In this document: positions 1-64,000 of the stretch, one piece after another
Layout of the letters: the number at the start of each line of letters is the position of its first letter
Position numbering within the stretch: position 1 is the stretch's first letter
From: Aliiglaciecola sp. CAU 1673
GTDB taxonomy: Bacteria; Pseudomonadota; Gammaproteobacteria; Enterobacterales; Alteromonadaceae
Assembly (NCBI RefSeq): GCF_029223185.1
Contig: NZ_JARHUG010000002.1
Span: 1 to 64,000 of the forward strand
Direction of reading: 5' to 3'
Length of the DNA stretch: 64,000 bases
Program-made: the position numbers and the translations under genes
The notes under the pieces: generated by a model
The model's input: the letters and a program-made list of their open reading frames with translations, nothing else
Told to the model about the DNA's origin: nothing
Database searches by the model: none

Positions 1-1
1 T

Positions 2-94
2 CGCTACCGTGGACTGGATAAGGTCAATATGCAGTGTCTGCTGGCGGCCGCTTGCCAAAATATGAAGAAAATGGCCCTGGCCAGGGCGAGTTAA
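2..94 (+). CDS. Transposase C-terminal tail, IS1182-like (partial)
   Basis: An open frame enters from the left edge and ends at TAA 92-94. Its 30 residues begin RYRGLDKVNMQCLL and continue with a helix containing NMKKMALA. This matches the usual end of DDE transposases of the IS1182 type (DDE_Tnp_1_6 group), where an RYRGL motif precedes a short helix. The start and the catalytic core lie outside the window, so completeness cannot be judged. No terminal inverted repeat of the IS was identified to its right. Confidence 0.7.
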   Translation, partial: RYRGLDKVNMQCLLAAACQNMKKMALARAS

Positions 95-244
95 GGATAC
101 CGCCCCTAAATCACACCTAAAAATCCTGCAACAAGTCTTGAATCCTTCCCTCCGCCTTCCCTCAATCACGCTTAAGAAAAAATCAGCCAATCCCATCAAT
201 AGGTAAGGAGCCACGGAAAACTCACTGGATGGCCCTAAAAAACA

Positions 245-269
245 AAACCCCACCAAAATGGTGGGGTTT
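245..269 (+). terminator. GC-rich hairpin, likely terminator
   Basis: AAACCCCACC (245-254) pairs perfectly with GGTGGGGTTT (260-269) around a 5-nt loop. The arms carry A and T runs at their outer ends, so the hairpin could act in either direction. Confidence 0.65.
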
Positions 270-281
270 ATCATCAATCTG

Positions 282-306
282 AGGCCCCACTGTGTGGGGC
301 CTTTTT
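282..306 (+). terminator. Rho-independent terminator
   Basis: AGGCCCCAC (282-290) pairs with GTGGGGCCT (294-302) around TGT, and TTTTC follows directly. It lies 12 bp after another hairpin, giving a tandem terminator on the rightward strand downstream of the transposase. Confidence 0.8.
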
Positions 307-558
307 CGTTCTATACTGTGCCCAATTGAGTCTGCTTGTCATCTGTTACCAGCTGCAGGCGATACAATAACCAGATCCCGTGAAGGAGATCTCTTCTCAA
401 AGATATCAGTGCAGAGGCCTTCAAACTGAAGGCCCGTGGTAGCGCATATTTAAATCTTCTTTGTTTCTGGGATGGGTTACCACCGCTTGCCATATTATGG
501 ATTTCACACCCAACTGCCTAAGGATTGGGCAAACGAGCCAGCAACCCTATCAAGGGAC

Positions 559-586
559 TTGCAAAGGCAAACAAAATCAGTAGACT
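559..586 (+). promoter_or_regulatory. Promoter of tRNA-Pro
   Basis: A sigma70-like promoter: TTGCAA (559-564), a 16-bp spacer and TAGACT (581-586). It ends 16 bp before the mature tRNA start, which is the right geometry for a tRNA transcript. Confidence 0.6.
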
Positions 587-602
587 GTGCAACCTCTTCG
601 GT

Positions 603-679
603 CGGCGTGTAGCGCAGCTTGGTAGCGCACTGTCATGGGGTGTCAGGGGTCGGAGGTTCAAATCCTCTCACGCCGACCA
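603..679 (+). tRNA. tRNA-Pro(GGG)
   Basis: A 77-nt cloverleaf with encoded CCA. The acceptor arm CGGCGTG (603-609) pairs with CACGCCG before A-CCA. The anticodon is GGG (637-639), preceded by T636. The overall sequence is very close to the E. coli proL type, including the unusual U-U pair in the anticodon stem. The gene is the integration target of the island to its right. Positions 626-679 also form most of the attL repeat, so the 3' part was supplied by the incoming element and function is preserved. Confidence 0.95.
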
Positions 680-680
680 A
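626..680 (+). repeat. attL: 55-bp core repeat inside tRNA-Pro
   Basis: These 55 bases are identical to 9868-9922. They begin in the D-arm side of the tRNA-Pro gene and run one base past its CCA end. Flanking bases differ at both ends, so the repeat limits are exact. Duplication of a tRNA 3' end next to a tyrosine integrase gene is the normal mark of site-specific integration. Confidence 0.95.
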
Positions 681-693
681 TTCCTTACCCCGC

Positions 694-722
694 TTGATTC
701 CTAGCGATTCAGCCTATATAAC
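694..722 (+). promoter_or_regulatory. Integrase promoter
   Basis: TTGATT (694-699), a 17-bp spacer and TATAAC (717-722) form a good sigma70 promoter just inside the island. The three GGGCAC boxes lie between it and the integrase start, so integrase bound there would block its own transcription. Confidence 0.6.
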
Positions 723-744
723 GGTTTCTCTTAATTTTTTCCTG

Positions 745-774
745 GGGCACATTTCAGGGCACGTTAAGGGGCAC
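745..774 (+). promoter_or_regulatory. Left arm-type integrase sites: three GGGCAC boxes, 12-bp period
   Basis: GGGCAC occurs at 745, 757 and 769, exactly 12 bp apart and all in the same orientation. The same triple array occurs at the right end of the island (9790, 9802, 9814). Paired short direct repeats inside both ends of an element are typical of binding sites for the N-terminal domain of tyrosine integrases. The assignment is inference from position and symmetry. Confidence 0.7.
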
Positions 775-779
775 AAACT

Positions 780-2144
780 GTGAAATCCGACACTAAGCAT
801 CTCATTCAAAACGACTCGGGCGTCTGGTTGTTTCGTCGACGCGTTCCCGAAAAACTAAAGAGATTCTTTCCAGGTCTGAAGTTCTTAAAGCAGTCTCTCG
901 AGACGAAGAGCCTCACGCAGGCTCGCGTAAAACGGGATGCCCTAAATACGCAAATCGAACTAAAGCTCCAGGAAGAGACCTCAGGACTCTCTCTCAAGAA
1001 CCGTTTCCAGGCCCTTTATACTGAGATGAAGCCTTTTTACGACGAAGGCCGTCGAATGGTCAGGGAAGGCAAATGGGACGAGAACTTCTTCTATGATTCT
1101 TTTGATCCCGATCTCCAGCGAAAAGAGAACGACGAGACCTACAAAGCCGCTTACTATTCGATTGTTCATAACGAAGTGCCAGAACGATTCAGGCTCAAGA
1201 TCTCTGAACTGACATCCGAATGGCTAAAGGCCAACGAGGGAAAGAAGGACGAGAAATATTGCAGTACCGTACAGACAGCCTCTAAGTTTTTGATCGAATT
1301 CCTGGGGGGCGATGAGCTTCCGGAGAATGTGTCGCCAGGTTATGCCCAGGGCTTCCTCGATAAGCTTATAGAAGGTGGCCGGTCTTCAGGCACAGTTACC
1401 CACTATAAGAGCAAGCTTGCAGAGATTTGGCGATGGGGTCTCACTCGAGAGAAGTTCTCAGGGACTAACCCCTGGAAGGAGGTCAAAGTCGAGGCTCCTT
1501 CCGAGCAAAAAGAGCAAGACCACTTTAGAAACTTAACGACCAAAGAGGCGAGAATACTCCTCCAGGCGACCACCCTTGAGGCTCAGGGCGCTTCGTGGCC
1601 TTATCCGTTTACAACATTTGCCCTCGTCCGTCTTCTTCCCTTCCTTGGCTGTCGTCGAAGCGAACTAGGCCAAGCGATGAAAGACCAACTCCAGGAACAT
1701 GACGGCCATTTATTCTTCGAGGTGCGCAAGGGCAAGACAAAGAACGCTCAAAGGATTATTCCGGTGAGTCCTGTTATCGAACCGCTTCTTCGAGAGACCG
1801 TGGACAGAGCGGGGGAGTCACCTTGGCTGTTCCCCGAAGTCGGAGAGGCCGAGGGAATGACGCCTTCTAAGGCTCTCAATTCTATCTCTAGCCATATCTC
1901 ATCGATAACGAGTAACTTCGAGAAGGTTGAAGGGACAAAGGTCAGTCTTCACAGCTTGCGTGGACACTTTGCGACGGCGCTCGAGGAGATTGGCTGTCCG
2001 GAAGAGCTTGCGGTTAAGCTCGCCGGACATAAACGGATCTCTCTGACTTATGGCCTATACAGCAAGTACAAGAACAAGGAGCAGCTCTGGAAGTATATCG
2101 AGCAGATTCACAGGGCAGAGTGTCTTGAGGCTTGGGTAAGTTGA
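780..2144 (+). CDS. Tyrosine site-specific integrase of the island
   Basis: A 454-residue tyrosine recombinase that would catalyse integration at, and excision from, the 3' end of tRNA-Pro. The N-terminus (about residues 14-30, WLFRRRVPEKLKRFF) resembles the arm-binding region of phage-type integrases of the DUF6538 class. A core-binding helical region covers about 135-235. Catalytic residues are visible: Arg in GCRRSE (about 292), Lys in RKGKTKN (about 317), H-x-L-R in HSLRGH (about 391-394), His in GHKR (about 417) and a Tyr in TYGLYSKY (about 427). The start is GTG at 780, directly after the GGGCAC array. It is transcribed away from attL. No excisionase-like gene was recognised next to it. 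Confidence 0.95.
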   Translation: MKSDTKHLIQNDSGVWLFRRRVPEKLKRFFPGLKFLKQSLETKSLTQARVKRDALNTQIELKLQEETSGLSLKNRFQALYTEMKPFYDEGRRMVREGKWDENFFYDSFDPDLQRKENDETYKAAYYSIVHNEVPERFRLKISELTSEWLKANEGKKDEKYCSTVQTASKFLIEFLGGDELPENVSPGYAQGFLDKLIEGGRSSGTVTHYKSKLAEIWRWGLTREKFSGTNPWKEVKVEAPSEQKEQDHFRNLTTKEARILLQATTLEAQGASWPYPFTTFALVRLLPFLGCRRSELGQAMKDQLQEHDGHLFFEVRKGKTKNAQRIIPVSPVIEPLLRETVDRAGESPWLFPEVGEAEGMTPSKALNSISSHISSITSNFEKVEGTKVSLHSLRGHFATALEEIGCPEELAVKLAGHKRISLTYGLYSKYKNKEQLWKYIEQIHRAECLEAWVS

Positions 2145-2157
2145 GGGGCATCGAAGT

Positions 2158-2961
2158 TCATTCTCCCAGAGCTTTCTCCAGTCGATCGGATAGTTGGGTC
2201 AACTGTGCTTGTTTATTAAGTTCGTTGTACTGGGTGAATCTTTCTGTTGCACAGAGTAAAATCTGGCATACAAAACTGACAATAGTGTCAAAACCATTTT
2301 CGATTGGCTCATTGATCAAGTGAGCAATTCCACCTTCTGAATCAAGCACCAAGTGGGACTCAAGACTTTTGAAATCAGAGTGACTATCTGCACTTCCGAT
2401 CCTGTACATTGTATTGTACCAGTGAAGCATACCAGCCTTTCTAGCGACATCTTCAGTCTTGATTTGGAAATTCCTCAGCGCCTCATTATCTGGAAAAAGC
2501 TTTAGGAGATTTCTTTTTAAGTCTTGTTCACGCGCTTTTATTCTTTTGTATCCATCATTTGATTTACTACCTGTATAGCTATTGAGGTATCCATTGAGAG
2601 CGTTCCGCTGCCCCTTCAGTTCCCATTTCTCAAGCTCCGACCAAAAGGTTCTATCGTTTATTAGAGCAACCATTTGAAAGAGAGGGTCAAGGGAGCAGCG
2701 ATATTGAGAGCTAGCTTGGACACTCATTCCTCTAGTCGCCAAGATGTAACATGACTGAGTGAAATTTAGGATTCGACAGAACAATGTGCCGATATGAAGT
2801 TTTACCACTTCGTCTTTAGGCAATCTGACCTCATATTGGACAGACCAAGCAAGTTGGTTCGCTTCAAGATAGATCGAAATAATCTCAGGGTATTTATTCT
2901 CGATTGTCTTTGTGACATCTAAAGGGTTTTCGACGAGAAATCCATTCTTTACAAAGTTCAT
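2158..2961 (-). CDS. DUF5677-like hypothetical protein
   Basis: A 267-residue protein, convergent with the integrase and ending 14 bp after it. It is rich in alpha-helix, without signal peptide or clear membrane segment. A central stretch (RCSLDPLFQMVALIND) and a later H-W-Y-N/D-S-H-S-D-F pattern resemble the DUF5677 group, whose function is unknown and which is common in mobile and defence-rich regions. No clear ribosome-binding site precedes the ATG at 2961, so the true start may be internal. The family assignment is from memory of the pattern and is tentative. Confidence 0.6.
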   Translation of the reverse strand: MNFVKNGFLVENPLDVTKTIENKYPEIISIYLEANQLAWSVQYEVRLPKDEVVKLHIGTLFCRILNFTQSCYILATRGMSVQASSQYRCSLDPLFQMVALINDRTFWSELEKWELKGQRNALNGYLNSYTGSKSNDGYKRIKAREQDLKRNLLKLFPDNEALRNFQIKTEDVARKAGMLHWYNTMYRIGSADSHSDFKSLESHLVLDSEGGIAHLINEPIENGFDTIVSFVCQILLCATERFTQYNELNKQAQLTQLSDRLEKALGE

Positions 2962-3089
2962 TTATGAATCGGCGCAGGGGGAGTGACTTACCATTTTAAC
3001 TCGAATGTTGACGACAATCTCATAGTTGTCAATGGCTTAGTTATCGATGTAACCTCCTCTTCTTTGGAAGCAGTGAGTTAAGGACAAAA

Positions 3090-3551
3090 ATGTTCAAATT
3101 AAATACAGTGGCGTTTGTAGGACTTTTAACCGCAACTTCGGCAGTTGCCGAGCCTTCGAGTCAGTCTGTCATGATGCAATTGAGAGATACACCCGCATCT
3201 CAGTATGATCTCGGGCTCTTTAAACTGCAGTTAGCTGCATCTGCTCTGGGGGCCAGTATCAAAGACGAGTATATAAAGGGAACGAATTTTAGGATTGAAA
3301 GAGTTGGATTGCTTGAAGACATTGATCGTTTGGATATCGTTGTTTACTTAAAAGGCGACGCCAGAGATATGTCCCCTCAAGCGTGTCAAAACGTTAAAGA
3401 GAAAATAATAAACTCACCTAAATTCAGTTTTTCAGGTTCCAGCTTCTTTAAAGGGGTTTCTGCCGAAAAATTTGAAGAGTTGAATAGCAGCGTAGGGACA
3501 AAGATCGAGATAAGTTCGCGAGAAAACGACTCTTTTAAATTTGAGTGTTAA
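3090..3551 (+). CDS. Exported hypothetical protein
   Basis: A 153-residue protein with a clear signal peptide (about 20 residues, hydrophobic core VAFVGLLTATSAV then AVAEP, a likely SPase I site). The mature part is a small alpha/beta-looking domain with two cysteines (one mid-chain, one at the C-terminus), possibly a disulfide. A good Shine-Dalgarno AAGGA precedes the ATG. I do not recognise the family. It sits between leftward genes and has its own rightward orientation, like the other exported or membrane peptides of the island, which suggests cargo rather than a structural role. Confidence 0.7.
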   Translation: MFKLNTVAFVGLLTATSAVAEPSSQSVMMQLRDTPASQYDLGLFKLQLAASALGASIKDEYIKGTNFRIERVGLLEDIDRLDIVVYLKGDARDMSPQACQNVKEKIINSPKFSFSGSSFFKGVSAEKFEELNSSVGTKIEISSRENDSFKFEC

Positions 3552-3659
3552 CAACAAAAAGGGCTTTCCAAAACCCCTCCCAGAAATGAAACGACGGGGT
3601 GCGAATAACCCTCGGAGTAGGTCTCAGGAAGGACCCGCTCCGAAGGTCTCATCGACTCA

Positions 3660-3983
3660 TCAGGCAGCGGCGAAGCTATCAAGCTCTCTAAGGATATTAC
3701 TACGTTCCTCCCTCAGCATTGTCTCCTCTTCGGCTAACTGTACGAGGCGATCTCTCAGGGTTCTCTGTGCTGGAGATTCTGAATGATAGAGCCTCGCTAG
3801 CTCGATGAGGGTGCTGAAAGGAGACGCTTTCGGCTTACTCTTTCTCTTGTATCTCTCACGCGCTCTCTCGTTGGTACAGACCTTACATTGGGAACGTCTG
3901 GTGGGACCGTTTCGATGATACTGGGGGAGGCCTTTAGTTATGCCGCAGCGGGTGCATATTTTTACTCGGGTGTTCTTGCTCAT
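3660..3983 (-). CDS. Small zinc-ribbon protein with C-terminal coiled coil
   Basis: A 107-residue protein. Residues about 10-35 contain two cysteine pairs (CTRCG and CKVC) that form a probable zinc ribbon, followed by a basic stretch (RARERYKRKSK). The C-terminal half is a charged helix (LAEEETMLREERSNILREL), probably a coiled coil. Similar short Cys4 proteins occur in phages beside HNH nucleases and regulators, but no HNH motif is present here. It is the last gene of the leftward capsid block, starting 15 bp after the stop of the preceding HTH-like gene. Confidence 0.65.
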   Translation of the reverse strand: MSKNTRVKICTRCGITKGLPQYHRNGPTRRSQCKVCTNERARERYKRKSKPKASPFSTLIELARLYHSESPAQRTLRDRLVQLAEEETMLREERSNILRELDSFAAA

Positions 3984-3997
3984 GTTGACTCTGGATT

Positions 3998-4453
3998 TCA
4001 GTGGTAGGTTCTTGGATTGATGTATTCGATGATCCGACTGGGAAGCCGAAGCTCTCTATCAATTGAGAACGACGCGAACTTAATCACATTGACGATCCTC
4101 CACCCTGTATCGTGGTTTACTGCGAGGGTCTCACAGACACGTCTTGGGGTAATTCGCCCTCTAAGTGTGCATAGGGAACGGAATACCTTGTTCAGGCTCA
4201 CGTAGTTGCTCGTAGATGTCTCTCGTTTGTCCCGCTCTCCAAGCACTCGGATCGCGCCCATGAGACAGTCATCAATCCAGACGCGTGGGCGTCCCTCGTT
4301 GTTCATGTAGACGGCAGGATCGACATCATCAAGAGGATTTTTAATGGTTAAGGGAGGTCGCCCTGGGCTCTTGGGAAAGGGGGGCTGAACCTCGTCGATA
4401 GGTTGTTGTTCGATATCTAGGAATTCGAATAGGTCTAGTTGTTCGTAAGACAT
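3998..4453 (-). CDS. Putative HTH DNA-binding protein
   Basis: A 151-residue reading from the ATG at 4453 (MSYEQLDLFEF). The frame stays open upstream to 4609, but the internal ATG gives a protein with a natural acidic N-terminus. The middle carries a GRPP motif of the kind seen in minor-groove-binding hooks. The C-terminal third (ITPRRVCETLAVNHDTGWRIVNVI) has the shape of a helix-turn-helix. It may be a regulator of the island or a DNA-recognition partner for packaging. No family was recognised. Neither start has a strong ribosome-binding site. Confidence 0.55.
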   Translation of the reverse strand: MSYEQLDLFEFLDIEQQPIDEVQPPFPKSPGRPPLTIKNPLDDVDPAVYMNNEGRPRVWIDDCLMGAIRVLGERDKRETSTSNYVSLNKVFRSLCTLRGRITPRRVCETLAVNHDTGWRIVNVIKFASFSIDRELRLPSRIIEYINPRTYH

Positions 4454-4748
4454 GGCTAATTTATCTGGTAAATATAAGGGGATCGAAAAGACGCTCTCAG
4501 AGACAGGGGCGAATCGAAAATGAAGACGCTCCAGAGACCATTTTTCTCTCAACACAACAATCGGGAGCATTGGTCTTAAAAGTGGCGTCGAGACAGGGAC
4601 TAAGTCCATCTCGCTTAGTTGGTATCGCTTCGAGTGGATCTCGACAGGCGTCTTTAAGGGGATGTCGTTTCGAATGGGGTTGCCAAGGAAGAAAAGAGCA
4701 ACCCTATCGAAGCGAGGTTCTTTGGATCGAAAAGACAGAGCTTAACGA

Positions 4749-5102
4749 TCAGTACCTCGTCTGACTCTCCAGCCATTCGATGTATCCATGAGGTTTGAAT
4801 CGTTGGTAGCTGAGGTTGTGTCGATTCATCGCTCTTTCGCTGTCTTTGATATCAGCTCTCGCACTCGAAAGAAGGTATCGATAGACATCCTCAGCTTGGT
4901 TATGAGTCAGCTTGTAAGCTTTTTTAAGCCAATCCTTTGTCCTTGAGTTAAGGATAAAGGGCATATAGTTGCCGAAGTGATGAACGATGATCCGCACTCC
5001 TCCGCTCCCAAGTTTAAAGTCTGTGTCGGGGTCACCGGCTCTGGTCGAGAAGCTTGCTCCTTTGGCATCGTTTAGGGCTATCTCAAATTGAAGTTTGCTC
5101 AT
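4749..5102 (-). CDS. Hypothetical protein of the capsid block
   Basis: A 117-residue soluble protein, start ATG 5102 with GGAG at good spacing. The N-terminal half looks like beta strands (GGVRIIVHHFGNYMPFIL) and the C-terminal half is helical and basic. It is encoded directly downstream of the capsid gene (75 bp), so a role in capsid assembly, size control or DNA packaging is possible by position only. About 295 bp separate it from the HTH-like gene to the left. That gap holds no clear gene apart from the open upstream extension of the HTH frame. Confidence 0.6.
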   Translation of the reverse strand: MSKLQFEIALNDAKGASFSTRAGDPDTDFKLGSGGVRIIVHHFGNYMPFILNSRTKDWLKKAYKLTHNQAEDVYRYLLSSARADIKDSERAMNRHNLSYQRFKPHGYIEWLESQTRY

Positions 5103-5176
5103 GGTTTGTCTCCATAGATTGTTGTCAATAGGGGATTTGGAATTGCCCCAGGAAAGATCCCCCAGGGCCTGCTCGA

Positions 5177-6196
5177 TTAGACGATGCCGTCTACTTTCAC
5201 GAAGCTGTCTTGATTTAGGATGAGGCAGTCGGCATCAAACATTGAGCGAACTCTTGTCATTCCCGCCTCAGGTTGTCCTTCCGGTGTGTAACTGTGAGCC
5301 AGGAATTCGATCTGATTTCCAGTAACTCCCAGTAAGTCTGAGAAGCGTCCCGCGACCAGTGTCCCTGTAGGCAGGTGGGACGAAACCAGCACTCGATTCA
5401 AGTCCATGTTTTTGAAGGCTCGAGCCGAGGTCTCTTCTCGCATCTTTTTAGCGACATCAACCGAAACGATGGCCGAGAGGCTTTCGATGCCTATTTTGTT
5501 AGTCTCCAGGGCTGATAGAGTGTCCGCGAAGATCTCTCTCATCGACGCTCTGGGAGAGATAGTCTGTGAAATGCTCTTCAGAAGGCCGTCAGGCTGATCA
5601 GGATTGATTGAGGAGTCTCCCGTTAAGAAAGCTATCTCCAATTGCTCTCGAATCGCTTTTGCTTGGGCGATATTTAGCTCACTGACCAAAGCTGGAACAA
5701 GTTTCCTCATTCGACGAGAAACCAAAGAGAAGACTCCTATCGTGTGGATCTGATAGGGGAAGTTGACGGTCGCTGGAGTGCTCTCGGGGATCTCAGCATT
5801 CTCTCCAAGCCAGGTTGCATTGACAGAACTTGAGAATCCGCCGATAAAGGGGGTGCCTTCGAAAAGACCACTCGTATCGATGCTCATCCCAGCCTGAGTT
5901 AATACGTTAGAGGATACGATCACTTGTCTCCAGGTCAGATCGTTTCGCTTGTTCGAGTTGGTGATGTCGGGGGAGTTGGCGACAGTCAGGTCTCGAAGCA
6001 AGGAACGGGAGGCGCTCTGAAGTTTTTCCTCTTCACCTTTTTGAACCAGGGGGGCATTAATCGAGACACTCAGAGTCGAGGGGGAAGGCTGACGAAAACC
6101 TTTGAAGTTGTCGTTTTGGTCGAAGGTTGGGATCTGCTCTGGTTGAGCGTTGTCTAAAAGTTCAGCGAAAGAACGGTTCTGTGTTGGTAATTGCAT
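5177..6196 (-). CDS. HK97-family major capsid protein
   Basis: A 339-residue protein with the typical features of the Phage_capsid (HK97 fold) family. These are a conserved core from about residue 88 (LTWRQVIVSSNVL), the ATWLGENAEIPES segment at about 127-139 and the SLVSRRM segment at about 157-163. The helix ending in FLTGDSS and then DQPDGLL follows at about 190-205. The first 85 residues are polar and helical and could serve as a scaffolding (delta) domain, but no prohead protease gene is present nearby. The start is ATG 6196 with AAGG upstream. It is the only recognisable virion gene of the island. An encapsulin-like role is a less likely alternative, because no cargo enzyme is encoded beside it. 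Confidence 0.9.
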   Translation of the reverse strand: MQLPTQNRSFAELLDNAQPEQIPTFDQNDNFKGFRQPSPSTLSVSINAPLVQKGEEEKLQSASRSLLRDLTVANSPDITNSNKRNDLTWRQVIVSSNVLTQAGMSIDTSGLFEGTPFIGGFSSSVNATWLGENAEIPESTPATVNFPYQIHTIGVFSLVSRRMRKLVPALVSELNIAQAKAIREQLEIAFLTGDSSINPDQPDGLLKSISQTISPRASMREIFADTLSALETNKIGIESLSAIVSVDVAKKMREETSARAFKNMDLNRVLVSSHLPTGTLVAGRFSDLLGVTGNQIEFLAHSYTPEGQPEAGMTRVRSMFDADCLILNQDSFVKVDGIV

Positions 6197-6313
6197 TTGT
6201 ATACCTTGTGGGTTGGTTAATGGGATGGGCTGAGGGTGAGTTCGTGGCGTCGCCCTGAGTTAGTCGGAGAGACCAACCGTCACGAAACTATTTGGGAGTC
6301 TGGAATACGGCTC

Positions 6314-6673
6314 TCAGGTTGTCTCAGAGTCGTTCTCGGGTTCTTTAGGATCGAATGAAAAGTGTTTGAATTCTTTCGCCATAACAGCGTGACGATTCCT
6401 CATTAGTACATGGTTAATGTAACGAGCGAGCTTGAGACGGTCGGAGTCATAGTTATTCACCATATCGAACCATAAGAACAACAGATGCTTAACGACGTTG
6501 CTTGAAGAGATGTTTATTTCAGTGACTTCGTTCAGATCATTTTTCAGCGCATCGAAAAGATCAGCGACATGAGGATGAAACCCGATGTTGTGTGTTCTGG
6601 TTCCACTCGAAGACCTCATCAACAACTTATCGATAGCTAAATCAGTTTGTTGGTCGGATGGGATTTCAATCAT
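6314..6673 (-). CDS. Hypothetical helical protein
   Basis: A 119-residue protein, ATG 6673 with AGGAAA upstream. It looks all-helical, with a hydrophobic central helix (VVKHLLFLWFDMV) and an acidic, low-complexity tail. It lies between a small RHH-like gene (28 bp) and the capsid gene (117 bp) in the same direction, so it is probably co-transcribed with them. I do not recognise the family. A role in capsid redirection or regulation can only be guessed from position. Confidence 0.6.
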   Translation of the reverse strand: MIEIPSDQQTDLAIDKLLMRSSSGTRTHNIGFHPHVADLFDALKNDLNEVTEINISSSNVVKHLLFLWFDMVNNYDSDRLKLARYINHVLMRNRHAVMAKEFKHFSFDPKEPENDSETT

Positions 6674-6701
6674 TGGTATTTTCCTGTTAGTGGTGGAGGA
6701 T

Positions 6702-6899
6702 TTATGTCCTGGCGACGCTCGCTTCGTGACCTAGCTTGATCAGATAGGAGATTGACGCTGAGACGGTGGGTTGAACTCCGGTTATCTCGGAGAGTTTGAT
6801 CTGTGCGTCCAGAATGCGACGTTCTGTCGCGCTGTCTGCACTGAAGGCGAATCGACGGGATGTCGTTCCGTGTTCTTGGCGGTGCTTGAGTTGTGACAT
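6702..6899 (-). CDS. Small RHH-like protein, first gene of the leftward operon
   Basis: A 65-residue protein with a very good ribosome-binding site (AAGGAG, 8 bp before ATG 6899). The sequence goes from a basic strand (TSRRFAFSADS) to two helices (ATERRILDAQIKLSEI and VSASISYLIKLGHEA). This order fits a ribbon-helix-helix DNA-binding protein. As the first gene after the control region it is a good candidate for an autoregulator of the capsid operon. The fold is inferred from pattern, not from a profile match. Confidence 0.6.
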   Translation of the reverse strand: MSQLKHRQEHGTTSRRFAFSADSATERRILDAQIKLSEITGVQPTVSASISYLIKLGHEASVART

Positions 6900-6944
6900 C
6901 GAGTGAACTCCTTATGTCCTAGTGATGTAAAGTTGCAAAAAAGA

Positions 6945-7085
6945 TCCCTCATTCGTTGAGGAAGTCTTTAGGACGTCCTTAAGGACAGCCCCAGAGACCC
7001 AACGCCAACAAGTAAAGGGGGAATAGAGAGCCCGACAGCTCCAGGGGAGGAGAGGAACCTGGAGTCTTACGTCGGGGCTTTTGTT
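6945..7085. other. Cluster of inverted repeats in island control region
   Basis: Several palindromes lie close together upstream of the leftward operon: CCTCA/TGAGG (6947-6961), AGGACGTCCT (6970-6979), which overlaps GTCCTTAAGGAC (6975-6986), and a nested hairpin at 7029-7082. The nested hairpin has an outer AGCCCGAC paired with GTCGGGGCT and an inner CTCCAGG/CCTGGAG, and it ends in TTTT on the + strand. It could be a terminator, a small RNA or a protein-binding region. A 62-codon minus frame across it (6912-7100) is not convincing as a gene. Confidence 0.55.
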
Positions 7086-7138
7086 GTCGATGATGACCAA
7101 ACGATGAGGGGGGCGTATATCAACGAGAGAAAACGGTG

Positions 7139-7291
7139 TGTTCTTTCTTCATGTTCGGAGGGACAATTCCTGAGCCCTTACCAGATAAGGCTTTGAACTA
7201 ATCGACGTAGTCGTCTTAAAGACGGGTCGAAAGGGTTGGTCTCTAGAATTCACTTCAGCCTGTTCTTTCTTCTGTACGGAGGGACAATTCC
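7139..7291 (+). repeat. Pair of 31-32-bp direct repeats (operators or iterons)
   Basis: A 32-bp stretch starting TGTTCTTTCTTC and ending GGAGGGACAATTCC (7139-7170) recurs at 7261-7291 with one indel and one substitution. The copies are 122 bp apart, in the gap between the leftward operon and the rightward small genes. A small palindrome, CGTCTTAAAGACG, lies between them. Position suggests control of divergent transcription or a recognition site for replication or packaging. The function is unknown. Confidence 0.7.
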
Positions 7292-7390
7292 GGAAGCCTT
7301 ATCTTGGCAGGGATTGAGCGTTTCGGTTATTCGTCAGATTCAAAGAGGGATGGAGCGAATACTTTCTTCAAAAAGGAGCGATATATCCTA

Positions 7391-7546
7391 ATGGGAAATT
7401 CTATGCACTGGCCAAGCAAACTACTTCGAGCTTTTATCGTTCTTTCCATTGTGAATGCCTACATTTTTTGGATCTCTCTATTCGCTGAGAGCTCTGGTTC
7501 TTTTCTGTCTGAGTTTCCTAAATTTAGAGTCTTCAGTAATATTTAA
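7391..7546 (+). CDS. Small single-TM membrane peptide
   Basis: 51 residues from ATG 7391, preceded by AAGGAG about 12 bp upstream. The frame is open from 7304 but the upstream part has no ribosome-binding site. One hydrophobic segment (LLRAFIVLSIVNAYIFWISLF) is followed by a short polar tail. It could be an inner-membrane peptide, for example toxin-like or signalling, but nothing specific is recognised. It is encoded just upstream of an exported protein in the same direction. Confidence 0.45.
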   Translation: MGNSMHWPSKLLRAFIVLSIVNAYIFWISLFAESSGSFLSEFPKFRVFSNI

Positions 7547-7582
7547 CTCTCAATGTACTTGTGATTTTGAGGATGACCTGGG

Positions 7583-7915
7583 ATGAAGTACGTACTAATG
7601 GCCGCAGCTATTTCATTGCTCCATATCTCTTGCTCTGAAGCAACTGAAGTAGATGCTTACGATAATTTCGAAGGAAAGTTGATTGAACTGAGAAGCGGGG
7701 TTGGTTTGCATACCCTAGCTTTAAAACTTGACACAAAAAGACCGAGTAGTTGCGAAGATGCTCGAAATGAGTTTTTCATAATCCCTTCAAGTAATACTAC
7801 AGCAATAATGATAGCGGCTGGGGCGAGTAAAAGAGATGTTCTGAGGGGGAGGGCTTTTCTTGATGCTAGCTCAAAAGATTGCATGGTAGAGAGAATCATC
7901 CGAATACCTCAATGA
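7583..7915 (+). CDS. Exported hypothetical protein
   Basis: 110 residues with an N-terminal signal sequence (MKYVLMAAAISLLHIS) ending at a cysteine. This could be a lipoprotein, but the -3 to -1 residues (HIS) are a poor lipobox, so SPase I cleavage is an alternative. The mature part has two further cysteines (SSCEDAR and KDCMVER) that could form a disulfide. GAGG precedes the ATG. It is the second exported product of the island. Family not recognised. Confidence 0.6.
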   Translation: MKYVLMAAAISLLHISCSEATEVDAYDNFEGKLIELRSGVGLHTLALKLDTKRPSSCEDARNEFFIIPSSNTTAIMIAAGASKRDVLRGRAFLDASSKDCMVERIIRIPQ

Positions 7916-8026
7916 ATGCAATCTTAAGTATGTGAGAGCGTTTGATGTAGTCCAGGGACCTCTTAAATGCCTGTTTTTAAAAATGGCATAGAAAATACAC
8001 TATCCTGAGACTTTAGAGGTTTCTTA

Positions 8027-8470
8027 TTACGACTTATCTCTGTGCCTCCCAATATATATAAGGGACGGGGACAGGATGATTATTGGGATTTCCGAACCAA
8101 TTAGCTCATCAACCTGCTCATCGTCCATTAACGGTTCCCATCGATAGCTGAGAGTATCTCTCAGTCTGATGTTATGTATATCCCCAGGACGAGCTCCAAA
8201 AATCATCTCGTCGAAATCTTCGGGATAAACTCCTCTCGATTCAAACTGCTCATCCTCAAAAAGGTAATCCATGAGGATGTCCTGGAGCTCCATAGGTAGC
8301 TCTGTCACAGAAGTCTGAGGCGCTAATAAAGCCTCTAGATGACGCATGGCAGAGATTTCGGTGCCTTGAGTATCCAGCCACTCTGCAGAGCCTATCGAAG
8401 CTCTGAGGACGGCCTGAGCGTCTACTCCCAATGAGAGAATTGAGTGGGCGTTGCTAGTGGTTCTTTTCAT
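8027..8470 (-). CDS. Hypothetical protein
   Basis: 147 residues from ATG 8470, chosen because GGAG lies 11 bp upstream. The frame is open to a TTG at 8638 with no ribosome-binding site. The protein is acidic, without signal or membrane segments. A central segment (ELQDILMDYLFEDEQFESRGVYPEDFDEMIF) is rich in acidic and aromatic residues, and the C-terminus is beta-like (PIIILSPSLIYIG). It lies 195 bp downstream of the PD-(D/E)XK-like gene in the same direction. I do not recognise it. Confidence 0.5.
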   Translation of the reverse strand: MKRTTSNAHSILSLGVDAQAVLRASIGSAEWLDTQGTEISAMRHLEALLAPQTSVTELPMELQDILMDYLFEDEQFESRGVYPEDFDEMIFGARPGDIHNIRLRDTLSYRWEPLMDDEQVDELIGSEIPIIILSPSLIYIGRHRDKS

Positions 8471-8665
8471 TGATTTTAGTCTCCAGAAAGTTCTACTCAG
8501 AAGGCATCCTAGGAGGTTGGGAATGATGTCGTCAACAGGTGTAACTTTCTGAAAAATAATGAATAATCCCGCTGGTGGGACAATGTGTCCGACATCCTTT
8601 TCTAGGGTGGAGGCCTGCTGAGGAGGAGAGGCGTTCAAGGATTAAGATTGTCCCCGAGAGTCAGC

Positions 8666-9136
8666 CTAAAATTTTTTTGAGATTTTTTCAGAGGGGCTCA
8701 CCTCAGCTTGCAATTTGATCAATTGATTTAGCGAGACACTCAGTTGACCATTGTCGGGGATCTTTCTCCCTTCGAGTATCTTCCAGATCCTTTCTCCCGA
8801 GCCGTTGTATATTTCATCGAATGAGCCGTCCTTGTGGAGTTTAATCACGATGACGGACTCTGGAGCTGTCTTGACGCCGTCATAACGGAACGCGACAGAA
8901 GTTGACTGAGTGCATTTAATTTCGACTTCCTTCCCGCATGGAGAGATGGCATCGAAGCCAGCGTTTGAAGCTGTCATAAGATCGAGGCCATACAGGTCAG
9001 CGACCAGGACCTCTCCTAGGCTTCCAACCATATGTCCATCTGGAGTGAAGTGACGCCCTGTCATCTCATGTAGCCTCTGAACGATGTCGTATAGCTGACG
9101 GATTAGTTCCTTCAGTTTGTCGTGGTCGATCTGCAT
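8666..9136 (-). CDS. PD-(D/E)XK nuclease-like protein (DUF6998-type)
   Basis: 156 residues. After an N-terminal helical region the sequence GSLGEVLVADLYGL (about 38-51) is followed by GFDAISPCGKEVEIKCT (about 60-76). This gives the order E42, D62 and E72-I-K74 of a restriction-endonuclease-like fold. The pattern matches small proteins grouped as DUF6998, thought to be related to PD-(D/E)XK nucleases. A DNA-targeting role in host defence or in competition with phages is an inference. ATG 9136 has GGAAGGA upstream. It is divergent from the coiled-coil gene at 9208. Confidence 0.7.
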   Translation of the reverse strand: MQIDHDKLKELIRQLYDIVQRLHEMTGRHFTPDGHMVGSLGEVLVADLYGLDLMTASNAGFDAISPCGKEVEIKCTQSTSVAFRYDGVKTAPESVIVIKLHKDGSFDEIYNGSGERIWKILEGRKIPDNGQLSVSLNQLIKLQAEVSPSEKISKKF

Positions 9137-9207
9137 CTATAGTTGTCCTTCCAAAAATTCTCTCTTAACTTGAATCTCTTAGATCTCAGCTTACACAAGG
9201 AAACGCT

Positions 9208-9759
9208 ATGGATAACTCAAAACTTCAAGAGAACTCCGGGTCAAAAAAGAAAGGAGACGAGACAAACGTCATTTGGCTCATTGGTGCAATGATGGCTGTT
9301 GTGATGATGTGGCTCATAAACGGTTTTATTTATCCTCTTTTCGTTACCGGACTCAATGATAGGGCTCTTAACGGTGATGCTTTCGGAGCCGTAAACTCTC
9401 TGTTCAGTGGATTAGCCTTTGCGGGTCTTATCTACACCATCTTGATGCAAAAGAAAGAACTGCAACTTCAGCGCGAAGCGTTGAGCAGACAACATGAGGA
9501 AATGCAGGAATCCAGAGGAGAGCAGGAGTTGCAAAATCGAATTCAAACAGTTCAAGTTGAGTCTTTGATCAGGCAAATGACAATTGCAGGCTTAGAAGCG
9601 AGGATTCAGGCTTTGAAACTAAACGGCCACAAGGCTGACAGCCCAAAGGTGGCGGCTGATGCTGTAATAAAGATTGTAGAGTTGTCCGACCAAATACTAG
9701 AACAATCTCGTAAAGCAGCAGATTCTGCTAAAGACCTGATCAGGAAATCTTCGCTATAA
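9208..9759 (+). CDS. Two-TM membrane protein with coiled coil (putAbiC-like N-terminus)
   Basis: 183 residues with AGGA before ATG. TM1 covers about 22-50 (VIWLIGAMMAVVMMWLINGF) and TM2 about 66-83. The TM2 region, GDAFGAVNSLFSGLAFAGLI, is a motif common in accessory-region proteins, including those with a putative phage-abortive-infection (putAbiC) annotation. Residues 85-125 form a coiled coil (KKELQLQREALSRQHEE). The C-terminal effector part seen in longer relatives is missing. It is the last gene before attR, a usual cargo place, so a defence role is plausible but unproven. Confidence 0.65.
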   Translation: MDNSKLQENSGSKKKGDETNVIWLIGAMMAVVMMWLINGFIYPLFVTGLNDRALNGDAFGAVNSLFSGLAFAGLIYTILMQKKELQLQREALSRQHEEMQESRGEQELQNRIQTVQVESLIRQMTIAGLEARIQALKLNGHKADSPKVAADAVIKIVELSDQILEQSRKAADSAKDLIRKSSL

Positions 9760-9771
9760 AAATTTAAGTAT

Positions 9772-9819
9772 GGGCATAAATAACTTTAAGGGCACAGGGA
9801 GGGGCACGTTATGGGGCAC
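9772..9819 (+). promoter_or_regulatory. Right arm-type integrase sites: three GGGCAC boxes, 12-bp period
   Basis: GGGCAC occurs at 9790, 9802 and 9814, again exactly 12 bp apart and in the + orientation, with a weaker GGGCAT at 9772. Together with 745-774 this gives both ends of the island matching triple arrays. They lie 49 bp inside attR. Probable binding sites of the integrase N-terminal domain. Confidence 0.7.
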
Positions 9820-9867
9820 ATAAAATGTCTAACCCATTGAATTTATTGGCTTGTTTTTCGCATTTCT

Positions 9868-9922
9868 CGCACTGTCATGGGGTGTCAGGGGTCGGAGGTT
9901 CAAATCCTCTCACGCCGACCAA
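9868..9922 (+). repeat. attR: 55-bp core repeat, displaced tRNA-Pro 3' end
   Basis: Identical over 55 bp to 626-680. It lacks the 5' part of the tRNA, so it is not a gene but the host tRNA 3' end displaced by integration. Confidence 0.95.
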
Positions 9923-10245
9923 CTTCTCTCTTGTTTAGATACCCACTTAACTCAAAAAAACACTCAGAAGTCTATGAACCTTCGACATGAGCGCGATAGC
10001 GGTCACAGTCGGAGTTCACTAAAACGCCTGGAGCGTTTTAGAACATCGTCTGCAAGACGATGGCCCGAAGGGCGGAGGGCAGGAGCCCGGAGTAAATCCT
10101 CTCACGCCGACCAACTTCTCTCTCTTCCCCAGATTGTCTCTGAATTTTCAAAATACTCAGAACTGTCGGAACCCTCGACATGAGCGCGCTAGCGGTCTCG
10201 GTCGGAGTTCACTAAAACGTCTGGAGCGTTTTATTCGCCACTTCC
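9902..10245 (+). repeat. Tandem units with tRNA-Pro 3' tail and hairpin module
   Basis: The tRNA-Pro 3' tail (AAATCCTCTCACGCC...) at 9902 recurs at 10094, a period of 192 bp. The intervening spacer, containing GACATGAGCGCG and CGGAGTTCACTAAAACG, also recurs in degenerate form. The first unit ends in a multi-hairpin module. TAAAACGC-CTGGA-GCGTTTTA (10020-10040) is followed by GAACA and then TCGTC-TGCAA-GACGA (10046-10060). GCCC-GAA-GGGC (10063-10073) and GGGC-AGGA-GCCC (10077-10088) complete it. This is not a tRNA gene, since no 5' half is present. Confidence 0.75.
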
Positions 10246-10328
10246 ATGTGGCTCACCTGCAAGCAGGCCAGCTGAAGCTGTTCTGATTTGCTCCATGCAA
10301 ATCTTGGAGAACATCGGCGGCAAGACGA

Positions 10329-10613
10329 TGGCCCGTAGGGCGGAGCACAGGACGTGCGTAGTACAAATTCGTCTGGAGCGTTTTATTCCCCACCTTTCCC
10401 TACAACATCCTGTTTTCGCTCAAGGTCCTGGCCAGACTTTCCTTGCCTGACCGTATGCTGTGAAAATTGCTGTGTGCACTCGCAATTTCTCGTTCACAGC
10501 ATACCCCTATAGCTCACTTGCTTTGCAAGCTGGCTAAAGCCGTTCTGATTTGCTCCAAGCAAATCTTGGTGAAGATCGTCTGTAAGACGATGGCCCGCAG
10601 GGCGGAGGGCAGG
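10329..10613 (+). repeat. 285-bp direct repeat, copy 1
   Basis: Collinear with 13852-14136 (constant offset 3,523 bp) with only scattered substitutions. It contains a 12-bp perfect inverted repeat, GTATGCTGTGAA (10453-10464) and its complement at 10493-10504, with AAATTGC/GCAATTT nested inside. Further small palindromes occur, such as ATTTGC/GCAAAT and ATCGTC/GACGAT. No coding capacity is evident. Confidence 0.85.
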
Positions 10614-10796
10614 GTGAAAGCGGAAAAGAAACAGCAAACAGTTTTGCTGTTTCCCGATTGAACGACCTGAGCTCTGAGAAGGGCTGGATCGGCAGGAGTA
10701 CAAATTCGTCTGGAACGAATTTGAACAGCTTTAGCTGGCCCATCGGGTGGAGTACAGGACGTACGGAATAAAACTCTCACGCCGACCAACTTCTCA
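10614..10796 (+). repeat. Hairpin module array ending in a tRNA-Pro-like tail
   Basis: Continues the repeat cluster. It holds AAACAGCAAA/TTTGCTGTTT around 10630-10655 and AAATTCGT-CTGGA-ACGAATTT (10702-10722). GAACA and AGCT-TT-AGCT-GGCC follow, then GTAC-AGGAC-GTAC (10752-10764). It closes with CTCTCACGCCGACCAA (10774-10789), a fragment of the tRNA-Pro 3' end. The CTGGA and AGGA(C) loops are the same as in the other copies while the stems differ and still pair. Confidence 0.7.
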
Positions 10797-10868
10797 TTGC
10801 CCAAAGTCCCGCTATTATTGGGCTACAGACAAGCACCAAGAGCTAAAACTCGCGAACTACTCACGCAG

Positions 10869-11150
10869 ATGACCTACCCAGATTTGTGTGTGTGCGCCAG
10901 CGCACAGAAGGGTGCTGGCTTTATTGATACACTACCAACTCAATGGCAGGCAGCACGGCTTGCAATAAGGGATAGTGATGTCAGGCAATCCTTCTTAAAA
11001 GAAATACAACCTTCTGATTTATTTAGCGATCCTTGGCAAAAGCAAACATTTAGCTTGGGTAAAGTGCCGCTAGAACTGCATCCTCAGCAAGCAAAGAAGC
11101 AGGCACAAAGTGCTAGTCAAAGATCGATGAATCTTACCAACCGCAAATAG
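10869..11150 (+). CDS. Doubtful hypothetical protein
   Basis: The frame is open from 10797. The first ATG is at 10869, giving 93 residues with no recognisable domain and no clear ribosome-binding site. Composition (many Q, K, A) is plausible for protein but also for chance. It lies between the hairpin array and the short gene before nhaA. Listed with low confidence because the surrounding 450 bp would otherwise be empty. Confidence 0.25.
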   Translation: MTYPDLCVCASAQKGAGFIDTLPTQWQAARLAIRDSDVRQSFLKEIQPSDLFSDPWQKQTFSLGKVPLELHPQQAKKQAQSASQRSMNLTNRK

Positions 11151-11274
11151 GTTACATAGCAATTATCAGTATCCTGCGGCTGCTTCCCTCAGATGTGGGC
11201 GAGTCACGGCCATGTATCCAGTTTACACAGGCAATCAGCGCAGCCTGAATTGCCGCAAATCAAGGTCAACGTCA

Positions 11275-11463
11275 ATGAAACAGATAAGTGAAGTGGATCG
11301 CCAAAAGATGCGCCAATATGGGATCAGCGAAACCAGCAAAACCCTCTATTGGTACAACAATTACTGCTATGAAAAGCTTCAGGACGCCATTAATTATGCA
11401 CAATTGGACGCTATTCGAGGCGTCAAGCAGCCTGAACCCCCGACAATGAGTAGTGCCAAATAG
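11275..11463 (+). CDS. Small hypothetical protein upstream of nhaA
   Basis: 62 residues from ATG 11275 (MKQISEVDRQKMRQYGIS). It is acidic to neutral with an aromatic middle (TLYWYNNYCYEKLQDAINYAQ). Its stop overlaps the GTG start assigned to nhaA, so it may be translationally coupled to the antiporter. I recognise no family. The upstream Shine-Dalgarno is weak. Confidence 0.45.
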   Translation: MKQISEVDRQKMRQYGISETSKTLYWYNNYCYEKLQDAINYAQLDAIRGVKQPEPPTMSSAK

Positions 11464-12838
11464 CATGCTAGTGAATGGCCCTAACGGACATGGCCAAGAC
11501 GACAAACTGCAAAACCTGCCCCCTGAGCTAATCGATTGGGTCAACAAACCGCTGGCGCGCTTTTTCCATATTGAAACGGCCGCCGCAGGCATCTTGCTCG
11601 TGGTGACCATACTGGCTCTGTTACTGGCCAATTCTCCCTGGTCCGAACAATTCCTGGCGCTTTGGAAGGTAGAGCTGGGGATAAGCCTGGGGCAATTCGG
11701 CATCCATCTCTCTCTGCTTGAGTGGATAAACGATGCGGTCATGACCCTGTTCTTCTTTGTCGTCTCCCTTGAGCTTAAACGTGAGTTGGTGTTAGGAGAG
11801 CTGCGTCAACCGCGCCAGGCCTTGTTGTCTGTCAGCGCGGCCATTGGTGGCATGGTTGTTCCCGCCGGTCTTTATCTATTGGTGTTGTGGGGGCAACCGG
11901 GCGCACAGGGATGGGGCATGGTAATGGCAACCGACACGGCCTTTGTGATTGGCTGCCTGGCATTACTGGGTAAGCGTATTCCCGTGCAACTAAGAGTGTT
12001 TTTGTTGTCCTTAGCCATAGTGGATGATATCGGTGCCATTCTTGTGGTTGCTGTGGGGTACGGTGAGAGCCTGAATCTTCAGGCATTGGTTTTGGCTGCA
12101 ATTGGTCTATTGATAATCAAAGGCATGGGGTTACTTGGCATTCGTAACTTGATGCTGTACTTCCTGATGGGGGCGGCGATCTGGCTGGCCATTGAACACT
12201 CCGGTATTCATCCCACTGTGGCCGGGGTGGTACTGGGGTTGATGACCCCAACATTGAGATGGGTCAGTGACGAACGCTTGCACCAAATTCTGGAAAATGT
12301 TGTCGCACAACCGTCTGGAGCGAATTGGGGTGGCATTGGTTTGGCCAGAATGCAACTGCGTACTGCCGAAGCCGCGGCCAGAGAAGCTTTGTCGCCGGTC
12401 GAACGCTTGGAGATCTTACTGCATCCCTGGGTAGGTTTTCTGGTGATGCCGCTTTTCGCCTTTGCCAATGCAGGGGTTCCCTTTGCACAGACCAATATCT
12501 TAGATCCCCTGGTGTTGAGTATTGTGCTGAGTTTGCTGATAGGTAAACCGCTGGGGATTTTCCTGTTTACCTGGATGGCAGTGCGATTGAAGATCGCGGT
12601 GCGCCCTCCAGAGTTAAGTTGGTCTTTAGTGGTGGCAGGCGGATGCTTATGTGGTATCGGTTTCACCATGGCCTTGTTTATTGCCGGATTGGCCTTTTCG
12701 CCGACCCAGATGAATGACGCTAAATTTGGCATCCTGCTGGCGTCGGCGATTTCAGCAGTTACCGGGCTTTTGTTGGTTTTATTGTCCACAGGCCTTGCCA
12801 AGCCAAATCAAGACCTATTAGAGGCGCCGAGACGGTGA
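11453..12838 (+). CDS. nhaA: Na+/H+ antiporter NhaA
   Basis: 461 residues of the NhaA family, an inner-membrane electrogenic antiporter that exports Na+ (or Li+) in exchange for protons. The N-terminal segment FFHIETAAAGILLVVTILALLLANSPW is typical. The paired aspartates of the ion site appear in LAIVDDIGAIL (about 189-190), and GTDTAFVIGCLALLGKRIP-type motifs are recognisable. The C-terminal region SLVVAGGCLCGIGFTMALFIAGLAF is well conserved. The start is uncertain between GTG 11453 and ATG 11465. Neither has a good ribosome-binding site, and coupling to the small gene in front is possible. It lies with the next gene between two 285-bp direct repeats. Confidence 0.95.
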   Translation: MPNSMLVNGPNGHGQDDKLQNLPPELIDWVNKPLARFFHIETAAAGILLVVTILALLLANSPWSEQFLALWKVELGISLGQFGIHLSLLEWINDAVMTLFFFVVSLELKRELVLGELRQPRQALLSVSAAIGGMVVPAGLYLLVLWGQPGAQGWGMVMATDTAFVIGCLALLGKRIPVQLRVFLLSLAIVDDIGAILVVAVGYGESLNLQALVLAAIGLLIIKGMGLLGIRNLMLYFLMGAAIWLAIEHSGIHPTVAGVVLGLMTPTLRWVSDERLHQILENVVAQPSGANWGGIGLARMQLRTAEAAAREALSPVERLEILLHPWVGFLVMPLFAFANAGVPFAQTNILDPLVLSIVLSLLIGKPLGIFLFTWMAVRLKIAVRPPELSWSLVVAGGCLCGIGFTMALFIAGLAFSPTQMNDAKFGILLASAISAVTGLLLVLLSTGLAKPNQDLLEAPRR

Positions 12839-12875
12839 ACATTTCGATTAACCCGTCCAATCAAGGGGCCGCAGG

Positions 12876-13727
12876 ATGAAACGCCTTAAGGTTATCCATC
12901 AGACCAGCTATCAGTTTTCTGACTCGGTACAACTGCAACCCCATGGGTTGCGGCTTAGGCCCCGTGAGGGCCATGACCAGCATATTGAGTCGTCAAGGCT
13001 TACCATAAACCCTCCTGCCAGCCTGCGCTGGCATCGTGATGCGGAAGGCAACTCGGTGGCCATCGCCTCTTTTGATACGGCGACAAACCATCTGTCCATC
13101 GAGAGTGAGACAGTGGTGCAACAGTTCGATGTTGCGCCGCAAGATTGTTTGGTGGCTGACTATGCGGTGAACTATCCATTCAATTACCTGGAAGAGGATA
13201 GGGCGTCATTGTCCTGCTACATGGCGAATGCCACGTCTCCTGGCTGTGCGTCGGTAGGCAATTGGGTTGGCGAAGGCGAAGACACACAGGGAATGCCGAT
13301 CTTCTCATTGTTATTGCAATTAAATCAGCGCATCTATCAAGGCATTGCTTATCGCGTTCGTGAGGAAGAGGGCGTGCAAAGCCCGCAGCAAACCCTTGAG
13401 TATGGTACAGGGTCATGCCGGGATATGGCCGGATTGTTTATGTCTGCCGCCAGGCGATTAGGCTTTGCGGCAAGATTTGTCAGTGGTTATATCTACACCA
13501 ATGACATCGTCGTCCAGTCCGGCTCAACCCATGCCTGGGCGGAGGTATTTATACCCGGTGCAGGCTGGAAGGGGTTCGATCCTACTTTCGGAACGCTGGT
13601 CGGCGTTGAGCACATTGCCGTGGCCGTCGCCAGAGAGCCACAATCCATTCCACCTATCGCCGGTAGCTTTTACGGTACGCCTTTTTCATCCATGAGCGTG
13701 AATGTCTGGGTGTTGGATGTCGGCTGA
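12876..13727 (+). CDS. Transglutaminase-like cysteine protease family protein
   Basis: 283 residues with the bacterial transglutaminase N-terminal beta domain (about 1-85, KVIHQTSYQFSDSVQLQPHGLRLRPREG) and a transglutaminase core. The catalytic triad is visible: Cys in GSCRDMAG (about 179), His in STHAWAEV (about 218) and Asp in GFDPT (about 234). No signal peptide, so it is cytoplasmic. Members of this family are thought to be peptidases or amide-modifying enzymes of unknown substrate. The start ATG 12876 follows GCAGG. It is 38 bp after nhaA in the same direction and may be co-transcribed. Confidence 0.9.
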   Translation: MKRLKVIHQTSYQFSDSVQLQPHGLRLRPREGHDQHIESSRLTINPPASLRWHRDAEGNSVAIASFDTATNHLSIESETVVQQFDVAPQDCLVADYAVNYPFNYLEEDRASLSCYMANATSPGCASVGNWVGEGEDTQGMPIFSLLLQLNQRIYQGIAYRVREEEGVQSPQQTLEYGTGSCRDMAGLFMSAARRLGFAARFVSGYIYTNDIVVQSGSTHAWAEVFIPGAGWKGFDPTFGTLVGVEHIAVAVAREPQSIPPIAGSFYGTPFSSMSVNVWVLDVG

Positions 13728-13739
13728 GTGCTAATTTGG

Positions 13740-14165
13740 GGTCAGTAGCTTTTCTATTTGTTACCTTCATCTGTCTCTGTTGTCCCGCAGGGCGAAGCAC
13801 AGGAAGTGCGCAGTACAAATTCGTCTGGAACGAATTTGAACAGCCGAAGGCTGGCCCGCAGGGCGAAGCACAGGACGTGCGGAGTACAAATTCGCCTGGA
13901 GCGTTTTATTCGCCACCTTTCCCTACAACATCCTGTTTTCGCTCAAGGTCCTGGCCAGACTTTCCTTGCCTGACCGTATGCTGTGAAAATTGCTGTGTGC
14001 ACTCGCAATTTCTCGTACACAGCAAACCCCTATAGCTCACTTGCTTCGCAAGCTGGCTAAAGCCGTTTTGATTTGCTCCAAGCAAATCTTGGTGAACATC
14101 GACGGCACGACGATGGCCCACAGGGCGGAAGGCAGGAAGCCTTGTGTAAATCCTCTCAAGCCGAT
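13740..14165 (+). repeat. Second hairpin-repeat cluster, includes 285-bp direct repeat copy 2 (13852-14136)
   Basis: It begins with GCAC-AGGAA-GTGC (13797-13809) and AAATTCGT-CTGGA-ACGAATTT (13817-13837). GAACA, AGCC-GAA-GGCT (13842-13852), GCCC-GCA-GGGC and GCAC-AGGAC-GTGC (13868-13880) follow. The 285-bp repeat shared with 10329-10613 then runs to 14136. It ends with an AAGGC-AGGAA-GCCTT hairpin and a decayed tRNA-Pro tail (TAAATCCTCTCAAGCCG). The central inverted repeat is imperfect here, unlike in copy 1. No gene lies in 13728-14305. Confidence 0.8.
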
Positions 14166-14305
14166 AATTTCTCTCTTTCGTCTTTAAGACCGCCAATCCT
14201 CCAACAAGATCATTAACTGAGCCGCAGATTCATTTTCCATAGCGGCAGTGCACGCCATATACTCTTGTCTGTAAGCGTTTTTTCAAGGTTGTCATTGAAG
14301 TGAGT

Positions 14306-15358
14306 ATGAAAGTGTCGCGCACAATGGCTTTTCTATGCCTATTCGGCACCAGGCGCGAGAAACGACAGTGCTGTCATCCAAGGCTTTGGGTGTTTGGCGC
14401 CATCATGGCAATCTTTTCTGCCTCTTTGGCTGCCAAGGAAATCACCATCGCCTTAGTCGGCAAAACCAAAAATGACAGCTTCTATCTTCAGTCTTATAAA
14501 GGCTGTATTACCTTTGCGGCAAGCCATCCTGATGTTCAGTGTGTTTATGATGGCGCTGCCGACTACCAGGATGTGCGAAGCCAGGTGATTGTCGTGAATG
14601 AGCTGGCAGAAAGCGGTATCGACGGATTACTGATTTCAATTTCTGACTCCGCCCACCTGGCCAGAGATGCGTTACAGATTTTGGCGAAAAAGAACATACC
14701 TGTAATCACCTTTGACTCAGATTTATTACCCGAACATCATCAATATCGTTTGGCCTATGTGGGTACCAATAATTTTGATTTTGGCGTGGAATTGGGCGAG
14801 GCCGCAAAAGCGTTTAAACATGTACCTTTGCAGCAAATTTGTATTCAGTCTGGGCACCAAACCACGCCCAATCTGAATGCCAGGATAGCGGGTGTGCGCT
14901 TTGCCTTGTCCGGTCAACGCGAGGACAGACTGACCGGCCAAAATGGCTGGCAGGAAAATGATCGTTGCCCCTTATACAGTCTGGGGCGTCGGCAGGATGC
15001 GCTTAATCAGCTGTTGCTGATGTTGCAAAAAGAACATCCGCCAATCTTTCTGGCGGTGGCGGGTTTTGCCCAGTTCAATCCTGATTACGCAGATAAAGTG
15101 GCGCCCTTTAAACAGGCGATATCCTCTGGTAAATCGGTGATTATTTCAGCCGATACCGAGGACAGCCAACTGGTGGTTTTAAATCAAGGGTTGTCCACGG
15201 TCAATATCGGCCAAAAGCCCTTTGAGATGGGCAGGTTAAGCGCCGAACTAATGTATCAGTACATCAAAGAAGGCAAAAAGCCTGCACAGGAATTTTATTA
15301 CCTCGACTACCATTATTGCCGTCAGGACAATACGGATACCTGCACCACCAACTTCTAG
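14306..15358 (+). CDS. Periplasmic sugar-type substrate-binding protein (Peripla_BP_4)
   Basis: 350 residues from ATG 14306 (a GTG at 14300 is possible). An N-terminal hydrophobic segment after a long basic region (WVFGAIMAIFSASLAAKE) acts as a signal peptide. The mature protein reads like ABC-type ribose or autoinducer-2 binding proteins: ITIALVGKTKNDSFY at the first strand, GIDGLLISISDS, NIPVITFDSD, YVGTNNFDFGVELGEAA and GKSVIISADTEDSQ. No ABC transporter genes are adjacent, so it may be an orphan binding protein or the input of a sensor elsewhere, as with TorT. The ligand is unknown. Confidence 0.8.
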   Translation: MKVSRTMAFLCLFGTRREKRQCCHPRLWVFGAIMAIFSASLAAKEITIALVGKTKNDSFYLQSYKGCITFAASHPDVQCVYDGAADYQDVRSQVIVVNELAESGIDGLLISISDSAHLARDALQILAKKNIPVITFDSDLLPEHHQYRLAYVGTNNFDFGVELGEAAKAFKHVPLQQICIQSGHQTTPNLNARIAGVRFALSGQREDRLTGQNGWQENDRCPLYSLGRRQDALNQLLLMLQKEHPPIFLAVAGFAQFNPDYADKVAPFKQAISSGKSVIISADTEDSQLVVLNQGLSTVNIGQKPFEMGRLSAELMYQYIKEGKKPAQEFYYLDYHYCRQDNTDTCTTNF

Positions 15359-15485
15359 CCCTCGCCATTCATCATTTTCCTTCATTAAGCTTTACTTATG
15401 GGGACAATAAGAATTTATGCTTTGTTTCTGTCGCTTCCGTTGCTGATACTGCCAATAATGTTTTTTACCGGAGTATGAAGGATTA

Positions 15486-16361
15486 ATGGAAGCGTTATTG
15501 AATAGTGAAGCCAAGCAAAAGAATAAACTGGAAGTGATTAAATTAGCCGCCTTCGCCGATGGCATGCAAGGCGGTAATCCGGCTGGAGTGGCTATTGTAG
15601 AGGCATTCCCAAGCGAGCAGGAGATGATCCGCCTTGCCGCCGAGGTGGGCTTCTCCGAAACGGTCTTTGCCGTCCCCCAGAACAACGGATTTCGCGTACG
15701 CTATTTTTCGCCAGCCACAGAAGTGGCCTTTTGTGGTCATGCTACGGTTGCCCTTGGTTACGCCCTGTTTCGCCAATACGGTTCCGGTACCCATCAACTG
15801 GTACTTAATCATGCCAATATCAGTGTCAGTGCCGACAATTCCGGCCGTATAACGCTGATTTCACCCTCCACAACGTCGCGCCCCGCTGACCAGAAGTTGC
15901 TTGAAAAATACCTGCCAATCTTTGGCTTAAAGGCTGGCGACTTATCGACAGACATCCCCCCTGGCATTGCCAATGCCGGTAATGATCATTTGGTTCTGGC
16001 CCTCAACGCAAAGCAACGGCTGGATGAAATGGCTTATGACTTTGAACGGGCCAAGACCGCCATGCAGGAAGACAACCTGGTGACGGTGGCACTTCTTTAC
16101 CAGGAATCACCAGTGCTGATGCATTTCCGTAATGCCTTTGCTTATGGTGATGTGTATGAAGATCCTGCTACCGGGGCGGCTGCTGCAGCGGTAACCGGCT
16201 ATCTGAGGGAGCAAAAATTACTGACCTTTCACAACAGCAAAGCCAATCTGCGCTTCTTGCAAGGCCACAAGATGGGCGTGCCTTGTGTGCTGGATGCCTG
16301 TGCCAGTAACAGCAAAGGAGAGGGCATCGCTCTTAGTGGCCTGGTGCGGGTGCTCGGATAG
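15486..16361 (+). CDS. PhzF family isomerase/epimerase-like protein
   Basis: 291 residues of the PhzF superfamily (diaminopimelate-epimerase fold). Motifs include VIKLAAFADGMQGGNPAGVAIV, the catalytic region AEVGFSETVF (Glu in SET), VRYFSPATEVAFCGHATVALGYAL and DPATGAAAAAVTGYL. Members isomerise small acidic metabolites, but most have no known substrate. Phenazine genes are absent here, so a phenazine role is not implied. ATG 15486 is preceded by AAGGA. It is a single gene between the binding protein and the S9 peptidase. Confidence 0.9.
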   Translation: MEALLNSEAKQKNKLEVIKLAAFADGMQGGNPAGVAIVEAFPSEQEMIRLAAEVGFSETVFAVPQNNGFRVRYFSPATEVAFCGHATVALGYALFRQYGSGTHQLVLNHANISVSADNSGRITLISPSTTSRPADQKLLEKYLPIFGLKAGDLSTDIPPGIANAGNDHLVLALNAKQRLDEMAYDFERAKTAMQEDNLVTVALLYQESPVLMHFRNAFAYGDVYEDPATGAAAAAVTGYLREQKLLTFHNSKANLRFLQGHKMGVPCVLDACASNSKGEGIALSGLVRVLG

Positions 16362-16451
16362 CACCCGACACAGCATGTAGCATCCTCAATCTGGCCTTTC
16401 GGTTATCCTTTTGTCTATACTGGTCGGTTCTTGACAACCAGGGATAAAACA

Positions 16452-18395
16452 ATGAAAAACAACATGTTAGTTTCACTGCTGGTGTTAGGGGTAAGCCTGC
16501 CTCTGGCGGCAGTGGAGACCCGGACAGCCAATAACGGCCAGTTGGTGATGGAAGATGTGCCTGCCATACCGCAAGCGATCGTCGATGATTTAAACCGCTA
16601 TCAAAATGTGCGCTCTGCGCCGTTCAGAAGTTTTAGTCACAATGGCCAAAGTCTGTATATCACCACCCGTTTTGGCGATGTGGATCAGCTGCACCGGGTT
16701 GACAAACCCGGCGGGGCGCGCCACCAACTTACCTTTTTTGATGAGCCTTTAGGTGCCATTGAACGTCGTCCAGGCAGTGATGATATTGCCTTTACCATGG
16801 ACGCCGGCGGCAGCGAAAACGCACAGATTTTTTTGTTTGATCCCAAAGACGGCAGTAGCCGCATGCTAAGTGATGGTGAGTCGCGTAACGGCGCTATTCT
16901 TTGGAGCAATAAAGGCGACCGACTGGCCTTCCAGTCTACCCGTCGAAATGGCGCCGCCAATGATCTCTGGGTGCTGGATCCGGCCCATCCCGATAAGGCG
17001 GCCATGGTTCTGGAGTCCGCCGATGGTAGCTGGTGGGGGCCGTCCGATTGGAGCAGTGACGACAGTCAGCTTCTGGTGCAGCAGTATGTCAGTGCCAGCG
17101 ACTCGCGTATTTATGTGCAAAGCGCCAACGGTGGCGAACGCAAATTATTGGCAGGCTCTGCCGAGTCCCCCTCGGTAAATTTTGCCATGGCCTTTGATGC
17201 AAAAGACAACGGCATGTTTTTTGTGACTGACCGTTTCGGCCAGTTCCAGCAGTTGGCCTATCAAGCCTTTGATGGTCTTGAACCTAAGCTGATCACGGCC
17301 GATATCCCCTGGGATGTAGACGGTTTTGCTATCAGCAAGAAGGGCGATCGCGCCGCTTTTCTGGTCAACCAGGACGGCTTCCATGCTCTCTATTTACTGG
17401 ATACCAAAACTTATAAGTATAAGAAGGTGCAGGGATTGCCCATTGGCCTGGCCGGCGGCCTGCATTTTGACGAAAAGGGCGCCAAACTGGGCCTGACCCT
17501 GAATACGGCGCAAACGCCCAGCGACAGTTTTGTTCTGGCTTTGGGTAAGGAGGCGCTGGATTATGGCGAGCTGACGCGCTGGACTTACAGCGAAGTAGGC
17601 GGACTCAATACCGACAACTTTGTGCAACCCGAACTGGTGCGCTTTGAGTCATTCGATAAGCGTCAGATCCCCGCCTTTGTGTATAAACCGGCCAAGCCAG
17701 GTCCCCATCCCGTGGTGATCAGCATTCATGGTGGTCCTGAAGCCCAGTATCAACCGGCTTTCTCCAGCACTTTCCAGTTGTGGGTGGAAAAACTCGGGGT
17801 GGCGGTCATTGCGCCCAATGTGCGGGGCTCTACGGGTTATGGCAAAGAGTATCTGAGCCTGGATAACGGCTATCAGCGGGAAGACTCGGTTAAGGATATT
17901 GGTGCCTTACTGGATTGGATTGCCACCCAACCCGACCTGGATAAGCAGCGGGTTGCGGTGTTTGGCGGCAGCTACGGCGGCTATATGGTGCTGGCCAGCG
18001 CCGTACATTACAGCGACAGGTTAAAAGCGGCAGTGGATATTGTCGGTATCTCTAACTTTGTGACTTTCCTGGAAAATACCGAAGATTACCGTCGTGATTT
18101 GCGCCGGGTGGAATATGGTGATGAGCGCGATCCTAAGATGCGTGACTTCCTGCAGCGTATCAGTCCCAACAACAATGTGGATAAAATCAAGGTGCCCCTC
18201 TTTGTGGTGCAGGGGCAAAACGATCCCCGTGTGCCGGTGACCGAAGCCGAGCAGATTGTGGCCTCGTTACGCAGCGCCGGCAAGCCGGTGTGGTATATGA
18301 ATGCCCTTAATGAAGGCCATGGCTATCGCAAAAAGGAAAACCGCGATATCTACCAACAGGCCGTGGTGCTGTTCTTCCGGCAGCATCTGCTTTAA
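16452..18395 (+). CDS. Exported S9 family prolyl-oligopeptidase-like peptidase
   Basis: 647 residues. ATG 16452 is preferred over the upstream open part because AGGG lies just ahead and it gives a clean signal peptide (MLVSLLVLGVSLPLAAVE). Residues about 40-380 are a WD40-like beta-propeller (TolB-type repeats, for example GDRLAFQSTRRNGAANDLWVL). The C-terminal third is an alpha/beta-hydrolase with Ser in GGSYGGYMV (about 507), Asp in NDPRVPV (about 590) and His in EGHGY (about 622). It probably cleaves short peptides in the periplasm. A strong hairpin follows the stop. Confidence 0.92.
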   Translation: MKNNMLVSLLVLGVSLPLAAVETRTANNGQLVMEDVPAIPQAIVDDLNRYQNVRSAPFRSFSHNGQSLYITTRFGDVDQLHRVDKPGGARHQLTFFDEPLGAIERRPGSDDIAFTMDAGGSENAQIFLFDPKDGSSRMLSDGESRNGAILWSNKGDRLAFQSTRRNGAANDLWVLDPAHPDKAAMVLESADGSWWGPSDWSSDDSQLLVQQYVSASDSRIYVQSANGGERKLLAGSAESPSVNFAMAFDAKDNGMFFVTDRFGQFQQLAYQAFDGLEPKLITADIPWDVDGFAISKKGDRAAFLVNQDGFHALYLLDTKTYKYKKVQGLPIGLAGGLHFDEKGAKLGLTLNTAQTPSDSFVLALGKEALDYGELTRWTYSEVGGLNTDNFVQPELVRFESFDKRQIPAFVYKPAKPGPHPVVISIHGGPEAQYQPAFSSTFQLWVEKLGVAVIAPNVRGSTGYGKEYLSLDNGYQREDSVKDIGALLDWIATQPDLDKQRVAVFGGSYGGYMVLASAVHYSDRLKAAVDIVGISNFVTFLENTEDYRRDLRRVEYGDERDPKMRDFLQRISPNNNVDKIKVPLFVVQGQNDPRVPVTEAEQIVASLRSAGKPVWYMNALNEGHGYRKKENRDIYQQAVVLFFRQHLL

Positions 18396-18402
18396 GTCCT
18401 CT

Positions 18403-18423
18403 GGGCGGACCCACGGTCCGCCC
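18403..18423 (+). terminator. Hairpin after S9 peptidase gene, likely terminator
   Basis: GGGCGGACC (18403-18411) pairs perfectly with GGTCCGCCC (18415-18423) around CAC. The T-rich run comes about 12 bp later, so termination may be weak or factor-assisted. Confidence 0.55.
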
Positions 18424-18439
18424 CTACCGCTCTCTTTTC

Positions 18440-18482
18440 TTGACCGTTAAATTCGCTTGAATGATACTGTATGTAAATACAG
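18440..18482 (+). promoter_or_regulatory. Promoter with LexA (SOS) box
   Basis: TTGACC (18440-18445), a 17-bp spacer and GATACT (18463-18468) form a promoter. CTGT-N8-ACAG (18467-18482), with an A/T-only centre apart from one G, is a full LexA operator overlapping the -10 element and start point. It lies 15 bp before the nuclease gene, so the downstream operon is probably SOS-induced. Confidence 0.85.
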
Positions 18483-18497
18483 TTTTATTGGTGTTTT

Positions 18498-20672
18498 ATG
18501 TTGCCAGCCATTTCTGCTGATGCGGGGCATCGCAAACCCAAATTCCGGCCCCGTGAGTTACCGCAAAAGTATTATCTGGATCACTTTCTGGAGTTTCGCA
18601 GCTTTTTACTGGAGCAGTGCGCCCCGCTGTTAGAGGAAAAAGAACACGAGCTGCTGGAGCAGATGATGACGTGGCCTGAGGATGCCCGGTGTCTTTGGGT
18701 GCGGATTATCAATCGCTGCGGTGCTTATGTTCGTCTCGACAGCCTGAACTATGCCGAAATCGGGGAGATGGACAGTGCCCTGAGGTTTTTGCGCCAGAGG
18801 GGCATTGTGCGTGATGTGCAGACCTGTGATTGGCCGGCCTGGTTGTCGGCGTTGACCAAGGAAGAGCTGCAGGCTTTGTGGCCGCCGGGTGACAGTGCAG
18901 CCCCGGCCAAATCCAGGCCAAAGGCAGTGTGGCTTGAGGCAAGCGCGCGGTTTTTGGGTTTCAACAGCCAGGAGTCCAGAAAGCTGGCAACCCGCTATCT
19001 GGTAAATGATTGGGAGGAAAACCTGGCCTATTGGCTGTTTCTGTATTTTGGCGATCTTAAGGGGCGTCTGAACCAGTTTTCCATGCGCGACCTTGGGGTA
19101 ATGCGAACCCGCAAAAGCACTCTCAAGCTGGCCCGTTTTGAGAGCCTGGCAGAAGCGCAAAGCGCCTTTTACCATGCCTGTTGTTATCAGAAAGTCAGGC
19201 AACTGACACCGGCACAACTCGCCGAATCCCTGGTTCAATCGCGAGAGGCTTTCGGGATCATCGCACAACAGAGCCGGGATGCCTATTTGCTGGTGGCGGG
19301 AAACCGGCTTAAGGCTGAGTACCCCGAATTGGCGATGCAGGCCTGGCAGCAATCCGGCCATCCCCAGGCCCAGGAAAGGTGGCTGCGCTCCCGCTATCAG
19401 CAGGGGCACAAAGCAGAGGTCGAGGCAAAGCTTAAGGCCATACTGGACGATCCGCCCGATGAGAGCCTGTTACTCTTTGCCCAGGATTTTTATCGTCTCA
19501 AGTTTGGCGCCAGTCGCACCAGCCTGCTGACCGAGATGTTAAGGGATAGCCAACGCTGTTTGACTCTCGATGAAGCCCATCTGGGCCGAGCGGAGCAGGG
19601 CATCAGGGATTGGTACCGTCGACAGGGAAAAGTGGTGCACAAGGCCGAAAACCGTCCCTGGCTGTCGTTGTTCGGCTTGTTGCTTTGGCAGGAACTGTTT
19701 GAAACGCCAGGTCTGGCCCCGGCCAATGAATTTGAACGCTTACCGGCGGCCTTACTGGACGGGAGTTTTTATCTGCGCTTGCAACACGCCATCGAAGCCA
19801 AACTGGCGCTTTTGGATGAGCCAGAGAAAGCCATGGCCAAACTGGCCAATACCGCAAGCCGTTATCATGGTGAGCCCAACGGCTTGTTTCGCTGGCACGC
19901 CAGCCTTCTGGAAAAGCATGGGTTATTGATAAAGCACAGCCCCAAAGGTGCGCTGGCAGCACAACTCAGGCGCATGGCGCAGCATTTTGGTCATTACAGC
20001 AGTGGTTATCCCGATTTGATGCTGCTGGAAAACGACATACTGTGTTTTGAGGAGATCAAGGCCCCGGGTGACAGTCTCAGGCGCAATCAGCTGATGCGAT
20101 TGCAGGAGTTGAAACAAGAGGGCTGGCCGGTATCCATCACCCAGATAGAGTGGGGCATCGACCCCGAGCAGCCCTATGTGGTAGTGGATCTGGAAACCAC
20201 GGGCGGAGGGCATGCCAGTCACAGGGTGACGGAAATCGGCCTGGTAAAAGTGGTAGGCGGTGAGATAGTGGATAGCTGGCAAAGCCTGGTCAACCCGCAG
20301 CGACATATTCCTTCGGCCATTACCCGTTTAACCGGCATTGATGATGAAATGGTTAAGGATGCGCCTGTTTTTGCCGCTCTGGCCGATGAACTTATCTCCA
20401 GACTGCAGGGATGCGTATTTGTGGCCCATAACGTCAATTTTGACTACGGCTTTTTGCAAAGCGAGTTTTCGCGACTTGATCATCATTTGCGCTTGCCCAA
20501 ACTCTGCACCGTAAGAGAAATGCGTAAGGCCTTTCCCTGCCTTGACAGTTATTCACTGGGCAATCTTTGCCGCCGATTTGATATCCCCCTGGAGCGACAT
20601 CACCGGGCCCTGGACGACGCCAACGCGGCTGCCCAACTGCTGATATTGACCCAGCAGCAAAGGATGCAATGA
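18498..20672 (+). CDS. VRR-NUC nuclease fused to DnaQ-like 3'-5' exonuclease
   Basis: 724 residues. The N-terminal 130 residues (YYLDHFLEFRSFLLEQCAPLL and VRIINRCGAYVRLDSL) resemble bacterial FAN1-type proteins. They are followed by a helical middle and a VRR-NUC domain (about 470-545) with GYPDL (about 502) and EEIKAPGDSLRRNQ (E-x-K about 518-520). Residues 555-720 are a DEDDh exonuclease like the DNA polymerase III epsilon subunit: VVDLETTG (about 560), HNVNFDYGFL (about 644) and HHRALDDA (about 700-707). FAN1 enzymes cut branched and crosslinked DNA, so the fusion could cut and then trim during repair. The LexA box upstream supports a DNA-damage role. It is the first gene of a three-gene operon. 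Confidence 0.92.
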   Translation: MLPAISADAGHRKPKFRPRELPQKYYLDHFLEFRSFLLEQCAPLLEEKEHELLEQMMTWPEDARCLWVRIINRCGAYVRLDSLNYAEIGEMDSALRFLRQRGIVRDVQTCDWPAWLSALTKEELQALWPPGDSAAPAKSRPKAVWLEASARFLGFNSQESRKLATRYLVNDWEENLAYWLFLYFGDLKGRLNQFSMRDLGVMRTRKSTLKLARFESLAEAQSAFYHACCYQKVRQLTPAQLAESLVQSREAFGIIAQQSRDAYLLVAGNRLKAEYPELAMQAWQQSGHPQAQERWLRSRYQQGHKAEVEAKLKAILDDPPDESLLLFAQDFYRLKFGASRTSLLTEMLRDSQRCLTLDEAHLGRAEQGIRDWYRRQGKVVHKAENRPWLSLFGLLLWQELFETPGLAPANEFERLPAALLDGSFYLRLQHAIEAKLALLDEPEKAMAKLANTASRYHGEPNGLFRWHASLLEKHGLLIKHSPKGALAAQLRRMAQHFGHYSSGYPDLMLLENDILCFEEIKAPGDSLRRNQLMRLQELKQEGWPVSITQIEWGIDPEQPYVVVDLETTGGGHASHRVTEIGLVKVVGGEIVDSWQSLVNPQRHIPSAITRLTGIDDEMVKDAPVFAALADELISRLQGCVFVAHNVNFDYGFLQSEFSRLDHHLRLPKLCTVREMRKAFPCLDSYSLGNLCRRFDIPLERHHRALDDANAAAQLLILTQQQRMQ

Positions 20673-20725
20673 TCTCAGCGCTCATAGCCGGCGTAAGCTG
20701 TTTGTTATCGGCAAAAGAGATCATT

Positions 20726-20908
20726 ATGTTCAGTTGGTTTAAAAGCGATCCCACGAAAAAACTCAGAAAGCAATACGACACCTTGCTGGAGCAGGGCATG
20801 CAGGCACAGCGGGCCGGCAACATGCGCCTTTACGCCGAGCTTAGCGCTAAAGCCGAGGCCCTGTGGCAACAAATCGAAAAGGCCGAAAATGACAAAGGAT
20901 ATCGGTAA
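20726..20908 (+). CDS. DUF6435-like small protein
   Basis: 60 residues starting MFSWFKSDPTKKLRKQYDTLLEQGMQ (in part), a pattern typical of short proteins named DUF6435: an MFS/F-F/W-K-D-P start followed by one long helix. Cytoplasmic, highly charged, likely helical hairpin or coiled coil. ATG 20726 lies 54 bp after the nuclease gene, and the last 20 bp overlap the ABC1 kinase gene, so it sits inside the SOS operon. Function unknown. Confidence 0.8.
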   Translation: MFSWFKSDPTKKLRKQYDTLLEQGMQAQRAGNMRLYAELSAKAEALWQQIEKAENDKGYR

Positions 20909-22199
20909 GTTGGTTCCCTGCTCCCGTTTGTCCAGGTTGGGTAAGCTAGGCAGCCTGGCCTCCGGCATTGCCGGCAATATGTTAGTTAGCGGCTTGGCCC
21001 AGTTGGGACGCGGGCAGCGGCCCGATGCCACCGCATTGTTACTGCAGCCCAGAAATATCCGAAATCTGGCCGATAAGTTGTCGCATCTGCGCGGCGCTGC
21101 CATGAAGGTGGGGCAAATGTTGTCTATGGATGCTGGCGACCTGCTACCGCCGGAATTATCGCAGCTGTTGTCGCTGCTAAGGGAACAAGCCAGCCCCATG
21201 CCCCATAAACAACTGGTTGCAGTGATGCGTGAGCAATTCGGCGAGGACTGGTTAAGTCAGTTCAGTCATTTTGAACTGCGGCCTTTTGCCGCAGCCTCTA
21301 TTGGCCAGGTGCACAAAGCCTGGGCGGAAGACGGCACTTCGCTGGCGGTGAAGGTGCAGTACCCTGGTGTGGCCAAAAGTATTGAAAGCGATGTGGATAA
21401 TGTCGCTGCGTTATTAAAGCTTTCAGGACTGGTACCTAAGCGCAATGCTGTGGATGTCCTGTTGGATGAAGCCAAAAAGCAATTGTTAACCGAAGCAGAT
21501 TACCTCAAAGAAGCAGCGTTTTTACAGCGCTACAGTGACCATGTGGACGGTCATCAGGACTTTGCTCTACCCCGTCTGTACCCCAGGCTTTGCACTGCGC
21601 AGGTACTGACAATGAGCTTTGTTGAGGGCGAGCCCATAGAGAGTCTGACGTCGCTTCCGCAGGAGCATAGGGACCATCTGGTCACGTCTCTTATCGCTTT
21701 GTTTTTAAAAGAGCTATTTAAGTTTCGTTTAATTCAGTCTGATCCTAATTTTGCCAACTACCGCTACCAGAAAGACAGTGGTCGCCTGGTGTTATTGGAC
21801 TTCGGTGCAACCCGCGATATAGATGAACGCATTAGCCATGGTTATCTTCACCTGCTGCAAAGCGCAGCAAAGGGAGATAGGGCGGCGATGGGCGATGCGG
21901 CCCGGCAAATCGGTTTTTTTGCCAACGGCATAAGCGAAGAAATGGAGAACACTATATTGCAAATCTTCAGCGTAGCCACCGAACCGCTTCGTCACCGCGA
22001 CGTCTATGACTTTGGCAAGAGCGACCTGGCCAAGCGGATAAAAGCGTTAGGGCTGTCGGTTAATCGTCACAAGCAGGACTGGCACACGCCACCGGTGGAT
22101 GCCATCTTTATTCATCGGAAAGTGGGCGGGCTGTACTTTATGGCCGCCCGTTTGCAGGCCAGGGTTAATGTGGCCAGGTTGTTTGCCCCTTACCTGTAA
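20889..22199 (+). CDS. ABC1/UbiB-family atypical kinase
   Basis: 436 residues. All hallmarks of the ABC1 (ADCK/UbiB) family are visible: the KxGQ motif in AAMKVGQML (about 74), the A-rich loop in FAAASIGQV (about 134), the ATP lysine in LAVKVQYPG (about 152), the catalytic loop in SDPNFANY (about 285) and the metal site in LLDFGAT (about 303). UbiB relatives support ubiquinone synthesis, but here no ubi genes are near and the gene overlaps the small DUF6435 gene behind a LexA box. Unlike UbiB there is no C-terminal TM pair, so it is more like the soluble UbiB-like group. Confidence 0.92.
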   Translation: MTKDIGKLVPCSRLSRLGKLGSLASGIAGNMLVSGLAQLGRGQRPDATALLLQPRNIRNLADKLSHLRGAAMKVGQMLSMDAGDLLPPELSQLLSLLREQASPMPHKQLVAVMREQFGEDWLSQFSHFELRPFAAASIGQVHKAWAEDGTSLAVKVQYPGVAKSIESDVDNVAALLKLSGLVPKRNAVDVLLDEAKKQLLTEADYLKEAAFLQRYSDHVDGHQDFALPRLYPRLCTAQVLTMSFVEGEPIESLTSLPQEHRDHLVTSLIALFLKELFKFRLIQSDPNFANYRYQKDSGRLVLLDFGATRDIDERISHGYLHLLQSAAKGDRAAMGDAARQIGFFANGISEEMENTILQIFSVATEPLRHRDVYDFGKSDLAKRIKALGLSVNRHKQDWHTPPVDAIFIHRKVGGLYFMAARLQARVNVARLFAPYL

Positions 22200-22215
22200 A
22201 TCCGTCCAACAGTGC

Positions 22216-22821
22216 CTAGGCTGAAATGGAAAACTTTTTCTGCGCCACTTTGGTGGTGTAGGACCAGATTGCCAGAAACTCTAAGCCCAACAGAATGCGT
22301 TTCATATCGGCGAAATGATAAAACACCCAGTTGTAATCCCAGAATTGCTTGGCAAAATCTTCCGAAAATCCCAGATGTTCGAGATTGCGCACCAGGTTCT
22401 CGATGGCGGCGGTCAGATCCACCACTAAAAAGGCCATCACAATGGCGATTAAGCCAACGTCGGCATTGGTCAGATGGATATGTTTGGTGGCTTTGCCCAA
22501 GCGCTCATAAAGCTTTCTGGTCAGCGGTGCCCGGAACAGGATAAAGGCCATTAAGGTAATGTCGGTAGCAATATGCACCAGATAGATATTGTTATTAACC
22601 CAGACTTGGGGATCGCCAAACTGAGGAAGTATGGCCAATGCTAGTACATTACACAGATAAATTAGAATTACTCCAACACACAAGTGCAGAGTGTTTTCTA
22701 TCTTTCGGTTTGATATAGCTAAAAACGCCCAGGCAGCGATAACAAGCTGAGTCGTAAAATTATGGTCATGGAGCTGAATGGCCAGCAGAACGCCGGCCAG
22801 CACAAAGAAAAAATGTACCAC
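22216..22821 (-). CDS. Polytopic membrane protein, unknown
   Basis: 201 residues with about five hydrophobic segments (starting MVHFFFVLAGVLLAIQL, then VIAAWAFLAIS, LCVGVILIYLCNVLALAIL, ATDITLMAFILF and GLIAIVMAFLVV). The C-terminal third is amphipathic with a final hydrophobic stretch. Several conserved-looking charged residues sit at loops. I do not recognise the family. It is convergent with the ABC1 gene and lies 9 bp downstream of a small leftward gene, so it may form an operon with it and the HTH gene. Confidence 0.75.
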   Translation of the reverse strand: MVHFFFVLAGVLLAIQLHDHNFTTQLVIAAWAFLAISNRKIENTLHLCVGVILIYLCNVLALAILPQFGDPQVWVNNNIYLVHIATDITLMAFILFRAPLTRKLYERLGKATKHIHLTNADVGLIAIVMAFLVVDLTAAIENLVRNLEHLGFSEDFAKQFWDYNWVFYHFADMKRILLGLEFLAIWSYTTKVAQKKFSISA

Positions 22822-22830
22822 TGATTGCTT

Positions 22831-23040
22831 TTACTTTGGTTTTCCGCCATTACCATCACTGCTACCCTGAAGTTGCATTGCCTCATCGCTGATGGTGACC
22901 GTATCGGCAGTCGATGGGGTAGCTGTGGCGGTTTGCAGAGTTGTATCCTGACTTTTCTGCGTCGAAGTTTGCTGGCTGCTGGCCTGCTGGTACTGCGCCA
23001 ACACGGAGCTTAGTCCGCTATTGTTTACTGGATCTGGCAT
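22831..23040 (-). CDS. Small Ser/Thr/Gln-rich hypothetical protein
   Basis: 69 residues, ATG 23040 with a strong AAGGAG 7 bp upstream. It is low in complexity (SSQQTSTQKSQDTTLQTATATPSTADT) and probably disordered. The segment DTVTISDEAMQL resembles the short VTISDEA-like motif found in some flagellar-rod or FlgM-like small proteins, but that is too short to assign. Its start lies inside the end of the upstream HTH gene, suggesting translational coupling. Confidence 0.65.
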   Translation of the reverse strand: MPDPVNNSGLSSVLAQYQQASSQQTSTQKSQDTTLQTATATPSTADTVTISDEAMQLQGSSDGNGGKPK

Positions 23041-23320
23041 AGGATTCTCCTTTTCGTTTATTTGGCCCGTTTTTCAGGAATTGTGAGGTGATGGATTTCA
23101 AAGACCGAACCAACCCCGAAGCATCCAAGCCGCAGTGTACGCACAGACTGATAAACTGGTTGATTTTGGGCTGTCCCACATCTTTCTCCCAGTTTTCATA
23201 GGTTTGCCTGGTCACTTGAGCAATCTCAGCCATCTGGCTCGTTGTCCTGTTCGCGTGCAAGCGCAACGCGCGTAAATCGTTACCGTTAATCATATTTTCT
23301 ACACTTATTTTTGTGTTCAC
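23018..23320 (-). CDS. XRE-type helix-turn-helix regulator
   Basis: 100 residues. Residues about 14-70 (LRALRLHANRTTSQMAEI, then VTRQTYENWEKDVGQPKINQF) are a Cro/C1-type HTH with the usual recognition helix TRQTYENWE. The start is GTG 23320 with AGGTAGG upstream; ATG 23293 is an alternative. It overlaps the next small gene by 23 bp. A local regulator of the leftward three-gene cluster is the simplest view. Confidence 0.75.
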   Translation of the reverse strand: MNTKISVENMINGNDLRALRLHANRTTSQMAEIAQVTRQTYENWEKDVGQPKINQFISLCVHCGLDASGLVRSLKSITSQFLKNGPNKRKGESYARSSKQ

Positions 23321-23550
23321 GACCTACCTGTCATGAACCTATTTTCCCTTACTGCCAAACCAGCGATCGTCTGAGGCCTGAAGCCAAGCGATCACTGTAC
23401 ATCATGATTGGTAGAGGATAACCACCTAAAATTTAACAAAGTATTTCAGGTTTTGACAAATAATTTTGCTGCTTTGCGACGAACGAATCGCAAAAGGTTT
23501 TTGCGCCCATCAATCCGGATAGGAAAGTATTGCCTGAGGTTTACCCGAAG

Positions 23551-23584
23551 CACAAAAAAGGGGTGATATCTGATATCACCCCTT
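23551..23584 (-). terminator. Terminator of the PEP-CTERM gene
   Basis: AAGGGGTGATATC (23559-23570 plus edges) pairs with GATATCACCCCTT (23572-23584). Read leftward it is followed by TTTTTTG. It lies 23 bp after the stop of the leftward gene. The rest of 23321-23606 shows no gene. Confidence 0.85.
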
Positions 23585-23606
23585 CTGATACACAACCGCT
23601 GCTTTA

Positions 23607-24536
23607 TTAGGCTAGTCGGAGCTTTTGTCTGGAGCGAGCTGTACGTCCCATCATCAGTAATCCGAAACCAAATAGCAGGATTGCTGCTGGTTCGGGAACT
23701 TGTGTTGTGGATGGGTCGCTGGGATCTCTAGCCGCAATATTCATATGGGAAAGACCATTGTATATGGTTTTGCCCTTACCATTAATCTTAGAAAAATCAT
23801 AAGTGTTGAAGAAGCCAGACAATACATACGGAGTATTGAAGTTCAGGACACTACCTGCATTTCTCTGCTTTTCTGCGGCGAAAATATCATTGAAGTTGAA
23901 GTCGTAAATAGCAAAATCGTTTGAGGCTTTTAACGCAAAGGTCAGGTGGTCGAAGGTGGCTTTACCCAGAAGGGCCTGAACCTTGTCAATAATATCTAGT
24001 TTAGTCCTGAGTTCCCAAGCGCCCTTTACACACTCCCCTGACTGCCAGGTGCAGGAGATGGTGATGGTCAGTAGGTCTGCAATATTGAGTGACTGGCCCC
24101 CAATTGGTCCAAGGGATCTATATTCTGTATTGCCACCTGCCTGGTAGTTGGCTAGATATATCCAACCCGGATCGGTAGCATTGCCGTCACCATCAAAGTC
24201 CTGCAGATCTGAGTCGCTTATAAATGCCATGTAATCGATTAAACCACCTTGACCATTCAACAGCCCGCTATCCAGTTGGCCAATATTGATTGCTGGATTG
24301 CTGAGGTTATGCTGATCATCATTGGCATTTTTAAAGACACCAAGGCAACTGGTAGAGTCATAGCTCTTCGAAAGCAGATTAGTCTTGCTGACATCGGTGA
24401 CTGCTGCAATGCTTTCCAGCGTGACACCAGTTGTCGAGCATATTCCATTGCTGGGTAGGAGGGCTGCATTGGCGAATTTTGATACACCAACCAGTACTAA
24501 TAACACACAGACAGTAAAACTTAGCCTGCGATACAT
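23607..24536 (-). CDS. PEP-CTERM sorting-signal protein
   Basis: 309 residues. An N-terminal signal peptide (FTVCVLLVLVGVSKFANA) is followed by a secreted domain with a few cysteines. A typical PEP-CTERM tail closes it: VPEPAAILLFGFGLLMMG and then a basic RTARSRQK end. Such tails are recognised by an exosortase (EpsH/XrtA type) that sorts proteins to the cell surface or matrix. No exosortase is in the window. The mature region (DFDGDGNATDPGWIYLANYQ) has a Ca-binding-like acidic loop. Function otherwise unknown. Confidence 0.9.
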   Translation of the reverse strand: MYRRLSFTVCVLLVLVGVSKFANAALLPSNGICSTTGVTLESIAAVTDVSKTNLLSKSYDSTSCLGVFKNANDDQHNLSNPAINIGQLDSGLLNGQGGLIDYMAFISDSDLQDFDGDGNATDPGWIYLANYQAGGNTEYRSLGPIGGQSLNIADLLTITISCTWQSGECVKGAWELRTKLDIIDKVQALLGKATFDHLTFALKASNDFAIYDFNFNDIFAAEKQRNAGSVLNFNTPYVLSGFFNTYDFSKINGKGKTIYNGLSHMNIAARDPSDPSTTQVPEPAAILLFGFGLLMMGRTARSRQKLRLA

Positions 24537-24957
24537 TTTTTCTTACCTCACAAAACCTGCTTTGTGCAGCAGGTGGGCTTAATGGGTGACAACCTTGTCT
24601 GGTAAATCCTTTTATTACCTAGTCTGTAGAGCAGCTTTCATGCCATAAGCAGAATCTCCATATCAATCATGGAGATGCAATAAAATGTGTTTTTATGAAA
24701 ATGCTAAGTGTAAGAAATATAGTCAGTAATTTGTCTTTGATGTTTGTTTTTATGTATTAGTGCTTTCATGTTCCCGTAAAAGCTTTTTATCATGTCTTTC
24801 AGTCCCTTGACTGAACTGGTCTGATGTTGTCTGGATCAAAACCCCCATCGCCGCCAAAAATTGCGTTGTAAAAATAGCTGACAGCCCGATTGCCCCCTAT
24901 GTTGTGGAGATTCTTAGAAATTTACTGGCTCGAAAAGTAAGGGGCGGTATATGGCAG
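24537..24957. other. Gene-free stretch between PEP-CTERM gene and PAS-GGDEF-EAL gene
   Basis: 421 bp without a credible gene. It must carry the promoter of the PEP-CTERM gene (right to left). Two small hairpins are seen: CCTGC/GCAGG near 24560 and CTCCAT/ATGGAG near 24660-24675. I could not identify a clear promoter or terminator. Confidence 0.4.
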
Positions 24958-27021
24958 TTAGCGATGCTGCCACTCCAATTCGGGGGTGAAGTTTTCCAGT
25001 AACACCATAAAGTTATCGAAGGGCTGGGGTTTACCGAAGTAATATCCTTGTAGATAGTCAGCACCTAATTGGAAGGCATTTAGGGCCATATCCAGAGTTT
25101 CGATACCTTCTGCCACTACTTTGTAGTCCATGGCGGCTGCCATCATCATCATCGCCTTGACGAGTTCATGATCGGGTTCACCGGGTCGGCAATGCTGGAT
25201 AAAGCTTTTATCCACTTTAATTTCTGAAACTGCCAGCTCCTGAATGCGCTTCAGGTTAGAGTAGCCTGTGCCGAAGTCATCAATGGACAACTCTACGCCA
25301 TGCAGACTGAGTTTTTGCATGATGTCGTTGACCTCATCAATATCAGAAATCAGAGTGCCCTCAGTCACTTCCAGTGTAAGGTTATGCAGATTTGCCCCTG
25401 CGCTTCGAAAACACGCCAGCAGCTGGTCAACAAAGTCAGTTTCCATCAGTTCTTTGGGGCTGACATTCACTGCCAGCTTAAAGTCGGCATGTGACCGATT
25501 GATTTTGGCCAGCATCTTTGCCGACTGGCGCAGCACCAATCGGCCCAACGTGGCGATGAGGCCAATTTTTTCAGCCAAACCAATAAATTGATCCGGTGGT
25601 ACGATGCTGCCGTCTTCCTTGCGCCAGCGTACCAGCACCTCAGCAGAGACCATTTCAAGCTTGGTATTCACCTTAGGCTGCAGCCAGCATTCCAGCTTTT
25701 CTTGCTCCAAGGCATTACGCAATGACATTTCCAAGCCATATTCCTTGAGCAGCTTTTGGCTGGTTATGGCGTTGTAGATGCAATAACGCCCAGTGCCTTT
25801 GATTTTTGCCTCATAAAGGGCGGTTTCCGCCCTGGAGATAACACTACTGCCGTCTTGATGACCGTCCAGCAGCAAAACACCAATGCAGCAAGTCAGGTGG
25901 TGGATGGCGGATTCGCCTTCGATGGGCTTCTCGATACATTCATGAATAGCCTGCGTGAGTTCATGCACTTGCGATGCAGCCTGATTTCCATTGTCTCTGA
26001 CCACCATCCAAAAGCGGTCGGCCATGTCCCGGGACAGGAAATGGCGCTCACCAAACTGCATGGCCAGGCGCTCACCGATACGTGCCAGGGTCAGGTTGCC
26101 CTCTTTATAGCCATGGGCCAGGTTAATGCGCTTAAAGTGATCAATATCGATGGCGAAAATGCTCATACCAACGAGCTCTGTCTGCCGGTTTAAAAAGTTC
26201 AGCAAAAAGGTCCGGTTTGGCAGGCCAGTCACCTCATCATAGTGCGACAGCCACTCCAGTTTATTGGCTACATTTTTTTCACTGGAGAGGTCCCTGATGG
26301 TGCCCACGTAATGGTTCTCATCACCTATCATCACCGGGTTTACCGCAAGGTGCATGGGAAACTGCTCGCCGTTTTTGCGCACCCCGTCCACTTCGCGTCC
26401 AATGCCGATGATTTTGGCTTCACCGTAGGTTTCAAAATGATGGATATAGCCATCGTGACGACTACGATGGGGCTCTGGCATCAGCATCGAAACATTCTGG
26501 CCCAGCACTTCGTTGGCAGAGTAACCAAATATTTGCTCGGCGGCGCTGTTAAAGGTGTGCATCAAGCCCTGGCTGTCAATAATCACCAGCCCTTCTACCA
26601 GACTGTTAATGGTAGTGTGATAGAGGCTGGCTTGCTGTCTGGCATGTTTCAGTTTGCTTTCACCGATAGAGACATCCTGAAAAGCACCAAATATGACTTC
26701 CTGACCGTTAATTTTCTCTACCGACCCGTGAACCAGCATGGATTTTTGCTGCCCATTTGGCAGTAAAACCACCACCTTGCGGCAATAGCCATTTTCATGA
26801 GATTTGCGGATATCGTTAACGATGATATCGAAGGTGGGTACGAAGGTATGCTGGATGGCATCCATATCAGGCTCAAAATCAACTGAACGACCATGCATGC
26901 TTTTACTTTTATCGGTCCAGTAGAGTTTCCCTGTCTGCAACTCCATTTGCCAACCACCGATATCAGCGGTTTTTTCAAGACAATGCAATATATGTTCGCT
27001 GGTTAGTCGCTCAGACATCAA
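24958..27021 (-). CDS. PAS-PAS-(degenerate GGDEF)-EAL c-di-GMP phosphodiesterase
   Basis: 687 residues without TM segments. PAS-like regions lie at about 15-115 and 130-245 (AAEQIFGYSANEVLGQNVSML, then RKNGEQFPMHL). The GGDEF domain (about 260-420) has MADRF in place of GGDEF, so cyclase activity is unlikely. The EAL domain (about 430-680) has EVL, NVSP, EVTEG, IDDFGTGYSNL, KVDKSFI and VAEGIET, so the metal and catalytic residues look complete. Probably hydrolyses c-di-GMP in response to a PAS ligand, with the GGDEF part regulatory. A second ATG (27018) follows the first directly. Confidence 0.92.
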   Translation of the reverse strand: MMSERLTSEHILHCLEKTADIGGWQMELQTGKLYWTDKSKSMHGRSVDFEPDMDAIQHTFVPTFDIIVNDIRKSHENGYCRKVVVLLPNGQQKSMLVHGSVEKINGQEVIFGAFQDVSIGESKLKHARQQASLYHTTINSLVEGLVIIDSQGLMHTFNSAAEQIFGYSANEVLGQNVSMLMPEPHRSRHDGYIHHFETYGEAKIIGIGREVDGVRKNGEQFPMHLAVNPVMIGDENHYVGTIRDLSSEKNVANKLEWLSHYDEVTGLPNRTFLLNFLNRQTELVGMSIFAIDIDHFKRINLAHGYKEGNLTLARIGERLAMQFGERHFLSRDMADRFWMVVRDNGNQAASQVHELTQAIHECIEKPIEGESAIHHLTCCIGVLLLDGHQDGSSVISRAETALYEAKIKGTGRYCIYNAITSQKLLKEYGLEMSLRNALEQEKLECWLQPKVNTKLEMVSAEVLVRWRKEDGSIVPPDQFIGLAEKIGLIATLGRLVLRQSAKMLAKINRSHADFKLAVNVSPKELMETDFVDQLLACFRSAGANLHNLTLEVTEGTLISDIDEVNDIMQKLSLHGVELSIDDFGTGYSNLKRIQELAVSEIKVDKSFIQHCRPGEPDHELVKAMMMMAAAMDYKVVAEGIETLDMALNAFQLGADYLQGYYFGKPQPFDNFMVLLENFTPELEWQHR

Positions 27022-27134
27022 ACCTCTCTATGCTAAGAACCGCTACGTGGCAGCTTTGCTGATTTAAGATTGATTATAGACAGTTCAGCGGCCTGAACCG
27101 GTCGATGGCGCATTTCCCAACGGCCCTGCCAAAT

Positions 27135-28736
27135 TTACTGGGTGATGGAAGGTGGCTCTTGCAGTTGTTCCTCATTCTTCATAGGCAGGCTGAAGGATTC
27201 AAATAACACTTTATTTCGTCCTTCGGCCTTGGCTCCATATAACTGCTTATCTGCCTTGGTTAGTAGTTCTTCTAATTTCAGGTGCCGGTAGTCGACACCA
27301 GGATTGGCGATATGGATGGCGCCAATACTGCAGGTTAGCCCCTTAGCTATGGGGGATTGCGGATGACTAATCCCCAAAGAGGCAACCTGTATGCGCAATT
27401 GATTGAGCCGCTGCAATGCATCACGCTCGGTTTCGCCACTAAAAAACAGGGCAAATTCCTCACCGCCCAAACGGGCGCAACTTTCTCCGGCCCGACGGAT
27501 AAAGCCTTTGAGGGTCAGCCCCACCTGTTGAAGCGCGCGATCACCCTCCAAATGGCCCAAAGCGTCGTTAAAATTCTTAAAGTAGTCCAGGTCAATTAAC
27601 GCCAAGGTAAAACTGTCATGCCTGCGCATGGCTCTTCGCCAGGCATAATGCGCAGAGGCATCGAAGTCACGCCGGTTGCCAATGCCGGTCAGGCTGTCGG
27701 TGAGCGACATCTTTCGCAGGGCCTGTTTTTGTTGGCGTACCAGTCGCACCATACTGTTAAAGGCACAGCGGATCTGATCCAATTCGTTGATGGGCACGCC
27801 TTTGGGGATCTCCCGGATCTTCTGCTTCTCGACCATTTTCTGGATCCTGGCGGTGCTGCTTCGAAGTGGCTGAACTATGTAGCGGTCGACAAATAATCCG
27901 ATAACGACAGGGGTTAGCAGCAGAAGGCTTAACAATAATGTTTCCGACCAGCCAATGGCGGTGGGATCGTCGGTGAGTTCATGAAAAATATTGATCGTTA
28001 GTATGGGTGCACCACTGATATCCAACAACACACGCTGGCGCTGATGCACCACACCCTCCAGCAATTCAGGCTCTGTCAGGGAAGGGAAAGCGACGTCGGC
28101 GCCAGTTGGTTCAGATAACTCCACTTTTAAACGAGTAATTTGTTCGAGCCGAGAGATATGCTCTTTCGTCAGCGCCTGTAAAAATACCAGGTAGCCGCTT
28201 GGCGGCGCATCTTCATCGGTATTGGTCACCGTATCGATCGCAAACGCGGCCGGGCCCCGGGCCGTCATTACCCAACCCTGATATGGGGGCGTATGGGAGG
28301 TGACGGTGGCCAGGGTATTGGCCAAAGGCTGTTCCATGATTTCAGTGATATCAACGAAATCTTCCTCCTCTAAATCAAAGCCTTGCCTGAAGCGTGGTTT
28401 AAAAGAGAGGTCATATAGCCCCACGGCCAAAAGATCAAAAGTGGCAAATACCGACGGCACAAAATTCTCATCGGGAAAATCAGAGGGAGCATCGGGGTCG
28501 AGCATATATTCGTGGGTATCATCCCATCGGGCGTAGTCTCTGACGATGGTGGAGAGGTTAGTAAGGTTCAGTTGTAGGCCATTGGCCAGGCTTTGCAGCT
28601 CGCGCTCCTGATAATGGCTCAGGGTTTCCACCTCCTGTGGGTATTCAATCAGCAACCGGTAGCCTAAAAACAGCCCGATTAAGATCAAGCTGTAGATTGC
28701 CAATAACTGTATGAAATACCGGCGAATTGATTGCAC
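27135..28736 (-). CDS. CHASE4-HAMP-GGDEF diguanylate cyclase
   Basis: 533 residues. TM1 at about 8-28, then a periplasmic sensor domain of CHASE4 type recognisable by IVRDYARWDDTHEYM (about 63-77). TM2 lies at about 262-283, then HAMP (about 285-335) and GGDEF (about 350-510). The GGDEF domain has SLTDSLTGIGNRRDFD and an intact RLGGEEFALFF (about 423-433). Likely makes c-di-GMP at the inner membrane upon sensing a periplasmic signal. It lies 113 bp upstream of a phosphodiesterase gene in the same direction, a possible opposing pair. Confidence 0.93.
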   Translation of the reverse strand: MQSIRRYFIQLLAIYSLILIGLFLGYRLLIEYPQEVETLSHYQERELQSLANGLQLNLTNLSTIVRDYARWDDTHEYMLDPDAPSDFPDENFVPSVFATFDLLAVGLYDLSFKPRFRQGFDLEEEDFVDITEIMEQPLANTLATVTSHTPPYQGWVMTARGPAAFAIDTVTNTDEDAPPSGYLVFLQALTKEHISRLEQITRLKVELSEPTGADVAFPSLTEPELLEGVVHQRQRVLLDISGAPILTINIFHELTDDPTAIGWSETLLLSLLLLTPVVIGLFVDRYIVQPLRSSTARIQKMVEKQKIREIPKGVPINELDQIRCAFNSMVRLVRQQKQALRKMSLTDSLTGIGNRRDFDASAHYAWRRAMRRHDSFTLALIDLDYFKNFNDALGHLEGDRALQQVGLTLKGFIRRAGESCARLGGEEFALFFSGETERDALQRLNQLRIQVASLGISHPQSPIAKGLTCSIGAIHIANPGVDYRHLKLEELLTKADKQLYGAKAEGRNKVLFESFSLPMKNEEQLQEPPSITQ

Positions 28737-28821
28737 AGTAATGCCTAATTCAAATGCACTTTTTCAATACTAGGAGCAAAATGCCAAGCCTGCACAAAGA
28801 CAAACAGAAAAAGCGCATTCT

Positions 28822-29886
28822 TCAGAGTAAGGCCACCGATTTAATTTGTGCATATACCTTTTGTCCGGCTTTAAGAGCCAGCCGCTCGGAGGACTGTCGG
28901 GTAATTCTGGCCAATATCGCTGATGATGGCAGACAAAGTTTGATCAGCATTTGCCCGTTGCCTTCATCCATTAGGCTGTCAATTTGCGTCTCAAGGATAT
29001 TTAAAATACTGGTTTGTCTCGGCCGGTCGAGGCAAATACTGACATCTTTTGCCAATATCTGCACTTTGACGGCTTCTCCTATGGCACGCTGTCTACCCGG
29101 CACCCATAGCTTGATATCGTCTATCGTCAGGCGCAGCAACTGATAAACCGGGTCATAGCCGTCTACTACGGCATTTACCATCACCTCTGCATCCGGCTGA
29201 TGGGCCAGTGGTAAACTCAGACGAGTCGCAAGTTCTTGTATAGAGCCTTGTGCTTTCACCTGGCCGTTTTCCAACAACAGCAAATGGTCTGCCAATTGTG
29301 CGATTTCATGATGGTCGTGACTGACATAAATAATGGGAATGGCCAAGCTATGTTGCAGATCTTTCAGATATGGAATGAGCTCGTGCTTTTTTGCCGCATC
29401 CAACCCCGACATGGGTTCATCCAGCAGCAGTAAATGAGGATTGATGGCAAGTGCTCTGGCGATAGCCACTCGCTGCCGCTCGCCTCCTGAGAGAGTATTC
29501 ACCTGGCGGGTCAACAGATGTCTGATCCCCAACAGGTTAAGCAGATGGTCTAAATCGATGGCTTGTGCACTGTTTTTGCTGCGTTTACGGCCATACAGAA
29601 TATTGCCGCTGACATTCAGATGGGCGAACAGTCCGGGTTCCTGAAAGACCAAGCCCACGGCTCTTTGGTGAGGCGGTACGAACTGCTGAGCACTCAGCCA
29701 GCAATGGTCTTGGAAAATGATGTTTCCGCTCACCGTAGGCTCAAGCCCGGCGAGGACGCGCAAGACAGAGGTTTTACCGCTTCCCGAAGGCCCGCAGATA
29801 GCGACGATTTCATCGGTGGGCAGAGTGGTATCCACAACCAGCTGAAAGTCGCTTTTTTGCAGGCAGATTTGGATCTTAAGGCCCAT
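28822..29886 (-). CDS. modC: Molybdate ABC transporter ATP-binding protein ModC
   Basis: 354 residues, usual length for ModC. Walker A is GPSGSGKTS (about 32-40), the Q-loop is VFQEPGLF, the signature LSGGERQRVAIARAL and Walker B LLLLDEPMSGLD. The C-terminal part contains a TOBE-like molybdate-binding domain (VSICLDRPRQTSILNIL). It couples ATP hydrolysis to molybdate import through ModB. It overlaps the end of modB by 11 bp. This gene looks intact although its partners modA and modB are damaged. Confidence 0.95.
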   Translation of the reverse strand: MGLKIQICLQKSDFQLVVDTTLPTDEIVAICGPSGSGKTSVLRVLAGLEPTVSGNIIFQDHCWLSAQQFVPPHQRAVGLVFQEPGLFAHLNVSGNILYGRKRSKNSAQAIDLDHLLNLLGIRHLLTRQVNTLSGGERQRVAIARALAINPHLLLLDEPMSGLDAAKKHELIPYLKDLQHSLAIPIIYVSHDHHEIAQLADHLLLLENGQVKAQGSIQELATRLSLPLAHQPDAEVMVNAVVDGYDPVYQLLRLTIDDIKLWVPGRQRAIGEAVKVQILAKDVSICLDRPRQTSILNILETQIDSLMDEGNGQMLIKLCLPSSAILARITRQSSERLALKAGQKVYAQIKSVALL

Positions 29887-30562
29887 GGATCCACTTTACT
29901 TTGCGGTTAAAGGCATAAAGTGCCATCAACATTAAAAATGACAGTCCCGGCAAGATGACCGACAAGCCATGGGCATTGGCATAATGCAGGGATTCCACAT
30001 GTTCGTAGATAGCGATGGAAACCACTTGGGTCTGGCCCGGGATATTGCCACCTATCATCAGCACCACCCCAAATTCCCCCAGTGTATGGGCAAAACCGAG
30101 CACTATGGCGCTTAGAAAGCCTTGACGACACAAGGGCAAAATAACGCTAAAAAATGCATCCCATTTTGACGCCCCCAGAGTCGTTGCTACTTCCATAGGG
30201 CGCTTACCCACGGTGGCGAACGCATTTTGTAAGGGCTGCAATACAAAAGGCAGGGAATAGACCAAGGAGCCAATCACCAGTCCGCTAAAGGTAAATGCCA
30301 GGCTGGGGCCGCCTAAAGCTTGCATGAGCTTGCCAATGGGACCATTTGGACCTAAGGCCAGTAACAGGTAAAAACCCAGTACCGTGGGCGGCAGTACCAA
30401 TGGCAACGCCACTAGCGCTTCCAGCAGGAATTTGCCGCGCCAGCGGCTATGGGCCAGCCACCAGGCCAACGGCGTACAGATAAGCAATAACAGTAGGGTG
30501 CTGATGGCGGCTAATTTAAGGGCTAGCCATAGTGCGGTCAGATCGGCGTCAGCGGAGCTTAT
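29876..30562 (-). CDS. modB: Molybdate ABC transporter permease ModB, start codon altered to ATA
   Basis: If read from 30562, 228 residues, the normal ModB length: ADLTALWLALKLAAISTLLL is the usual first TM and continues to ICTPLAWWLAHS. The EAA-type loop (VATTLGASKWDAFFSVILPLC) is present. However, no ATG, GTG or TTG occurs at the expected place. The codon at 30562-30560 is ATA, overlapping the TAA of modA. An ancestral ATGA overlap (TGA stop, ATG start) with one G-to-A change at 30560 would explain both. The first usable start is TTG 30487, which would remove most of TM1. Function is therefore doubtful. Confidence 0.8.
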   Translation of the reverse strand: MSSADADLTALWLALKLAAISTLLLLLICTPLAWWLAHSRWRGKFLLEALVALPLVLPPTVLGFYLLLALGPNGPIGKLMQALGGPSLAFTFSGLVIGSLVYSLPFVLQPLQNAFATVGKRPMEVATTLGASKWDAFFSVILPLCRQGFLSAIVLGFAHTLGEFGVVLMIGGNIPGQTQVVSIAIYEHVESLHYANAHGLSVILPGLSFLMLMALYAFNRKVKWIHGP

Positions 30563-31341
30563 GGCAAGTCGTAGCCTCGCTGATGGATAAGGTTTTCGGC
30601 TTTTTCTGAGCGCACAAAGCTTAAAAGCTCCCAGCCCGCCTCGCTGTTTATCAACAACACGGCTTGTTGCTCAATCGGATCATGGAGTGGATCCTGGGGC
30701 AAGTGCATGACCGCGCCGGGTTGCTTTTGTTCCTGCTCAAGCACTTGTGCGTAGGCGATAACCCCATCTGAGCATTGCCGCTGTGCACAAATTGATAGGC
30801 TTGGGCAATATTTTCACCTGTGACCAGTCTATTTTTGACAAAGTCCCAAAGTCCCAAAGTCCCAAAGTCCCAAAGTCCCAAAGTCCCAAAGTCCCAGGCG
30901 CACCAACGCTTGTTGTGCCGCCTGACCATAAGGGGCCAACTTCGGGTTGGCTATGGCTAAACGCTGATAACCCGCTTCCAGACTCTGGTATCCCAGTGGC
31001 ATCAGCTCGGGCTTTTTGGTCCATAAAGCTAATCGGCCCAAGGCATAGGTGAAGCGACTATTGGTAACAACATGCCCGTTAAGCTCAAGCAGTTTTGGGC
31101 GTTCGCTGTCAGCCGCGAAAAAGGCATCAAAGGACGCGCCTTGGCGAATTTGCGCGTATTGCTTACCGCTGGCGCCGCTACTCAAGACCACCTTTTGCCC
31201 ATGGCATTGCTCAAAAAGTACAACCAGCTCAGAAAGGGTATTTTTAAAGTTACTGGCCACCGCCACTTGTAAAGGCTTGGCCAGCACCGGTAAGGTGCAA
31301 AGCGTCAGAAGGATGGTCAGTAACAGGCTATTGCCACGCAT
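30559..31341 (-). pseudogene. modA: Molybdate-binding protein ModA, disrupted
   Basis: The 5' part (ATG 31341) encodes a signal peptide (LLLTILLTLCTLPVLAKP) and typical ModA sequence (VAVASNFKNTLSELV, SSGASGKQYAQI, GASFDAFFAAD). Just after ALVRLGLWD the frame runs into seven copies of an 8-bp unit (30840-30895) and stops at TAG. The middle (VKNRLVTGENIAQAYQFV) lies in another frame. The C-terminal part (VLEQEQKQPGAVMHL to RGYDLP) returns after a second break at a C-run on the + strand (30762-30765), one base short. Two independent lesions make this a pseudogene unless they are sequence errors. Confidence 0.9.
30840..30895 (+). repeat. 8-bp tandem repeat, seven copies, inside modA
   Basis: AAAGTCCC repeated seven times without error. 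The native ModA sequence would contain two adjacent copies (coding LGLWDF). Only 2, 5 or 8 copies keep the modA frame, and seven shift it by one base. This is the kind of tract that changes length by strand slippage. Confidence 0.95.
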
Positions 31342-31779
31342 CGCCTTTGTCCTGATCCTGCTTATTGGCTTCCACCCAGCGTTCGCCTTCTTTTGTTTAT
31401 TCCTTTTTCCAAGATGGCGCCTGGGTTTTCAGAAAATCCATAATAAACTGACAGGCAGCAAAGGCATCACCGCGATGGGCGCTGCTAACGCCGACAAATA
31501 CGATTTGCTCGGCTACAGCTAATGTGCCCACCCGGTGAATCAAATGCACTTTACCCAGTCTCCAGCGCGCTCTTGCCTTTTCGACAATCTCCTTGAGACT
31601 TTTTAGGGGCGTGGCAGGGGAATGCTCTAACGTCAGCGAGGTGACTGATTGGCCTTGATTTAGGCTCCTGACTAAACTGCATAAAAACAGATGGCGCCAT
31701 CTTCGGTGTTGTTTTGACGAAGAGCCTGATACTGCTCGGCAACGCAAAAATCCTGCTCCTGCACCGCAATATAATCCAT
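31328..31779 (-). pseudogene. moaE: Molybdopterin synthase large subunit MoaE, disrupted
   Basis: From ATG 31779 the frame encodes MDYIAVQEQDFCVAEQY and NTEDGAICFYA and then stops. The continuation (LVRSLNQGQSVTSLTLEH) is in another frame. One G is missing near 31677 (coding strand), where GLVR would be expected. A second lesion is TAA at 31399-31397 in frame after APSWKKE. Beyond it the sequence still reads as a normal MoaE end (TKEGERWVEANKQDQDKGDAW) to TAG at 31328. Restored length is 150 residues, as expected for the family. MoaE with MoaD inserts the dithiolene sulfurs into cPMP. The restored 3' end overlaps the modA start. Confidence 0.9.
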
Positions 31780-31783
31780 TACC

Positions 31784-32029
31784 TCAGCCTCCGGTGACCG
31801 GTGGGAAAAAGGCGACTTCATCTCCATCTTGAAGCGGGGTATCGTCAGTAGCCAACGTTTGATTAACCGCACCTAAGGTTGCACCGGGCGCCAAGAACTC
31901 CTGCCAATCTTGACCACGGCTCATCAACGTCTGGCGTAAGCTCCCCATATCTGGGAACTGAGCCGGTAATTCCAGTGATTCACACCCCAAAACTTCCCTC
32001 AGCCTGGCAAAAAACAACACTTTAATCAT
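31784..32029 (-). CDS. moaD: Molybdopterin synthase small subunit MoaD
   Basis: 81 residues from ATG 32029 (MIKVLFFARLREVLG), a ubiquitin-like protein ending in the required PPVTGG. The C-terminal glycine is adenylated by MoeB and then carries the thiocarboxylate used by MoaE. The gene is intact. Its ATG overlaps the ancestral TGA stop of moaC (ATGA), and moaE starts 4 bp after its stop, showing the tight original operon. Confidence 0.93.
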   Translation of the reverse strand: MIKVLFFARLREVLGCESLELPAQFPDMGSLRQTLMSRGQDWQEFLAPGATLGAVNQTLATDDTPLQDGDEVAFFPPVTGG

Positions 32030-32510
32030 GGGTTCTCCGGGGCTTGCCAATGACCGGACTCGCCCCCTTGTTTGTCTAGTACGCGAATGCCTTAAATCAC
32101 CATGGCCGGATCCACCGCCTTACACATATCGAAAAGGGTTAGCGCCGCCACTGACACTGCTGTTAATGCTTCCATTTCTACGCCGGTTTGGCCGCTGAGA
32201 TTACAGCGCCCCAGAATGCGCGCCCGCTGCTGTGCCACTTGTGGTTCAAAATCCACATCTACTTTGGACAGCATCAGGGGATGGCAAAGGGGATCAGATT
32301 GGCGCATTGCTTTGCCCATTGGATCCCTGCGATTCTTGCTACTGCAAAGACATCACCTTTGGCGTGTTCGCCAGCTAAGATCATCGACAGGGTCTGTGCC
32401 TGCATCCGCACAAAACCCTCTGCCAGGGCTTCTCTGACAGTGGATGGCTTTTGGCTGACATCCACCATAGAAGCATCACCGGCGGCATTGATATGGCTGA
32501 GTTTGTTCAT
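32026..32510 (-). pseudogene. moaC: Cyclic pyranopterin monophosphate synthase MoaC, disrupted
   Basis: The first part ([28 protein letters not shown] in pieces, to [10 protein letters not shown]) is normal MoaC. The frame breaks at a run of four G on the + strand (32289-32292) where five would give [13 protein letters not shown]. The second part ([10 protein letters not shown] to [12 protein letters not shown]) is normal but meets TAA at 32094-32092, in place of one codon. Beyond it the frame reads GIRVLDKQGGESGHWQA to TGA at 32026. Restored length is 161 residues, as in the family. MoaC makes cPMP together with MoaA, so loss would block the pathway at its first stage. Confidence 0.9.
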
Positions 32511-32596
32511 GACAACTTCATTGTGAACACAGAGATGAAACTATTGATTTGATACTACTAGAACTTATGAACACGTACAGGCTTTGACGCAGTGTA

Positions 32597-33574
32597 TCAG
32601 CCACCGAGCATAGCCAAATGTGTTGTGGCGCCAGTAAAGCCTTTATCCAGCCAGTGACTGGCCTCCTTGTGGCCAATCAGTGCCTTAAGTTGCGTTTGCA
32701 GCACCCCGACATCGGCTTCCTGCAGATATTCTCGAAGGGGCAGGCCTTTTTCAGCAAAAAGACAAAGGTGTAAGTTGCCCGTTGCCGATACCCGCAATCT
32801 GTTGCAACTATCACAAAAGCCGTTGCTGTATGGCATGATAAGACCAATACGGCCTGCAAAGTCGGGGTGGGCAAATTCCTGAGCTGGACCCGCCGTAGTC
32901 TCTCTTATCACCGGTATCCAACCTTGCTCAAGCAGGCGCTCTTTAACGGGCAATCCAGAGACATGGTTGTGCTTAAAAAACGTCTGATTGTCACCGGTTT
33001 GCATCAGCTCAATTAAACGCAAGCTCACAGGCGTATGACGCAGCCAAGCAAGCGCTTGATCAAGCATGGTGCCACTGTAAGGACGCAGCATTACGCTGTT
33101 GATTTTGACCCGGATACCGGCGCTCAGGGCCTTATCTACACCGGCAAGAATAGTATTGAGCTTGTCATGACCGGTGATCATCGAGAAGTGGCGTGGATCT
33201 AAACTGTCGATAGAGACATTGATGGCATTCAAACCTGCTTCAACCCAGGTGCCTATCATCTGTGGTAGTTTAAAGCCGTTTGTGGTCAGGGCTACCTGCT
33301 CAATGCCCGGGGTATTGGCGCAAAGGCCAATGATCTCGGGCAGATCTTTACGCAATGAGGGCTCACCGCCGGTCAGGCGGATCTTGCGGGTGCCGAGTCC
33401 GGCAAACGCGGCGGCAATCGTTTTTATTTCTGCCTGGCTTAAAAAATCGCGGTCACTATCACATTGGTATCCATCAGGAAGACAATAACTGCAACGGAAG
33501 TTGCATACGTCGGTAACAGACAGCCGTAGATACTGAAATCGGCGTCCAAACTTGTCTTCCAATATTGCTTTCAT
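32597..33574 (-). CDS. moaA: GTP 3',8-cyclase MoaA (radical SAM)
   Basis: 325 residues from ATG 33574 (a GTG at 33592 is possible). The radical SAM motif CNFRCSYC (about 24-31) is followed by RLTGGEPSLRKD. The second, GTP-binding cluster has CDSCNRLRVSATGNLHLC near 265-282, and the C-terminus ends in the required Gly-Gly. It catalyses the first step of molybdenum cofactor synthesis, GTP to 3',8-cyclo-H2GTP. The frame is intact, in contrast to its partner moaC, which starts 86 bp downstream. Confidence 0.95.
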   Translation of the reverse strand: MKAILEDKFGRRFQYLRLSVTDVCNFRCSYCLPDGYQCDSDRDFLSQAEIKTIAAAFAGLGTRKIRLTGGEPSLRKDLPEIIGLCANTPGIEQVALTTNGFKLPQMIGTWVEAGLNAINVSIDSLDPRHFSMITGHDKLNTILAGVDKALSAGIRVKINSVMLRPYSGTMLDQALAWLRHTPVSLRLIELMQTGDNQTFFKHNHVSGLPVKERLLEQGWIPVIRETTAGPAQEFAHPDFAGRIGLIMPYSNGFCDSCNRLRVSATGNLHLCLFAEKGLPLREYLQEADVGVLQTQLKALIGHKEASHWLDKGFTGATTHLAMLGG

Positions 33575-33738
33575 CCTGGGATTGTCTCTCACTTTATTGC
33601 CAAGTTTGTTTTTTCATTTTTCTCGTGCATTGCAACCAATAGACAGGGATAAAGACAAGGATATTGCGACAGAAAGGTTATTCAATGGGGTAGGTGCCTA
33701 AAAGTTCTCTGTGTAGAGCAACAAATAGCCTTAATCTG

Positions 33739-33999
33739 TCAACTGGCACGTGATTTAATCCAATACAACTGCTTGTGCCCACCCATGGCAAGACGCCCCA
33801 TCTTTAGCAACGCTTCCTGCCGGCAATGAAAGGTTTGGATAAGGAATTCATTGGCGTTGTCATCCTGACGCCATAGCTCAAACTGCGGCAGATCAGGGGT
33901 TTCAATCTCTAAGGGCCGGTTCCATGGTTCCTGTACTACAGACATTGAGGGACACTCAACTAGGTATTGGTCAACTAACTCTAAGAGAGAATTCCTCAC
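33739..33999 (-). CDS. Small hypothetical protein between moeA and moaA
   Basis: 86 residues from GTG 33999, or 68 from an internal ATG at 33945 (MSVVQEPWNRPLEIE). The C-terminal part (LIQTFHCRQEALLKMGRLAMGGHKQLYWIK) reads like real protein with an amphipathic pattern. Neither start has a good ribosome-binding site. It is flanked by the MITE-like element on its upstream side, which may have removed its promoter. Not recognised. Confidence 0.4.
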   Translation of the reverse strand: MRNSLLELVDQYLVECPSMSVVQEPWNRPLEIETPDLPQFELWRQDDNANEFLIQTFHCRQEALLKMGRLAMGGHKQLYWIKSRAS

Positions 34000-34015
34000 T
34001 TTGCCAAATGCCCTA

Positions 34016-34351
34016 TACCAAGTCCAATAAATAAGTGATCATTCAGCGAGAGCCAAAATGTTCACTGTCAAGGCGGGGGGTTTTAGGTTTAGTAGGACTA
34101 AATCAAAGGCGCCCAATAACGCCAGGGGGCATTTTGGCCTCGCCCGCAGGGAGCGGCCAGAAAGGCTTACCTCCGCGTTCCCACTTCTCGACGTAGACGC
34201 CACTATGCCTTCACAAATGTTTCTGGAAAACATTTGAACATCCGAAGGATGGCCAAAGGCGAAGGGATTGGAGCCCTTAGTCAAGCGGCGCCTTGATCTA
34301 AGCCTTTCTGACTCGCTCTGAATTGACCGCTTATTTAATGGACTTGGTATT
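34016..34351. mobile_element. MITE-like element with 31-32-bp inverted ends
   Basis: TACCAAGTCC at 34016 continues as a 31-bp end that matches, with a few changes, the reverse complement of 34318-34349. The ends are flanked by TA, which suggests a TA target as in IS630/Tc1-type elements. The 336-bp interior has no gene. It contains the module AAATGTTT-CTGGA-AAACATTT (34215-34235), GAACA, then TCC-GAA-GGA-TGGCC, the same design as the hairpin repeats at 10.0-14.1 kb. The right end touches the moeA stop codon. Confidence 0.8.
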
Positions 34352-35585
34352 ACCACTGCAAATCATCAAAGGGCTGGATATCTACCTTTTCTCCTACCCC
34401 CACCTTTCCTTTATCCTTTGCCAGCAAAATATAACAATTGGCTTTGGCGACTGAGGTCATCAGTCCAGAGCCTTGTTTGCCAGTGCTTTTCACCTGCAAC
34501 ACACCATGCGCATCACGATGATAAATACCCCGCTGAAATTCCATACGGCCCGGTGCCTTTTTTAGTTCTTCGCTGCAAATGGCTTGCAGTATATTGGAGG
34601 CGCGAGGCGACTGACCGCTGAGTTTTCGAAGGGCCGGCAATACCAATTGATGAAAGGTCACCATGGCAGAAACGGGGTTGCCAGGCAGACCAAAATAGGC
34701 GCATTGCCCAAGATGCCCAAAGGCAAAAGGCTTGCCTGGTTTAATGGCGAGTTTCCAAAAGTGGACTTGCCCCAATTCTTCAAGCACGGCTTTGGTGTAA
34801 TCGGCTTCTCCCACCGATACTCCGCCGGAGGAGATCATGGCATCACACTCATTGGCGCGCAGCATGGCGCTGCGTAGCGCTGCTTTACTGTCCTCAATCA
34901 ACCCCAGATCAACGACTTCAACGCCCAAACTTTTCAAAATGGCCACCAAGGCAGGTCGATTGCTGTCGTAGATTTGCCCGTCTTTTAGCGGATTACCTGG
35001 TGCGACTAACTCATCACCGGTGGAAAAAAGTGCCACTTTAAGGGGGCGTATCACCTGGACTTGCTCCATTCCTAAGGAAGCAATAACGCCGATATCGGCC
35101 GCACTCAGGCGCTTGCCCCGGGGAAGCACGGTCTGGTCTTTGGCAATATCTTCACCGGCTTTACGCAGGCTTTCGCCTGGCAAAGGCTTGACCAGAAAAC
35201 GTACCTGCTCGCCTTCTGACTGGGTTTGTTCTTGCATCACCACTGCGTCAGCCCCTTGAGGAATGGCGGCACCCGTCATAATACGCACCGTATTGCCTGG
35301 CATTAAGGGGGCGTTGAACGGGCTGCCGGCCATGGCTTTGCCTTGCAGCGTTAAGCGATCGCAATGTTGCAAATCCTGGCTGCGAACGGCAAAGCCATCC
35401 ATGGCCGAATTATCAAAAAGCGGAATATTAAGGGCTGAGATCACTGGTTCAGCCAACACCTGGCCATAGGCTTGGAGCAGTGGACAATATTTTTGCTCAC
35501 TAACCGCGACTATGGGTAAAAGCAGTTTTTCAAGGGCATCTTCAATGGTCATCAGGGCATCATGGTGACAGGCATCTCGGGTCAT
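34350..35585 (-). CDS. moeA: Molybdopterin molybdenumtransferase MoeA
   Basis: 411 residues, usual length. Typical motifs: LNIPLFDNSAMDGFAV (about 53-68), VRIMTGAAIPQGADAVVMQE, ALFSTGDELVAPG, IYDSNRPAL, SSGGVSVGEADY and KPGKPFAFG. It inserts molybdate into adenylated molybdopterin. The start ATG 35585 has AAGGAAA upstream. The gene is intact. Its stop codon coincides with the end of a MITE-like element, which separates it from moaA. Confidence 0.95.
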   Translation of the reverse strand: MTRDACHHDALMTIEDALEKLLLPIVAVSEQKYCPLLQAYGQVLAEPVISALNIPLFDNSAMDGFAVRSQDLQHCDRLTLQGKAMAGSPFNAPLMPGNTVRIMTGAAIPQGADAVVMQEQTQSEGEQVRFLVKPLPGESLRKAGEDIAKDQTVLPRGKRLSAADIGVIASLGMEQVQVIRPLKVALFSTGDELVAPGNPLKDGQIYDSNRPALVAILKSLGVEVVDLGLIEDSKAALRSAMLRANECDAMISSGGVSVGEADYTKAVLEELGQVHFWKLAIKPGKPFAFGHLGQCAYFGLPGNPVSAMVTFHQLVLPALRKLSGQSPRASNILQAICSEELKKAPGRMEFQRGIYHRDAHGVLQVKSTGKQGSGLMTSVAKANCYILLAKDKGKVGVGEKVDIQPFDDLQW

Positions 35586-35702
35586 TGGCTTTTCCTTGAA
35601 ATCGTATTGGATTCAAAGCGTAACAAGAAAACGTATGGTCTAACACCTGTCACGCGACCATCGGTTACTATCACAAGATGCATCACCTTCAAATTAGATG
35701 CG

Positions 35703-37016
35703 TTACGCGCCGCTGTCATCGATAAAAAACACAATCTGCATCAGCATGCGTTTATAGTTGGGATTAAAGGTGCCGCGTCTTAGCAGTTGGCCGGGAGCGA
35801 CGTTGGTTCCGCTTTCAGCAAATACAATCACGCCGTCGTTGGTATCGTTATGGGCAACACAGCGACGATATTCCTCACCGTCAAGCTGATAGCCTCTGCA
35901 GTGTCGGTATTTGCCATCGATACCATAATGGGGATTGTCGGGTTTTATGGTAATAGCGGTATGGGCATGATTGGCAAACAAATAGGATTTGCCATTGAAC
36001 TCGCGTTGCCAGTTAGCGGTAGCTCCAGGCTCCTCCGTTTTCTTATCGTAAATGACCTTGTCCAGACAGGCTGGCGTGACATTAAGGGTCGAAATCTTGT
36101 TGGCCGATTGCGCTGTTTGGTACCACATCAGGGTCTTGTTTTCTGTGGGTGACTGGCAAAAATAATCAAGGGCGGTTGTGGCATCGATAGTGCTGTCATC
36201 GGCACTGATCACCATCAACATGGGGTGCTGCATGCGGTAGCCGTCGGTCATCAAACCTTTGGTCAGGAGGTAAAATTCCGCTGCTGCATTGAGAGAAAAG
36301 GATTCATAGCGCGCTGCGTCTACTTCCTGATACTCACCGCTCCAGTCTTTCACATGGCGCAGATAGGGGGTAAGCGCAATCAAGCTGCTATTGGCCTTTA
36401 GTGCTGCGGAAAGGAGCACCACGCCTTTAATTTTTTCATGGTTATACTGGCCCAAGTGTTTGATGATCAGTGAGGCGCCGGCAGAAAAGCCCAGCAAGAA
36501 CACCTGGTTGATTTCATCCATATTGGTCAGACTGTCGACACTATAGCGGGTAGCGTCCAGCCACTGCTGGTAAGTCATCTCAAGGCTATCCCCGGCAATG
36601 GTGCCATGTCCGGGCAACAGTAATCCCCGGATCACGGCACAGGGGTAATTTTGCCTTAGGTCTGAGGCAATATCCGACATCAAAAAGGGCGAATCGGTAA
36701 GCCCGTGGAGCAATAAAAAACCCTTACCACTGCCCGTTCCACTGCAGCCGGGTTGCCATTCAAAAGGGGCCCGCATATCCCTGGCTTGTTGATTGGTATA
36801 CCCCCCCATAAAACCCTGGGGATTATTGGGGAGGGCCTGTTCGAGCGACTGTAGAATTAGTTCTTGGCTTTGCTTTATATACTCAGCAAAGGTGGCTTGG
36901 GAGGGGGCTTGGATCGCGTTACCGGAGGGCTGCAGCACCAGTGGCTGCTCGCTGCAGGCGACCAGTATCATCAATAAGGGCGCGAGCAGGCTGCTTCGCA
37001 ACAGATGTGATGTCAT
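35703..37016 (-). CDS. Lipoprotein alpha/beta-hydrolase (carboxylesterase-like)
   Basis: 437 residues. A lipoprotein signal ends in LMILVAC (Cys about 21). The hydrolase core starts with GFLLLHGLTDSPF (oxyanion side). The nucleophile is in LLGFSAGAS (about 174), with Asp in ISADDSTID and His in FANHAHTAI. It is longer than simple monoglyceride-lipase-like enzymes, with an added C-terminal region holding a cysteine pair. Anchored in a membrane, probably acting on ester substrates. It stands alone, downstream of nothing obvious. Confidence 0.85.
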   Translation of the reverse strand: MTSHLLRSSLLAPLLMILVACSEQPLVLQPSGNAIQAPSQATFAEYIKQSQELILQSLEQALPNNPQGFMGGYTNQQARDMRAPFEWQPGCSGTGSGKGFLLLHGLTDSPFLMSDIASDLRQNYPCAVIRGLLLPGHGTIAGDSLEMTYQQWLDATRYSVDSLTNMDEINQVFLLGFSAGASLIIKHLGQYNHEKIKGVVLLSAALKANSSLIALTPYLRHVKDWSGEYQEVDAARYESFSLNAAAEFYLLTKGLMTDGYRMQHPMLMVISADDSTIDATTALDYFCQSPTENKTLMWYQTAQSANKISTLNVTPACLDKVIYDKKTEEPGATANWQREFNGKSYLFANHAHTAITIKPDNPHYGIDGKYRHCRGYQLDGEEYRRCVAHNDTNDGVIVFAESGTNVAPGQLLRRGTFNPNYKRMLMQIVFFIDDSGA

Positions 37017-37344
37017 TCTTTTTGTACTCTATTGTGCCCGAACTTGCCTGAGTGTGGGCAAAGTGCTCGCAAATGCCAACTTTTCATTAGCTGATTTCAC
37101 TCTCTATTTTTCTTTTATGCATAGCAATTTCAAGCAGTTAGGTCGCAAAACCAACAGCATGCAAGGCTGTTATGCCAAGGCTTTAGCGATTGGTCCTATG
37201 TGTTAGTTGGCCAACAAGCATCAAATATATTTTGATGGCCGCTGGAAATCGTATTTACCTGCAAGCGGCCCTCTGTATACTGAATGAGCGTTACATGATT
37301 TGGCTTTATAGATGTCATTTTCAGTTTAAGGCTGCTGTTAGGTC
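37017..37344. other. Divergent intergenic region
   Basis: 328 bp between divergent genes. It must hold both promoters. The rightward one is listed at 37254-37281. Short frames here are not convincing. No repeat or RNA was recognised. Confidence 0.4.
37254..37281 (+). promoter_or_regulatory. Promoter of dCache-GGDEF gene
   Basis: TTTACC (37254-37259), a 16-bp spacer and TATACT (37276-37281), 63 bp before the start codon. Confidence 0.55.
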
Positions 37345-39336
37345 ATGTGGAATCGTTCCTCTGAGGGTGGTCCACCCATCCAATATTCTCTTCGACGACA
37401 GTTGCTATCCCGAGGCGGCCTGCGCAGTATTTTTGTCGCCACGGCATTATGTGTCGCCAGTTACTATCATGTGGTCTCTATTCTTGAAAACGGCCTCAAG
37501 CAACAGCTACTTAGTTATATCAGTGAACGTGGTTTACGGGATTCTGAGCCGTTTCTTAAAACTGAACGACGTCATCTTGCCTTTGAAAAACAGTTTCGGG
37601 AACAGTGGCAGAAGGTGAACCCCCGCCTGGGTGCGAGACGTTTTGATGACTATTTCGAGCCTTGGCCTGATGGCACCTATCGCACCAAGCAAGAATGGTA
37701 CGAGGGGCATGTGGACAAAGATGGTTTGTTTCACAGTGGGTTTACCGGATTTATCGGCCAGGGCGTTAAACTGGACGAGGAAATGCGTCACCGTGCGTCG
37801 CTTATTGCCGGTATGCTGGATTGGTATGGCACAGCCTGGACCGCCACCGGGCAATATATTAATTACTTTGTTACTGCCCCCGAAAACCTCTTAATCGGAG
37901 AGTTTGTCGGATTTCCGTATTTGCATCATGTGCCGGCTGACAGCTATTTCCCTGATGAGATTTTTGTCGCCCCTGCCAATCAACAAAACAATCCACAGCG
38001 ACATACAGTATGGACTCGCTTCTACTTTGATGAGACCGCAAAGGTGTGGTTGGTCAGTGCACTGAGGCCAATCTATATTGAAGATCGGCAGGTAGCGACC
38101 GCCGGGCAGGACATTCTGCTGGATGACTTTATGAAACGGGTCATCGATGACAAGTTTGAGGGAACGGAAAACCTGGCTTTCGATGAGCAGGGAAGATTAA
38201 TTGCCCATCAGTCTTGGCACGCCAGCCTTGGTGGTAGCGATAAACAGACCATGATCTCTGAAGTTGGCGGTAGATTGCAAAAGGTCTACGAAAAGGTGAT
38301 TTCCGTTAACAAACGCAGTGACGTAGTGGAAATTGATGACGCTTATCTGGCCTTTACCCGTATCAGCGGGCCCAATTGGTTTCTGGTCAATATCTATCCT
38401 AAGTCCTTGCTGCAACAACATGGTGCCAAAGCGGCTCTTATCATCCTGGCTATCGCCTTGCTGGGGTTGCTGACCGAGTTTTTGATGCTGTGGACCTTGA
38501 TAGACACCACAGTTGTCAAGCCCATCGGCAATATGCTTAAGCGGGTAAAGTGGCTTGAAGCCAGAGCAAGGGATGAATCACTAAAAAGCGGCACAGCCCC
38601 TGCGCTTTTTGAGCCGGGATGTGCGGAACTGGCAGAGCTGTCTAATTCCTTTAGTCAGATGGCAGATAAACTGGATGCTGCCATCAAAGAGCAACGGGAC
38701 ATTAACAAATCATTGGATCAGGAAGTGGCGGTACGCACCGAAGCCTTGCAGGCGGCCAATGTGCAGTTAGAGAAGCTGGCGATTACCGATGATCTTACCG
38801 GGCTGTATAACCGGCGGCACTTTCGCCACTGTGTTGAAGAGGAGCTGATCCGCGCCAAGCGCCTGACCCAAAACAACACCTGGCTAACCTTGTACATTCT
38901 GGATATTGACCACTTTAAAAGCATCAATGATCGGTTCGGGCATCAAGCCGGTGATGCGGTGATTGCCCGGATTGCTCATGCCATTTGCGCTTGTTTTCAG
39001 CGTGCCAGCGACAAATGTTTTCGTATAGGTGGTGAGGAATTTGCCGTACTCTGTATTGACGATAAAGAAGATTTGCAGGGATTGTCCAAGACTATCGCGT
39101 TGTTGCTTAAAGAGATCCGAACATTACATATTCCTGTGGACCGAAACGGGCAGTACTGCAGTGTGACACTGAGTATGGGGGTAACCTGCGAGCTGTTAAA
39201 TGCACAAAGCTCCCAGGATGCTCTTTTCCATGCTGCCGACAATGCCCTGTATCAAGCTAAGGAGCGCGGTCGTGACCGCGCCTGTCTTGTCACAGCACAG
39301 CATGATGGGACTCAGGATAGCGCTGACTTCCTCTAG
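37345..39336 (+). CDS. dCache-HAMP-GGDEF diguanylate cyclase
   Basis: 663 residues. TM1 lies at about 29-46 and a long periplasmic sensor (about 50-355) of dCache type follows, with WYEGH, TGQYINYF and WFLVNIYPKSLL near its end. TM2 lies at about 362-385, then HAMP and a coiled-coil linker (about 390-475). The GGDEF domain (about 485-645) has TDDLTGLYNRRHFRHC, DIDHFKSINDRFGHQAGD and FRIGGEEFAV (about 558-567), all intact. Likely produces c-di-GMP when a small ligand binds outside. The product family is clear, the ligand unknown. Confidence 0.92.
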   Translation: MWNRSSEGGPPIQYSLRRQLLSRGGLRSIFVATALCVASYYHVVSILENGLKQQLLSYISERGLRDSEPFLKTERRHLAFEKQFREQWQKVNPRLGARRFDDYFEPWPDGTYRTKQEWYEGHVDKDGLFHSGFTGFIGQGVKLDEEMRHRASLIAGMLDWYGTAWTATGQYINYFVTAPENLLIGEFVGFPYLHHVPADSYFPDEIFVAPANQQNNPQRHTVWTRFYFDETAKVWLVSALRPIYIEDRQVATAGQDILLDDFMKRVIDDKFEGTENLAFDEQGRLIAHQSWHASLGGSDKQTMISEVGGRLQKVYEKVISVNKRSDVVEIDDAYLAFTRISGPNWFLVNIYPKSLLQQHGAKAALIILAIALLGLLTEFLMLWTLIDTTVVKPIGNMLKRVKWLEARARDESLKSGTAPALFEPGCAELAELSNSFSQMADKLDAAIKEQRDINKSLDQEVAVRTEALQAANVQLEKLAITDDLTGLYNRRHFRHCVEEELIRAKRLTQNNTWLTLYILDIDHFKSINDRFGHQAGDAVIARIAHAICACFQRASDKCFRIGGEEFAVLCIDDKEDLQGLSKTIALLLKEIRTLHIPVDRNGQYCSVTLSMGVTCELLNAQSSQDALFHAADNALYQAKERGRDRACLVTAQHDGTQDSADFL

Positions 39337-39348
39337 CTTTTAAGCCTA

Positions 39349-39750
39349 TCAGGGCAAGCTAAATAAGCCCGGCAGCAACTCATCCACACGCCAGCTTTGC
39401 GTATGTTCGGCATCGCAGGTGGCATGAACCTTGGCATTGGCCGGAAAAAACTCCGCAATCACCTGACGACAGGCTCCACAGGGGGAATAGAGCTTATCGC
39501 CCGGCATATAGATGGTCATGGCGGCAAATTGCTCGGGCTTGATCCCCTGAGCGATAGCGGCATAAATGGCGGTGCGTTCGGCGCAGTTGGTCAAACCGTA
39601 AGAGGCGTTTTCCACGTTACAGCCGGGAATTAATCTGCCGTCTTTTAGGCTAAGCGCCGCGCCAACAGCGAAATTGCTGTATCTGTTGTAGGCATGGCTG
39701 GCCGCGGTCTTGGCATATTCTTTTTGTTTTTCTAGTGTTGCTTGATTCAA
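39349..39750 (-). CDS. cdd: Cytidine deaminase
   Basis: 133 residues, the short homotetrameric type. Zinc ligands and catalytic Glu are in NCAERTA (C56, E58) and PCGACRQ (C91, C94). Substrate motif NFAVGAAL and CNVENASYG are typical. Deaminates cytidine and deoxycytidine to the uridine forms in pyrimidine salvage. It lies 17 bp after the MBL lipoprotein gene and is probably the last gene of the mog operon. Confidence 0.95.
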   Translation of the reverse strand: MNQATLEKQKEYAKTAASHAYNRYSNFAVGAALSLKDGRLIPGCNVENASYGLTNCAERTAIYAAIAQGIKPEQFAAMTIYMPGDKLYSPCGACRQVIAEFFPANAKVHATCDAEHTQSWRVDELLPGLFSLP

Positions 39751-39767
39751 AGGTCAGTTTCCAATTC

Positions 39768-40850
39768 TTACAGGGTTACCTGTTCGCCCTCATTCAGGAT
39801 GAGCAGATTCACAGTGCTTAGCATACGTTCTTTCATATTTAGCAGGCGAAGCAGGGCAGAGTGTGAACTGTGATCGCCCATTTGCCAACTGGCATTGCCA
39901 TAGCCCCATGGGATCATCACTTTGCAGCCCAACTCTTCGGCGGCAGTCAGGGCATCTTCCGGGGTGGTATGCACATAGCGATACCATTCGCCATGCTCTT
40001 CATGATGATAGGAAGCAATAGGTATCAGGCAGACATCTATATCCCCGTAACGCGCCTGAATATCCTTAAAATGATCTGAATATCCTGTATCGCCGGCAAA
40101 GTAGAGCTTTTTGCCACTATGTTCGATAAGCCATCCGGTCCACAGACTCTGCTCATTATCTCCGTATAGGAAAGGCACCCAGATACGGCCGTTAAAGTGG
40201 TGGGCGGGCACGGCATGGATAGTGGTATCGCCAAGTTGCGATGAAGCGAACCAATCCATTTCTTTGATTTGATAGCCGGCCTTCTCAAAATGAGAGGCGC
40301 TGTTTAATCCCACAAAATATTGCGCCTGGTTACCGATGCGCCCGATGTCGGCCTTATTGAAATGGTCGTAGTGCAGGTGTGAATAAAGCACTGCCTTGGT
40401 TTTTTGGAGCGTCTTATCACTAAGCCATTTGGGTTTGTTTCTGCTGGTGCCAAGCAGGTTGGCCGCCCAGTTTACTGGCCAGTCGAATTGGCCACTGACA
40501 GGGTCGATAAGCACTTGCTGACCATCCGGCGACTCGATAGCAAAACTGGCATGGCCCAGCCACTGCACTTTAAAGCCGCTGTCGACAGGTGGTATACGCT
40601 GCGGGCCAACGTAATGGCACTGCTGTGCAGGCTCTTTGCAGTCCACATCCGGATGAGGCAGATAGCAATCTGTTTCACAGGTTAGGGGATATTCCTTTTT
40701 ACCGGGATAGAGGTTCTGATATCGGTTATCCGTTGCAAGCTTGGCAGTGGGAGGCTGTGCCGTTATCTGAGTGACTTGGTTGGGCGTGGCACAGCCAGCA
40801 AGCAGTATGGCCAAGAACAGACTGAGCTGGGTAAATATTAACGCTTTCAT
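39768..40850 (-). CDS. Lipoprotein metallo-beta-lactamase-fold hydrolase (NAPE-PLD-like)
   Basis: 360 residues from ATG 40850. Signal with lipobox LAILLAGC. Metal-binding motif SHLHYDHFNK (H-x-H-x-D-H type), with later HAVPAHHFNGR, FAGDTGYSDHF and SYHHEEHG. The pattern matches bacterial relatives of N-acyl-phosphatidylethanolamine phospholipase D and UlaG-like proteins. Membrane-anchored, probably a phosphodiesterase on lipids. It sits between mog and cdd with very short gaps. The biological substrate is unknown. Confidence 0.88.
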   Translation of the reverse strand: MKALIFTQLSLFLAILLAGCATPNQVTQITAQPPTAKLATDNRYQNLYPGKKEYPLTCETDCYLPHPDVDCKEPAQQCHYVGPQRIPPVDSGFKVQWLGHASFAIESPDGQQVLIDPVSGQFDWPVNWAANLLGTSRNKPKWLSDKTLQKTKAVLYSHLHYDHFNKADIGRIGNQAQYFVGLNSASHFEKAGYQIKEMDWFASSQLGDTTIHAVPAHHFNGRIWVPFLYGDNEQSLWTGWLIEHSGKKLYFAGDTGYSDHFKDIQARYGDIDVCLIPIASYHHEEHGEWYRYVHTTPEDALTAAEELGCKVMIPWGYGNASWQMGDHSSHSALLRLLNMKERMLSTVNLLILNEGEQVTL

Positions 40851-40856
40851 CAAAAA

Positions 40857-41387
40857 TCAGGCTTTGGGACGAAAGGCTTTTATCACCTCTTCATCGCATT
40901 CAAGGTAAGGGCCGTTCATTAAATCAATGCAATAGGGAATGGCCGGGAAAACGGCATCCAGGCATTGGCGAATGGCCTTGGGTTTGCCGGGGAGATTGAG
41001 GATAAGTGAATGGCCACGCAGTCCGGCTGTTTGACGAGAGAGAATGGCCGTTGGCACATACTTAAGGCTTTCCATGCGCATCAGCTCGCCAAAGCCTGGC
41101 ATCATGCGATCGCACACCGCCTCGGTGGCTTCCGGTGTGACGTCACGTTTAGCCGGTCCGGTACCGCCGGTGGTGACCACCAGGGCACAGCCCTGTTTAT
41201 CCACCAGTTCAATCAGCGTCTGTTCAATCAGTGGCTGCTCGTCTGCCACCAGGCGATAAACCGGCTCCCAGGGCGAGCTTAGGTAGCTGTCCAAAGTGTC
41301 GATAATGGCTGGCCCGGAAAGATCTTCGTATTGGCCGCGGCTGGCGCGATCGCTAATGGTGACGATGCCGATTCTGGCGCTATCCAT
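40857..41387 (-). CDS. mog: Molybdopterin adenylyltransferase Mog
   Basis: 176 residues from ATG 41387, chosen for AGGAG upstream. Typical motifs: ARIGIVTISDRASRGQYEDLSGP, VTTGGTGPAKRDVTPEAT and RGHSLILNLPGKPKAIRQCL. It adenylates molybdopterin before metal insertion by MoeA. The MoaB/Mog families are alike, but length and the C-terminal extension (IPYCIDLMNGPYLE) favour Mog. Intact, and starts a mog/MBL/cdd operon away from the damaged moa-mod block. Confidence 0.92.
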   Translation of the reverse strand: MDSARIGIVTISDRASRGQYEDLSGPAIIDTLDSYLSSPWEPVYRLVADEQPLIEQTLIELVDKQGCALVVTTGGTGPAKRDVTPEATEAVCDRMMPGFGELMRMESLKYVPTAILSRQTAGLRGHSLILNLPGKPKAIRQCLDAVFPAIPYCIDLMNGPYLECDEEVIKAFRPKA

Positions 41388-41507
41388 CTTGTTTATCTCC
41401 TGTGTCCACAAGCTGCAGTCTGCTTAAGGTAAGGACTTTTTGCGCCAGATCAATATGCAAAAGACGAATATCCGCATAATGCGCCGGGCTGTATTGAGGA
41501 GAGTCAG

Positions 41508-42821
41508 ATGTTTGCCCCAGAATTGCTCAGCCCTGCCGGAAGTTTGAAATCTATGCGCTACGCCTTTGCCTATGGCGCCGATGCAGTCTATGCCGGATTA
41601 CCCCGATACAGCCTTAGGGTGCGCAACAACGGTTTTGATCTGGCCACTTTGGCAGAAGGGATCGCCGAAGCCAAAAGCCTGGGCAAGAAGTTCTATGTGG
41701 TACTCAATATCGCGCCGCATAACGCCAAACTAAAGACCTTTGTGGAGGATGTAAGGGCAATTGCTGCGCTCAAACCCCATGCCTTTATTGTGTCTGATCC
41801 AGGCGTAATCATGCTGCTTAAGGAGCATTTCGCCCATATCCCACAGCATCTCTCGGTGCAGGCCAATACCCTGAACTGGGCAGCGGTAAAATTCTGGCAG
41901 CAACAGGGGATTGAGCGAGTGATCCTTTCCCGTGAACTGGCCCTTGATGAGATTGAGCAGATCCGCACAAAAGTACCACAAATGGAGCTGGAAGTCTTTG
42001 TGCACGGGGCGCTGTGTATGGCCTATTCTGGACGTTGCCTGCTTTCTGGCTACATGGACAAGCGCGATCCTAATCAAGGCGCCTGCAACAACGCTTGTCG
42101 TTGGCAATACAGTGTTTCTGATGCCAAAGAAAGCACCTGTGGCGAGCTTCAAACCAGTTGTCAGCAGAGCAAGGTGGCTATTCTCACCGAAAATCAGCGA
42201 CCCGATAGCCCCATGCCCATGTATGAAGATGAGCATGGTACCTATATCTTAAACTCCAAGGATTTACGGGCCATCCAGCATGTTGAGCGTCTGACCAAGG
42301 CTGGGGTGCATTCGCTGAAAATAGAGGGACGCACAAAATCACATTATTACGTTGCCCGCACCGCACAGCTATACCGTCGCGCGATCGACGATGCCAAAGC
42401 GGGTAAGCCTTTCGACATGAGTTTGTTATGGGAGCTGGAAGGTTTGGCCTCCCGTGGCTATACAGAAGGATTTTTACGCCGTCATATCCCGGTCAGCGAG
42501 ATGCAAAACTATGAACAGGGCGCCTCGTTGAGCGATATTCAACAGTTTGTCGGTGAAATGCTGGGCCGGGATGAAAAAACGGGTCTGTGCGAAGTAGAAG
42601 TGAAAAATCGTTTCTGCGTGGGCGATGATGTGATGCTGATGACCACCAAGGGCAATCGCCATTGGCGATTGGATGCGTTGTGGGATAAGTCCGGTAACGC
42701 CATTTCCGTAGCCCCAGGGGCCGGCCACCGGGTATACATGTCGTTGCCCTCGGACGTTGCCCTTGAGCATGCCTTGTTAGTGCGTTGTGATCAGCAAGAC
42801 TTAGGTTATGCGGTAGCCTGA
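41508..42821 (+). CDS. trhP: tRNA hydroxylation protein TrhP (U32 peptidase family, YegQ)
   Basis: 437 residues of the U32 family. LLSPAGSLKSMRYAFAYGADAVYAG at the N-terminus and FVHGALCMAYSGRCLLSGYM (about 165-185) followed by NQGACNNACRWQY give the four cysteines of an Fe-S site. The group member YegQ/TrhP makes 5-hydroxyuridine at the wobble position of tRNAs in E. coli. The start ATG 41508 has GGAG upstream. The stop overlaps the ATG of the next ferredoxin gene, which supports a functional link. Confidence 0.92.
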   Translation: MFAPELLSPAGSLKSMRYAFAYGADAVYAGLPRYSLRVRNNGFDLATLAEGIAEAKSLGKKFYVVLNIAPHNAKLKTFVEDVRAIAALKPHAFIVSDPGVIMLLKEHFAHIPQHLSVQANTLNWAAVKFWQQQGIERVILSRELALDEIEQIRTKVPQMELEVFVHGALCMAYSGRCLLSGYMDKRDPNQGACNNACRWQYSVSDAKESTCGELQTSCQQSKVAILTENQRPDSPMPMYEDEHGTYILNSKDLRAIQHVERLTKAGVHSLKIEGRTKSHYYVARTAQLYRRAIDDAKAGKPFDMSLLWELEGLASRGYTEGFLRRHIPVSEMQNYEQGASLSDIQQFVGEMLGRDEKTGLCEVEVKNRFCVGDDVMLMTTKGNRHWRLDALWDKSGNAISVAPGAGHRVYMSLPSDVALEHALLVRCDQQDLGYAVA

Positions 42822-43018
42822 TGAGCCTGTTTATTGCTGCCGACTGTATCAATTGTGATATGTGCGAGCCTGAATGTCCTAACGCGGCCATCAGCATGGG
42901 CGAAAGCATTTATCAGATTGATACGGCACTTTGCACAGAATGTGAGGGATTCTATGACGCTCCTGCCTGTATTGCTGTCTGCCCGCTTGATTGTATTGAG
43001 TATTTACAGAAGGACTGA
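42821..43018 (+). CDS. yfhL: YfhL-family 4Fe-4S ferredoxin
   Basis: 65 residues with two 4Fe-4S motifs: C9, C12, C15, C19 and C38, C41, C50, C54 with an extra C58. The long loop between C41 and C50 is characteristic of the Alvin-type YfhL ferredoxins. The start codon overlaps the stop of trhP by one base (TGATG arrangement), so the two are translationally coupled. It may feed electrons to the Fe-S-dependent hydroxylation step; this is inferred from context. Confidence 0.93.
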   Translation: MSLFIAADCINCDMCEPECPNAAISMGESIYQIDTALCTECEGFYDAPACIAVCPLDCIEYLQKD

Positions 43019-43023
43019 AATAA

Positions 43024-43428
43024 CTAGTCTGGTGGGTTATTAGAAAACTGCGGCAGATTGTCGCATATGGAGCCCCAGCAGGGCATGGATTGTGTCCATA
43101 TATGCATTTGCGGACTCGGAATGCCGCCATTATCAAGTACCCCAAGAGGGATCGCCAGCCAGTCTGCATGATCTAGTGATTCAAACCACAACGGACAGCC
43201 GCATATCCCGCAGAAACACCTCAGTCCTCTGCCTGAATTAAATTTTCTCACCTCCCCTGACTGCAGAATCTGTAAATCCGTCGTTTTGGCCATGGCCCAA
43301 CTGGCGGGAGAAGTGCCGGCAAATTTGCAGCAGTGAGCACAGTGGCAATAACGAGGAGAGAGCAGTTTCCCGTGTATCGCAAATCGAGTTGCCTGACATA
43401 AACAACTACCTTGAACTTGTTGATTCAT
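43024..43428 (-). CDS. GFA-family zinc protein
   Basis: 134 residues with the Mss4-like fold of the GFA (glutathione-dependent formaldehyde-activating) family. Zinc ligands: CLC near the N-terminus (GSCLCQATRF), CHCAHCCKFAG (about 28-36) and CFCGICGCPL (about 71-80). Typical phrases FNSGRGLRCFCGICGCPLWF. Most members have no proven enzyme function. It is convergent with yfhL, ending 6 bp from it. Confidence 0.85.
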   Translation of the reverse strand: MNQQVQGSCLCQATRFAIHGKLLSPRYCHCAHCCKFAGTSPASWAMAKTTDLQILQSGEVRKFNSGRGLRCFCGICGCPLWFESLDHADWLAIPLGVLDNGGIPSPQMHIWTQSMPCWGSICDNLPQFSNNPPD

Positions 43429-43655
43429 AGGCGTGTTTCCACCTGCTCAGGATGAGCCGTTAGGGTTTTCAGTTCGATCAGTTCCCACTTCATGACTAGC
43501 CAAGGTGGGAGAGAACGTATCCCGGGCTCATTATTTTCTATTCCATAGCGGCTTTGCATTGATAGTTCCCAGTTGAGCGACTAGCTTCAATTCGTTGAAT
43601 TGAAGTTTTTGTCAATCAATCTGTCAACTTAACCTGGGCGTCAGGAGAGAACAAA

Positions 43656-44342
43656 ATGAGAAAGTTTCTGATTAACACACTGATGGTTATGTGTTTTGGT
43701 TTAAGCGCTGCCGCAAGCGCTGAGGAGACCTGGAAGATTACGTCTTTAAATTGGGAGCCATATTCAGGCGCAACTCTTAGCAACCAGGGCAATGCCATTC
43801 AGAAGCTCAGAGAAGTATTAAAGGCTGAGGGAATAAATCTGATAGTTGAGTTTTATCCTTGGGCTAGAGCAAAGGCTTTGGCTGAAACCAATGATTATGT
43901 GGGCTTTTTTCCGGCCTGGCCTGAGGAAGTGGAGCAAGGATTTGTTGCGTCAAATGCCGTGGATTGGTCTGAAATAGGTGTTATGCGCAACAAAGCGCAG
44001 GAAGTTAGTTTTTCTACAGTGGATGAGCTTTTCAGTAAATACAAAGTAGGTCTGGTTAAAACCTATGTCTATCCCGAGGATATAACCAAGGCGATGGAAA
44101 AGTACAAAGGTAAAGTCGATGAAGCACCAGATGAAAATTCTTTACTGAAGAAGTTGTCCACCGGCAGACATCCCGCTGCCATCACCGATCCCACTGTGAT
44201 GATGTATTTGGCTCAACAGCAGGGCACTGACAATGTTGAGCCTGTGCAGGTGTTAACCAAGAAAGAGTTGGTGGTTGCTTTCCGTGACGGTGAGGACAAT
44301 AAAGCCAGAATCGCACTCCTCAATAAGTTGCTGGAAAAGTAA
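43656..44342 (+). CDS. Periplasmic SBP_bac_3-like protein, tandem copy 1
   Basis: 228 residues with a signal peptide (TLMVMCFGLSAAASAEE). The mature part (WKITSLNWEPYSGATLSNQGNAI, VEFYPWARAKALAE, GFFPAWPEEVEQGF) is a short periplasmic binding domain of the amino-acid-type (SBP_bac_3) superfamily, common in Shewanella and Alteromonas-like bacteria. Strong GGAG precedes ATG. The next gene encodes a close paralog. No transporter genes are adjacent, so it may be an orphan sensor or scavenger protein. Ligand unknown. Confidence 0.85.
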   Translation: MRKFLINTLMVMCFGLSAAASAEETWKITSLNWEPYSGATLSNQGNAIQKLREVLKAEGINLIVEFYPWARAKALAETNDYVGFFPAWPEEVEQGFVASNAVDWSEIGVMRNKAQEVSFSTVDELFSKYKVGLVKTYVYPEDITKAMEKYKGKVDEAPDENSLLKKLSTGRHPAAITDPTVMMYLAQQQGTDNVEPVQVLTKKELVVAFRDGEDNKARIALLNKLLEK

Positions 44343-44376
44343 AAGGTGCGCAGGGTAAAAGTATAAAGGAGTTAAT

Positions 44377-45072
44377 ATGTTGAGGGCATTCAGAGTGGCC
44401 GTTTGGTTGGTTTTATGGATGCCCTTTTTTGTGTTCGCTGGAGAAACCTGGAAAATAACGTCTTTAGACTGGGAGCCCTATTCTGGAGCGACCCTTTCCA
44501 ATCAAGGCAATGCCATCACTAAACTCAGAGAACTGCTTCGCCGGCAAGATATCCAGTTGGTGGTTGAGTTTTACCCTTGGGGACGAGCTAAACGGATAGC
44601 GGCCGAGCCCGAGTATGTTGGTTATTTCCCGGCCTGGCCGGAGGAAGTGGAACAAGGATTTGTTGGCTCACTCCCTGTCGATTGGTCTGAGATTGCTGTT
44701 TTGGGGAATGAGTTGGCGCCCAAGTCACATATTTCCCTCGAACAGCTGTTTATGGATTACCAGGTGGGGCTCGTAAGAAGTTATGTCTACCCGGATTACA
44801 TACAGCGACTGGCGTCCGACTACCAAGTCAATGTGGATCTGGCTAACGATGAGATGTCGCTGTTGAAAAAGTTGTCTTTGGGGCGACATGCGTTGGCGAT
44901 AACCGATCCAACAGTGATGTTGTATTTGGCCGGCAGGGAGGGCATAGACAATGTGCATGTGATAGATGTGTTGACCAAAAAAGAATTGGTCATGGCATTT
45001 CGTGATGACCCCGAAAATAGGCGGCGTTTGCAATTGTTAAATACCGCGCTGAAAGCGTTGAAAAACCAATAA
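44377..45072 (+). CDS. Periplasmic SBP_bac_3-like protein, tandem copy 2
   Basis: 231 residues, signal peptide VWLVLWMPFFVFAGE. It shares most motifs with the preceding gene (ETWKITSLDWEPYSGATLSNQGNAI in part, FPAWPEEVEQGFV, LTKKELVMAFRDD), so the two arose by tandem duplication. AAGGAG before ATG, 34 bp after copy 1, so one transcript is likely. Divergence is greatest in the middle third, compatible with different ligands. Confidence 0.85.
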   Translation: MLRAFRVAVWLVLWMPFFVFAGETWKITSLDWEPYSGATLSNQGNAITKLRELLRRQDIQLVVEFYPWGRAKRIAAEPEYVGYFPAWPEEVEQGFVGSLPVDWSEIAVLGNELAPKSHISLEQLFMDYQVGLVRSYVYPDYIQRLASDYQVNVDLANDEMSLLKKLSLGRHALAITDPTVMLYLAGREGIDNVHVIDVLTKKELVMAFRDDPENRRRLQLLNTALKALKNQ

Positions 45073-45083
45073 GGCAATGACAA

Positions 45084-45506
45084 TCAATAAAGACGCAATA
45101 ATAGTTTTCCCATGGCCTCGTCGCTAATTTTCCGATCACACAGTGGATAAAGGCTGAACTCGTCATTCTCAAAATGATCGGACAACAGGTATTCCAGGCG
45201 TTGATCGTCTTCTTCGCTGTCCATGCCTTTGTCCAATAACGCCTCTATCCACGTTAACTGCTGCAGTATTTGCTGGTGCTCATAACGTGTTTGCACGAGT
45301 AATTCCACTTCGTTTTGACAACCCTCCAAGGCGGGCAATAGCAATTGCTCCTTTTGCCGGATATGCCGCCGCATACCCACTTTAAATTTATCGAAGAACT
45401 GTCTTGATATGCCCAGATCCTGGCGTTTGGTGCGCAGGTAAGCAATAAAGAGTAATTCCAGGCCTTGCTGGTCACTGGTAAAAAACTGAGTAATAAAGCC
45501 CTGCAT
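45084..45506 (-). CDS. Hemerythrin-like (HHE) domain protein
   Basis: 140 residues from ATG 45506, chosen because GGAG lies 8 bp upstream. The longer open frame has no such site. A four-helix pattern with His/Glu ligands is visible: RRHIRQKEQLLLPALE (H..E), YEHQQILQQL and LSDHFENDEFSLYPLCD. Probably binds a di-iron centre and responds to oxygen, NO or redox state, but ligand spacing is not fully typical, so this is a family-level call. Convergent with the tandem binding-protein genes. Confidence 0.75.
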   Translation of the reverse strand: MQGFITQFFTSDQQGLELLFIAYLRTKRQDLGISRQFFDKFKVGMRRHIRQKEQLLLPALEGCQNEVELLVQTRYEHQQILQQLTWIEALLDKGMDSEEDDQRLEYLLSDHFENDEFSLYPLCDRKISDEAMGKLLLRLY

Positions 45507-45654
45507 TGTATGCTCCTTTTTTTGTGAGGTGCCTGCGGTGCCCTGCACAAACAAATGGCTCAATATTCTTTGTAAGAGTAAGGGCATTAAGGAGGATAAA
45601 AATTAATCCATATCAAAGGATGTGAATAATTCGTGGACAGTGATGGTTACGCCG

Positions 45655-46419
45655 CTATTTCTGTTTCGATGGTCCGCAGGCGGGGCACAAAGCATGGCGC
45701 TTTACATTCATATATCGCCACTCTCCTGATAGCCCATCAAATAGCTGCAGCCGCCCAGGTCTGGCTTTGCCCACACCTGTAATCAGCTTAATGGCTTCTA
45801 ATGCCTGCATGGCGCCAACTATTGCCACCACCGGCGTCAAAATGCCGGATTCTACACAGCTTTGCTGAGGCTCGGTAAAGAGCGCGGATAAACACTGATA
45901 GCAAGGCGCGTTGTGCTCCGGCGCATAGCTGAACAGTTGTCCTTCAAAGCGAATAGCGGCGCCCACCACCAAGGGCTTACCGAGCGCTACACAATGGCGG
46001 TTAATTTGGTTTCTGGAGGACAGGTTGTCGGTGCAGTCTAGTACCAGGTCATGAGCTCTGATCTGTGCCGCTAACTCTGAGTCATCAAACCTTCGTGTAT
46101 GAAACTGCAAACGACCATCCGGATTGAGGTCGCTGAGCCTGGCGATAGCAGCTTGTGCTTTTTTACGACCTATATCCTGTTCAATAAATAATGTCTGTCG
46201 GGATAGATTGGAAAGCTCTACTTTATCGTCATCACAAAGGGTGAGCGCACCAATGCCCGAGGATACTAAATACTGCGCCGCACTGTTGCCTAAGCCACCA
46301 ACGCCAATCATCAGCACTGAGGCATTCAGTAAGGCTTCCTGGGCTTCAAGATCGAAACCGGGTAAGAGAATCTGGCGGTTATATTTGAGGGCTTGCTTTT
46401 GATTAAGTTGTTTATGCAT
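45655..46419 (-). CDS. moeB: Molybdopterin-synthase adenylyltransferase MoeB
   Basis: 254 residues from ATG 46419. E1-like ThiF/MoeB/HesA fold: ATP loop VLMIGVGGLGNSAAQYL (about 33-49), DDDKVELSNLSRQ, DCTDNLSSRNQIN, and zinc pairs CYQCL and CPAC at the C-terminus. MoeB adenylates the C-terminal glycine of MoaD. ThiF, the thiamine counterpart, cannot be fully ruled out, but no thiamine genes are near and the sequence fits MoeB. Intact. Divergent from a binding-protein gene. Confidence 0.88.
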   Translation of the reverse strand: MHKQLNQKQALKYNRQILLPGFDLEAQEALLNASVLMIGVGGLGNSAAQYLVSSGIGALTLCDDDKVELSNLSRQTLFIEQDIGRKKAQAAIARLSDLNPDGRLQFHTRRFDDSELAAQIRAHDLVLDCTDNLSSRNQINRHCVALGKPLVVGAAIRFEGQLFSYAPEHNAPCYQCLSALFTEPQQSCVESGILTPVVAIVGAMQALEAIKLITGVGKARPGRLQLFDGLSGEWRYMNVKRHALCPACGPSKQK

Positions 46420-46647
46420 AAACAGTGTGGCAGCCAAAAGGGCATTATTGTCCGCCCGGAAACTTCAGGCAATCCTTCCGCGACTGGTGGAGTGACGAAA
46501 AATGTAAGCTTTCCTCGATGGGCACTGATATCTGCTCCCAGTTTCAAATGGCTTATGCACTTCAATATTTTTCATGAAGAGCTGTGTATTCTCAAAGAAG
46601 ACAGCTATGTTCCTAAAGGCTGTAAGGCACAACAACAAGGAACAGAT

Positions 46648-47439
46648 ATGATTCCCGGTTTGCGTAAACTGCTGGTGGGTTTGACCCTTTGTAGCATGTC
46701 ACTTAGCAGTTTTGCCAATGAGCAGCTTCGCGTGGCCTTCAATCCATCGGCTCCATGGAAGACTTTCAATAGTCAGGAAAAGGCCGAAGGAGTTTACGCC
46801 GAAATTGCCAAAGTATTGGCCAAGCAACTCTCCTTGCAGCCTGTATTTGTTCCCTGTCCACTGGAACGCTGCCTGTTACTGCTAAACGATGGAGAGGCGG
46901 ATTTAATGCTGGGCCTGTCAGACAGTGTCTCTCGGAGAGAGTATTTGCATTTCCTCAGTACCCCCTACCGAACCAGTGCCGCAAAGGTGTTTTATGTGCG
47001 CAAAGATAGAGAATTCAAAATATTGCGCTATGAAGATTTGGCTAATCGCACGGTGATTGGCACGAAAGCCGGCGCATTGTATTTCGAACGATTTGATAAC
47101 GATGATGAGCTGATAAAGTCGCCAGTCTTGGATAACCAACAGAATTTCGGACGACTGCACAAGGGCCGTATTGATACTTTTATCATTGCTCAGGACCAGG
47201 GGGAATTTTTGTTATCACGGTTGGATCTGCGCGACAAAATAGAACAAGCGTCTTTCAAGGTTGCCGAACGTCAGCCCCGTTACGTTGCTCTGGCGAAATC
47301 CTCTCCGCTTTTTGCTCGGGTTGAAGAGTTTGAACAAGCGGTGAAAGCCTTGGTGCAAGATGGGCAACTCAAAGATATTTTGCGCAGAGAGTTTTATCAG
47401 AGATATGACATACCTGAAGACAGCTTCACCTGGAATTAA
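46648..47439 (+). CDS. Periplasmic SBP_bac_3-like protein
   Basis: 263 residues from ATG 46648, chosen for AAGGA upstream and because it starts a clean signal peptide (LLVGLTLCSMSLSSFANE). The frame is open for 85 codons further, but that part has no function. The mature part (RVAFNPSAPWKTFNSQEKAEGVYAEI in part, LMLGLSDSVSRREYLHF, GTKAGALYFERF) is an amino-acid-type binding domain. Distant relative of the tandem pair at 43656-45072. Ends convergently on the LysR gene with a 4-bp overlap. Confidence 0.85.
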   Translation: MIPGLRKLLVGLTLCSMSLSSFANEQLRVAFNPSAPWKTFNSQEKAEGVYAEIAKVLAKQLSLQPVFVPCPLERCLLLLNDGEADLMLGLSDSVSRREYLHFLSTPYRTSAAKVFYVRKDREFKILRYEDLANRTVIGTKAGALYFERFDNDDELIKSPVLDNQQNFGRLHKGRIDTFIIAQDQGEFLLSRLDLRDKIEQASFKVAERQPRYVALAKSSPLFARVEEFEQAVKALVQDGQLKDILRREFYQRYDIPEDSFTWN

Positions 47440-48353
47440 ACCGCGTCAGGCTTTTGCTCGAAACAAGCCCTGCAATGTTCGAAGAAAGCTTGCGTTAGTC
47501 TGTTCATAGGTGCATGGGCGGATGTGATGAAGCCATACTCATAGGTTAATTGGGGCGTGAATGGCAGTAATATCAGGTCCTTATCTGCGTACTGTTGTGC
47601 CAACATCTGATTAACCAAGGCGATACCCAGATTACGTCTGGCGAAAGTGCAGGCAATCGCCACAGTGTGGGTTTCCAGCCTCACTTTCATTGGCACTTTG
47701 GCCTGGAAAAAAACATTGTCTATCTGCTGGCGGGTGTAACGTCCCTTGCCCAGTAGAATCAGGTTTTCTCCTCTTAGATCACTGACATCAATCATGTTTT
47801 TCTTGGCCAAAGGATGTTCAGGAGAGAGGGCGCAAACCGTATCACTCTGTAGCATCGGCTCGCACACAAGACCAGGATGGTTCTCCGGTAACTGAATAAA
47901 TCCGCAATCTGCCGAGCGGCGGGCAACAATTTCCCGGGCGCTGGCAGGGCTATGGGTGTCCAAAGAAATATTGACCCTGGGGTGTTTGCGCAAAAAATCC
48001 GCCACCACATCGGCCAATGGGCCTGCGATAAAAGAATTTGGTGCCACTACTTTGAGCCAGCCCAGGTCAGAGTTGAACAAATTTTTGGCCAATTGGCCGA
48101 TCCGTTCGGCGCTATCCAGAATCAACGCTGCTTCCTTGGATAAGGCCAATGCTTCTTCGGTGGGGACCAAACGGCTCTTCTCACGATAAAAGAGTTGAAA
48201 GCCGACGTGCTCTTCGAAGCTGGCAAGCAGGCGACTGATCCCAGGTTGCGTCATACCCAGTTGCTTGGCTGCTGCGGTGGCAGAGCCAGCCTGGAGAATG
48301 GCTTGAAAGGCTTCAAGACTGCGTAAATTAAGTGGTTGCAGAGGCGCCTTCAT
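47436..48353 (-). CDS. LysR-type transcriptional regulator
   Basis: 305 residues. N-terminal winged HTH (LRSLEAFQAILQAGSATAAAKQLGMTQPGISRLLASFEE in part, about 10-50), then a periplasmic-binding-like effector domain (about 90-300). It is divergent from the TonB receptor, amidohydrolase and transporter genes, with a T-N11-A palindrome between them. It is likely to regulate that group in response to the imported compound or its product. Confidence 0.93.
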   Translation of the reverse strand: MKAPLQPLNLRSLEAFQAILQAGSATAAAKQLGMTQPGISRLLASFEEHVGFQLFYREKSRLVPTEEALALSKEAALILDSAERIGQLAKNLFNSDLGWLKVVAPNSFIAGPLADVVADFLRKHPRVNISLDTHSPASAREIVARRSADCGFIQLPENHPGLVCEPMLQSDTVCALSPEHPLAKKNMIDVSDLRGENLILLGKGRYTRQQIDNVFFQAKVPMKVRLETHTVAIACTFARRNLGIALVNQMLAQQYADKDLILLPFTPQLTYEYGFITSAHAPMNRLTQAFFEHCRACFEQKPDAV

Positions 48354-48367
48354 TTAGCTCTTTGGTG

Positions 48368-48382
48368 ATAACAAAATGTTAT
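48368..48382. promoter_or_regulatory. Putative LysR box
   Basis: ATAAC-AAAAT-GTTAT, a perfect 5-bp-arm palindrome with T-N11-A, 15 bp upstream of the LysR start and about 105 bp upstream of the TonB receptor. This is the usual place and form for an autoregulatory LysR site. Confidence 0.65.
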
Positions 48383-48486
48383 GAGGTGATGATTATTTTA
48401 GATGATATTGCATAGGTGTGAAAGGTTAATAAACTGTAAATCAACTTATCGTCTGTGCAGTATTTATCCAAGTCGGAGAACATAAA

Positions 48487-51228
48487 ATGGGCATCACACA
48501 CTTTCGCAAAGCTGCCGTCTCAGTTTCTGTCGCCCTGGCCTGTTGCGGCCAGGTATCAATTGTCTATGCCCAGGATGGGGCCGATAACACCGATAATACC
48601 GAAATCATTGCGGTGACCGGTTCACGGATCAAGCGCCAGGGGGATACGCCAAGCCCGGTACAGGAGCTTAATCTGGAGGATTTGAACCAAACTGGCTCGG
48701 TGTCGTTGGGTGAAGTTTTACAAGAGCTTCCCTCAGTGGGCGCCAGCCTGAACAGTAACGGTTCAGCCGGCACCAGCCATGGCAGCAGTAGTTTGAATTT
48801 GAGGAACCTTGGTGAGAACCGGTCCTTGGTGCTGGTGAATGGTCATCGTTGGGTAAACGGTGCGGGCACCCGTGGCTTTCGCGATTTTGTTGACCTCAAC
48901 ACCATTCCTCAGGCAATCGTTAAGCGAGTGGAAGTGCTGCAGGATGGTGCCACAGCCATCTACGGTGCCGATGCTATCGCCGGGGTGGTGAATATCTATA
49001 CCCACTCCGATTTCGTCGGAACCAGCGCCAAGGCCTACTATGGCCAGTCCAGCGAAGGGGATCGCGAAACGGTGAATGTGGATCTGCTGTGGGGCCAGGA
49101 TGTAGGCGAATCCAATATAATGTTTGCCGCCAGCTATGCCGATCAGAAGCCCATTTATACCCAGGATCGGGAACTGACAGCCGTGCCCTTAAACGGCCTC
49201 TCAGATGGCACGCCAGAGGGGTTGTTCCGTGAATCTGGACTCGCCGCTGTACTTGGTTTTCCAATCCCTTCAGCTGGGATCACCCGTGATCCCGGCAGCA
49301 ACGGTAATGATTTATCCAGTTGGCGTGCGGTGACTGGCGAAGATCAGTTCAATCGTTACTACAACAACTATGTAACAGGACCCAACGAGCGTTATGCCCT
49401 TTACGGTCAGGCCATCATCCCCTTGGATGACCGCCTTAACTTTCGCATTGAGGCTCTGTATAACAAGCGTGAGTCAGACCAACAATTCTCTTCTGCTCTC
49501 TCTTCGGTACGTGGCGGTAGCCGCGGTTTCATGATTGCCAATGACCCCAGGGTGAACCCCTTTGGTATCCCTTTCTCAGGCTCTGATTTCCGACATACCT
49601 CCTTTATGGAGGAAAACGGCTATCGCGTGAACGCCCAGGAAGTGGAAACCACCCGTTTAGGCTTGGGTCTTGATGGCGAATTGAATATCGGCGATGGCTG
49701 GGATTGGGACACCTTCTTGTCATATGGCAAGAACAAGGCCGATTTTACCTCCAATAATCAGGTGCATCTGGATAAGCTGGCATTGGGCCTGCGTGCCTGT
49801 GATACCACTGGTATTACTGCCGATGTTACCGATTTAGCCGCCGGTTGCGTGCCCGTTAATTTGTTTAATACGCTAACGGCAGAAATGGTGGACTACATCA
49901 ATTTCACCGGGCGCGACTACAACGAAGCCAAGCAATTAGATTTCACCTTCAACATCACTGGCAGTCTTTACTCCCTGCCTGCAGGTGATTTGGCTGTGGC
50001 TGCCGGTATTGAATATCGTGAAGAGCAGGGACTGGATGTGCCTGACAGTACAATCAACTCCGATCCGCGCGTGAACACTTATCAGACAACCAGCAGCTCT
50101 GCGCGCACCGGTACCGATGGTGAATATGATCTAAAAGAAGCCTATGTGGAATTTGTCATTCCGTTGCTCGATGGAGAATCCTGGGCGGACAAACTGGAAC
50201 TTAGCCTGGCTACCCGGTATTCCGATTACAGCACCTTTGGCAGCACTACCAACAGCAAGGCCGGTATTGTGTATGCACCGGTAGATGGGTTCACATTGCG
50301 TGCTACCTGGGCAGAGGGCTTTAGGGCACCGTCCATTCTGGAATTGTATGAAGGCCAGCGTCAGACCTTTGCTCCCGTGCTCGATCCGTGCTCCAGCAAT
50401 AAGAGCTTGGTGGGATGCAGCAGCGTACCCGCTTCCTATACCCAGGGTGAAACCAACGTACAGTTGACCACCGGTGGTAACCGCTTCCTGCAGCCTGAGA
50501 CGTCTGAGAACTGGTCGTATGGAATGGTTTATATCCCCGATTTTATCGAGGATTTCAGTGTGACTTTGGACTGGTATGACATTGAAATTGACAACACCAT
50601 CAGTATTTTTGGTGCCCAGGCCATCCTCGACTTGTGTGCTACTAAAGGCAAAAACTGTGAGGTGATTACCCGCAGCGCCAGCGGTGAAATAGAGGACATC
50701 ATCGATGGTCCGGTGAACCTTAACAGCACCAAGGTTTCCGGTGTGGATATGGTCATGAACTACGGCCTTGAGACCGAAGTGGGAGAGTGGGATTTCAACC
50801 TTAACATTTCCAAGCTAAGGGATTTCGAAGTCTCATCCACCTTATCGGACGGCACGGTTCAGGTTGAAGACAGGCTGGGTGTCGCCATGCTTCGCGAAGC
50901 CTATCCCGAATGGCGCAGCAGCTTCTCCACCAACTGGTCCCAAGGTCAGTGGAAAGTGAATTACAACCTGAGACACATTGGTGATACCACCGAAACTGTC
51001 GATCCGGGCACACCGGATGAGATGGATCGTCATATTGGTACTGTAATTTATCACAATGCTTCGGTTGCCTACGACATTGATGACAATCTGGCAGTAAAAC
51101 TGGGCATCAATAATATCGGTGACAAACAGCCGCCTATTTCCCTGACTAACCCGAACATCAACTTTGACCAAAACACCTACAACCCTGTAGGACGCTTTAT
51201 GTATCTGCAAGTCAGTTACCAGATGTAA
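48487..51228 (+). CDS. TonB-dependent receptor
   Basis: 913 residues. A signal peptide (about 29 residues, ending VYAQ) is followed by a TonB-box-like IIAVTGSRIKR and a plug domain (about 55-170: PVQELNLEDLNQTGS, LNLRNLGENRSLVLVNGHRWV, VLQDGATAIYGADAIAGVVNI). A 22-strand barrel ends in an aromatic residue-rich strand (GRFMYLQVSYQM). It imports a large substrate across the outer membrane. The neighbours (N-formylglutamate amidohydrolase, YfcC-like transporter) suggest formylated or acylated amino acids or peptides. Confidence 0.93.
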   Translation: MGITHFRKAAVSVSVALACCGQVSIVYAQDGADNTDNTEIIAVTGSRIKRQGDTPSPVQELNLEDLNQTGSVSLGEVLQELPSVGASLNSNGSAGTSHGSSSLNLRNLGENRSLVLVNGHRWVNGAGTRGFRDFVDLNTIPQAIVKRVEVLQDGATAIYGADAIAGVVNIYTHSDFVGTSAKAYYGQSSEGDRETVNVDLLWGQDVGESNIMFAASYADQKPIYTQDRELTAVPLNGLSDGTPEGLFRESGLAAVLGFPIPSAGITRDPGSNGNDLSSWRAVTGEDQFNRYYNNYVTGPNERYALYGQAIIPLDDRLNFRIEALYNKRESDQQFSSALSSVRGGSRGFMIANDPRVNPFGIPFSGSDFRHTSFMEENGYRVNAQEVETTRLGLGLDGELNIGDGWDWDTFLSYGKNKADFTSNNQVHLDKLALGLRACDTTGITADVTDLAAGCVPVNLFNTLTAEMVDYINFTGRDYNEAKQLDFTFNITGSLYSLPAGDLAVAAGIEYREEQGLDVPDSTINSDPRVNTYQTTSSSARTGTDGEYDLKEAYVEFVIPLLDGESWADKLELSLATRYSDYSTFGSTTNSKAGIVYAPVDGFTLRATWAEGFRAPSILELYEGQRQTFAPVLDPCSSNKSLVGCSSVPASYTQGETNVQLTTGGNRFLQPETSENWSYGMVYIPDFIEDFSVTLDWYDIEIDNTISIFGAQAILDLCATKGKNCEVITRSASGEIEDIIDGPVNLNSTKVSGVDMVMNYGLETEVGEWDFNLNISKLRDFEVSSTLSDGTVQVEDRLGVAMLREAYPEWRSSFSTNWSQGQWKVNYNLRHIGDTTETVDPGTPDEMDRHIGTVIYHNASVAYDIDDNLAVKLGINNIGDKQPPISLTNPNINFDQNTYNPVGRFMYLQVSYQM

Positions 51229-51236
51229 TTTTGACC

Positions 51237-51260
51237 GGCCCTCTGTCGAGGGCCTTGTTT
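51237..51260 (+). terminator. Hairpin between TonB receptor and amidohydrolase genes
   Basis: GGCCCTC-TGTC-GAGGGCC followed by TTGTTT. It may terminate part of the transcripts after the receptor gene, or act as a processing or attenuation point in the operon. Confidence 0.65.
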
Positions 51261-51283
51261 CTGCTAACCATTGAAGGGCAGCT

Positions 51284-52135
51284 ATGAAAAAGACGTCTTA
51301 TTGTTTGCAATTGCCCGTGGCCACCGAAATACCACTGGTCTTTGACAGCCCACACAGTGGCATACAATTTCCCCAGGATTTTCGATGCCAGGCGAGTCTG
51401 GCGGCGCTAAAGACTGGTTGGGATGCGAAGGTGAATGAGCTGTGGGAGGAGGTATTGGAGGAAGGCGGTACCTTACTCAGTGCCCTTTATTCGCGCATGG
51501 TTATCGACCTCAACCGTGCGCCGGACGACATCGATCCGGACTTGCTGGCGGCTCCGTGGGCACTGTGCAAGCCCACTAAGTACAGTGACAGGGGGATGGG
51601 GCTTATCCGGAAACTGGCGTTACCCGATGTGCCCATGTATGACAGGCCTTTGGAGATAGAAGAGGTACTGCAAAGACTTTGTGAAATTTATCATCCTTAT
51701 CATCAGGTGCTGAAAACACGGCTAGATGATTTGTGTCAGCAGTTTGGCGCGGTCTGGCATGTGGATTGTCATTCCATGAAATCGACCGGCAATAAGATGA
51801 ATGTGGACGCAGGAGAACGCAGAGCCGATATTGTTTTAGGTGACAACGATGGTAACTGCTGCGAGCCTGGTTTTGTGGAAATGGTGAAGACCAGTTTTGA
51901 ATCTCTTGGTTATGTTGTGGCTCTTAATAAACCCTATAAAGGTGGTTACCTGGTCACCCACTATGGCCAGCCTTTGTTAAACAGGCACAGCATGCAGATA
52001 GAAATCAACCGGGCACTTTACTTGGACGAGGCTAAATTTGTGACTAATGATAATTATCAGTCATTTAAACGGGATCTGGGCGTGGTTATCAGCAATATGG
52101 CGACCTATGTCAGAGCCAAGGTTGCTGCCGCATGA
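51284..52135 (+). CDS. N-formylglutamate amidohydrolase family protein
   Basis: 283 residues of the FGase family. Metal and catalytic motifs: VFDSPHSGIQFP (about 19-30), DLNRAPDDIDPD, YHPYHQVL and WHVDCHSMKS. GGYLVTHYGQP and QIEINRALYLDE lie near the C-terminus. Members remove formyl (or related) groups from amino acids, as in histidine breakdown. No hut genes are adjacent, so the substrate may differ. Its last 4 bp overlap the transporter start. AAGGG precedes ATG. Confidence 0.9.
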   Translation: MKKTSYCLQLPVATEIPLVFDSPHSGIQFPQDFRCQASLAALKTGWDAKVNELWEEVLEEGGTLLSALYSRMVIDLNRAPDDIDPDLLAAPWALCKPTKYSDRGMGLIRKLALPDVPMYDRPLEIEEVLQRLCEIYHPYHQVLKTRLDDLCQQFGAVWHVDCHSMKSTGNKMNVDAGERRADIVLGDNDGNCCEPGFVEMVKTSFESLGYVVALNKPYKGGYLVTHYGQPLLNRHSMQIEINRALYLDEAKFVTNDNYQSFKRDLGVVISNMATYVRAKVAAA

Positions 52136-53568
52136 AGGAGAATGAAACCCCTCAACAAATAGGGGAGATAGACTCGCAGCAGATTAAGGAAGCAGCCAAG
52201 TCCAGCACGCTGAATCCACTCATTATTTTGCTTGGCATTTTGTTGCTGGCGGGAGCGATGACCTATTTCATCGAGTCTGGGCGATATGAGCGAGATGGCA
52301 AGCTGGTGGTGCCCGGCAGTTATCAGGTGTTGGAAAAGGATCCCAGCCTTCTGGATATTGTCAGGATAGAGCAAGCGCAAGACGACAAGGCCTATCCGGT
52401 GAGTTTTGTGCAGTTGATGATGTCCATTCCGGAAGGGTTAGAACGAGGCGCCGGCCTTATCTTTATGGTGCTGATTATTGGCGGCATGTTTGGCATTCTG
52501 ACTCACACCGGGGCTGTGGATGCGGGCTTGGAGAGATTGCTCAGCATGGTGAAAGGCAATATTTATGTGCTGGTGACTGTGTTGATGCTGGTTTTCTCGG
52601 CAGGCAGCACCTTTTTAGGTTTGGCTTCTGAGTACCTTTTGGTGATCCCATTGATGGTTGCCATGGCCAGCAGGTTAGGGCTGCCACCTATCATCGGTTT
52701 TGCCATTGTCACTATTTCAGTCAAAGCCGGTTATCTGTCATCAGTGACCAATCCATTGCCACTGACCATTGCTCAGCCCTTGGTCGGCTTGCAAATTTTC
52801 AGTGGTGCAGATGTACGATTCTTGTTTTATCTCGTTTTTGTCATCATCGGCATTGCCTTTCTATTGCTTGTCATCAGTCGTCAGCGTGGCGATAGGCAAA
52901 TCACTATGGAGTTTAATGCGGCAAAGCTGCATTGGCGACATAGCCTGATGTTGGTTTTGCTCGCTCTGAGCATCGGATTTCTTGTCTACGCCTCCAATAC
53001 CTGGCAATGGAAACACCATGCCTTGTCGGCTTATTACATCGCCGTGAGTCTGGTGCTGGCCATGATCAGTGGCTTGGGGGCCAACGGTGCGGCCAATGCC
53101 TTTGTCTCAGGTATGAAAAAAGTCTTGCTTGCCAGTTTTTTGATCGGAGTGGCGACGGCGGTAGCGGTCACCCTGGAGCAAGGCCAGATCCTTGATTCGG
53201 TGGTTCACAGCCTGGCTTCCTTGATTGGAGACGGTGGTCCCGTGGTGGCTGCGAGCAGTATGTTTATGTCTCAGTTGTTGCTGGACTTTCTGATCCCTTC
53301 CACCTCAGGTCAGGCCGCGGTAAGCATGCCGATAATGGGACCTATAGGCCAGCTATCCGGTGTGTCATCACAGGTGACGGTATTAGCCTTTTTATTTGGT
53401 AATGGCATCACCAACATGCTTACACCCACTTCGGGTACGCTGCTGGCCTATCTGGCCACCGCGCAAATCGGCTGGGCGCAATGGGCCAGGTTTATTTTGC
53501 CGCTGTGGGCAATTTATATTGTAACGGCGCTGATCTTGCTGGCACTGGCCGTCAACATGGGCTTCTAA
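52132..53568 (+). CDS. YfcC-family membrane transporter
   Basis: 478 residues with about 11-12 hydrophobic segments. A large loop after TM1 (FIESGRYERDGKLVVPGSYQVLE in part) and the segments GLIFMVLIIGGMFGIL, GSTFLGLASEYLLVIPLM and STSGQAAVSMPIMGPIGQL match YfcC-type carriers of the DcuC/ArsB-like superfamily. Some are thought to move basic amino acids or dicarboxylates. The start overlaps the amidohydrolase stop (ATGA), so it is coupled. Probably transports the product or substrate of that enzyme across the inner membrane. Confidence 0.88.
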   Translation: MKENETPQQIGEIDSQQIKEAAKSSTLNPLIILLGILLLAGAMTYFIESGRYERDGKLVVPGSYQVLEKDPSLLDIVRIEQAQDDKAYPVSFVQLMMSIPEGLERGAGLIFMVLIIGGMFGILTHTGAVDAGLERLLSMVKGNIYVLVTVLMLVFSAGSTFLGLASEYLLVIPLMVAMASRLGLPPIIGFAIVTISVKAGYLSSVTNPLPLTIAQPLVGLQIFSGADVRFLFYLVFVIIGIAFLLLVISRQRGDRQITMEFNAAKLHWRHSLMLVLLALSIGFLVYASNTWQWKHHALSAYYIAVSLVLAMISGLGANGAANAFVSGMKKVLLASFLIGVATAVAVTLEQGQILDSVVHSLASLIGDGGPVVAASSMFMSQLLLDFLIPSTSGQAAVSMPIMGPIGQLSGVSSQVTVLAFLFGNGITNMLTPTSGTLLAYLATAQIGWAQWARFILPLWAIYIVTALILLALAVNMGF

Positions 53569-53584
53569 TCCGACCAATTAGAGC

Positions 53585-53610
53585 AAATGGGCGTTACTGC
53601 CCATTTTTCT
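53585..53610 (+). terminator. Rho-independent terminator
   Basis: AAATGGGC (53585-53592) pairs with GCCCATTT (53599-53606), followed by TTCTTTT, 17 bp after the transporter stop. Confidence 0.85.
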
Positions 53611-53738
53611 TTTGGCTCCCTCTGAATTGTCTAAGCTTAAGTAAACTGCTTTGTTGAGGGGCTCGCGCCAACTTTGATATGGGAAACGCTTTTGCGCGAG
53701 AGGCGAAGCGCCAATAACGTAAAGACAGAGAGACTGCG

Positions 53739-55721
53739 GTGAAACGAAACATTCTGATCGTTGGATCAGAGGAAACAACACGCAGAGCGTTACAACGACT
53801 GTTGGAGCAAGCCTCCTTTACGGTGTATGCGGTTAGTAGTGCCGAACAAGGACTGGCGCAGCTGGAAAGACACTATTCTCCCGTCCTGATTTGTGGCTTT
53901 AAGATCCCACCTTTAAACGGTTTGGATTTTATCCGCCAGGTTAAGCGCAGCCATCCCGATATTTTGTGCATGGTGGTCAGCCGATACGCTGATTTTTATC
54001 TTCTCGGTGATGCCCTTAGCAGTTCAATGGTGCATAGGTTTATTCCCAACCCATGGGTAGGACAGCATCTGCTCAGCGAAGTACGCCAGGCGTTTCTGAT
54101 ACATGACACTCGTCAGCAGGCCAAGATCAGAAGTGCTCTGCTGAAGGACGAAACCAGGGCCTTAGTTGAGTTAGACGAAGAGCAGCGTTTGACAAGAGCC
54201 AATGCCGCGGCTTACCGAGTGTTGGGAGAGTCCTTGCCAAAGGACACGGATGAGACATTTTGGCGGCGCTGGCAACAACCCATATCTTGTGATTGGCGGC
54301 AATTGTCAATCAATACCGATTCGGTCCGGCTTGATGGCGAGCTGGCTGCATTTTCTGCCAATCTGGTACACAAAGACCACAGCCACGGGATCCTTCACCT
54401 GGTGCCGCTTTCGTCAACGCAACAGGAGGCCTGTCTGGTTTTTCCGGATTTGCAGCTAATTGAAGTCTCTGATTTTAATGAGTTGGTGTCACATCAAAAT
54501 GGGAGCACCGTGCTATCCATGCGGATCCGTCACCTGAATGATATGAAGACCGCTATGTTGTTAGAGGACTTCGACCGTTTACAGCAGGCGATTCGGCATC
54601 GTTTGGCAAAGGTGGTCAGTGAGTTGTCCGATGCACGTATCCTGGCGCAAGTGGATGAGACTACATTTCTACTGGTATTGTCAGGCCAACCCGATGCGCA
54701 GGCAGTGGATAATCGAGTCGCCACATTGATAAAGCCGTTCTTGTCCACGTTAGATGTAGCCGACCACAGCTTTCATATTCGCTTCCAGGTAGGTTATTGT
54801 CAGGGACCGCTGGATGGTACAGACAAACAAACCCTGTTGCGTCGGGCAGATTTGGCTGCCAGATACGGTAAGCAATCGGCACACAGAATATGCCGTCGTT
54901 TTGAACCGCAATTGGAAGATGCCAGGCTTCGCCAATTCCATATTAGCAATGCCTTGTTTAAAGCTATAGATGAGCAAGCATTAACCTTGATGTTTCAGCC
55001 CAAGGTGTCCCAACCCGAGGGGCGTATTCACTCCGCAGAAGTCTTACTGCGGTGGCAGCATGCCACCATCGGCACTATTTCCCCCGCAGTTTTTATTCCT
55101 ATCGCCGAACGTGATGGACAAATTGGCGATATTGGCCGGTGGGTTATGGAACAAAGTTGTCGTTATCTGAGTAGTTGGTTGACCAGAGGTGGCCCGGTAA
55201 CCGAATTGGCCGTGAATCTTTCCTCATTGCAGTTGCTGGAAAAGGACTTTATTGAGGATCTCCAGGATATGCTCGTATCCCATAGCGTGGAGCCGGGATC
55301 CCTGGTGCTTGAATTGACAGAAAGTGTGCTGGTGGAGGATTTGGATAACAGCAGACAGATTTTGCAGGCCTTGCGCGATCTGGGCGTGCAGATTGCCATC
55401 GATGACTTCGGCACGGGGTATTCTTCGCTCAACTATCTGGCCAGGTTACCTATTGATATCGTCAAGTTGGATAAATCGCTGCTGCAGGGGCTGGAAACAT
55501 CCAAGCAAGCCCAGGCAATGATGAGGAATTTGCTGGCCATGGCTCACGAACTTGGCATGAAAGTGGTCGCCGAGGGTGTGGAAACCAAAATGGAGTTGGC
55601 CTTATTGCAAAGCATGGGATGTGATGAGGTGCAGGGCTACATTTACAGTCGTCCACTGCCGGAAAAAGAGTTCTTAAGACTGGCGCGCAAAAATCACCTG
55701 GAGCAGCGGGCAACGCTTTGA
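53739..55721 (+). CDS. Pseudo-receiver/degenerate GGDEF/EAL c-di-GMP phosphodiesterase
   Basis: 660 residues from GTG 53739. N-terminal receiver-like domain (about 4-120, NILIVGSEETTRRALQRLLE). Where the phosphorylated Asp should be, VLICGFKIPPLNG has Gly, and the acidic pair at the start is also changed to SE, so normal phosphorylation is unlikely. Residues about 250-390 form a GGDEF fold without the motif (VDETTFLLVL). EAL (about 400-650) keeps EVL, LELTES, IDDFGTGYSSL, KLDKSLL and VAEGVET. Probably an active phosphodiesterase with a non-canonical input. Confidence 0.92.
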   Translation: MKRNILIVGSEETTRRALQRLLEQASFTVYAVSSAEQGLAQLERHYSPVLICGFKIPPLNGLDFIRQVKRSHPDILCMVVSRYADFYLLGDALSSSMVHRFIPNPWVGQHLLSEVRQAFLIHDTRQQAKIRSALLKDETRALVELDEEQRLTRANAAAYRVLGESLPKDTDETFWRRWQQPISCDWRQLSINTDSVRLDGELAAFSANLVHKDHSHGILHLVPLSSTQQEACLVFPDLQLIEVSDFNELVSHQNGSTVLSMRIRHLNDMKTAMLLEDFDRLQQAIRHRLAKVVSELSDARILAQVDETTFLLVLSGQPDAQAVDNRVATLIKPFLSTLDVADHSFHIRFQVGYCQGPLDGTDKQTLLRRADLAARYGKQSAHRICRRFEPQLEDARLRQFHISNALFKAIDEQALTLMFQPKVSQPEGRIHSAEVLLRWQHATIGTISPAVFIPIAERDGQIGDIGRWVMEQSCRYLSSWLTRGGPVTELAVNLSSLQLLEKDFIEDLQDMLVSHSVEPGSLVLELTESVLVEDLDNSRQILQALRDLGVQIAIDDFGTGYSSLNYLARLPIDIVKLDKSLLQGLETSKQAQAMMRNLLAMAHELGMKVVAEGVETKMELALLQSMGCDEVQGYIYSRPLPEKEFLRLARKNHLEQRATL

Positions 55722-55723
55722 GT

Positions 55724-55903
55724 TCAATGCTCCACTATCATACGGATAAGTTGAGCAATTAGCAGAATCATCACCAGTGGCCATATCCATCGACTGTAAC
55801 GCCCAACCTGTTCATCTGACATACGCAATTTAGAGCGTTCCAGCAGTGGGATAATGATTATCAGGGCAATAAAGAGAATTGCCAGAATATAAATCACCGT
55901 CAT
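55724..55903 (-). CDS. Two-TM small membrane protein (59 residues)
   Basis: Read leftward from ATG 55903, preceded by AAGGAG 5 bp upstream. It encodes 59 residues with two hydrophobic helices (VIYILAILFIALIIIIPLL and IWPLVMILLIAQLI) joined by a charged loop (ERSKLRMSDEQVGRYSR). The good ribosome-binding site and clean topology support a real gene despite the size. Similar small two-helix proteins occur widely with unknown function. It is convergent with the EAL gene, only 2 bp apart. Confidence 0.7.
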   Translation of the reverse strand: MTVIYILAILFIALIIIIPLLERSKLRMSDEQVGRYSRWIWPLVMILLIAQLIRMIVEH

Positions 55904-56003
55904 CGCATCTCCTTGTGCATTTCTCTCAATAGCCGTTTAGTCAGCACGCTAACTATGCCACAATCGGCGCTGTTTTCGTTGACCAAAACTATAAGGAATC
56001 CTC

Positions 56004-57896
56004 ATGGGAATCAAATCGTTGAGCGCATTGTCGCTAATGGCGATGCTTATTACTGCCTGCAGTAAAGCCCCCGAGCCAATGCCGGTATCCACTCCTGAGC
56101 CTACAGAATCCAAATCTGATACTTTGCAAGGCGGCACAGATTACCACTCTTTTGCCAATCCTGATGAAATTCGGGTGAAGCACCTGAATTTGGACCTGAC
56201 TGTGGATTTCGCGGAGCATGTGCTTTCTGGCATCGCCACATTGGATGTGGAGCGAATCAAAAAGGATGTCGATACCCTGGTGCTGGATACCCGCGATCTG
56301 GCTATCGAAAACGTTCAAGTGGACGGACAAGCGGTACCATTTGCGTTGGCAGAGAGTGACACCCATTTGGGGAGCGCCTTACGCATAGAGTTACCCGCTG
56401 GCGCCAATCGGGTCAGCATTACTTACAAGACGTCTCCTGAGGCGTCGGGCGTGCAATGGCTAACACCTGCGCAAACTGCAGGAAAAGCACACCCATTCCT
56501 GTTTACTCAGGCTCAGGCCATTCATGCCAGAAGCTTTATTCCGCTTCAGGATTCGCCCCAGGTAAGGATCACTTATGAGGCGACTATCCGCACGCCTAAA
56601 GAGTTGCTGGCAGTAATGAGTGCTGCCAATGACCCTGATACCGAACGTGACGGTGTGTATGAATTTAATATGCCGCAACCCATTCCTTCATATCTGATTG
56701 CTCTGGCGGTGGGCGATCTGGCCTTTAAGTCAATGGGTGAGCGCACCGGTGTGTATGCCGAGCCTTCTATGCTCGACGCTGCAGCCAAGGAATTTGAAGA
56801 TACCCAAGCCATGCTCGAAGTGACCGAAAAGAAATTCGGAGATTATCGTTGGGATCGCTATGACCTGCTGATTTTACCCCCGTCTTTCCCTTTCGGTGGC
56901 ATGGAAAACCCAAGGCTGTCTTTTATTACGCCAACCGTTATCGCCGGAGACAAGAGCCTGGTGTCTTTGATTGCTCATGAATTGGCACATTCCTGGTCTG
57001 GCAATACGGTAACCAATGCCACATGGCGTGATCTGTGGTTAAACGAAGGATTCACTACTTATCTGACCTATCGCATCATGGAAATGGTTTACGGCGAGAA
57101 GCGCGAGCAAATGGAATTTGTGCTGGGCCGTCAGTCATTGCAGGACAATATCGACAGCCTGCCCGAGCAAGATGAAATTCTTGCCATCGACATGCGTGGT
57201 CGCGATCCCGATGAGGTGTTCTCCGACATTCCATACGAGAAAGGGGCGCTATTCCTGCGTGAACTGGAACAGAAAGTCGGTCGTGAGGCATTCGATCAGT
57301 TCCTGATGAACTACTTCGAACATTTTGCTTTCCAGAGCATTACTACCGATGAGTTTGTTGCCTACTTGAACGAGACCCTATTAAAAGAGCATGCTGACAA
57401 GCTCTCTAAAGAACGCATTCATGAGTGGATATTCAGCCCCGGCATCCCATCTGCTGCACCTGAAGCGCAATCTGATGCCTTCACGCTGGTTGATGCAGCT
57501 AGAGAACAATGGTTGTCAGGTCAGCTAGCGGCCGAAAACATAGCGGCTGCTGATTGGAACACTCATCAATGGCTGTATTTCCTCAACAATATGCCAGAGT
57601 CTCTGAATATCGAGCAGATGATGGAGCTGGACCGGGCATTTTCCCTGACCAATGTTGGCAACAATGAAATTGCCCACAGCTGGTTGATGCTGGCGGTTAA
57701 GCATTGGTATGAGCCGGCCTTTGATAGGTTGCATCGTTATTTGGTTAGTATCGGCCGCAATAAGTTGGTCAAACCCTTGTACAGAGCGCTGTCAGAGACT
57801 GAAGCAGGTAAAGCCATGGCCAAAAAGGCTTTCGAAGAGGCGAAACCGGGTTATCACCCTCTCACTGTTAAAGCCAATGAAGGCTTTGTGCAATAA
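56004..57896 (+). CDS. M1 family aminopeptidase, lipoprotein
   Basis: 630 residues. Signal with a lipoprotein-type end (SLMAMLITAC). It has the M1 architecture of leukotriene A4 hydrolase-like enzymes. The exopeptidase motif is FGGMENP (about 296-302), the zinc motif HELAHSW (about 325-331) and the third ligand Glu is in LNEGFTTY (about 347). A C-terminal helical LTA4-hydrolase domain (about 490-610) ends the protein. Cleaves N-terminal residues from peptides, probably in the periplasm. AAGGA precedes ATG. A strong terminator follows. Confidence 0.95.
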   Translation: MGIKSLSALSLMAMLITACSKAPEPMPVSTPEPTESKSDTLQGGTDYHSFANPDEIRVKHLNLDLTVDFAEHVLSGIATLDVERIKKDVDTLVLDTRDLAIENVQVDGQAVPFALAESDTHLGSALRIELPAGANRVSITYKTSPEASGVQWLTPAQTAGKAHPFLFTQAQAIHARSFIPLQDSPQVRITYEATIRTPKELLAVMSAANDPDTERDGVYEFNMPQPIPSYLIALAVGDLAFKSMGERTGVYAEPSMLDAAAKEFEDTQAMLEVTEKKFGDYRWDRYDLLILPPSFPFGGMENPRLSFITPTVIAGDKSLVSLIAHELAHSWSGNTVTNATWRDLWLNEGFTTYLTYRIMEMVYGEKREQMEFVLGRQSLQDNIDSLPEQDEILAIDMRGRDPDEVFSDIPYEKGALFLRELEQKVGREAFDQFLMNYFEHFAFQSITTDEFVAYLNETLLKEHADKLSKERIHEWIFSPGIPSAAPEAQSDAFTLVDAAREQWLSGQLAAENIAAADWNTHQWLYFLNNMPESLNIEQMMELDRAFSLTNVGNNEIAHSWLMLAVKHWYEPAFDRLHRYLVSIGRNKLVKPLYRALSETEAGKAMAKKAFEEAKPGYHPLTVKANEGFVQ

Positions 57897-57911
57897 AGCG
57901 CAAACTTAAGC

Positions 57912-57940
57912 AAAAGCCGGTGGGTTGCACCGGCTTTTTT
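57912..57940 (+). terminator. Rho-independent terminator
   Basis: AAAGCCGGTG (57913-57922) pairs with CACCGGCTTT (57928-57937) and runs into TTTTTT. It closes the aminopeptidase gene. Confidence 0.9.
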
Positions 57941-58013
57941 ATATGTGAAAAACACCGATTTACCTCGAAGCACTTTTCCCTTAGATTCAAGAAAAAAGCG
58001 CAAGAGGCCCAAT

Positions 58014-59360
58014 ATGTCCACAACCCATCCCAGTATCGAATCCATGCGTCATCATTGGTTGGCGTTTACCAGCAACCGGCGTTTTCATCAGTCACCTAAG
58101 CTGGTCAGTCGCGCCGAAGGGATTTTCTTCGAAACCCCGGATGGTCATAAGCTTTACGACAGCCTCTCCAGTCTCTGGTGCAGCCCTTTAGGGCATGCTA
58201 ATCCAGGTATTGCAAAGGCTATCAGTGAGCAGGTCAATACTCTGGACTATGCACCAGCCTTTAACGTCAGTCACCCTCTTGCCTTTGAGGTTGCGCAGAA
58301 GCTGGCGTCGATGATGCCAGGGGACCTGGATCATATTCTTTTCTGTAACTCCGGCTCAGAGGCCGCCGATACCGCCCTTAAATTAGCGCGGGCGTACTGG
58401 AGAGCAAAAGGTAGGCCGGAAAAAACCAAGTTTGTGGGACGCAGTAAGGGCTATCATGGGGTTAACTTCGGTGGCATTGCGGTAGGCGGCATTGGCCCTA
58501 ATCGTAAGATCTATGGGCAGACCCTGGATGCCTATCATCTGCCTCACACCTTGCTGGCAGAAAATCGCTTTAGTAAGGGCGTACCCGAGCATGGTGATCA
58601 TCTTGCCGATGCTCTGGAGCAAATTATTGAAGTGCAGGATGCCAGTAATATAGCTGCGGTTATCGTAGAGCCCATGGCCGGCTCCGGTGGCGTTATTATT
58701 CCTTCACAAGGCTATCTGAAACGGCTACGGGCGCTTTGCGATAAGCACGATATTCTGCTGATTTTTGACGAAGTGATCACCGGCTTTGGGCGCTTGGGTA
58801 CTATGTTTGGCGCCCAGTTTTTTGATGTACAGCCGGACATGCTGACCTGTGCCAAAGCCCTGACCAACGGTATTGTGCCCATGGGCGCAGTGGCGGCATC
58901 CACTGAAATCTATCAGACTCTGATGCAACAGCCAGGGGATGATTTTATGATTGAGTTTCCTCATGGCTATACCTATTCAGCCCACCCGCTAGCTTGCGCT
59001 GCGGCGCTGTCCAGCCTTGAGCAGTTGTCCAATCCCGCAACTCTTGCAAAAGTACAAAGTTTGGTACCGGTCTTCGAAGAGGCAATCCATGGCCTCAAAG
59101 ATTTACCGCTGGTGGAGGATATCCGCAATATCGGCTTAGCCGGCGCTATTCAGGTAAAAGCCAATCCTGGACATCCGCTGCAAACTGCCAGTGAAATCAG
59201 CGCGCTGTGCTGGCAGAAGGGCGTATATGTGCGCTTTGGTGGTAATAATCTGAGCTTTGCCCCACCGTTTATTTGTGAGCCTGAGGACATTAAAAATATA
59301 TTTTCAATCGTTGCTCAGGCCATAGGAGATTACGCTTTAGGCATTCAAAAGCACCAATAG
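58014..59360 (+). CDS. Class III (omega-amino acid/pyruvate type) aminotransferase
   Basis: 448 residues from ATG 58014 (AGAGG upstream). The longer open frame starts inside the terminator region, so it is not used. PLP enzyme of fold type I: CNSGSEAADTALKLAR (about 108-123), SKGYHGVNFG, IVEPMAGSGGVIIP, LIFDEVITGFGRLG (Asp about 254) and the Schiff-base Lys in CAKALTNG (about 281). Close in style to beta-alanine-pyruvate or omega-amino-acid transaminases. Moves an amino group from an amine donor to pyruvate; exact donor unknown. Single gene. Confidence 0.92.
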   Translation: MSTTHPSIESMRHHWLAFTSNRRFHQSPKLVSRAEGIFFETPDGHKLYDSLSSLWCSPLGHANPGIAKAISEQVNTLDYAPAFNVSHPLAFEVAQKLASMMPGDLDHILFCNSGSEAADTALKLARAYWRAKGRPEKTKFVGRSKGYHGVNFGGIAVGGIGPNRKIYGQTLDAYHLPHTLLAENRFSKGVPEHGDHLADALEQIIEVQDASNIAAVIVEPMAGSGGVIIPSQGYLKRLRALCDKHDILLIFDEVITGFGRLGTMFGAQFFDVQPDMLTCAKALTNGIVPMGAVAASTEIYQTLMQQPGDDFMIEFPHGYTYSAHPLACAAALSSLEQLSNPATLAKVQSLVPVFEEAIHGLKDLPLVEDIRNIGLAGAIQVKANPGHPLQTASEISALCWQKGVYVRFGGNNLSFAPPFICEPEDIKNIFSIVAQAIGDYALGIQKHQ

Positions 59361-59564
59361 GCTCACCTGAGTACCGCGAATAGAATGCGTCAGCATTTTT
59401 AACAAATTGATAACTTCGATCGAAAAAAATCGATAAAACTCTTTGTGAAACATAGGTATATATTATTGGTTTGAAATATGCATATTGAGAGTCTGTATTG
59501 AAATGCTGCGTATTTGAGTTGTTGTGCGGTGTATCAAAATACTTCGCTTAAAAGGAACGTATAA

Positions 59565-60710
59565 ATGAAGACAACAAAGCAAAATATCACCAGTCTCTTA
59601 GTAGGCGCTTGTGTTGCATCGGCTCTTTATGGAACAGCCGCACAAGCCTCTCATTTTCGCGGTGCTGCGGTAGTACCGCAAGTCGATGCCAATGGTACGT
59701 TAACTGTTGATGCCAAGAGTTTTTGGCGTCAGGCAGCCGGAACCCCAGCGGGCACCTTTCCCCATAGCGGCATCAGCACACTATCCATCAGTGGTCCAGG
59801 CCTGGCAACTTCCATTTCTTTTGACTCTATTAGTCAGGATCTGTCGGATAGTCGCCGTGCCGAGATCAATCAAGTCTTTACCCAGCAGTTACCTGGTGCA
59901 GGTCTGTACACCATGAGCTGGTCTTCTAGTAGTTGGGTATCCGGGGTTCCCAATGCCGGCGGTGGTTATGGCACTACCTCCACTATTTTTTGGGATGGCA
60001 GCACCGCCAATGCGCCTATCATTTTCGATCTGGAAAGTGTTCAGCAGGAAGTGGTGCGAGGTTCCGCTTATTCAGACAACTTGGACGCTTTGGGCGTTGG
60101 TCTAACCTACGATGATACTTTCTTGGCTACCGGCATGGGTTCACAGGCGACGGGCTATAGTATTGATGCAAGCGGTCAGATTTCCATTTCCGGAGCTTCG
60201 ACCGCTACCTACTCTGACAATGTTTTCAACCCTGGCGCCGATCAGGCCTTTAGCGGCAAGATTTCAGCTACAGATGGCAGCAATGTCGAATTTGTGTGGC
60301 TATTTGATGCTGTGGACGTTGGCTCTAACCAGGCTCCCAGTATTACCGATGTTGTGATTAATGCCTTGGTAGGCGACACCATTAACCACACCTTGGTAGT
60401 ATCCGACCCTAACGGTGATCCGGTAACGGTAAGCTTCGACAACTTTGTTGGTGTCGGCGGTGTGATGCCTGGCAATGCCTTGTTTAATACGGGGACGCTG
60501 GATTTCAGCTGGGATAGCTCTGGGTTTGGCGTAGGTCAGTACAAAGCGACCTTTACTGCCTCTGACGGTTCGTTGACAGATCAAGGTAGTATTACCATCA
60601 ATCTGTCCAGAGCGCCCAACGGTCAGGTCCCTGCTCCTGCCAGTTTATTCCTGGCCGCAACAGGGTTGTTAGCGTTGGCCGGTGTACGTCGTAAAAAGAA
60701 AGCAAAGTAA
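59565..60710 (+). CDS. PEP-CTERM-like surface protein with cadherin-like domain
   Basis: 381 residues. A signal peptide (about 30 residues, ending AAQAS) leads into a mature N-terminal half of unknown fold (SHFRGAAVVPQVDANGTLTV). An Ig/cadherin-like repeat follows (about 260-350: NQAPSITDVVINALVGDTINHTL in part, DPNGDPVTVSF, FTASDGSLTDQGSITI). The C-terminus is VPAPASLFLAATGLLALAGV with RRKKK, a PEP-CTERM tail variant in which Ala replaces Glu. Exosortase-dependent sorting to the envelope is likely. Confidence 0.88.
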   Translation: MKTTKQNITSLLVGACVASALYGTAAQASHFRGAAVVPQVDANGTLTVDAKSFWRQAAGTPAGTFPHSGISTLSISGPGLATSISFDSISQDLSDSRRAEINQVFTQQLPGAGLYTMSWSSSSWVSGVPNAGGGYGTTSTIFWDGSTANAPIIFDLESVQQEVVRGSAYSDNLDALGVGLTYDDTFLATGMGSQATGYSIDASGQISISGASTATYSDNVFNPGADQAFSGKISATDGSNVEFVWLFDAVDVGSNQAPSITDVVINALVGDTINHTLVVSDPNGDPVTVSFDNFVGVGGVMPGNALFNTGTLDFSWDSSGFGVGQYKATFTASDGSLTDQGSITINLSRAPNGQVPAPASLFLAATGLLALAGVRRKKKAK

Positions 60711-60724
60711 CTTGTAGCACACAG

Positions 60725-60755
60725 CAAACGGCAGGTACCCTGCCGTTTGTTTTTT
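60725..60755 (+). terminator. Rho-independent terminator
   Basis: An 11-bp stem, CAAACGGCAGG / CCTGCCGTTTG, with loop TAC, then TTTTTT. It lies 15 bp after the PEP-CTERM gene stop. Confidence 0.92.
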
Positions 60756-60778
60756 GGTGTCCACTGAGCCAGTTATTG

Positions 60779-62566
60779 ATGTTATGTTCTTGTGGTAATT
60801 CACTTCCTCCCTCACGTTGTTGTGAGCTTAAAATAAGTTCCAAGCCTTGGTCAGGTATTGCCAAGAAGGTGACAATCGGACAAGCCTTGCAAACGGCAGT
60901 ACAGGCTTTTCAACAGCGCAACCTCCAAGTGGTGTGGACTATTTGTCAGGTTGTTCTCAAGCAATTGCCTTATCATCCCAAAGCGCTCTATCTCTTTGCC
61001 ATGTGCCGATTTAACCAGGGGGATATAAATGGGGCGCAAGGGACGATGGAGCAAGCCTTTAGCCATGGCTTGTCAGAGCCGGCTGCGCATCTTCAGTATG
61101 CGAATATTGTCGGACAGCAAGGACAACACTCAAAAGCTATTAGTCATTTAAAAAAGGCGGTCGAGTTGAAACCATCCTTTGAGGCTGCCTGGGCTATGGG
61201 TGTGAAGCTTGCCGCTTTTGCAGGAGAGCCTGCACATCAACTGTTTTTTGCTAAAGGCTGGAATCGTTGTAGTCCTGAGAAGGCAGAAACTAGTTTGGCC
61301 CTGTCAGATGCTCTTCATCACCTGGGTGAAGATGAGACGGCGTTAGAAGTTTTAAAAGACGGTGACTCCCGCTTTTCCGCATACCCCGATTTCAAGCTTA
61401 GACAAGCCGGTATTTTCGAGCTCCAGAACAAAGTGGATAAGGCCAATGAACTGGTTGATTTGGTGCTCACCAAGCAGAGCAAGCTTCCTGCGGCACTTAT
61501 TCTTAAGTCAAGATTACTGCGACGGACAGGAAAAGCGGAACCGGCACTTGCGATATTGAATAGCCTTCAACAGGAACCATTAGAGATAGGTCTTGAGATC
61601 GAGCTATATCATGAGGCCAGTCATCATTGTCGACTCTTGGGGCGCTACAAAGAAGCTTGGCAAAATGCTGAAAAAGCAAAGGCCTGCAAGAAACGCATAG
61701 GCTCTGCTAAGGGGAGTTTCGAAGATATCGAAAGGTCACTTTCTGAAATAGAAAAGCAATGTTCTGATGCCTCTTGGTATGGTCAGGTCAGCCCTTTATC
61801 AGAAGTCAGTCGATGGTTATTTTTGGTGGGATTTCCCAGAGTGGGCAGCACCTTGCTGGAAAAGCTGATTACTCTCCAGTACAACTGTGAGGATGCTGGA
61901 GAGAGTCAGGCGTTGATGACGTTGGAGTCGTCATTGGGACAGCGATTCAAGGGCCCTTGGTGGACATTTAATGCTAATCAATGGCAGGAATTAGGGAAAG
62001 GGAATCTGGAAAGTCTGTTGAATGACGCTTATGCCTCGTCGGGCACTGATTGCAGCGATCGCTCCATTCTGGATAAGCAGTTATTTAACCTTGCCAGGCT
62101 ACCACTGATTGGGCAGTTGGCGCCAAAAACGCCTGTTATACGCATGGTCAGGCACCCACTCGATGTGTTGGTGTCGTGCTATTTCGCCAATTTTTCAAAT
62201 CAGGATGCCTGGCATATGGATATTGTGGTCACGGCCCGATATCTGGCCAGACTTGATGAATTCTGGGAAGTCATTCAAGAGACACTACCTAATCCAGTAT
62301 TGATCTTAAGGTATGAGGAAATGGTCCAATCTGACACTCTGGCGCAACCTGTAACCCAATTCCTTGATAATCATTGGCAAGCTAATCGAAGAGGAGTCGA
62401 CCAGGGATCTCGCGTGTTTGTAACCAGAACCGCTTCTTATGAGCAAGTCCAGGACGTGACCAACACTAAAAGTGTCGGTAACTACATAAATTATCTTGAA
62501 TCGCTCCCTGAAGACTGTATTGAGATTCTAAAGCCGGTTATGGCACGCTGGGGTTATTCGGTATAA
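60779..62566 (+). CDS. SEC-C/TPR protein with C-terminal sulfotransferase domain
   Basis: 595 residues from ATG 60779. The first residues (MLCSCGNSLPPSRCC) are a SEC-C-like zinc motif, C-x-C-(x8)-CC, which supports this start. TPR repeats fill about 35-330 (KALYLFAMCRFNQGDINGAQ, AISHLKKAVELKPSFEAAW). The C-terminal third is a sulfotransferase fold: LVGFPRVGSTLLEKLI (PAPS-binding 5'-phosphate loop, about 357-372) and IRMVRHPLDVLVSCY (3'-phosphate site, about 458-472). Transfers sulfate from PAPS to an unknown target. It follows a PEP-CTERM gene, as similar TPR-sulfotransferases often do in polysaccharide or surface-protein loci. Confidence 0.9.
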   Translation: MLCSCGNSLPPSRCCELKISSKPWSGIAKKVTIGQALQTAVQAFQQRNLQVVWTICQVVLKQLPYHPKALYLFAMCRFNQGDINGAQGTMEQAFSHGLSEPAAHLQYANIVGQQGQHSKAISHLKKAVELKPSFEAAWAMGVKLAAFAGEPAHQLFFAKGWNRCSPEKAETSLALSDALHHLGEDETALEVLKDGDSRFSAYPDFKLRQAGIFELQNKVDKANELVDLVLTKQSKLPAALILKSRLLRRTGKAEPALAILNSLQQEPLEIGLEIELYHEASHHCRLLGRYKEAWQNAEKAKACKKRIGSAKGSFEDIERSLSEIEKQCSDASWYGQVSPLSEVSRWLFLVGFPRVGSTLLEKLITLQYNCEDAGESQALMTLESSLGQRFKGPWWTFNANQWQELGKGNLESLLNDAYASSGTDCSDRSILDKQLFNLARLPLIGQLAPKTPVIRMVRHPLDVLVSCYFANFSNQDAWHMDIVVTARYLARLDEFWEVIQETLPNPVLILRYEEMVQSDTLAQPVTQFLDNHWQANRRGVDQGSRVFVTRTASYEQVQDVTNTKSVGNYINYLESLPEDCIEILKPVMARWGYSV

Positions 62567-62643
62567 AGATTAGGGCTTGAGCAAAAGAGCCAATAGATGC
62601 AAAACTGGGATGTAACGTTATTTCAATTGGAAGGCTGAGACAT

Positions 62644-64000
62644 ATGGAACTTAAAACGCAATGTAAACTGGTTCTGATTGGTTTAACGCTTTGTTGGCAA
62701 GCCCACGCAACGGTGATAACCGAGAAGGTCGATGAAAATAGCGTACTTTTTTACTCTTCTGGCCAAACTCAGCTTTTTGAAAGCATATTAGAGAATCAAC
62801 TTATCAAGAGCGTCAATCTGCTTGATAAAAGTATGTTGATGTCAGGCCAATTGGCCCATCGGATTGGTGATGAGAAAGCACTGAACTTTATCTTCGATTT
62901 ATTAAGAAAAGGGGATGAGCGCGGGGGACTGGCATTAGCTAACTACATTCAACGCTACCCGCAGGACTTGCTGGCCTACCATTTTGCAGCCATTCAGATG
63001 GTCAGGAATCAACAATATCCTGAAGCTGAACTAACCCTCAAAAATATATTGGGAGAGGTGCCTGACTATGCACCGTCTCGAACTCTGTTGGGCGTTGTGG
63101 AATTGCAACAAGGGGATTATGAATCAGCTAAGAATGAGCTGGAAAAGGCCATAGCGGGACCGGCACCAGACACATTGGCTATGCGTTATTTAGCCTGGTT
63201 ATCTTTAAAAAACAGGGAAACAACAAAAGCAAGATGGTATTTGGAAAGGGCGCTTAAATATTATGGCTTACCCACCAAAGAGGCTAATATTTTGCATTTG
63301 GAATTGGCCGAATTGTACCGTCGTCTCGGACAACCAGAGCGCATTGTCGTTCTATTTACGCCTTTGCTGCAGAATCAGAAACTTGATATGAAAAATCCTG
63401 CCAATGTTGAGGCCGTGTCAAGATATCTTGAAGCGGCAACATCCATTGGCGAATTGGTATCTGCTCAGAGAGGGCTTCAAAAACTTGAAGGTACTGAAGC
63501 GCTCAATTCATTTCCAGGTCTGATAAGCTCTTCACGCATTCTGGCGATGCAGGGAAAGTACAAAGAAAGTTTGCATCAATTAAATGAGCTTAAGTCGGAA
63601 GTTCCTTCCCTTGAAAAACAACGTCTGCTGGAAACTGCCAGGATCCAAGTTGTAGCGGGTCAGTCAGAGCAAGCCATGGCGAGTGCCGAAGAATATATCA
63701 ACAAAGCGAAAAGAGCTGATGTTTCGGCCATGAGAAACTATGTTGAGGTGGCTGTGCAAGCTGGCAAAGGGAATCAAGCGCTAACTTATTTGTATGAGCA
63801 GGCAAAGCAATCGCCAGAAGATCAGGCGGTGCAAAGTCTGTTGGTAGAAACACTGCTTAGTGCAGGCGATATGGTGGCGGCAAAAAGTCAGCTGGAAGCG
63901 CAACTTAACAAAAATAGTCAGTCGGTTTCCGCTCTATATCAATACGGTGTATTGCTCTACAACCAAAGAGATAACGCAAAGGCAAAACAGAGTTTTGAGC
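62644..64000 (+). CDS. Exported TPR-repeat protein (3' end beyond window)
   Basis: Open from ATG 62644 (GGAAGG upstream) to the window edge, at least 452 residues. A signal peptide (LVLIGLTLCWQAHA, about 1-21) precedes repeated TPR-type helices, for example LGVVELQQGDYESAKNELEKAI and ALYQYGVLLYNQRDNAKAKQSF. TPR stacks serve as binding scaffolds. Large periplasmic TPR proteins also accompany PEP-CTERM/exosortase systems (PrsT group), and the position next to a PEP-CTERM gene and a TPR sulfotransferase fits, but the sequence seen does not prove that subfamily. Confidence 0.85.
   Translation, partial: MELKTQCKLVLIGLTLCWQAHATVITEKVDENSVLFYSSGQTQLFESILENQLIKSVNLLDKSMLMSGQLAHRIGDEKALNFIFDLLRKGDERGGLALANYIQRYPQDLLAYHFAAIQMVRNQQYPEAELTLKNILGEVPDYAPSRTLLGVVELQQGDYESAKNELEKAIAGPAPDTLAMRYLAWLSLKNRETTKARWYLERALKYYGLPTKEANILHLELAELYRRLGQPERIVVLFTPLLQNQKLDMKNPANVEAVSRYLEAATSIGELVSAQRGLQKLEGTEALNSFPGLISSSRILAMQGKYKESLHQLNELKSEVPSLEKQRLLETARIQVVAGQSEQAMASAEEYINKAKRADVSAMRNYVEVAVQAGKGNQALTYLYEQAKQSPEDQAVQSLLVETLLSAGDMVAAKSQLEAQLNKNSQSVSALYQYGVLLYNQRDNAKAKQSFE

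What the first reader, a model, noticed from the sequence alone, without database searches (positions are those of the whole stretch)
10020..14165. Family of hairpin modules with invariant loops and co-varying stems
Several copies share the order stem-CTGGA-stem', GAACA, stem, TGGCC, GCCC-N3-GGGC, stem-AGGA(C)-stem'. Stems change but still pair: TAAAACGC, AAATTCGT and AAATGTTT around CTGGA; GGGC/GCCC, GCAC/GTGC, GTAC/GTAC and AAGGC/GCCTT around AGGA(C). A further copy lies inside the MITE at 34215-34254. Compensatory change with constant loops argues for selection or a copying mechanism that keeps structure, in RNA or in single-stranded DNA.
Basis: seen in the sequence. Interest (0 to 1): 0.7.

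Follow-up and report, generated by a model that had tools for sequence, protein, structure and literature searches.

The report
tRNA-linked repeats with CsrA-type hairpins
The hairpin modules are copies of a four-hairpin RNA that sits behind tRNA and rRNA genes in many proteobacteria; its stems are freely rewritten while two loops keep the GGA bound by the regulator CsrA, so a repeat family thought peculiar to E. coli and its relatives looks like a widespread, partly mobile set of CsrA-binding RNAs.

Summary
Confirmed and much extended. The module is about 73 nt with four adjacent hairpins: 9 bp around CNGGA, a variable hairpin, GCCC-NNN-GGGC, and 4-9 bp around AGGA(N). In 60 sequences 18 of 22 pairs covary (255 compensated cells against 69 shuffled). 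A second set, 30 copies mostly from another class, repeats this (106 against 22). The host genome holds 76 matches; 110 of 274 class-level genomes have some.

It is not REP-like. It is the tRNA-linked repeat (TLR) family of E. coli, which includes Rfam RtT. Where a tRNA precedes, copies lie sense, usually 33-100 nt behind it (37 of 38, plus 11 of 11 new loci). Many are followed by a repeat of that same tRNA's 3' end, the TLR hallmark. My model, built without enterobacterial sequence, hits E. coli rrB behind rrnB 5S at 70 bits. Published gel shifts show that RrB binds CsrA through GGA motifs (PMC8144298). That paper judged the tRNA-linked TLRs of E. coli unlikely CsrA binders. Outside enterics they keep GGA in both loops (139 and 142 of 150).

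Best reading: small CsrA-binding RNAs tied to stable-RNA transcription, some captured by a MITE. CsrA binding by these copies is inferred, not shown. Scarce G-U pairs suggest template switching helps rewrite stems.

The parts
603..679 (+). tRNA-Pro(GGG), the stable-RNA gene to which the array belonged before an island was inserted
   Evidence: ARAGORN and Rfam
9868..9921 (+). Second copy of the tRNA-Pro 3' 54 nt, the far end of the island; the first module begins about 95 nt beyond it, near the spacing seen behind intact tRNA genes elsewhere
   Evidence: 100% identity to tRNA positions 24-77; sequence
9975..10018 (+). Upstream hairpin of the unit (CGACATGAGCGCG...GTCGGAGTTCA), corresponding to the 5' part of RtT
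   Evidence: fold, z -5.25; RtT alignment
10017..10094 (+). Module 1: hp1 10019-10041 (loop CTGGA 10028-10032), hp2 10044-10062, hp3 10063-10073, hp4 10077-10088 (loop AGGA), tail GGAGTA
   Evidence: 83.2 bits; fold identical to the model
10094..10113 (+). Repeat of the last 20 nt of tRNA-Pro (AAATCCTCTCACGCCGACCA) directly after module 1, the TLR hallmark
   Evidence: sequence
10150..10363 (+). Module 2: upstream hairpin and hp1 (10213-10233), then an inserted opposite-strand module, then hp2-hp4 (10309-10363)
   Evidence: sequence
10232..10305 (-). Opposite-strand module lying between hp1 and hp2 of module 2
   Evidence: 30.2 bits
10363..10627 (+). Degenerate module 3: hp1 with mismatched arms, about 190 nt of inserted sequence, then hp2-hp4
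   Evidence: 15.8 bits for 10551-10627; 94% identical to 13852-14136
10699..10770 (+). Module 4: hp1 AAATTCGT-CTGGA-ACGAATTT, hp4 GTAC-AGGAC-GTAC
   Evidence: 74.5 bits; fold
10774..10786 (+). Repeat of the tRNA-Pro 3' end (CTCACGCCGACCA) after module 4
13743..13815 (+). Partial module (hp3-hp4) joined head to tail to the next
   Evidence: 27.7 bits
13814..13886 (+). Module 5, best copy in the window
   Evidence: 91.4 bits, E 3e-24
14074..14148 (+). Module 6: hp2-hp4 intact (hp4 AAGGC-AGGAA-GCCTT), hp1 displaced; followed by a decayed tRNA 3' end
   Evidence: 45.3 bits
14016..14090 (-). Weak opposite-strand module next to module 6
   Evidence: 20.7 bits
34016..34349 (+). MITE with 20-bp terminal inverted repeats; related copies elsewhere in the genome (L002, L003, L229) also carry the module
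34212..34282 (+). Module carried inside the MITE, GGA kept in both loops
   Evidence: 54.3 bits; fold

Best explanation
The modules are members of the tRNA-linked repeat (TLR) family, which includes Rfam RtT and E. coli RrA/RrB/RrF. Each unit is a pseudo-3'-end of a stable RNA gene: a short 5' hairpin, the four-hairpin module, then a copy of the 3' end of the neighbouring tRNA (or 5S). It is probably transcribed with, or by read-through from, the tRNA operon and freed by tRNA-type processing. The released RNA would present two GGA apical loops and bind CsrA/RsmA, making a low-affinity CsrA titrator whose supply follows stable-RNA synthesis. Family membership, covariation, sense orientation and conserved GGA are shown here. 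Transcription, CsrA binding and titration by these copies are inferred from RrB. Some copies have been spread secondarily, for example by a MITE.
For: RF00391 RtT hits a tRNA-Lys-type copy of this genome at 55.1 bits (cut-off 45), several others at 20-39 bits, and window 9951-10112 at 20.9 bits. The reverse test works: model R1, with no enterobacterial sequence in it, hits E. coli rrB behind rrnB 5S at 70.2 bits, E 2e-20, and the three tyrT rttR repeats at 23-28 bits. The TLR hallmark is present: of 37 copies behind a tRNA, 17 have at least 14 of the last 17 nt of that neighbour tRNA repeated directly downstream, mean 12.6 against 8.7 for other isotypes. Orientation is sense behind tRNA in 37 of 38 and 11 of 11 further loci. 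GGA is in the hp1 loop of 139/150 and the hp4 loop of 142/150, against 5 and 9 of 150 for hp2 and hp3, although stems and the second loop base vary freely. The mostly out-of-class set gives 28/30 and 29/30. The hp4 core C-A-(N)-GGA-N-G matches the CANGGANG apical-loop motif cited for CsrA/RsmE (PMC4894983). RrB binds CsrA at about 100 nM and loses binding when GGA motifs are changed to UUU (PMC8144298). csrA is in the genome and lies just upstream of a tRNA-Ser/tRNA-Arg array carrying modules.
Against: No transcript or CsrA-binding data exist for these copies. Several units lie beyond an intrinsic terminator of the tRNA operon (e.g. L218, L156), so they need read-through or their own promoter. 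The E. coli tyrT repeats lack GGA loops, and the TLR paper predicted that tRNA-linked TLRs of E. coli do not bind CsrA. Deleting rrA/B/F gave only modest phenotypes there. The two GGA loops are about 45 nt apart, more than the 18-nt optimum cited for a CsrA dimer. Some genomes carry many dispersed identical copies, which looks more like spread than regulation. The models were partly selected for GGA and pairing.
Confidence: 0.68

Rival explanations
1. The modules are mainly selfish or passively copied DNA: non-autonomous elements spread by recombination and MITE capture, with hairpins kept because replication slippage and template switching repair them, and no RNA function.
For: 76 matches in one genome; at least 18 near-identical dispersed copies in G305; MITE carriage; nested opposite-strand modules; head-to-tail arrays; scarcity of G-U pairs and excess of double changes between close paralogues.
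Against: Does not explain invariant GGA in two loops and not in the other two, nor the 37:1 sense bias behind tRNA genes, nor recurrence behind many tRNA types in two classes.
Confidence: 0.2
2. The units are tRNA or rRNA trailers that help 3'-end processing or transcription termination: a decoy 3' end recognised by the tRNA processing enzymes, with the hairpins protecting the end.
For: The repeated tRNA 3' end with CCA after each module; terminators next to units; the TLR paper notes that the repeated 3' end is known to matter for processing.
Against: A processing role does not need GGA in apical loops; dispersed copies lack the tRNA end.
Confidence: 0.2
3. REP-like elements mobilised by a Y1 (RAYT) transposase, as suggested by the first reader.
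For: Two Y1_Tnp proteins in the genome; hairpin repeats.
Against: No module within the roughly 1.5 kb held on either side of either gene; no fixed REP tetranucleotide layout; fixed orientation behind tRNAs.
Confidence: 0.03

Closest known systems
E. coli RrA, RrB, RrF (TLRs between the dual terminators of rrnA, rrnB, rrnD; PMC8144298)
   Same: All four hairpins, GGA in hp1 and hp4 loops, copy of the upstream gene's 3' end after the module; 70.2-bit match
   Different: Linked to 5S rRNA rather than tRNA; described as conserved only in Enterobacterales; few, nearly identical copies
RtT RNA / rttR of the tyrT operon (Rfam RF00391)
   Same: Unit layout, hp2-hp3-hp4, tRNA 3' end repeat, tandem repeats behind a tRNA
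   Different: E. coli copies have short hp1 and hp4 without GGA; most window copies score below the family's cut-off
CsrB/CsrC and RsmX/Y/Z sRNAs
   Same: Several stem-loops with GGA in the loops; proposed CsrA titration
   Different: Dedicated genes with many sites; no stable-RNA linkage; no Rfam CsrB in this genome; RsmY only as a sub-threshold match
REP/BIME and RAYT systems
   Same: Dispersed intergenic hairpins, some clustered
   Different: No RAYT next to modules, different anatomy, fixed orientation behind tRNAs

Membership tests
TLR (tRNA-linked repeats) | Located in a tRNA or rRNA operon, downstream of the gene | tested here: met
   37 of 38 sense behind tRNA; 11 of 11; window array behind tRNA-Pro. 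Dispersed copies do not meet it
TLR (tRNA-linked repeats) | 3' end of 18-19 bp identical to the 3' end of the upstream gene | tested here: met
   Window 10094-10113 repeats 20 nt of tRNA-Pro; 17 of 37 copies have at least 14 of 17 nt. Not met by dispersed copies and decayed in others
TLR (tRNA-linked repeats) | Transcribed and processed from the stable-RNA transcript | not testable with these tools
   no RNA data
Rfam RF00391 RtT | Score at or above the gathering cut-off (45 bits) | tested here: inconclusive
   One copy of this genome 55.1 bits; window copy 20.9 bits, below cut-off
CsrA-binding RNAs (RrB type) | A(N)GGA in apical loops of hairpins | tested here: met
   hp4 142/150; hp1 has CNGGA in most of its 139/150 GGA loops; 29/30 and 28/30
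CsrA-binding RNAs (RrB type) | Binds CsrA through those GGA motifs | not testable with these tools
   shown for RrB in PMC8144298 only
REP / RAYT | Linked Y1 transposase | tested here: not met
   two Y1 genes, no module in the loci fetched around them

The most novel reading that the evidence does not exclude
TLRs are an old, proteobacteria-wide system that couples CsrA activity to transcription of tRNA and rRNA operons. Their stems are continually rewritten by DNA template switching, so that perfect hairpins with fixed GGA loops persist while the stem sequence turns over.
Probability: 0.35. Interest if true: 0.75.

Novelty: new variant of a known kind. Interest (0 to 1): 0.6.

Why it matters
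The TLRs have been known since 1978 and were said in 2021 to have no known function apart from the three rRNA-linked ones, which were called unique in their affinity for CsrA. The data here show that the CsrA-type loops are the common form outside enterics, in tRNA operons of many types, and that it is the E. coli tyrT repeats that lack them. That makes a general function directly testable in culturable marine bacteria. The freely varying yet perfect stems also offer many natural replicates for the question of how RNA stems change both sides together.

Tried and rejected
REP/RAYT origin: no module near the two Y1 genes. Virus spread: only 1 match in 2.9 million viral contigs, probably by chance. 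A general outer helix closing the module: flank complementarity exceeds shuffles in only 13 of 91 copies, mostly Xanthomonadales copies that share conserved flanks, so not general. Rfam beyond tRNA and RtT: no family at cut-off in the window or in 28 loci. Literature searches for rttR by name were swamped by unrelated uses.
Full report
CHECK OF THE OBSERVATION. A covariance model (R1) built from 60 modules finds them at 10017-10094, 10699-10770, 13814-13886 and, inside a MITE, 34212-34282, with partly disrupted copies at 10289-10363 and 14074-14148 and weaker ones beside them. The module has four hairpins with almost no spacers. hp1 is 9 bp around C-N-GGA. hp2 varies in length. hp3 is GCCC-NNN-GGGC. 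hp4 is 4 to 9 bp around AGGA(N). In 60 sequences 97.9% of cells pair, 18 of 22 pairs change on both sides, and there are 255 compensated cells against 69 in shuffles; sliding the partners by one base drops pairing to about 40%.

Because those 60 were chosen partly for good stems, I repeated the hp1 test on copies anchored only on hp2-hp4 sequence. hp1 is there in 79 of 112 with 8.7 of 9 pairs (4.75 when arms are swapped between copies), with 45 distinct arms. hp1 was taken there as the best of a few offsets, which favours pairing somewhat, but arm swapping shows the size of the effect. A second set of 30 copies, mostly from another class of the phylum, gives 106 compensated cells against 22. 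That alignment was fitted to R1 and so leans towards its structure.

DISTRIBUTION. The host genome (4.26 Mb, 36 contigs, in the same family as Aestuariibacter halophilus, judged from identical match spacing) has 76 matches. Of 274 genomes of the class, 110 have matches. Outside the class, mostly one family is rich in them.

WHAT IT IS. Reading the flanks showed that many modules sit in a split T-arm...GGTTCGA-module-GTAATCC...CCA. Where a tRNA gene precedes, the module is sense in 37 of 38 cases, usually 33-100 nt behind it, for Pro, Arg, Glu, Gln, Ser, Tyr, Ala, Gly and Lys tRNAs. In 17 of 37 the sequence directly after the module repeats at least 14 of the last 17 nt of that same tRNA. Rfam gave the name: RtT (RF00391) matches one copy of this genome at 55.1 bits and the window's first unit, over the full model, at 20.9 bits. 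RtT is the repeat behind E. coli tyrT. My model in turn finds the three tyrT repeats (23-28 bits) and, far more strongly, the repeat behind the 5S gene of rrnB (70.2 bits), although no enterobacterial sequence went into it.

This is the TLR family. A 2021 paper (PMC8144298) reports 22 TLRs in E. coli, whose hallmark is an 18-19 bp copy of the upstream gene's 3' end. It shows that the rRNA-linked RrB RNA binds CsrA at about 100 nM, that changing GGA motifs to UUU abolishes binding in the tested range, and that the other TLRs of E. coli score low for CsrA binding. It describes conservation only within Enterobacterales.

HOW IT MOST LIKELY WORKS. Two of the four loops keep GGA almost without exception: hp1 139 of 150, hp4 142 of 150, while hp2 and hp3 have it in 5 and 9. 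The second hp1 loop base is free (G, T, A, C) and the stems are free, so this is not shared ancestry alone. The out-of-class set shows 28 and 29 of 30. hp4 reads C-A-(N)-GGA-N-G, the CANGGANG loop motif cited for CsrA/RsmE (PMC4894983). The simplest reading is that most of the family outside enterics keeps CsrA-binding loops and that the tyrT type of E. coli lost or lacks them. The RNA would be made with, or by read-through from, the tRNA operon and would take up some CsrA in proportion to stable-RNA synthesis, as proposed for RrB. Steps shown here: homology, structure, orientation, GGA conservation. Steps inferred: transcription, processing, CsrA binding, effect on regulation.

SPREAD AND STEM TURNOVER. 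Not all copies are tRNA-linked. The window's MITE (334 bp, 20-bp inverted repeats) and related copies elsewhere in the genome carry the module. G305 has at least 18 near-identical dispersed copies in a larger element. Modules also lie inside one another: in L218, a tRNA-Arg array downstream of csrA, an opposite-strand module sits in the hp2 loop; in the window one sits between hp1 and hp2 of module 2. Stems change in a peculiar way. G-U pairs are 0.6-2.2% of pairs against 5.4% in tRNAs of the same loci, and close paralogues differ by 18 double and 4 single stem changes. Template switching during replication can create and repair stems in one event (PMC8794818) and would fit. Numbers are small, the alignments favour paired forms, and gene conversion between copies could give the same pattern, so this stays a suggestion.

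COMPARISON ACROSS GENOMES AT THE SAME tRNA. Of 30 family genomes inspected at tRNA-Pro(GGG), four outside the host have units right behind the gene and most have none. In the host, a 9.2-kb island with an integrase and a capsid gene has entered the tRNA and now separates it from its array; the first module lies about 95 nt beyond the far att copy, near the usual spacing.

VERDICT. A real, structurally constrained RNA family: new members and a broader form of a known kind, with a concrete and testable function. The main claim beyond the literature is that GGA-bearing TLRs are the common form across proteobacteria and occur in tRNA operons.

Noticed in passing
window 603-9921: Island of about 9.2 kb in tRNA-Pro(GGG), flanked by a 54-bp direct repeat, with a tyrosine integrase (780-2144) and a phage capsid-type protein (5177-6196): a small prophage or satellite. 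G025 (L252) shows similar sequence behind the same tRNA.
   Followed up: partly
window 10329-10613 and 13852-14136: 94% identical 285-bp repeats flank a block with a Na+/H+ antiporter (11453-12838) and a transglutaminase-like protein (12876-13727); the block may have entered or been duplicated by recombination within the module array.
   Followed up: partly
L218 (G000:C34:56200-58500) and L233: csrA lies just upstream of a tRNA-Ser/tRNA-Arg array that carries three modules, so a possible CsrA-binding RNA is made next to csrA.
   Followed up: partly
window 30839-30896: Perfect 8-bp tandem repeat CAAAGTCC, 7.2 copies, next to or within an ORF on the minus strand; possibly phase-variable.
   Followed up: no
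L101 around 936-1008: A module flanked by a nearly perfect 19-bp inverted repeat, unlike tRNA-linked copies.
   Followed up: no
L094 6430-6528: hp2 of one module contains a complete terminator-like hairpin with a T run in its loop.
   Followed up: no
L072, L093: Two Streptomyces matches to the hp2-hp4 pattern lack the rest of the module and look like chance matches in coding DNA.
   Followed up: partly
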